The notes under the pieces were generated by a model. It had not been told where the DNA came from. It saw nothing but the letters and a program-made list of their open reading frames with translations, and searched no databases. From positions 1 to 23,060 of IMG/VR virus record IMGVR_UViG_3300021964_000569: a stretch of DNA of 23,060 nucleotides; one strand, written 5' to 3'. The position numbers were made by a program, and so were the translations under genes. Each line of letters opens with the position of its first letter. Position 1 is the stretch's first letter. Positions 1 to 23,060 of this stretch are shown here, one piece after another. This DNA is from a virus.

Positions 1-1125
1 ATGGACAAAAAATACTTTTCGGTTATCTTCTTTGCTAGTATTTATCTTTTCAAATAATACTGCACCATGAGCTTCCACTCTGCTGAATAGAACAAGAGTG
101 TTACCTTTCAGGTCTAATGCAAGTTTGGATATAAAATTATTTCTTTGATCATGACCAATTAGATATTGAATCTCATCTTCAAAGACTTCAAACTTCTGTG
201 GTGGATGCTTGAGAAGCAGACAAGTGATATCAAGTTTAGAAAGAAAACCTTTTTCTTGGAGTTCCTTTGTTCTGACAATCTTATATGAAGGTCCAAATAA
301 TCCTTCCAGAACCCACTTATGAGTCTGTGTACCATCAAGTGTGCCAGTAAAACCAATCCTATGTTTTGCGGTATGTAACTTAGTCATAATCTGTATCAAT
401 GATTTTGACTTAAATAGATGAGCCTCATCACCAATCACAACATCAAATCTTTCAAACCAACTTCTTTCAAGTTTATAGATAGACTGCCATGTTGTGATGA
501 CTACACTTTTATTAGTGTCCTTCTCCCTACCAGAATAGATTTTGTGACAATATGAATCTGTATCCCAACCGTAATCCCCAAAGTCCTTATACATCTGTTC
601 TACAAGAGATGTCGTGGGAACGACTAAAAGAATATTTTTGCCTGTATCCACATGATATCGCGAGAGGGCGTAAATCATCAGACTTTTTCCTGACCCAGTG
701 GGCGATATCAGCAGCCTTCTATTATGCCTTAGAGCATCGTATACTCCCTCAATTTGATATTCTCTAGGTTCATGTACCGATATTGAGCGAATATAATCTT
801 TAACTCCTTCCTTTGAAATCATTTCATTGACTTCAAATGGTTGTCCAAAAAACTTATTATCTTCAAACTTATAAGTGTATCCGTAGTTCTTACAGAAGGA
901 TACAATCTTATCTAACAGACCAACATAGATCTGCTTGGACCGCATATCGTATAGGTGAATCTCTCCGTTCCAGTTTCTACCACGGTACTGTGGCATAAAT
1001 TTTGCATTCGGAACCTCAAACTTAAAGTGGTCTCTAAGTTCGTATTCAATATGAGGTTCAGTATTAATCTTTAAAAATACTTCGTTGGATTTTGATATAA
1101 CAAGATTTGCACTAGTGTCAATCAC
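1..1125 (-). CDS. uvsW: UvsW-like recombination DNA/RNA helicase (C-terminal part outside window)
   Basis: The reading frame is open from position 1125 to the left edge, so 375 residues are visible and the C-terminal part is missing. It is a superfamily 2 helicase. The Walker A motif SPTGSGKS is at residues 141-148, the DEAH box (GDEAH) at 232-236 and motif III (FTGT) at 259-262. The first ~110 residues carry the UvsW-type N-terminal substrate-binding domain (EYELRDHF, then NWNGEIHLYD). In T4, UvsW unwinds branched DNA and R-loops and helps switch origin-dependent to recombination-dependent replication. No ATG precedes the conserved region: after the TAA TAA that ends the upstream ORF, the first usable start in frame is GTG at 1125, with a weak GGA five bases before it. 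An AATAAATA late-promoter element lies 22 bases upstream, which fits the late expression of T4 uvsW. Family identity is very likely; the start is uncertain. Confidence 0.95.
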   Translation of the reverse strand, partial: MIDTSANLVISKSNEVFLKINTEPHIEYELRDHFKFEVPNAKFMPQYRGRNWNGEIHLYDMRSKQIYVGLLDKIVSFCKNYGYTYKFEDNKFFGQPFEVNEMISKEGVKDYIRSISVHEPREYQIEGVYDALRHNRRLLISPTGSGKSLMIYALSRYHVDTGKNILLVVPTTSLVEQMYKDFGDYGWDTDSYCHKIYSGREKDTNKSVVITTWQSIYKLERSWFERFDVVIGDEAHLFKSKSLIQIMTKLHTAKHRIGFTGTLDGTQTHKWVLEGLFGPSYKIVRTKELQEKGFLSKLDITCLLLKHPPQKFEVFEDEIQYLIGHDQRNNFISKLALDLKGNTLVLFSRVEAHGAVLFEKINTSKEDNRKVFFVH

Positions 1126-1146
1126 ATAGATCCATTCATCTACTGA

Positions 1147-1154
1147 TATTTATT
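1147..1154 (-). promoter_or_regulatory. Late promoter element (AATAAATA) before uvsW
   Basis: The minus strand reads AATAAATA, one base from the T4 late consensus TATAAATA. It overlaps the stop codon of the 63-aa ORF and ends 22 bases before the proposed GTG start of uvsW. T4 uvsW is a late gene, so the placement makes sense, but the match is short and no start site is known. Confidence 0.5.
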
Positions 1155-1344
1155 ACATGTCGTGAAACTTATAATCAAGTATACATTTATATAGCTCGTT
1201 CTTCAAATGATATAGATGCTCTTGCTCATATGGATGCCTAGATGGATGTCCTTCCCATGTTTCAATTCTTCTACATACGCAATGGTATAAAAGATGAACA
1301 TCTTCTATATTAAAATCTAAAACAAAAGGAAGTTCTTCGTCCAT
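1153..1344 (-). CDS. Conserved-looking 63-aa hypothetical protein between uvsY and uvsW
   Basis: This small ORF starts at an ATG that overlaps the uvsY stop by one base (TAATG), so translation is probably coupled. The product is rich in His, Tyr and acidic residues, with a central HPSRHPYEQEHLYHL stretch and three cysteines (22, 24 and 54), and has no signal peptide or membrane segment. T4 also has tiny genes of unknown role between uvsW and uvsY (uvsY.-1 and uvsY.-2), so the position is familiar, but I see no clear sequence match to them. It ends in a double stop (TAA TAA), and the uvsW frame continues in the same reading frame beyond it. Function unknown. It is probably a real gene because it fits exactly between its neighbours. 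Confidence 0.75.
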   Translation of the reverse strand: MDEELPFVLDFNIEDVHLLYHCVCRRIETWEGHPSRHPYEQEHLYHLKNELYKCILDYKFHDM

Positions 1345-1778
1345 TAGCCTAATCCTGCATTGAAACGCATAAATTCAATAGCATTTTTAATCTGGTATGT
1401 TCGATTTGTAATCTGCTTTAGAATACTTTCAATATAGACCAGCATTGTATCATAATAATCAATCTTTAACGAAACTCCTGAGAGCTTATCATCTGCATCC
1501 AAATACTTTTGCATAGTTTCCTTATCCCTGATTTTTTTAGGAAAAGGTTTTTCGATATAGACATCTGGGTCTGCCTTCCCACTAAAATATTCGTATCTTT
1601 CGTGCCTAATATTTTTTCTCTGTTGCTCTGCTTTCTTTCTCATTAGAAAGATTGTGTTATACAATTCAAAGTACTTCGCATGGAGTGATGGAATATTTGT
1701 TGACTCGGTATGTAGATTGTCCATATCAATCTTAGAGTCTTGTTCCCACATTCCTTGAAGTGTATCAAGATCAATCAT
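1344..1778 (-). CDS. uvsY: UvsY-like recombination mediator
   Basis: The 144-aa product has the length and pattern of T4 UvsY (137 aa), the mediator that loads the UvsX recombinase onto gp32-coated single-stranded DNA. Shared features by eye are the N-terminal DLDTLQ..W..D..ID segment, the central basic stretch RKKAEQQRKNIRHERYEYF followed by SGKADPD (T4 has YYSGRGDGD at this place), and a helical C-terminus ending in an AIEFMRFNAG-type motif like T4 IQDMRAFEAG. The protein is highly charged and helical. Its ATG overlaps the stop of the upstream gp3-like gene (ATGA), and its own stop overlaps the next start (TAATG), so the set is translated as a coupled unit. Being next to uvsW repeats the T4 arrangement. 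The assignment rests on motif memory and gene order. Confidence 0.88.
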   Translation of the reverse strand: MIDLDTLQGMWEQDSKIDMDNLHTESTNIPSLHAKYFELYNTIFLMRKKAEQQRKNIRHERYEYFSGKADPDVYIEKPFPKKIRDKETMQKYLDADDKLSGVSLKIDYYDTMLVYIESILKQITNRTYQIKNAIEFMRFNAGLG

Positions 1779-2329
1779 AAAGGAGTTCCATCCAATGCAG
1801 TTATTTCATAATAAGTATACTTGAAAGAAACCTCTGCTGTAAAGTATTCGATATCAGTATCGGTAGCATCGAAACTTAAAGTTGTCAAGGAATATGGAAA
1901 AAGTCCTTGAAACTTAATCAAAAAGTTTGAAACTAAACTGCTATTTAAAATAGACATAGTTCCATCAGAAAAAATATTCTCAAGTTTTCTGGTCCTCAGA
2001 TCCATTCCCCTGTTTCCAGTTTTTTGAAGATCATAAATCTGGTCAAGACTTTCTGGATATCCTAAACCTCTCATCCAGTTTTGAATTTCCATATAGTTTT
2101 TTAAGTCTTCATCGACCAAAAATCTAACGGACAAATCTCCAAACACCAACTTATCTCCTGGACGATCAATGTCCTTAAGGTATGTTGGTTGAACCGCAAT
2201 ACCAAGATCCAGTGATGGTATATTTGCCTGGTTGCAGAAAAAAGAAACTCCTGGAGCCTTCTCCAATATAAATTTAAAACCAGTAGGAGTTAAAAAATTC
2301 CTATTTTCAATTGGGTTGAAGTCCGCCAT
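1775..2329 (-). CDS. gp3-like tail completion / tail-tube-fold protein
   Basis: This 184-aa protein has the layout of a T4-type tail tube protein. There is an N-terminal FKFILEK...FFCNQANIPSL segment (like the FEVVL...LCKAAQLPAS of the gp19 homolog at 8609-9175), a middle DLSVRFLVDEDLKNYMEIQNWM segment, and a C-terminal strand pair around FPYSLTTLSFDATDTDIEYF that parallels FPTNISAIDLSYDSADTIEEF in gp19. In cyanomyoviruses the gene between the capsid gene and uvsY is commonly annotated as gp3, the tail completion and sheath stabiliser protein that caps the tube. That name is from memory of gene order and is less sure than the fold. No good Shine-Dalgarno is visible before its ATG. The gene follows a terminator and a weak CTAAATA element. 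Confidence 0.72.
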   Translation of the reverse strand: MADFNPIENRNFLTPTGFKFILEKAPGVSFFCNQANIPSLDLGIAVQPTYLKDIDRPGDKLVFGDLSVRFLVDEDLKNYMEIQNWMRGLGYPESLDQIYDLQKTGNRGMDLRTRKLENIFSDGTMSILNSSLVSNFLIKFQGLFPYSLTTLSFDATDTDIEYFTAEVSFKYTYYEITALDGTPL

Positions 2330-2341
2330 TGTTTTTTTAAA

Positions 2342-2349
2342 TATTTAGA
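2342..2349 (-). promoter_or_regulatory. Possible variant late promoter (TCTAAATA)
   Basis: The minus strand reads TCTAAATA just after the terminator at 2351-2376 and 12 bases before the gp3-like start codon. It differs from TATAAATA at the second base. The same CTAAATA core occurs before the portal gene and before the 296-aa fibre gene. The leader would be only a few bases long, so confidence is low. Confidence 0.3.
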
Positions 2350-2350
2350 T

Positions 2351-2376
2351 AAAAAAAGAGGGGTAGTTAACCCCTC
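2351..2376 (-). terminator. Intrinsic terminator after the 60-aa CX3C gene
   Basis: On the minus strand a GC-rich arm GAGGGGT-type stem (positions 2358-2364 pairing with 2370-2376, five-base loop) is followed directly by seven T residues. This is a standard factor-independent terminator. It separates the 60-aa gene from the gp3-uvsY-uvsW unit. Confidence 0.88.
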
Positions 2377-2383
2377 TCAAAAA

Positions 2384-2566
2384 CTATCTTAAAATCCTCC
2401 GACAAATTCGTTTACATGTTGACTGGTCATCATCACATTCAATTAAGCAATTATAATAGTCGTTAATAAGATCAGATTCTTCCATGCTCCTATCTAAAGT
2501 GTTTTCCAATCTCATAACACTTTGCTTCCATCCTGCTAATTGATTATGCGATAATATGTTATGCAT
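2384..2566 (-). CDS. 60-aa protein with CX3C-X6-CX3C motif, function unknown
   Basis: The start is ATG at 2566, five bases after a perfect GGAGG; an upstream in-frame TTG at 2578 overlaps that ribosome site and is unlikely. The product is 60 aa. Its C-terminal third carries four cysteines at 40, 44, 51 and 55 (CLIEC then CKRIC), a twin CX3C arrangement, and ends in a basic CRRILR tail. Such a pattern can make a disulfide-stapled helical hairpin or bind a metal; which one cannot be told from sequence. It has no signal peptide. The gene stands alone between the capsid terminator (2716-2740) and its own terminator (2351-2376), so it is an independent small transcription unit. I do not recognise a family. 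Confidence 0.72.
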   Translation of the reverse strand: MHNILSHNQLAGWKQSVMRLENTLDRSMEESDLINDYYNCLIECDDDQSTCKRICRRILR

Positions 2567-2764
2567 AACAACCTCCAATAGTTTTTTGAGTCATAATAAA
2601 AATTCGACTTTCAGTTCACTTTGTTTACCTCTTAATTCTATCATTATATATTAGTTTTATGTGTAAATGACTACAATTAAGAAACAAAAATTTATGCCTA
2701 CGAATTTATACTCATAAAAAAAGGAGACCCGAAGGTCTCCTTGATTTGATATGTGAACCAAAGA
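2567..2764 (-). other. Intergenic region with candidate promoters for the 60-aa gene
   Basis: This gap of about 200 bases between gp23 and the 60-aa gene contains the capsid terminator, then an AT-rich leader. On the minus strand a TATAAATT element (2703-2710, one base off the late consensus) follows the terminator. A TATAAT box (2643-2648) resembles a sigma-70 -10 element but has no good -35 box at normal spacing. Either could start the transcript for the 60-aa gene. No ORF of note is seen in it. Confidence 0.35.
2716..2740 (-). terminator. Strong intrinsic terminator after the major capsid gene
   Basis: The minus strand has a perfect seven-base stem (GGAGACC / GGTCTCC) closed by a TTCG tetraloop, an extra-stable loop in RNA, and followed by seven T residues. 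It lies 25 bases after the gp23 stop codon and ends the head-gene transcript, or protects its 3' end. Confidence 0.95.
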
Positions 2765-4174
2765 TCACATGAGGTTCTTAACAGCAACGCGACGATAGTA
2801 GCGGTTCTGGTTAACAACCAGGTTACCCAGTCCTTGGGTAGTTCCTGCTGCGAATGGGTTAGCGACCATGCCGTAGCGGGTCTTAAAGCCAATCTTGGGC
2901 TGGAAGGAGTTCTCACCAACGGCACGAACCATTTGGAGAGGAACATAAGGACAATAGAACAGACCTGCGTCATAAGGTGAAGTACCCTTATAACCAACGA
3001 CATAGTACTGGTTACCACCAGATGCGTTAGCAGAGGTCAGGTTTGCAGCATAAGGATCGATGTAGACACGATACTTACCTTGCAGAACACCAGCGAAGGT
3101 GTTGCCAGTGTCATCAACGTTCAGGTTAGCGTTGAGTGCTGGGGTGTAGTCAAGTACACCAGCCATGGTCAGAGCGGAAGCAACGTCTGCAGAGCAGAGG
3201 ATGATGTTGCCCTTTCCTCTACGAGTGCGCTGTGCAATTGCGTTAGCATCGCGCTCGATTTGGAACAGAAGACCCTTGAACTTCTCAACAGACCAACGAC
3301 CGTTGGAGTCGATGTCGAGGTCGAACTCACCAGCGGTAGCGACGTTAGAAACAGCGCCTTGCTCAGCAGTCTTGTAGATGGTTCTGATGACTTCACGGTT
3401 GATCTCAGCCAGAATCTCAGTTGAGAGAATGTTGGCGAGTTCTGCCTCAGCATTGAGGCCGTGGATTGCCTTCAGGTCTTGTGCAAGCTCAAGGCTGTAT
3501 TCTGCCTTCAGTGCTCTTGACTTAGCGGTAACAGTGACTTTCTCGATCGAGAATGCCATCTGGTTGAATGCGTCGCCACCAGTACCATCAAGGTTCTCAG
3601 CGTCGCCAGTTTGCATACCCTGACCTACGTTGTAGGCAGTGGAGGTAGCAGAACCAACAGGGTTCAAGACGGAAGGATTAGTACCTGACTGTGAGGTAGT
3701 ACCCATACCAGCAGCAACATCAGTCATGCCGCCGTTGAGGTTAAATCCTGCGTCCTGACCAGAGAATGCGGAATCTACTTCATCATAGAAGGTCTCGCTT
3801 CTGCTGCCTTCCTTGAGGCGCTGCGAGCGCATCGCGAAGATCAGGCCAGTAGGACCAGACATTGGTTGAACGCCAGCCAGATCATAAGCGATCAGGTTAG
3901 GCATGGAGCGTCTGATCAAAGAGATCAGAACGGGGTCGAAACCTGCGGTAGGACCTGCTTCAGCAGAACCACCTTGGAAGCCATCGTTACCAACAGCGTT
4001 GGTAGGTGCTTCGTTCAGGAGACCTGAGGATCCAAAAGCATTTTGCTCATGGAGGAATTTTTCTTGGTTTTCGAGCAGGACAGCGGTAACAGCTCTACGA
4101 TGGGAATCTTTGATTCCACCCTCGTGGTCGAGGAGAGGTGCCCACTTTTCCTGCAGATGCTCAGAATGGAACAT
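2765..4174 (-). CDS. gp23: Major capsid protein gp23
   Basis: The 469-aa product is the T4-type major capsid protein. It opens with HLQEKWAPLLDHEG, typical of cyanomyovirus gp23, and contains the hallmark PNLIAYDLAGVQPMSGPTG (T4 has PNLIAFDICGVQPMNSPTG). The C-terminus has the conserved IGFKTRYGM..NPF segment. The subunit forms the hexamers of the prohead and is matured by the gp21 protease; a candidate cleavage point is after Glu72 in SAEAG, in the region where T4 gp23 is cut, which is inference. No separate gene-24 vertex protein is seen nearby, as in other cyanophages. The ATG has an AAAGGA ribosome site. Unlike many neighbours, the 50-base gap upstream has no late-promoter consensus, so it probably depends on transcription from the gp22 promoter. 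A strong terminator follows. Confidence 0.98.
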   Translation of the reverse strand: MFHSEHLQEKWAPLLDHEGGIKDSHRRAVTAVLLENQEKFLHEQNAFGSSGLLNEAPTNAVGNDGFQGGSAEAGPTAGFDPVLISLIRRSMPNLIAYDLAGVQPMSGPTGLIFAMRSQRLKEGSRSETFYDEVDSAFSGQDAGFNLNGGMTDVAAGMGTTSQSGTNPSVLNPVGSATSTAYNVGQGMQTGDAENLDGTGGDAFNQMAFSIEKVTVTAKSRALKAEYSLELAQDLKAIHGLNAEAELANILSTEILAEINREVIRTIYKTAEQGAVSNVATAGEFDLDIDSNGRWSVEKFKGLLFQIERDANAIAQRTRRGKGNIILCSADVASALTMAGVLDYTPALNANLNVDDTGNTFAGVLQGKYRVYIDPYAANLTSANASGGNQYYVVGYKGTSPYDAGLFYCPYVPLQMVRAVGENSFQPKIGFKTRYGMVANPFAAGTTQGLGNLVVNQNRYYRRVAVKNLM

Positions 4175-4224
4175 TTGCTTTTTCCTTTAATTGTGGATGT
4201 TTACAGTTTGAATTAATATTAAAT

Positions 4225-5364
4225 TCAGGACTTGCTAAAAGACCCGAGAGTCTTCATGTATGCAGCCATTGAACCTGAGTAGGACTCATGTCCAGACTCT
4301 ACACCTTCTGAGAGAGTCTCAGTCTTGTTAGCGGTTGAAGTTACTTTAGTGGAGGAGAAATATGACTCCTTCAGCGTCTCCAACTTTTCACGATACTTTG
4401 CTTCACTTTCAAACTCAACACCCTCTGCAAGTGAGGCGAGCTTCTCTTTCTGGGTCTCAGCAAGACCTTCAGAAACGTTATCGAGGATTCCTTCAGCAAC
4501 CGACTCTGCGAGACGCTTGTTAAGGGAAACATTCTTCTCAATCTGCTCGTTGAGTTTTGTCTCCATGTCATCAAGTTTTTCTACCATGCTCTCAAGCACA
4601 TCATATTTGTCTTCAGGGATTGTTACATAATGTTCTTCAAAAAGTGACTTCATTCCAGTCAGGAATGATTCAGTCATTTCGGTCTGCAGACCGGATTCAA
4701 CTGCGAGTGCGTTCTCTTCAAACCACTCGTCAGCAACATACTCAAGATAAGAGTCAACACGCTCAGCGAGTGCCTCTTTAACAGTAGCGAACTCCTCAGC
4801 GATCTTTTCTTGCTCTTCAGCAATCTGAGCGTTGAGTTGCTCTTCCATTTCAACTCTGATAGCTGCTACCTTAGCATTGATAGCAGTTTCAAAGATGGTT
4901 TTTGCTTTTTCTTGGAATTCTTCGGAGAGTTCCTCGCCTTGAAGAAGAGCATTTACATCCTCTTCAATATCATATTCGGCAACTACTTCTACTTCTTCCT
5001 CTTCAGCAATTTCTTCTTCAGAGACTACTTCTTCTTCGGTGGTCTCTTCTTCTGCAACTACTTCTTCGTCAGAAAGATCTTCTTCTTCCTTGACGCCTTT
5101 CATTGCATCAGCAGGCTTAGCACCTTTATTAACAACATCCTTAACTTGCTTAAGGGTGCCGCCAGGGGTCTTCAGTTTTGCTGAATCATCATCTGATCTG
5201 TAGTTTTCAGGAGTAGGACCGCCGAGATCTTCAACTGCGCCGAGTTGAGATCCGTCTCCTTGAAGCGTTGGCATAGGATCCGCTGCCTTTGCACCAGCAT
5301 TAACAGCGGTCTTGGATTGCTTCGTGCCTACTTCCATTTCTTGTAAATTGTTGCCACTAGACAT
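4225..5364 (-). CDS. gp22: Prohead core scaffold protein gp22
   Basis: The 379-aa product is very acidic and coiled-coil-like, as expected for the scaffold that fills the prohead and is later degraded by gp21. Residues ~93-135 are almost entirely Glu, Val, Asp and Thr. The following LSEEFQEKAKTIFETAINAK segment is the recognisable gp22 core motif. Long heptad-rich helices run to ~330, and a Ser-rich tail closes the protein. It is longer than T4 gp22 (269 aa). The extra N-terminus contains a degenerate internal repeat: KQSKTAVNAGAKAADPM (15-31) and KQVKDVVNKGAKPADAM (72-88). A double late-promoter element lies ~40 bases upstream, and a CGGAGAG ribosome site precedes the ATG. The place between the protease and capsid genes is the T4 order. 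Confidence 0.93.
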   Translation of the reverse strand: MSSGNNLQEMEVGTKQSKTAVNAGAKAADPMPTLQGDGSQLGAVEDLGGPTPENYRSDDDSAKLKTPGGTLKQVKDVVNKGAKPADAMKGVKEEEDLSDEEVVAEEETTEEEVVSEEEIAEEEEVEVVAEYDIEEDVNALLQGEELSEEFQEKAKTIFETAINAKVAAIRVEMEEQLNAQIAEEQEKIAEEFATVKEALAERVDSYLEYVADEWFEENALAVESGLQTEMTESFLTGMKSLFEEHYVTIPEDKYDVLESMVEKLDDMETKLNEQIEKNVSLNKRLAESVAEGILDNVSEGLAETQKEKLASLAEGVEFESEAKYREKLETLKESYFSSTKVTSTANKTETLSEGVESGHESYSGSMAAYMKTLGSFSKS

Positions 5365-5399
5365 TTGAACTCTCCGGATTTTTCCTGTGTTTAAATCTA

Positions 5400-5411
5400 T
5401 ATTTATTTATA
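5400..5411 (-). promoter_or_regulatory. Late promoter (overlapping TATAAATA and AATAAATA) before gp22
   Basis: The minus strand carries a perfect TATAAATA at 5404-5411 that runs into AATAAATA at 5400-5407. It sits 35-47 bases before the gp22 start in the gap after gp21. It is the nearest late promoter upstream of the capsid gene as well. Confidence 0.8.
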
Positions 5412-5441
5412 AATTAAAATATTTTATGTAAGAAGCACTAC

Positions 5442-6092
5442 TTATAAACTATTGAGGAAGTCATTGAAGAGATTAATTTTATGCTCTTCAAGTGCTCTTT
5501 GATCTACAAGAGTGTTGATTCTCTTTGCAGTTTTTGTAGCAATTTGCTCACGAAGGATGCCACCTTCCCAAACCCATTCTTTACCTTCCATAATTCCCTG
5601 AACAAAAGCATCAGGTGCAGAAGGATCAGCAACGATATCGGCAGCAGTTGCTAACATAAAGTCTTCACCAACTTCAGAATATCCTTCTTTAGTTTGACGA
5701 AGTGAGCCGATGCCTCTAGAAGAAACACCAAGACAAACTCCTTCTTTCAGAAGAGATTCCGCAATTTTACCCATAGGGGTAGATAAGATTTGAGCCTTAC
5801 CAATAAAGTCATTTCCCTTTTGCTCAAGAGAAACAATCTTATGGGAAACTCTGTCGAGATTAATGGTTGGACCATCGGGGTGGCCGAGTTCTCCGAGAGC
5901 ACGACCTTTTGAAACATACTCATTAGTATATCTCTTTACCTCACGCTCCATAACATTGCGACGATATACTCTACCGTTGCGATTTTTCTGTTCTGTTTGG
6001 AGGAAAGGTCCTTGAATATAAAGGAGTTTTTTACCGTTCTTTTCTTCGGTAATAACCTCTACCTTTTCTATCTCTTCTCTGATTAGTTTCAT
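5442..6092 (-). CDS. gp21: Prohead core protease gp21
   Basis: The 216-aa product matches the T4 gp21 serine protease family in length and motifs. GELGHP gives the catalytic His at residue 71, and GVSSRG gives the catalytic Ser at 124 or 125. The EQKNRNGRVYRRNV segment (34-47) and the downstream DIVADPSAPDAFV segment are also typical of this family. The enzyme is assembled inside the prohead, activates itself, and cuts gp22, gp23 and other core proteins after Glu, making room for DNA. A GAAGGAG ribosome site is well placed before the ATG, and the gene follows the 184-aa gene after 11 bases with no promoter, so both share a transcript. The C-terminal ~40 residues probably form the self-removed propeptide part, by analogy only. 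Confidence 0.95.
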   Translation of the reverse strand: MKLIREEIEKVEVITEEKNGKKLLYIQGPFLQTEQKNRNGRVYRRNVMEREVKRYTNEYVSKGRALGELGHPDGPTINLDRVSHKIVSLEQKGNDFIGKAQILSTPMGKIAESLLKEGVCLGVSSRGIGSLRQTKEGYSEVGEDFMLATAADIVADPSAPDAFVQGIMEGKEWVWEGGILREQIATKTAKRINTLVDQRALEEHKINLFNDFLNSL

Positions 6093-6103
6093 TTGTTTCT
6101 CCT

Positions 6104-6658
6104 TCAGGTTTCCTGAACTTGTTGGATATAAAGAGTTCCGCTACCGAGACCAAGTGCGGAAACTTTAAACACTCCTCTCAGTTCAGCGTAAGTTCCAAGT
6201 CCATCTCTAGTCTGGTCTGGAGCACCTGATGATGAGTCGTGATCAATCACAACCTTTGTTAAGTAAGGTTCAGATGTAGCTTGTTGAGTGATACTAAGAA
6301 CAATCTTGTTTGAAAAATCAAAACCACTTTGACCAGTTACAGTCAAAGCAACTGCCTCTCCGACTGCAAAAGGTGATCCAATAACACCTTCTGGAAAACT
6401 CAGAGTCGTTGTAGAACCAGTCTCAATACCAACAACTCTTTGAGCTGCTGGTTTATGGAGACAAATTGTTTCTGGTTCTCCAGCAGCTACAAAAAAGTTT
6501 GCTGGCGTCGCAGTTGGATTTGTGCCAATTGCGACATGGGCTCCTTGAGTAAGAGCAACACATCTGAGATACTGACTCTGGTGAGTAAGAACAGTGGAAG
6601 TTGCAGCGGAACCTGATGTAGAAATGGCAGTACAAATGCCAACCGGATTAAGAGCCAT
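6104..6658 (-). CDS. 184-aa putative virion/head protein of unknown function
   Basis: I do not recognise a named family. The protein is rich in Thr, Ser, Ala, Val and Gly, predicted to be mostly beta strand, with few charged residues and no signal peptide or membrane helix. It contains a GTNPTATPANFFVAAGEPE segment followed by ICLHKPAAQRVVGI, which resembles the small beta-sandwich domains seen in phage surface proteins. The gene sits between the gp67-like core gene and gp21, in the head-assembly block, and has its own double AATAAATA late promoter overlapping the upstream stop codon. A head-associated or decoration role is a guess from position and composition. It is not similar to the acidic T4 gp68, which occupies this place in T4. 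Confidence 0.8.
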   Translation of the reverse strand: MALNPVGICTAISTSGSAATSTVLTHQSQYLRCVALTQGAHVAIGTNPTATPANFFVAAGEPETICLHKPAAQRVVGIETGSTTTLSFPEGVIGSPFAVGEAVALTVTGQSGFDFSNKIVLSITQQATSEPYLTKVVIDHDSSSGAPDQTRDGLGTYAELRGVFKVSALGLGSGTLYIQQVQET

Positions 6659-6683
6659 TATTCTTTATAATTCATTTAGTAGT

Positions 6684-6695
6684 TATTTATTTATT
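6684..6695 (-). promoter_or_regulatory. Tandem late promoter element (AATAAATAAATA)
   Basis: Two overlapping AATAAATA matches on the minus strand (6684-6691 and 6688-6695) cover the stop codon of the gp67-like gene and lie about 25 bases before the 184-aa gene. Confidence 0.65.
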
Positions 6696-6876
6696 CTTCG
6701 TCTTCGGAAGAAATTTCACCCTCTACTTCAGTATCATCACCAAACATAGATTTTGCTGCTACTGGACGAAAGGCATCAATTCTTTCTGCAGACTTACCAA
6801 ATAAGATTTCTTTAATCTTATCGCTAATATCTGCCGGAGACTCATCTGCCGAAATCGCATCAATTAATTCATCCAT
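6691..6876 (-). CDS. gp67: gp67-like prohead core protein
   Basis: This 61-aa ORF lies directly after the portal gene, where T4 has gene 67. Its plan is the same as T4 gp67 (80 aa): an N-terminal helix starting MDELIDAIS (T4 MEGLIEAIK), a middle RIDAFRPVAAKSMF segment comparable to T4 LIKEEKIAIARNF, and a strongly acidic C-terminal tail. T4 gp67 is a prohead core component needed for correct head shape and is cut to small peptides by gp21. The similarity is short and partly compositional, so the name is provisional. A perfect TATAAATA late promoter stands 25 bases before the ATG. Confidence 0.6.
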   Translation of the reverse strand: MDELIDAISADESPADISDKIKEILFGKSAERIDAFRPVAAKSMFGDDTEVEGEISSEDEE

Positions 6877-6901
6877 TGTTAAATTAATAAGGAACTATGT
6901 G

Positions 6902-6909
6902 TATTTATA
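6902..6909 (-). promoter_or_regulatory. Late promoter (perfect TATAAATA) before gp67-like gene
   Basis: The minus strand reads TATAAATA, identical to the T4 late consensus. It overlaps the stop codon of the portal gene and lies 25 bases before the next ATG. The coding sequence of gp20 thus ends inside the promoter. Confidence 0.8.
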
Positions 6910-8572
6910 TTTCCCCACCATCGGGAATTTCTGGAGCTTCTGCTGCAGAACCATCAACTTCTGGTTCCATTTGAGGTTTACCTAAATCCATACCTGCAGA
7001 TGAATCTAGTGGTGCTCCAGTTTCTGGATCAATAGGAGCATTTGGATCGGGAATAATTCCTGCTGCAATCTCTTTTTTAATCAATGCATCTTGCTCAAGA
7101 ATTTCCTCATCGGTCTGACGAAGAATATTGCGACGGACATAATCCTGAGAGTAATACTTACCAATATAAGGTTCTGCAGCTTGCAGACTATTCAACCTCT
7201 CATTAAGAAGTTCTGAATCCTTAAGTTCGGAGAAGTGATTGTCATACAAGAAATCATACTGAATATGCTCAGACATAATCTCCCAATCTTCTGGAGTAAT
7301 TATGTTCTTCAGAAGTAATTGAGTCTTCAGCATGTCATTAAACATACCAGAAAATCTCTTTCTCAAACGCCCAACAAACTTGGTAAATTTGAGTTCGTCT
7401 CTCAGGATTTCAGAAGATCTGCCCAAGTTAAACCCACCTTCTCCATCCATTCTTGAGGGTGGAACATTAAGGGATCTGTAGAGTTTTTTCTTAAAGTATT
7501 CAATATCAGTGATTTCTCCAAGGTTTTGGCCGCCTGGCAGAGTTGAGATTTCTGTTCCCCTTCCGCCTTCTCTGCGAGGCAACCAAAAATCTTCAAGCAT
7601 TGACATGAATTTTTTGTCATCACGTATTTCTCCCGTGGATGCATCATAGACAAGTTTGTTACGATATCTGGTCATAACATCACGCAGATATTGCTCTGCT
7701 TTGACTTTTGGGAGATTTCCAACGTCAATATAGAAAATTCTACGTTCTGGTGCTCTACTTAAACGGTAGATAACCAAAGAATCCTCAATCATACGAAGTT
7801 GATTGAGTGATTTGATTGCTTTGTGGAGATAAGAAAGTACAGTTCCTTTGTTTCTGTCTACAAGACCAGAAGTGCAATATGTGATGGAATCTCTTGACAT
7901 TTTGATTCCTTTATTACCGCCAGTCATTGCGCTGGGGCTTCCAGTAGGATATACTGCCTTTGGGTTGTAAATAAAATACTCTTCAATCTGAGGGAATTCA
8001 TATTCCATCGGATTGTCTGAATTCATATTAGCAAGACGAAGTTTATCATCTACTTTTTGTTTTTGTTGGCGAACATAACGCATTTTCATTGCATCAATGT
8101 AACGCAACTCTTGAATACCTGCTTGGGGATTCTTTAAATCGATGACTTTATGGTAGTAAAGTCTTCCATCAATGTACCAATTCCTATAAATTTCGTGTGC
8201 TTTTTTATCAAAGTCCAACAATGAGAGAATATATTTAAACTCCTCACGAATTTTTTTCTTAATACCGTCGCTGGCATTAAGATTTGATAGTTCAATTTCA
8301 ACAGGTGTATTGTTAGTATCTGAAACAACTGCTTCATTTACAATATCTTCGATAGCACTATCTGCTTCGGGATGTAGAGCCATCTCACGATAGCGTTTGA
8401 TTAAGTCAAACTCTGTTCTGAATACGCCTTCAATATCAACATATGAACCAAAAAAACCACTAGTCAAGTAGTGGTCAACCCCGTCCTCATTGTTGGGAGG
8501 AACGGGGGAGACTGTACTCTTGCTTAGTGGTTCATTGTCCTCAATCGAGAACCCAAATAATTTTGACGACAT
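6905..8572 (-). CDS. gp20: Portal vertex protein gp20
   Basis: The 555-aa product is the T4-type portal protein (T4 gp20 is 524 aa). It forms the dodecameric ring at one head vertex, through which DNA is packaged by the terminase and to which the tail joins. Recognisable segments are LHPEADSAIEDIVNEAVV near residue 70, LSRAPERRIFYIDVGNLPK near 270, the long EDFWLPRREGGRGTEI.TLPGG motif near 330-350, and DIEYFKKKLYRSLNVPPSRM shortly after. All are family hallmarks. The C-terminus is a Pro/Ala/Glu-rich tail. The gene follows gp19 after 36 bases; that gap contains CTAAATA on the minus strand. Its own stop codon lies within the next late promoter. Confidence 0.98.
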   Translation of the reverse strand: MSSKLFGFSIEDNEPLSKSTVSPVPPNNEDGVDHYLTSGFFGSYVDIEGVFRTEFDLIKRYREMALHPEADSAIEDIVNEAVVSDTNNTPVEIELSNLNASDGIKKKIREEFKYILSLLDFDKKAHEIYRNWYIDGRLYYHKVIDLKNPQAGIQELRYIDAMKMRYVRQQKQKVDDKLRLANMNSDNPMEYEFPQIEEYFIYNPKAVYPTGSPSAMTGGNKGIKMSRDSITYCTSGLVDRNKGTVLSYLHKAIKSLNQLRMIEDSLVIYRLSRAPERRIFYIDVGNLPKVKAEQYLRDVMTRYRNKLVYDASTGEIRDDKKFMSMLEDFWLPRREGGRGTEISTLPGGQNLGEITDIEYFKKKLYRSLNVPPSRMDGEGGFNLGRSSEILRDELKFTKFVGRLRKRFSGMFNDMLKTQLLLKNIITPEDWEIMSEHIQYDFLYDNHFSELKDSELLNERLNSLQAAEPYIGKYYSQDYVRRNILRQTDEEILEQDALIKKEIAAGIIPDPNAPIDPETGAPLDSSAGMDLGKPQMEPEVDGSAAEAPEIPDGGEI

Positions 8573-8597
8573 TATAGTCTGCTGAACTAATCGCTAT

Positions 8598-8605
8598 TAT
8601 TTAGT
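8598..8605 (-). promoter_or_regulatory. Possible variant late promoter (ACTAAATA) before gp20
   Basis: The minus strand reads ACTAAATA 25 bases before the portal start. The CTAAATA core is one base from ATAAATA and is found at the same place before two other genes in the window. Confidence 0.4.
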
Positions 8606-8608
8606 CGA

Positions 8609-9175
8609 TCAGTTTTCACCCGACATTGGTGACCAGTATTGAACTTGGAATTCAACAGTGAATTCTTCAATAGTGTCTGCGGAATCGTAAGACAGATCAA
8701 TGGCAGAGATGTTGGTTGGGAAAATGCTATAGAACTTATATTGCTTAGCAACTTCCATTCCAGCACCTTCAACATTATTAAGTGTTGAAGCAGCTCTAGT
8801 GAACTGTTTAACAACTGCATCGACTTGATAGTCTGCAGGATCGGTTGAACCAGATCCATCAGCATATTGTCCGATGGATTGCATCCATGCTTCCATGGCA
8901 GTACGAATTCTGAAGTCAATGTCGTTAATTACAGTGACGGTCCAGGTATCAAAGGTTCTATCACCAGCAACCTTAAAAGTTCTACCTCTGAAAGGAACAT
9001 CGATTGAAGCGATGTTCGATGCAGGCAACTGAGCTGCCTTGCAGAGGATTGAGAAATCCTCTGCATCAAAACCATCAGAACCTGGGAACTCATTAGTAAG
9101 AACAACCTCAAATAGATTGGGGCGGGCACCGCCCCCGATGAGAGTTGATTTGAAATCCTGAATAGAGTGTGGCAT
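8609..9175 (-). CDS. gp19: Tail tube protein gp19
   Basis: The 188-aa product is the T4-type tail tube protein, somewhat longer than T4 gp19 (163 aa). It polymerises as stacked hexameric rings inside the sheath. Typical segments are GGGARPNLFEVVLTNEFPG near the N-terminus, FRGRTFKVAGDRTFDTWTVT in the middle (residues ~62-82), and the C-terminal YKFYSIFPTNISAIDLSYDS followed by the EEFTVEFQVQYWSP strand. The gene has a strong GGAGG ribosome site and a late promoter 20 bases upstream, so tube protein can be made in large amounts independently of the sheath. Order sheath-tube-portal is as in T4. The gene product at 1775-2329 shares its general plan. Confidence 0.95.
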   Translation of the reverse strand: MPHSIQDFKSTLIGGGARPNLFEVVLTNEFPGSDGFDAEDFSILCKAAQLPASNIASIDVPFRGRTFKVAGDRTFDTWTVTVINDIDFRIRTAMEAWMQSIGQYADGSGSTDPADYQVDAVVKQFTRAASTLNNVEGAGMEVAKQYKFYSIFPTNISAIDLSYDSADTIEEFTVEFQVQYWSPMSGEN

Positions 9176-9195
9176 TTTTTAATCCTCCGTGTTGT

Positions 9196-9203
9196 TATTT
9201 ATT
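9196..9203 (-). promoter_or_regulatory. Late promoter element (AATAAATA) before gp19
   Basis: The minus strand reads AATAAATA in the short gap between the sheath stop and the tube start, 20 bases before the ATG and just before the GGAGG ribosome site at 9184-9188. Confidence 0.68.
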
Positions 9204-9212
9204 ATCAATCGA

Positions 9213-11429
9213 TCAAACTGTGCCAGCAACTTCTTCAAAACTGATGCCAGTTCTGGTTGCAACGAACGTCAAGGTGACGTAGTTGATTGACTTAGTTGGC
9301 TTCAGGAAGATGTCTGCTCTGAACTCATTGTTGTCAATAACATCAGGAGTGTTGTTAGTGGAATCACAAACAACCAGGAATCCGTAGAGACCTCTCTTTG
9401 CCTGAACATCACGGAGATAAGGTTCAACAATGTTCTTGAAGTTTGCTCTTGTTAACTCATCGTTGAGTTCAAAGAGTTGTGCTTCTGCTGCTCTCTGAAG
9501 TGCTTGCTCAACAGTAAGGAACAAGCGACGAACATTAATTCTATCAAATGCTGATGCATATCCGAGAGCAGTTTTGTCTCCGAAGAGAAGTGTTCCAACA
9601 CCAGGTTTAGTAACAACTGGGTTGATTCTTGCCTGATAGAGACGATCTCTTTGAGCCTTGCTTGGGTTATAAGCAAGTTTCACCGCATTGTTGATGATTC
9701 CTCTCTGCTGGCCAGCAGGTGAGAACCAAGGATAAGCAACAATTCCAGTGCGAGTCATCAGACCAGCAACGTCAGCATTCGTTGGAATGTAACGGAACTT
9801 GTTGTTGAAACGATCATATGTATACTTGTAACCACTATCAAAGACTCCATAAGAAGAACTTGAAATGGTGCTGAAGTAGTTGATGAGATTTGTGGTTTGA
9901 GTATCTGTATTGGTCTGACCAATCAAATTAGTTCTGTGTGGTCCAACAACAGCAACACAATCCTTTCTCTCATTTGCAAGAGAGATGATGTAGTTTGCTT
10001 TTGCCTGTGACTCAAACTCTTCGGTGCAACCAGGGCCCATGATTAAGTAATCTGCTTCTTGCTCATCTTTGTTTGAGAAGAGACCATAAGAAGTAATCAA
10101 ACTACTCAGTTCTGCCTTCATACCGCCGTTGGTGGAATAGTCAACACCACCACCGAGTGTATAACCAACATTACCAATTGCACTGTAGGTAACATCTTGT
10201 GCATCCAGACCCCAGAGACCATCACCAGTTGTGACTGCGGTGAAGTCGGTAGAGAATCCAGTTGCTACTGGGACGGTTCCATGGAAGGTATCATCAGCAG
10301 AAGAAGGATTGCTTCCTGCATAGACATAGTTGGAGAAGTCTGCAACGTAACCCTCATACCAGATCTTCTGAGGAGCATTTACGTTAGAAATAGCATCCTT
10401 CGCTTTAGAAAGGCTTACATGCTTTTCAAGGAGAGAACCTGGAGTTCCAGTGATAGTTCCAAGATCGTCAACAACTGCAACATGGATACCATCGCCTTCG
10501 CCACTTCTGTTAGTGACATATACATTAGAAACAGGTTTTGGTGCAATAGACTTCCAATAGATTGTGCTGCTATCAATGCTAAGAGTCTGTTGGTCGTACC
10601 AGTCAACTGCGGTTGCGGGAGTGGTTCCTGAACCAGCACCATATGCTCCAGTGTTGATACCAGCATTATTGACAAAGAATACAGTGTCAGAGGTATCAAA
10701 TGATTGTGCAGCATTTCCTTCTGCATAGTTAATCTTGGTCTCGGTTCCTGCTGCAGAAACTCTTGAGACAACCTTAACATCAATTGTTGATGCGCTGTTG
10801 GTTGAGTCAGTTGAGACGCCAGTAATAATACCCTTCAGATAACCATCAAAGGTTGAAGTTGAACCCGAACCAGCAATGACTTGTCCTACCAGAGAAGCAG
10901 TAACTCCGAAACCAATCGTAGCACCAGCATTTCCGAGGTCAGTTGTGGTAATACCAATTGTTTGGTCTGCAAGGTCGTCAATAACACAAACTCTAAGACC
11001 ATTACCCCAAGTTCCTGGATTCTTAGCTGCCCAAGTATAATCAGTGTCTTCGCCGTCTGCGTGATTCTCAAGATAGTCGTCGTAGTTATTAATCTTGAGA
11101 GTTGTGGTTGAAGCAATGCCTACACCAGCATTTGCGTTCACCATCAGGGTGCTAGTTGTTGAACCAGTTCTTACAACCTTTAGAACACCACCGTATGAGA
11201 GGAAAGATGAGGCACTCATCCAGTACTCATATTGAGCATCAGTTGACAGGGGCTTACCGAAGGTGTCGATAAGTTGTTGTTCTGTGGTAATATTTGTAGC
11301 TTCATCAACGGGACCAATTTCAAAAGGTCCAGCAATACATCCAATATTATCAAGAACATTGTCAGCTCTTCCTACGGTTAAATCAACTTCCCTGACCAAT
11401 ACGCCAGGAGATAATTGAGGAGTCGCCAT
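9213..11429 (-). CDS. gp18: Contractile tail sheath protein gp18
   Basis: The 738-aa product is the T4-type tail sheath subunit (T4 gp18 is 659 aa). The sheath surrounds the tube and contracts to drive it through the cell envelope. The N-terminus MATPQLSPGVLVREVDLT is the family signature. The C-terminal ~200 residues form the conserved polymerisation domain, with GVGTLLFGDKTALG, FDRINVRRLFLTVEQALQ, the NDELTRANFKNIVEPYLRDV stretch and a final FVATRTGISFEEV. The middle third (about residues 100-450) is Ser/Thr/Gly-rich, less conserved, and is the surface-exposed part expected to vary. An AATAAATA late promoter is 35 bases upstream, and a GGAGAG ribosome site precedes the ATG. It follows the zinc-ribbon gene after about 80 bases. 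Confidence 0.97.
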   Translation of the reverse strand: MATPQLSPGVLVREVDLTVGRADNVLDNIGCIAGPFEIGPVDEATNITTEQQLIDTFGKPLSTDAQYEYWMSASSFLSYGGVLKVVRTGSTTSTLMVNANAGVGIASTTTLKINNYDDYLENHADGEDTDYTWAAKNPGTWGNGLRVCVIDDLADQTIGITTTDLGNAGATIGFGVTASLVGQVIAGSGSTSTFDGYLKGIITGVSTDSTNSASTIDVKVVSRVSAAGTETKINYAEGNAAQSFDTSDTVFFVNNAGINTGAYGAGSGTTPATAVDWYDQQTLSIDSSTIYWKSIAPKPVSNVYVTNRSGEGDGIHVAVVDDLGTITGTPGSLLEKHVSLSKAKDAISNVNAPQKIWYEGYVADFSNYVYAGSNPSSADDTFHGTVPVATGFSTDFTAVTTGDGLWGLDAQDVTYSAIGNVGYTLGGGVDYSTNGGMKAELSSLITSYGLFSNKDEQEADYLIMGPGCTEEFESQAKANYIISLANERKDCVAVVGPHRTNLIGQTNTDTQTTNLINYFSTISSSSYGVFDSGYKYTYDRFNNKFRYIPTNADVAGLMTRTGIVAYPWFSPAGQQRGIINNAVKLAYNPSKAQRDRLYQARINPVVTKPGVGTLLFGDKTALGYASAFDRINVRRLFLTVEQALQRAAEAQLFELNDELTRANFKNIVEPYLRDVQAKRGLYGFLVVCDSTNNTPDVIDNNEFRADIFLKPTKSINYVTLTFVATRTGISFEEVAGTV

Positions 11430-11464
11430 GTTTCTCTCCGTTTGAATCTCAGTTTATCTGAAAA

Positions 11465-11472
11465 TATTTATT
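11465..11472 (-). promoter_or_regulatory. Late promoter element (AATAAATA) before gp18
   Basis: The minus strand reads AATAAATA in the gap between the zinc-ribbon ORF and the sheath gene, 35 bases before the ATG. It is followed by an untranslated leader with GGAGAG. Confidence 0.68.
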
Positions 11473-11508
11473 AAAATGGGTGTTTTGACGGGGGAAATAC
11501 GACGCGAA

Positions 11509-11748
11509 CTACCAATCTGGATATTCCCATCTATCAAAAACCGTGTTTGTCATTCTACTAACAACTATTCTCTTTATAGTACACTCTTTACATTCGTATG
11601 AAAACGATGATGCTACTGGACCTCTATCTTTTCTTGTTCTGTAAAAACTATCCACAAGATTTTTTATTTCACCACAAACTCTACACTTCCTATCCTGTAG
11701 AAGAAGATGACCTAGTTTAAGTTGTTTGTCTAAATCATCTAGTTCCAT
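11509..11748 (-). CDS. Small zinc-ribbon-like protein (CX2C...CX2C)
   Basis: This 79-aa ORF begins immediately after the terminase stop codon (TAAATG). It has two CX2C pairs, CRVC at residues 22-25 and CKEC at 53-56, 27 residues apart, which is a classic zinc-ribbon spacing. The loop between them is basic and aromatic (SFYRTRKDR), and Arg/Lys follow the second pair. Similar pairs occur in small phage DNA-binding proteins and in the metal-binding part of HNH endonucleases, but no HNH catalytic motif is seen here. The link to terminase suggests a role in packaging or late regulation, which is only inference. The last residues are unusually Trp-rich (DRWEYPDW). Confidence 0.75.
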   Translation of the reverse strand: MELDDLDKQLKLGHLLLQDRKCRVCGEIKNLVDSFYRTRKDRGPVASSFSYECKECTIKRIVVSRMTNTVFDRWEYPDW

Positions 11749-13404
11749 TTAATATTTCCACATGTAGTCCATACCGCCAGCAGTTTCTCCATATTCTGAT
11801 GCATTAAACCACCTATCACCATCGCCATCAACAAAACTATCTTCTCCTAATCCATCATCCATAAATCCAAACGGAGCCATATCTTGCTCAATCTGATTCT
11901 TCTGTTCTTCATATAATCTCTTTCGGACATCTTGGTCGGTAAGTTCTTTAAAGTAGTCTTGTGCAACTAACCAAGCATAGATAACGAGACACATTGCTAG
12001 GTCATCATTGCATCCTTCTTCTGCCTCAAACGAATTGTGTTTTGAGATAAAAGTAGTCAGTTCTGATATAATCTCATAGTCATTGAAGATAAGTTTATCT
12101 TCTTCAATCATTGTCTTTAGATTGAGTGAACCAACCTTCTTTACAGTCTTGGACATCTTGACACCCAGTTGTGTCTTCTTACCAGAGAATCCCTGACCAA
12201 CAATCTGTCCTGCTCTACCTCTCATAGAACACATCAACAGATTCTGATACTCAAGGTCATATTGCAAGATACTTGCAACCTGATCTCCAATATCATTCAC
12301 TTCGCATAATATAAACGCACTATTATAGCTCTTCGCTACCTCATAGATAATATTGGGGAACAACATCGGTTTGATATCGTTATTCCGATACTTCGCAACA
12401 ATCCTATGAGGGAACTGTGTAATATCAGCAACAACAAATGCTGAATAGTCTTCTCCAACTCCTCTAGCAACATCAACAGTTATCACATAATCATGATCTT
12501 CTATTGATGATTCGTATACATCCAATCCAGCATTTCTAGTTTTTGGATTATCGTATACTAAAGTTCTGAGTTTACTTGGGTTGATTAATGTATCAACAGA
12601 ACCAAGGAATTCGCATTCAAATTCAACCTTAAACTGGGCTTCAGAAGTATTGGCAATAGTCTGTTCTTTCCAGACCTCATCTCTTCCAGGAACTTCTGAC
12701 CAGTGAACATCTGTTGGTACATATTCATTTTTACTTCTTTCCGCATCATGCCACATACGGTAGAAGTGATTCATACCATGTGGGGTAGATACAATAATTA
12801 CTTTGGTGTTTTTACCAGAAGTAATAGTAGGATAAACAGAGGCAAAGAACGAGTCAGCAACGTGATTCGGGACGAATGCGAACTCGTCGAGAAAGAGGAT
12901 GTTAAATGACATACCTCGGACAGCACTCGCAGACGTAGAAGCTGCCAATATCTTACTGCCATTTTCTAATTCCAGAGAACCCTTGTTCCATGATATAATA
13001 CCCTGTTGCATCCATTTAGGCAAGTTCTCATAAGCAGTCTGTAACCTACTCAGAAGCTCTCTTGCTGTTGCTGCTTTGTTAGCAAGGATGCCAATATTAA
13101 CACTATCGTTAAAAACTGCATAGTGAAGCAGGTAAGATACGACAGTTGTAGATTTGCCTGTCTGACGAGGCATCTTACAGATGTTGAATCTGTTTTCATG
13201 GAAGTTGTTAATTAACTTTTCTTGAAAATGGTATGGATGGAATTGAGTTAAACCTTCATCAAGAGAAACAATCTTAATATAGTTGTTTGCAAAATAAACC
13301 GGATCTTCTTTACACTTAACAAACTCAAGAATTTGTTCTTGAGTAAACTCAATAGCAGTATTTGCTTTTTTTAAATTAGGATTACCAAGATATACTTCAC
13401 TCAT
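11749..13404 (-). CDS. gp17: Terminase large subunit gp17 (packaging ATPase/nuclease)
   Basis: The 551-aa product is the T4-type terminase large subunit (T4 gp17 is 610 aa). The N-terminal ATPase has Walker A RQTGKST at residues 80-86, Walker B ILFLDE at 169-174 (catalytic Glu174) and coupling motif IIVSTPHG at 203-210. The C-terminal RNase H-like nuclease has its acidic residues at D311 (ITVDVARG), E368 (FILCEVND) and D467/D468 (GCNDDLA). The motor docks on the portal gp20, translocates DNA into the prohead, and cuts the concatemer. All key residues are present. The gene follows the 451-aa protein after a few bases with an AAGG ribosome site and no promoter. A small terminase (gp16) is not recognisable in the genes upstream. 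Confidence 0.98.
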   Translation of the reverse strand: MSEVYLGNPNLKKANTAIEFTQEQILEFVKCKEDPVYFANNYIKIVSLDEGLTQFHPYHFQEKLINNFHENRFNICKMPRQTGKSTTVVSYLLHYAVFNDSVNIGILANKAATARELLSRLQTAYENLPKWMQQGIISWNKGSLELENGSKILAASTSASAVRGMSFNILFLDEFAFVPNHVADSFFASVYPTITSGKNTKVIIVSTPHGMNHFYRMWHDAERSKNEYVPTDVHWSEVPGRDEVWKEQTIANTSEAQFKVEFECEFLGSVDTLINPSKLRTLVYDNPKTRNAGLDVYESSIEDHDYVITVDVARGVGEDYSAFVVADITQFPHRIVAKYRNNDIKPMLFPNIIYEVAKSYNSAFILCEVNDIGDQVASILQYDLEYQNLLMCSMRGRAGQIVGQGFSGKKTQLGVKMSKTVKKVGSLNLKTMIEEDKLIFNDYEIISELTTFISKHNSFEAEEGCNDDLAMCLVIYAWLVAQDYFKELTDQDVRKRLYEEQKNQIEQDMAPFGFMDDGLGEDSFVDGDGDRWFNASEYGETAGGMDYMWKY

Positions 13405-13410
13405 AAAAAA

Positions 13411-14766
13411 TTACCTTGTTTCTCGCCACTGAATAGTATTGAAGACATCTGTTGTTGTGTTAGTGTCCAAGTTAGTCACAATAACAGCAAAAATATTACT
13501 ATCATCACTATCTATATTCTGTGCGATGTATGATCTTCTTGCAGCAGTTGGATTAAAAGCAACAGTAGCAGATGCTTGTTGTCCCGATGGATTGTTTGCA
13601 GCAATCAAAGATGCCTGTCTCAAATCTCCACCAGTTGTTGTGAAGTTAGTCCCTACCGTGACATTATACTCAACTGCTGAATCATCATCAGCACTTACCC
13701 AACTTCCACCAGTAATATTAGTATTGCTTGGCAGTCTCCAAATCTCAATTCTACAATTTGTAGCATCACTTAAACATTCAATATCAGTTACTCTTACAGT
13801 TGTTCTATTTGGAATTCCTTTGAATGTATTCTTACAACGAATAGCCATAACACATTGTCTGGCAGTTGCGCCACCAGAAGAAGAGAAAGTGATTGGACCA
13901 TTAAAGGCACCAAACTCAACACCAGTCTCAACATATCCACCTTCACTCATTACAGTGGCACAAATTTGTTCCATTGATGTAATGCCAACAGCAGTATCAG
14001 TGTTGGCAACTTCACAACGAATTGGAAGTGAAGGTAAACTCCAATATGCGTGTTCTAAATTATTTGCGTGTTGGAACTCGTGGAAGTAATGATTTGTTCC
14101 ATCTAAAACTAACCCACACCTAAGTCTTCCAACTCCCAACCACTGGAAGTCTGTGATAAACAGTTGAGTCTTTGTCCAATCAACAGTAATGCTGGAAAGA
14201 CCCGTACCATCAAGTGGATCAAGACTCCAATTGACTTGATTGACTACAACATCACTTGTGATTCCAGTATTATATGATCTTCTTACAATAGAAACAATAC
14301 CATCTCCATCCTGCTGAAGAAACACTCCATTTCTATCATCAAAATATCCAACTTTTTTTGTTGTGTTTTCTCTATAATCAATAAAATTAAAACTTGCCAT
14401 AGCAAACTGAGATTTGCCTGGCATATAATGATGATACATTCTTGACTGGTGTATAACCTGTGAGGTTGAACCAACACCAACTATAAGTCCAATAGATGCT
14501 GTGTTTGCATTTACAACGGTTGTTGAACCAGCACCAATTTTTTTCGTCAATAATTCAACTTCTTCACCATAGATGTGGGAATAGTCTGCAAGAGTGTGTG
14601 GCTCAGATACACGCATTCTTCCAAATGCATCATATCCCCCTCCACCTACCCCAGTAGCAACTCCACAATTTCCAATATTACCAAATCTATCAGCACACAT
14701 GAACACTTCATGAAGTGTTCTTTCCTGGTTTAAATAATCTTGTGTAGTCTTATTCCACTGAGCCAT
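13411..14766 (-). CDS. 451-aa putative virion structural protein
   Basis: I cannot assign a named function. The protein is beta-rich, with many Thr, Ser, Gly and Asn, and no signal peptide or membrane segment, as expected for a virion surface or head-associated protein. Near the N-terminus it has GGGGYDAFGRMRVSEPHTLAD (residues ~41-60), a motif I associate with marine phage structural proteins. A central GYFDDRNGVFLQQDGDG segment is followed by VSIVRRSYNTG, then a YFHEFQHANNLEHAYW stretch rich in His and aromatics and a Thr/Asn-rich C-terminal region. It lies between the 108-aa ORF and the terminase, packed with only a few bases on both sides, so it is co-expressed with packaging genes. A head-fibre or decoration role is possible; enzymatic function is not evident. 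Confidence 0.8.
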   Translation of the reverse strand: MAQWNKTTQDYLNQERTLHEVFMCADRFGNIGNCGVATGVGGGGYDAFGRMRVSEPHTLADYSHIYGEEVELLTKKIGAGSTTVVNANTASIGLIVGVGSTSQVIHQSRMYHHYMPGKSQFAMASFNFIDYRENTTKKVGYFDDRNGVFLQQDGDGIVSIVRRSYNTGITSDVVVNQVNWSLDPLDGTGLSSITVDWTKTQLFITDFQWLGVGRLRCGLVLDGTNHYFHEFQHANNLEHAYWSLPSLPIRCEVANTDTAVGITSMEQICATVMSEGGYVETGVEFGAFNGPITFSSSGGATARQCVMAIRCKNTFKGIPNRTTVRVTDIECLSDATNCRIEIWRLPSNTNITGGSWVSADDDSAVEYNVTVGTNFTTTGGDLRQASLIAANNPSGQQASATVAFNPTAARRSYIAQNIDSDDSNIFAVIVTNLDTNTTTDVFNTIQWRETR

Positions 14767-14769
14767 TAA

Positions 14770-15096
14770 TTAGTCACTCCAACTTAATCTTTCTGGTTGA
14801 TATCTTTTAATTCCAGTAATTCTTAATGCACTATTAGAATTGTATTGTGCTGGATAAATGTTATGAACAACAGCACCTGGATATTCTGATTGAATCTGTT
14901 CTCCAAGTTCTTTTCTATTGGGAACTTCATTGGAGGAAATTTCCATTCTATAAAGTTTCCCTTCCCAAACAATGTCAGCAACAAACTCCTCACCCACCTT
15001 CTGGGGTTGAGGTGCTTCTCCACCAATATTTAGAGTGCCATTAAAATCCCCTTGAATTGTAACGCTCTCAGACATAAATTGTTTAAAGTTTTTCAT
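14770..15096 (-). CDS. 108-aa protein sharing a module with the upstream Cys-rich protein
   Basis: The start is taken as ATG 15096, which overlaps the upstream TGA by one base (TGATG); a GTG at 15108 would be an alternative with four more residues. The N-terminus MKNFKQFMSE is a leader type common to small cyanophage proteins of unknown role. Residues ~36-94 (VWEGKLY..., QIQSEYPGA, Y....ALRI) match the module at ~338-402 of the upstream 519-aa protein (NWRGKYL..., QIEKVYPGA, Y....FLRV). The two therefore share a small alpha/beta domain of about 60 residues, by eye. Function unknown; because the partner gene is adjacent and coupled, the two products may act together. Confidence 0.78.
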   Translation of the reverse strand: MKNFKQFMSESVTIQGDFNGTLNIGGEAPQPQKVGEEFVADIVWEGKLYRMEISSNEVPNRKELGEQIQSEYPGAVVHNIYPAQYNSNSALRITGIKRYQPERLSWSD

Positions 15097-16655
15097 CAGC
15101 AGTTCCACGCTCTAAGTGACTTATTGATTCTGCTATCAGGATCATTAGCAGTTTTGGCAGAAGTCAGTTTTTTCTTCATACCCTTCATCCTTGCACAGAA
15201 TGATGATCTTCTCTTATTACCAACCTTTTTGGAAGGTGCTTTGAGATCGGAACCTGGGTTTTCTCTTTCATAAGACTTGCGTCCTTTTTCATTGAGACCA
15301 CCAGACTCAGACTTACCTGCTTTCTTAGTCCAAGCAGCACCTTCTTCTATCTGTGGCCCTTTGGAATCCACAACATCTTCTCCTGATGTTGTAGGGTTAG
15401 TTCCATAAGTCTCCGCAATTCTTTCTCCGTCTTTGTTTGTTTCTTCTGAAACTCTGAGGAATGATTGTCCTGGTTCATAGCTTGAAACTTGAAAACTCTG
15501 CAGTCTTGCGCCAGGATATACCTTCTCAATCTGATCTTGCACATCAGACCTAGTTGGTAATTTTGTGTTCGGGAAGAACATTCTAAGAGAGAGATACTTA
15601 CCTCTCCAATTAAACATTACAAAAATAAGATTACCAGTCTTAGCAGGAATTCTGACTGCCTCTGTAACTTCTTCAGAAGGACATTCTTTCTTTCCATGCA
15701 CAGGGCATTCTTCACCCTTATGATTATGCATACATTCCGCTTCTTCTTTTTTGACACAGTTTGGATATCTTTTACCAAACATAGTCTTCATACCTTTCTT
15801 TTCATAACCAGGCCAGCACTTCTCACCAAGCAGTTCGCTACCAATTCCCTGAGTTGGTTGAAGTGGTTCTGGTTTAATTAAATCGACAAATTCAGCATAA
15901 GTTCTTCCTGATGCATCCTCAATGGAGACAGATTCTTTCTTTGTTGAGTTTCCCCAATTAGATGCACCTTTTTTACGACACTTGACTAGTGCTCCTGACG
16001 CATAAGCACTTGGCCAAACTTTATAACGAGATTTGACTTTATGATAGCAAGCATCTTTTTCACCTGCTGCTTCTTTGGTTATGTAACCTGCTGCTGCATC
16101 CATATTATGTTCAGTATCGGTGATTTTTGCTTGCATCCATGCGGGAAGGTCTTTCTCTTTTCTACCAAGTTTCTTTTTTAGAGACTTGACATCTTTTTCA
16201 ACACTACTCAGTTGAGATTGTGCCATTGCAACTTCATGGTCTTTTTTGGTCTCTTCAGTAGCCACATTAATTGCCTTCCCTCTTCTGTCTGGATTTGGGT
16301 CTTTACGATTCTTACGGCGGAACGCTGCCTCTTCCTCATCTTTGGAAAGGTTACGCTTCATCTTACTAGAACCACACTTTGGTTTTGTGGTTTGTCCTGG
16401 TTGTTTAGCACAGGGTTTACCTGCATATTTGCCCCCCAGTTGTACCCAACCAGGTTTGCCATCACTGGACTTACTTTTACCAAACCAGTCACGAAGAGAT
16501 GAATCTCCACTTTTATTTGCTTCGTCAATAGAAGCACCATTTTCTTTACGGAGCATACCAGCAGGGTCAACCATGAATCCAGGGGGAATATCCCTACATT
16601 CTTTATTCGTATAACAGTAATATTGCCCTGCAGGACAGCGACCGTTCTTCTTCAT
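15096..16655 (-). CDS. Large modular Cys/Lys-rich cyanophage protein, putative virion component
   Basis: The 519-aa product is a string of short Cys- and Lys-rich modules of a kind known from marine T4-like phages. In order: an N-terminal RCPAGQYYC...C module (6-20); a WVQLGGKYAGKPCAKQPGQT module ending in KPKC (70-94); a basic helical stretch (~95-175); a CYHKVKSRYKVWPSAYASGA module ending in LVKC (203-226; annotated elsewhere, I believe, as DUF5872); a CWPGYEKKGMKTMFGKRYPNC module (280-300); a His/Cys cluster CMHNHKGEECPVH (308-320); a YPGA module shared with the next gene (338-402); and a C-terminal FCARMKGMKKKLTSAKT...SLRAWNC module (487-519). The many paired cysteines suggest metal binding or disulfides. 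The strong positive charge would suit DNA contact or packaging inside the head, which is inference. A perfect late promoter precedes it, but no Shine-Dalgarno. Confidence 0.85.
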   Translation of the reverse strand: MKKNGRCPAGQYYCYTNKECRDIPPGFMVDPAGMLRKENGASIDEANKSGDSSLRDWFGKSKSSDGKPGWVQLGGKYAGKPCAKQPGQTTKPKCGSSKMKRNLSKDEEEAAFRRKNRKDPNPDRRGKAINVATEETKKDHEVAMAQSQLSSVEKDVKSLKKKLGRKEKDLPAWMQAKITDTEHNMDAAAGYITKEAAGEKDACYHKVKSRYKVWPSAYASGALVKCRKKGASNWGNSTKKESVSIEDASGRTYAEFVDLIKPEPLQPTQGIGSELLGEKCWPGYEKKGMKTMFGKRYPNCVKKEEAECMHNHKGEECPVHGKKECPSEEVTEAVRIPAKTGNLIFVMFNWRGKYLSLRMFFPNTKLPTRSDVQDQIEKVYPGARLQSFQVSSYEPGQSFLRVSEETNKDGERIAETYGTNPTTSGEDVVDSKGPQIEEGAAWTKKAGKSESGGLNEKGRKSYERENPGSDLKAPSKKVGNKRRSSFCARMKGMKKKLTSAKTANDPDSRINKSLRAWNC

Positions 16656-16684
16656 TTAATTAATTAAACTATTCCGCCTGCTTA

Positions 16685-16692
16685 TATTTATA
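16685..16692 (-). promoter_or_regulatory. Late promoter (perfect TATAAATA) before the Cys-rich gene
   Basis: The minus strand reads TATAAATA right after the stop of the methyltransferase/oxygenase gene and about 30 bases before the next ATG. It is the nearest late promoter upstream of the whole block from the Cys-rich protein to the terminase, since no consensus match is seen in the gaps between those genes. Confidence 0.8.
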
Positions 16693-16693
16693 A

Positions 16694-18457
16694 TTACTCC
16701 GTATCAAAGAAAAACATCTGCCATAATCTGGCATTTTCCTTCACTGTGCCAAAATATTCTGATGCAGAATGTATACAACTAGCATCAAAGATAACCAAAC
16801 GATTGTATACATTTCCCAAAACATCTACAGGTTCAAATGGAGTTCCATCCAAATGACAATCGCCAGGAGTATCTTTCCAAGCAGCATCCCACCCGTCATC
16901 ATAATAATTTCTAGCTCTAGTTTTTTTATGAGCATATAATGTTGTTCCACATTCAAATGGGGCATCTGGAGTTAGATAAAGCATACCTCCCCATTTTTGA
17001 CTATCACAATGCCAGACTCTTGGTTGACCAGACCAACAATACTGAAACCTACCATTCATTCCATGGTCTTCCCACTTGGTAATTTTCTTACCCATAATCT
17101 CTTCAAACTTTTCTTTCAGTCCCGGAAATAAAAATTGTTGATGAGTTCTATTGCCAATATATCCACGACCAATTCCACCAATATGGTAATCTTGCTCTAA
17201 TGCAAACTTTCTTACTGAATCTGGGTCATCGTAAAAATTATCAACAACCCAACTAGTATTTTTAGAAGAAGATATTAAAAATTTTGACTGATTGTCATTT
17301 CTTAAGTAAATTTCATTACATCCACGCTTTTCTACAAAATCATATCCCCTATCTTTCATGTATGAGTGATAGTTTTCATCATTTTCTATGTTTTCCAAGA
17401 CCACAACTTTTGGTTGATATTTATTTCTATCGAGTCCAGTTAGAACCTCAATTTCCCACCCCTCAACATCTATTGAAAGAATATCAATATGTTCAACACC
17501 TATTCTTTGTAGCAAGTTGTCCAATCTAATAGTTTCAACTTGTATTGTTGTTTGACTGTTATGCTCTGGAACATTTTTGTGCCTAATATCTAAAGCAGAA
17601 AAACTTACCCCATCATTTTCTTCAGTATACCATTCATCGTTGTTTAGATTGACAACAAAATCTCTTTTCTCTTCCACATCAGAACAAGCATATTGATAGA
17701 CTTCGCTGCCCTCATCAATATGTTGCTGAACAAATTTTGGATTTGGTTCTACGGATACTGTTCTCCATCCACTATCTCTGAAGTGCTTTGAATTGCTGAT
17801 GAAAGTTGGAGGCCCAGCACCAACTTCAACCATTATTCCTTTGTATGAATAATCTTCAAAGAATGTTTCTCTAATGTATTTGTCGGTTTGATATTCAGCA
17901 TAATATTTGATGCCCAAGTTTTCCAATACTTTATTCTGATGATGTTCATCCATTTCATTCCAATAATTATCAACTAAATTTTCAAAACCACTCATACTTT
18001 CTTCTGTTTTCCCCCAGTACCAAGCAGAAACTGCCTGCTCATATAAAAGTCCATATATTCCAGGATATTTTGATTTGAATCTAAACTCTGGAGAATCAAA
18101 ATCGGAAATCTCAAAAGATTGTTTACATAAAAAATATGCGTCTTGAAATTGAGTATGCCAGTTCTGGAAGTTGGCAAGCATATAATATGCTTCGGGTCTT
18201 CTTGGTAAGATGGATATCGCATTTTTATACATACCCCGAGCATGTTCAATTCTATTTCCTTGAATATCAAAACATCTACCAATATGAATTAAACACTCAT
18301 ATGCCAAATCCAGATCATCTCCTGACCTATCAGCACATCTAAGGAAAAAAGAAATAGCTGCTGCAGTTTGTCCTTGCAAAAAATATTCAATCGCAAGATT
18401 GAAATTAGTTTCAGGATTCTCAGAATCTTTAATGTATTCGTTTAAACAATCAATCAT
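16694..18457 (-). CDS. Three-domain protein: TPR-like + FkbM methyltransferase + 2OG/Fe(II)-oxygenase-like
   Basis: The 587-aa product joins three domains. Residues ~16-165 are TPR-like helical repeats (for example YYMLANFQNWHTQFQDAYFL, 91-110), usual for protein docking. Residues ~205-385 form an FkbM-type SAM methyltransferase: SAM loop VEVGAGPP (210-217), acidic SVEPNP (235-240), and DILSIDVEGWE (325-335), the family hallmark. FkbM enzymes usually O-methylate sugars or polyketides. Residues ~400-587 resemble a 2-oxoglutarate/Fe(II) dioxygenase: HCD at 483-485 and distal His563 would bind iron, and Arg577 could bind 2-oxoglutarate (a DUF6445-like pattern, from memory). The start overlaps the end of the beta-propeller gene by eight bases, so the two are coupled. 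The target is unknown; the neighbouring collagen-like fibres or their glycans are candidates. Domain calls are firm for FkbM, good for the oxygenase, and moderate for TPR. Confidence 0.88.
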   Translation of the reverse strand: MIDCLNEYIKDSENPETNFNLAIEYFLQGQTAAAISFFLRCADRSGDDLDLAYECLIHIGRCFDIQGNRIEHARGMYKNAISILPRRPEAYYMLANFQNWHTQFQDAYFLCKQSFEISDFDSPEFRFKSKYPGIYGLLYEQAVSAWYWGKTEESMSGFENLVDNYWNEMDEHHQNKVLENLGIKYYAEYQTDKYIRETFFEDYSYKGIMVEVGAGPPTFISNSKHFRDSGWRTVSVEPNPKFVQQHIDEGSEVYQYACSDVEEKRDFVVNLNNDEWYTEENDGVSFSALDIRHKNVPEHNSQTTIQVETIRLDNLLQRIGVEHIDILSIDVEGWEIEVLTGLDRNKYQPKVVVLENIENDENYHSYMKDRGYDFVEKRGCNEIYLRNDNQSKFLISSSKNTSWVVDNFYDDPDSVRKFALEQDYHIGGIGRGYIGNRTHQQFLFPGLKEKFEEIMGKKITKWEDHGMNGRFQYCWSGQPRVWHCDSQKWGGMLYLTPDAPFECGTTLYAHKKTRARNYYDDGWDAAWKDTPGDCHLDGTPFEPVDVLGNVYNRLVIFDASCIHSASEYFGTVKENARLWQMFFFDTE

Positions 18458-19427
18458 TTATAAAATTCTCCAACGCATCTTCAGAAATTTTTAACGCAAA
18501 AGCAGCGTTATCTTGGAATCCAAATGTGATAATGTAATCTTTATTGTATTTGGCCATTCCACAAGCAAACTCAATTTCAGCACCCATAAAATCAAATACT
18601 TTTGACCGTTTTATGACTTTCCAGTTTTTATCCCAGTAGGTAAACTGATGTCTATAAGTAGCATTTTTTCTATCTTGCTTACTTTTAAAAAGATGTGTGA
18701 TGTGGTGTATTGCTAGATACCCATCTTTATAAGGTATTACTTGTGAACCCCCTCTTAATGGAATATTGATACTCTCATCATATTCCCCAAGAAAAGTAGT
18801 TTTACAAGTTTTATCGGCTGGATTGTACTTTACAATTTCGACCGGATTTGACCATTTTACATAGTGATATGGTTGGTCTAAAATTGGCATCCAATTTTTT
18901 TCACAATAAGTATCATCTTTTCCTGGAGCAGGTATTCTTTGGCGTGATATTTCTTTTACTTTTTCTGAAACATATTTCAATTCAGACAATTCCATTCTTC
19001 CAACACCATTCCGTGTAGTGTCTCTTCTGACGCCACAAAGAAAATATTTCCCGTCCCACTTAACAATTCTAGAATCTTCAAGTCCAACAAATTCCCATAA
19101 AGGTTTTTCATCAAGTTCTGAAGTGTCTACTTGATGAAATTCTTCAATATTAAGTTCAGAATCTAGTTTACAGAAAAAATTTGTTGTTGTTAAACTTATA
19201 TCATTTTCTGGATTTAGATAGATGAGAGGTCCCCAAATGTGCTCATAATTTCCCTTCTCTGAATGGTATAATGTATATTGACAATGCCGAATATTTACTA
19301 AAATATTTTCTTCTTCGTCAACAAATACTGATGGATTAAATAGTCCAGTTCCTTTCGTATGCTCAAATGGAATGGTAAGTGGTTTTATTATTCCACCATT
19401 CTTCAAGCAATAATTCGCAAAACCCAT
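18450..19427 (-). CDS. GH130/GH43-like five-bladed beta-propeller protein
   Basis: The 325-aa product has the motif series of beta-propeller glycosidase or glycoside phosphorylase families such as GH130: GLFNPSV (28-34), GLEDSRIVKWDGKYFLCG (115-132), EKNWMPI (176-182) followed by WSNPVEIVKY (192-201), RGGSQVI (225-231) and ACGMAKY (288-294), close to blade-by-blade repeats. The Asp in LEDSR fits the catalytic acid of GH130 enzymes, which phosphorolyse or hydrolyse mannosides; similar domains also occur in glycan-assembly proteins. No signal peptide is present, so it probably acts in the host cytoplasm on phage or host glycans. It is led by a perfect TATAAATA promoter and is translationally coupled to the FkbM/oxygenase gene. 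Exact substrate and activity cannot be read from the sequence. Confidence 0.78.
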   Translation of the reverse strand: MGFANYCLKNGGIIKPLTIPFEHTKGTGLFNPSVFVDEEENILVNIRHCQYTLYHSEKGNYEHIWGPLIYLNPENDISLTTTNFFCKLDSELNIEEFHQVDTSELDEKPLWEFVGLEDSRIVKWDGKYFLCGVRRDTTRNGVGRMELSELKYVSEKVKEISRQRIPAPGKDDTYCEKNWMPILDQPYHYVKWSNPVEIVKYNPADKTCKTTFLGEYDESINIPLRGGSQVIPYKDGYLAIHHITHLFKSKQDRKNATYRHQFTYWDKNWKVIKRSKVFDFMGAEIEFACGMAKYNKDYIITFGFQDNAAFALKISEDALENFIND

Positions 19428-19444
19428 AATAAAATATTTTTAGT

Positions 19445-19452
19445 TATTTATA
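19445..19452 (-). promoter_or_regulatory. Late promoter (perfect TATAAATA) before the beta-propeller/FkbM pair
   Basis: The minus strand reads TATAAATA between the 61-aa collagen-like ORF and the beta-propeller gene, 17 bases before the ATG. It gives the enzyme pair its own late expression. Confidence 0.8.
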
Positions 19453-19457
19453 CTAAG

Positions 19458-19643
19458 TTATTTGCAATCAAATACAATATATTCTAAAGCAAAATAACTT
19501 TTTCCTTTAGTTCCAGTTATAGCTTGGATACCAGTGGTTCCATTTGTTCCTTTAATGCCCTGGATATCATCCGCTCCTTGAATTCCTTGTGCTCCAGTAG
19601 TAAAGTCTTTACTACCTTTTATTATTTTAGATAAATCTGCCAT
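19458..19643 (-). CDS. 61-aa short collagen-like protein
   Basis: The product has an N-terminal cap MADLSKIIKGS, a short run of Gly-X-Y triplets (GAQ GIQ GAD DIQ GIK GTN GTT GIQ ...) that becomes imperfect, and a non-repetitive tail (YFALEYIVFDCK). The cap matches that of the upstream 53-aa ORF (MANLSSLIG), so the two are tandem paralogs. Its ATG overlaps the upstream stop (TAATG). Such a short triplet block could just form a small trimer; a role as a fibre tip, adaptor or accessory adhesin is inference. It may also be the shortened remnant of a longer fibre gene. Confidence 0.72.
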   Translation of the reverse strand: MADLSKIIKGSKDFTTGAQGIQGADDIQGIKGTNGTTGIQAITGTKGKSYFALEYIVFDCK

Positions 19644-19804
19644 TATCTTAGTACAAAAGATGGTCCAATACTAGGTCTTCCTTGAATTCCCTGAATTCCT
19701 TGTGTTCCTTGTGTTCCTTGTGTTCCTTGTGTTCCTTGAGCACCTTGCGTTCCTTGAGCACCTTGTGCTCCTTGTGCTCCAATCAGTGATGATAAATTTG
19801 CCAT
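19643..19804 (-). CDS. 53-aa mini collagen-like protein
   Basis: This ORF is below usual length cut-offs but well supported. It has an ATG four bases after the upstream stop region, an AGG eight bases before it, and a stop that overlaps the next ATG (TAATG). The product starts MANLSSLIG, continues with about eleven Gly-X-Y triplets (mostly GAQ, GTQ and GIQ; residues 9-41), and ends RPSIGPSFVLR. It is nearly all collagen-like repeat with a short cap and tail. The N-terminal cap is shared with the next gene. Gln in the third position is nearly constant and Pro is absent from the repeats, as in the larger fibres. Function unknown; likely a virion surface component. Confidence 0.7.
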   Translation of the reverse strand: MANLSSLIGAQGAQGAQGTQGAQGTQGTQGTQGTQGIQGIQGRPSIGPSFVLR

Positions 19805-19808
19805 TTAT

Positions 19809-20699
19809 TTAACCTGGTGATAAGTATGCGAGAATTGCTAATCCCTTAGAGTTAGTACCTTGAATTCCCTGCACCCCCTGAATTCCTTGAATTCCTTGAG
19901 TGCCTTGAATTCCCTGAGAACCTTGTGGACCATTAGATGAAAAAACTTCCCAGGTAGAACCATCATAAATTAATTCTAAAAATATGCCACCAATATCAAC
20001 ATTTAAGTTTTCCGAATCTCCTTCTATTGTTGATCCATTTCTTGCAACTGTTAGATTTGTAGTTGACCAATTTGCCCCATCAGCAATAACAATACTATCG
20101 CCAGTGGATGGTGATGCTGGAAGAGTGATTGTAAATGTTCCACCAGAGGTGTCTGCTATTAATCTATCTCCACTGGATGCGGTATAATTTGTAGTTTTTC
20201 TTGACCATGCATTTACTCCTCTAAAACCCTGAATTCCTTGGATACCTTGAGTTCCTTGAGAACCAGTACTACCCGTTGAACCTGTTGAACCTGTGGTTCC
20301 TTGGATACCTTGAGCACCATCAGAACCACTAGAGCCTGTGGTTCCTTGAATACCTTGAGTTCCTTGAGAACCAGTGCTACCTGTTGAACCTGTGGTTCCT
20401 TGAATACCTTGAGTTCCTTGAGCACCATCGGCCCCATCACCACCAAGAATACCGGCAATTCCCTGAATACCCTGAATACCCTGGATTCCTTGAATCCCTT
20501 GAATTCCCTGGATTCCAGCCTTTGAACCTTGCCAAACACCAGAACTATCAATAATTTCAGTTCCGTTAATTGAAATGTTTCCAGCAATATCTAACTTACC
20601 TGCCGGAATAGTAGAACCAATTCCAACACGGTCATTGGAAATACTTACAAATATATTATTATCAGAAACTAGGTCAGCCGACCTTCTAGTTTTTCCCAT
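19809..20699 (-). CDS. Collagen-like tail fibre protein (296 aa)
   Basis: The product starts with a cap (1-60) containing NNIFVSISNDRVGIGSTIPAG and LDIAGNISINGTEI, sequences usual for the trimerising part of phage fibres. Residues ~62-161 are Gly-X-Y triplets (GIQ, GTQ, GTT, GST and a GGDGADGAQG block shared with the upstream fibre). Residues ~162-256 form a beta-rich globular domain (NAWSRKTTNYTASSGDRLIA, FTITLPASPSTGDSI, LELIYDGSTWEVFSS), and 257-282 are a second short triplet block before the end AILAYLSPG. The globular domain between collagen-like stalks is of a type common on phage fibres and may contact the host. No Shine-Dalgarno is seen; a CTAAATA element is 17 bases upstream. Confidence 0.85.
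   Translation of the reverse strand: MGKTRRSADLVSDNNIFVSISNDRVGIGSTIPAGKLDIAGNISINGTEIIDSSGVWQGSKAGIQGIQGIQGIQGIQGIQGIAGILGGDGADGAQGTQGIQGTTGSTGSTGSQGTQGIQGTTGSSGSDGAQGIQGTTGSTGSTGSTGSQGTQGIQGIQGFRGVNAWSRKTTNYTASSGDRLIADTSGGTFTITLPASPSTGDSIVIADGANWSTTNLTVARNGSTIEGDSENLNVDIGGIFLELIYDGSTWEVFSSNGPQGSQGIQGTQGIQGIQGVQGIQGTNSKGLAILAYLSPG
19854..19931 (-). repeat. Second collagen-like triplet block of the 296-aa fibre
   Basis: Nine-base units coding Gly-X-Y (mostly GIQ) near the 3' end of the fibre gene, residues ~257-282. Confidence 0.85.
20217..20516 (-). repeat. Collagen-like triplet repeat array in the 296-aa fibre gene
   Basis: About 33 nine-base units encode Gly-X-Y. Higher-order blocks of the form GTT-(GST)n-GSQ-(G[IT]Q)n alternate, and the block coding GGDGADGAQG also occurs at 21644-21690 in the neighbouring gene. 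Confidence 0.9.
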
Positions 20700-20716
20700 T
20701 TTAACTAGTTTTTAGG

Positions 20717-20723
20717 TATTTAG
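20717..20723 (-). promoter_or_regulatory. Possible variant late promoter (CTAAATA) before the 296-aa fibre
   Basis: The minus strand reads CTAAATA, then CC, overlapping the stop codon of the upstream fibre gene and 17 bases before the next ATG. It is the third example of this variant in the window. Confidence 0.38.
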
Positions 20724-23060
20724 GTAAATAGACATGATGTGATGTCAGTAACAGCAGCTGCTCTTATTGTTCCAGTAACGTGTACATCACCAGAAACATC
20801 TAAATCAGCATTTGGAGTAACGATTGTATCACTCTCTCCATATCCAACTCTTAAACTTGTTGCAACAGTAAGTCTACCGTTGGTTGTAAGTGCCATAGCA
20901 CCTTGAGCAGTAGTGTGACCGTTATCCCCCCACCAGAATCCTCTATCATTTTCATTATTAAATTGGAATGTCATTGCATAGTCATTCAATGCACCGAATG
21001 TGGCGCCACTTTCCATTCCAATTGAAAATGAAGAAGAATTCCACAGTCTTATCTTGTCTCTGGTTGATGTGGTGTTATGATTAATTATTTGAGATCCTCC
21101 AAGAGTAAGTCCACCATTAAAAGTAATAGCACCAGAAGCAGTATCAGCAGCATCAGACCTTAAGAAAGAAGTGCTATCAAGACTATCAAGTGTGTCTGCA
21201 TTGGTGGTTGTTAGTCCACCAGGTCCCTGAATACCTTGAATTCCTTGAGAACCAGTGCTACCTGTTGAACCTGTGGTTCCTGTTGTACCTTGAATACCTT
21301 GAATACCTTGAATACCTTGGATTCCTTGAGCGCCAGTGCTACCTGTTGAACCTGTTGAACCTGTTGAGCCTGTGGTTCCTTGGATACCTTGAATACCTTG
21401 AATACCTTGGATTCCTTGAGAACCAGTGCTACCTGTTGAACCTGTTGAACCTGTTGAGCCTGTGGTTCCTTGGATACCTTGGATACCTTGGATACCTTGA
21501 ATTCCTTGAGAACCAGTGCTACCTGTTGAACCTGTGGTTCCTGTTGTACCTTGAATACCTTGAATACCTTGGATTCCTTGAGCACCAGTGCTACCTGTTG
21601 AACCTGTGGTTCCTGTTGTACCTTGAATACCTTGAATACCTTGAATACCTTGAGCACCATCGGCTCCATCACCACCAAGAACGCCAGCAGTTCCCTGAAT
21701 GCCTTGTGGTCCTGCAGACTCAAAAGAAGATATTGTTAAAGTGTCCCCAGTTGATGCTCCTGATGTCAATACAACACTTGTTCCATTAGTAGCAGTAAAG
21801 TCATCTGGGTCTAAGTGAGCACCATTCAAATATACATCAAGGTTTCCAACAGAATATGCTAAGGTATTTGTATTATCATCAGTTCCGCTGAAGGTTGTTT
21901 GTCCTGAGGTTGCAGTATATGTAAATGAAGACCTGGTGAAACTTGAGCCTTGGACACCTCGAATACCTTGAGTTCCTGTTGCGCCTTGAGTTCCAGTAGT
22001 TCCCTGAATACCTTGGATTCCTTGAGTGCCTTGAGTGCCTTGAGTTCCAGTGGTTCCTTGAATACCTTGTGGGCCGGCAGATGAATAAGAAATTACATCA
22101 ACAACATCATATAATGATGCACCAGTTCCTAAAACAATAGATGTTCCATTAGTGGCAGTGAATTCATCTTCAGTTAGACGAATACCATTGAGAAATACAT
22201 CAACATAACCAACGACATAATTTGTCGTAAATGTCGTTTGTCCTGCAGTTGCATCAAAACTTGCTGTAGTTTTATTGTGGCTGAATCCTTGAGTACCCTG
22301 AATACCTTGAGTTCCTGTATCACCTTGAGTACCAGTAGTTCCTTGAACACCTTGGATTCCTTGAGTGCCCTGAGTTCCAGTGGTTCCTTGAATACCTTGG
22401 ATTCCCTGAGTTCCAGTAGTTCCTTGAATACCCTGGTCCCCTTTAGTTCCAGTTCTAGCAAAAGTAATAATTACATCTTCTGAATTGCTAAATGAAGTTG
22501 CTCCAGAAAGATATGAAACATTTACTTTATGATATCCAGTTGCTTCAGTATTTGTTCCACTGATTGTAAAAATAGCAAAATCATCAGAATTTGTTCTGTT
22601 TGAAACTCTAACATGACCCTTGATAGTAGATGTAGAGTCATCAATTGTCCTTAAGAATGACTGAATGTCTGTCCCATTATCATCAGTATCATCAATATAC
22701 AATAATGTTGCAGATGATAAATCTGTGTCGTTAAATCTTAACTTTCCTTGACCAGGGTCAGAGTCAGTTGTTGTAGTGTCAAATGTATAATCAAATGTTG
22801 CGCCGCCAAAGTTTCCATCAGTACCTGTAGTACCTTGAGTTCCTGTTGCACCTTGAGCTCCAGTAGTTCCCTGAATACCTTGGATTCCTTGAATACCTTG
22901 GATACCTTGAGAACCAGCATCACCAATAATGGCGATAGTCATAAAGACTTCATCACCATTACTAATACTTGCCCAACTATCTCTATCAATATAGTCAATA
23001 TCTAAAGTTCTCCAAGAACCATTATCAGTTTGACCAGTTACATAGAACTTAGCATTTACT
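20720..23060 (-). CDS. Large collagen-like tail fibre protein (N-terminus outside window)
   Basis: The frame stays open to the right edge (first full codon at 23059), so at least 779 residues are visible and the true start lies outside. The ATG at 22942 is internal: the 39 codons before it encode VNAKFYVTGQTDNGSWRTL and similar fibre-like sequence. Counting from that ATG, collagen-like Gly-X-Y blocks lie at ~10-46, 168-220, 290-335 and 411-573. They are separated by beta-rich globular modules. Two modules, ~222-289 and ~336-410, are duplicates (ATAGQTTF/ATSGQTTF, DVFLNG/DVYLNG, FTATNGTS). The C-terminal part (574-740) has NADTLDSLDSTSFLRSDAAD, common in phage fibre tips, then a beta-rich domain ending in DVSGDVHVTGTIRAAAV. 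Host adsorption is the likely role. Confidence 0.9.
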   Translation of the reverse strand, partial: VNAKFYVTGQTDNGSWRTLDIDYIDRDSWASISNGDEVFMTIAIIGDAGSQGIQGIQGIQGIQGTTGAQGATGTQGTTGTDGNFGGATFDYTFDTTTTDSDPGQGKLRFNDTDLSSATLLYIDDTDDNGTDIQSFLRTIDDSTSTIKGHVRVSNRTNSDDFAIFTISGTNTEATGYHKVNVSYLSGATSFSNSEDVIITFARTGTKGDQGIQGTTGTQGIQGIQGTTGTQGTQGIQGVQGTTGTQGDTGTQGIQGTQGFSHNKTTASFDATAGQTTFTTNYVVGYVDVFLNGIRLTEDEFTATNGTSIVLGTGASLYDVVDVISYSSAGPQGIQGTTGTQGTQGTQGIQGIQGTTGTQGATGTQGIRGVQGSSFTRSSFTYTATSGQTTFSGTDDNTNTLAYSVGNLDVYLNGAHLDPDDFTATNGTSVVLTSGASTGDTLTISSFESAGPQGIQGTAGVLGGDGADGAQGIQGIQGIQGTTGTTGSTGSTGAQGIQGIQGIQGTTGTTGSTGSTGSQGIQGIQGIQGIQGTTGSTGSTGSTGSTGSQGIQGIQGIQGIQGTTGSTGSTGSTGSTGAQGIQGIQGIQGIQGTTGTTGSTGSTGSQGIQGIQGPGGLTTTNADTLDSLDSTSFLRSDAADTASGAITFNGGLTLGGSQIINHNTTSTRDKIRLWNSSSFSIGMESGATFGALNDYAMTFQFNNENDRGFWWGDNGHTTAQGAMALTTNGRLTVATSLRVGYGESDTIVTPNADLDVSGDVHVTGTIRAAAVTDITSCLFT
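21224..21712 (-). repeat. Main tandem repeat array (collagen-like) of the large fibre gene
   Basis: About 54 Gly-X-Y triplets (nine-base units) form five higher-order blocks of 70-90 bases. Each has the form GTT-(GTT or GST)n-G[AS]Q-(GIQ)2-4. Several blocks are nearly identical in DNA, including synonymous positions, which points to recent expansion by slippage or recombination. Confidence 0.92.
21938..22075 (-). repeat. Collagen-like block between the two duplicated fibre modules
   Basis: Nine-base Gly-X-Y units (GTQ, GIQ, GTT) covering residues ~290-335 of the large fibre, counted from the internal ATG. It separates the two duplicated globular modules. Confidence 0.85.
22283..22441 (-). 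repeat. Collagen-like block before the first duplicated fibre module
   Basis: Gly-X-Y units (GIQ, GTT, GTQ, GVQ, GDT) covering residues ~168-220 of the large fibre, counted from the internal ATG. Confidence 0.85.
22805..22915 (-). repeat. First collagen-like block visible in the large fibre
   Basis: Gly-X-Y units (GIQ repeated, then GTT, GAQ, GAT, GTQ) covering residues ~10-46, counted from the internal ATG. Confidence 0.85.

Follow-up and report, generated by a model that had tools for sequence, protein, structure and literature searches.

Virus-encoded modification of virion proteins is already known in kind. Mycobacteriophages Che8, Corndog and Myrna encode glycosyltransferases that act on the capsid and tail-tube proteins of their own virions (Freeman et al. 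2023, cited in PMC12363180), and mimivirus (L230, R699) hydroxylates and glycosylates its own collagens (PMC9546862). In Bacillus, the exosporium collagen BclA is O-glycosylated, and the glycan on threonine is thought to improve the hydration network and stability (PMC8968730). Glycosyltransferases also lie beside the tail fibres in the host-recognition region of pelagimyophages, which are aquatic phages, and are read there as lipopolysaccharide (LPS) modification genes (available sections of PMC7029224).

Here we describe a viral locus that shares features with each of these systems and differs from each in others. It lies in a 23,060-nt IMG/VR virus record (hereafter the window), where a gene for a β-propeller protein is followed by a gene for a TPR, FkbM methyltransferase and 2OG/Fe(II) oxygenase fusion. 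As in the mycobacteriophages, the glycosyltransferases of such loci are phage-encoded, and glycosylation of the fibres is what we infer here. The mycobacteriophage system differs in its enzymes and hosts and acts on substrates other than collagen-like fibres; the available sections of PMC12363180 describe no propeller and TPR core. The mimivirus system shares 2OG and glycosyltransferase domains with the phage cassette, but mimivirus is a eukaryotic giant virus that targets hydroxylysine, whereas the phage collagens are almost without lysine and the propeller is unrelated. Neither the core nor a link to a collagen type appears in the available sections of PMC7029224 on pelagimyophages. The propeller resembles GH130 mannoside phosphorylases and hydrolases and Leishmania GT108 in its five blades and N/D/D mannose-site motifs (PMC8950772, PMC4264767), and its ED motif is that of the GH130_NC group; unlike these enzymes, it has sequence similarity to them at or below detection, is confined to viruses and is paired with a TPR protein. 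The fusion recalls OGT and SPINDLY (TPR plus glycosyltransferase) and AspH (TPR plus 2OG oxygenase) in joining TPRs to a protein-modifying enzyme, but its catalytic parts come from different families, and TPR matches are common rather than specific. We found no account of the propeller and TPR core, its virus restriction or its link to a collagen type in the open-licence PMC literature.

Positions 1 to 16,655 of the window read as the late and structural region of a cyanomyovirus-like phage genome, with tail, portal, capsid and terminase-like ORFs, and virion structural PHROGs were matched among the window's proteins. The remaining features are listed in the table. A sequence-only reading of this DNA had described two overlapping genes with their own late promoter, directly after four collagen-like genes, and our analysis confirmed this description: the two genes share eight bases, which suggests translational coupling, and four collagen-like ORFs precede them on the same strand. 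The window holds four TATAAATA octamers against 1.16 expected by chance. The promoter upstream of the propeller is a local feature of this phage's locus; the octamer occurs near the propeller start in only 4 of 81 loci (0.8% in random windows), and we rejected a late promoter as a general trait of propeller loci.

Table. Features of the propeller locus and the adjoining collagen-like genes in the window.
Feature	Positions	Strand	Details
TPR - FkbM methyltransferase - 2OG/Fe(II) oxygenase fusion	16694..18457	-	587 aa; Pfam/PHROGs/NCBIfam, model; core gene 2
2OG/Fe(II) oxygenase-type domain	16703..17281	-	residues 393-585; phrog_1644, DUF6445, HxD...H...R
FkbM-type SAM methyltransferase domain	17339..17830	-	residues 210-373; PF05050, TIGR01444
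TPR domain	17909..18457	-	residues 1-183; profile, model; found in 79/84 propeller loci
8-nt overlap of propeller and fusion genes	18450..18457	-	ORF coordinates
GH130/GT108-like five-bladed beta-propeller	18450..19427	-	325 aa; ORF, Pfam, AlphaFold, fold matches, conservation; core gene 1
T4-type late promoter octamer TATAAATA	19445..19452	-	begins 25 nt upstream of propeller ATG
Mini collagen-like ORF	19458..19643	-	61 aa
Mini collagen-like ORF (GAQGAQGTQ...)	19643..19804	-	53 aa
Collagen-like fibre protein, proposed substrate	19809..20699	-	296 aa; PF01391 E 5e-19
Large collagen-like fibre protein, proposed substrate	20720..23059	-	at least 740 aa, 5' end beyond window; PF01391 E 7e-47

The propeller scored just below the curated cut-off of the Pfam GH130 family (PF04041; 23.8 against 26 bits, E 2.5e-5), which 13 of 33 members of the propeller family matched at E<=0.01. 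We therefore speak of a GH130-like fold and do not file the protein as a GH130 member. An AlphaFold model built from 60 homologues (mean pLDDT 94.1) predicts the five-bladed β-propeller of GH130 and GT108. Its best fold matches were GH130 mannoside phosphorylases (Foldseek E 7e-10, Z 23.7, 273-278 residues), and Leishmania GT108 enzymes ranked next with Z about 18. The GH130 half of an earlier "GH130/GH43-like" description thus stands, while GH43 folds are more distant matches (Z 17.9 and lower) and a GH43 identity was rejected. Invariant in the 60 homologues are N31, E117, D118, R134-R135-D136, H242, H260, E286 and D306, and when aligned by eye the motifs FNP, GLEDxR and FGFQDN correspond to FNP, GCEDPR and YGTAD of a true GH130 protein. 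The GH130 mannose site consists of Asn/Asp/Asp residues and a preceding Glu (PMC4264767); N31, D118 and D306 are likely its counterparts, as assigned by motif and spacing rather than by superposed coordinates. Because the invariant motifs match this site, the propeller is likely an active enzyme on a mannose-like sugar, with hydrolase, phosphorylase and transferase alike by sequence. A PDB sequence search with the propeller profile gave no match, and hhalign of that profile against one Chitinophagaceae GH130 was not significant, although the last Asp motif did align. GH130 members also include degradative enzymes, which counts against a role in glycosylation.

All three domains previously proposed for the fusion were recovered, by Pfam, PHROGs, a TPR profile and an invariant 2OG motif. 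The FkbM domain exceeded both of its cut-offs (PF05050, residues 212-373, E 6.6e-20, 72.4 against 22.7 bits; TIGR01444, 54.7 against 37.7 bits), and one catechol O-methyltransferase fold match (Z 15.1) covers this part. The C-terminal domain matched DUF6445 (E 1e-5) and phrog_1644 (E 1e-32), and its motif H483-x-D485 ... H563 ... R577, comprising the metal triad and 2OG-binding arginine of 2OG/Fe(II) oxygenases, does not vary among the 14 aligned proteins bearing the domain. The TPR profile match spans about residues 5-181. The domain was modelled with pLDDT mostly >90 and fits TPR proteins, O-GlcNAc transferase included, with Z about 16; its sequence match to the OGT TPRs is weak (E 1e-4). 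This similarity by itself says little, since TPR folds match widely. The Foldseek matches of the fusion were filled by the TPR domain, with the AspH oxygenase plus TPR among the matches listed.

A scan of viral contigs gave at least 595 IMG/VR stretches with a confirmed relative of the propeller. In 84,980 cellular genomes, one per species, it occurred five times, each on a small MAG contig (3 to 18 kb), and a plasmid search gave no match. We compared the best 80 of the at least 595 viral loci, two phage-database relatives and the window; the resulting 84 entries count the window twice (once as L001). The specific TPR domain lies downstream of the propeller in 79 of the 84, and in the other five the contig ends soon after the propeller or leaves little downstream sequence. 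Where the TPR gene was located (78 non-redundant loci), it overlaps or abuts the propeller gene in 70, most often with an overlap of 8 or 4 nt. The TPR part is the constant part of the second core gene, while the remainder of the cassette varies. Around this invariant pair lies a larger system that is modular and restricted to viruses.

A Pfam tally of 86 downstream cassette proteins gave GT2 (19), FkbM (12), DUF6445 (11), GT25 (10), GT7C (10), GT17 (9), radical SAM (7) and Methyltransf_24 (5), and also GT47 and WavE. The 2OG domain is present at 26 of the 84 loci. In several loci the propeller is itself fused to FkbM plus radical SAM, radical SAM, GT17-like or methyltransferase domains, of which FkbM was detected by search and the other names were read from sequence. 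Judged by these families, the enzymes downstream of the propeller form a glycan-building and glycan-modifying cassette. A hydrophobic segment, in each case marginal or weak, was found in 2 of 88 cassette proteins, and the tally contained no Gtr, flippase or polymerase-like family; the polytopic membrane glucosyltransferase or flippase of Gtr-type O-antigen seroconversion is therefore missing from the cassette. No PADLOC defence model matched at E<=0.01, and a function in anti-phage defence was rejected. The core is not the mark of one clade, because it accompanies no fewer than two divergent T4-type portals (E about 1e-190 and 1e-105) and is also carried by contigs of 118-200 kb without a T4-type portal.

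Upstream of the propeller, most neighbours fall into tail-fibre and "collagen like minor tail" PHROGs, so that, as in phage virion glycosylation, glycosyltransferases are linked to virion structural genes. A collagen above the Pfam cut-off was present on 33 of 40 propeller contigs of at least 30 kb, including all of those of at least 80 kb; the seven without one are fragments of 30-64 kb. As controls we used 25 contigs selected for portal proteins most closely related to that of the window. None encoded the propeller and one encoded a collagen, a difference in collagen content of P 2e-10 (Fisher; 1e-5 when the controls are limited to those of 27 kb or more) by statistics that, like those on composition below, ignore phage kinship. 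In a set of 14 contigs (62-244 kb), the propeller lay closer to a collagen than expected from uniform placement (combined P 2e-6), with one clear exception (L037) whose nearest collagen is 77 kb away. The pair is accordingly neither common in collagen-less phages nor remote from fibre loci, the two outcomes that would have spoken against the original proposal. Fibre genes cluster, so proximity shows nearness to the fibre region and not to collagen alone. In many loci a long non-collagen fibre is the direct neighbour of the propeller, and the substrate may therefore be fibres in general.

For the reciprocal comparison, contigs were picked solely by DNA encoding either GTQGTTGTQGT (Thr-type) or GIQGIQGIQG (GIQ-type). 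The propeller was present on 27 of 42 Thr-type contigs, compared with 9 of 48 GIQ-type contigs (P 1e-5) and 0 of 25 portal controls (P 4e-8). The other 15 Thr-type contigs had neither the propeller nor the TPR domain, which was thereby rejected as a marker of propeller-less Thr-collagen phages.

The composition of the collagens follows the same division. Triplets in the window have Thr in 26%, Ser in 20% and Pro in 2.7% of X positions, with Thr in 28% and Pro in 0% of Y positions. They are therefore as rich in Thr and Ser as first noted, but proline is rare rather than strictly absent. Collagens at propeller-positive loci have 2% Pro in X, 0.3% Pro in Y and 0.4% Lys in Y. Bacterial collagens, in contrast, usually have 19-31% Pro in X and place Thr in Y (PMC8968730), whereas the phage collagens are led by Thr in X and Gln in Y, with Pro about 1-2%. 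Per contig within the GIQ-selected set, median Thr in X was 25% with the propeller and 1.6% without it (P 8e-6), and Pro in X was 1% and 17% (P 0.001), at equal GC. Given this contrast, the cassette accompanies collagens largely rid of proline with Thr in its place, an association uncorrected for kinship; common descent may account in part for the composition as well as for the co-occurrence.

We propose, with a probability of about 60%, that the pair is the constant core of a phage glycosylation cassette acting on the phage's own fibres, chiefly the Thr-rich, Pro-poor collagen-like ones. The substrate, the sugar donor, the order of steps and the stabilising role in what follows are our inference. 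Late in infection, the collagen-like chains and the cassette enzymes would be made. Like the TPRs of OGT, SPINDLY and aspartyl hydroxylase, the TPR domain could hold the unfolded repetitive chain or scaffold the enzymes fused to it. The GH130/GT108-type propeller would handle a mannoside-like sugar, as a transferase from a nucleotide sugar or a sugar-1-phosphate, and the variable partners (here the FkbM O-methyltransferase and 2OG oxygenase, elsewhere GT25, GT2, GT7C, GT17 and radical SAM enzymes) would extend, methylate or oxidise the glycan or residue. Decorated chains would then trimerise and join the virion. The sugar would probably replace the stability and hydration given elsewhere by proline or hydroxyproline, or vary the fibre surface; a hydrating Thr glycan of the BclA type would suit collagens without proline. 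A more ambitious version, which we regard as possible and put forward only tentatively, is a dedicated modular machine for phage collagen modification, in which a virus-only GH130-fold glycosyltransferase, a TPR collagen-holder and exchangeable modules would yield glycosylated threonine, enabling long, near-proline-free triple-helical fibres in several tailed-phage lineages. The modules exchanged would be glycosyltransferase, methyltransferase, radical-SAM and oxygenase.

The sequence-only reading had suggested that the pair builds or edits a glycan or a hydroxylation on the fibres. Our results support this in part and enlarge it, and a glycan on the fibres is better supported than simple hydroxylation because the downstream cassettes consist of glycan enzymes. 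Were the 2OG and TPR parts chiefly to hydroxylate collagen residues, with sugar enzymes acting on the new hydroxyls after the logic of animal lysyl hydroxylase and GT25, one could point to the intact 2OG catalytic motif, the 2OG domain at 26 loci, GT25 in 10 of 86 cassette proteins, the AspH match and the mimivirus precedent (PMC9546862). Yet collagen prolyl and lysyl hydroxylases act on Pro or Lys in X or Y, which the phage collagens almost lack, and with propeller and TPR constant, a 2OG domain absent from most loci cannot be the core function. We rejected prolyl/lysyl hydroxylation as the core role on collagen composition and consider this explanation improbable. It is less probable still that the propeller is a phosphorylase or hydrolase freeing host mannoside sugars for phage metabolism, its place by the fibres being only positional. 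The closest folds are indeed catabolic GH130 phosphorylases, and GH130 enzymes act in mannoside breakdown (PMC8950772), but the genes beside the propeller and the domains fused to it are those of glycosyltransferases, methyltransferases and radical SAM enzymes instead of other hydrolases or transporters, the propeller never occurs without its TPR partner where the sequence allows, and the link to Thr-type collagens would go unexplained.

Two further explanations concern the linkage itself. The cassette may alter the O-chain or another surface polysaccharide of the host and so block superinfection, its place in the host-recognition region following because both functions concern the host surface. 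The glycosyltransferases of the pelagimyophage region have been read in this way (available sections of PMC7029224), GT25, GT2 and WavE include LPS enzymes, and the cassette content is variable. We nevertheless think this unlikely: it gives no reason to expect the link to Thr-type collagens, seen in either direction; the almost complete lack of hydrophobic segments and the lack of Gtr, flippase or polymerase-like families in the tally speak against it; a late promoter, in the window's phage, would be late for superinfection exclusion; and the constant, specific TPR domain better fits a protein substrate. All of these points would still be compatible with cytosolic core-LPS enzymes. Alternatively, cassette and Thr-rich collagens may be functionally unconnected and both simply mark certain clades of aquatic phages. 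Many of the contigs are aquatic and related, and our statistics carry no tree-based correction. However, the cassette spans divergent portal classes and contigs without that portal, it lies physically close to the collagen within contigs, and near relatives of the window's phage selected by portal are almost free of both, so that cassette and collagen were gained or lost together. Like hydroxylation, shared ancestry is in our judgement improbable as the whole explanation.

If fibre glycosylation is the correct reading, phages encode their own post-translational modification of collagen in a widespread, swappable cassette. Many "orphan" glycosyltransferases, FkbM methyltransferases and 2OG oxygenases next to tail fibres would thereby gain a function; their annotation at present is usually host LPS modification, metabolic gene or "minor coat protein". 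The stability of near-proline-free collagens would also have an explanation, and the fibres with which common aquatic phages contact their receptors would be expected to bear a layer of glycan. Cultured relatives exist in S-SCSM2R, whose host is Synechococcus WH7803, and DSL-LC02, and they make the fibre-glycosylation reading testable.

Two types of collagen could be distinguished among the phage loci L169-L248. Where the triplets were of the GPT/GAT type, with Pro in X and Thr in Y, the cassette was absent; where they were of the GTQ/GTT type, with Thr in X and Gln in Y, it was present. Two of the four collagen-like ORFs preceding the pair in the window are too short to make an ordinary fibre, and are possibly fragments or small accessory chains.

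Additional features flanking the propeller and fusion genes.
Feature	Window position	Remark
Collagen-like ORF	19458-19643	61 aa
Collagen-like ORF	19643-19804	53 aa
Second TATAAATA	16685-16692	directly behind pair; serves 15096-16655
DUF6321 protein gene	15096-16655	next gene after pair

Because the second late promoter serves the following gene, the propeller and fusion genes may form a late unit of their own. Within the fusion gene, positions 16703-17281 match phrog_1644, which is labeled 'minor coat protein', a label also transferred to cyanophage records. This family is of the 2OG/Fe(II) oxygenase type, with the HxD...H...R motif intact, and the label looks like a misannotation.

In the cultured relative DSL-LC02, the 2OG domain is encoded by a separate ORF rather than fused as in the window, and the TPR gene (L003:9875-12618) bears a different FkbM domain and a radical-SAM-like part. 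The module is thus re-dealt around an unchanged core.

The records behind loci L307 (G115:6401-7351 and 8007-8984) and L327 (G129:15202-16179 and 16835-17785) each carry two diverged propeller genes in tandem within one cassette, as if to handle two different sugars. A distant propeller (25% identity), annotated as a beta-mannosyltransferase, is present in the actinophage Actinomycetia phage DSL-LC01 (OQ999401.1 7481-8272).
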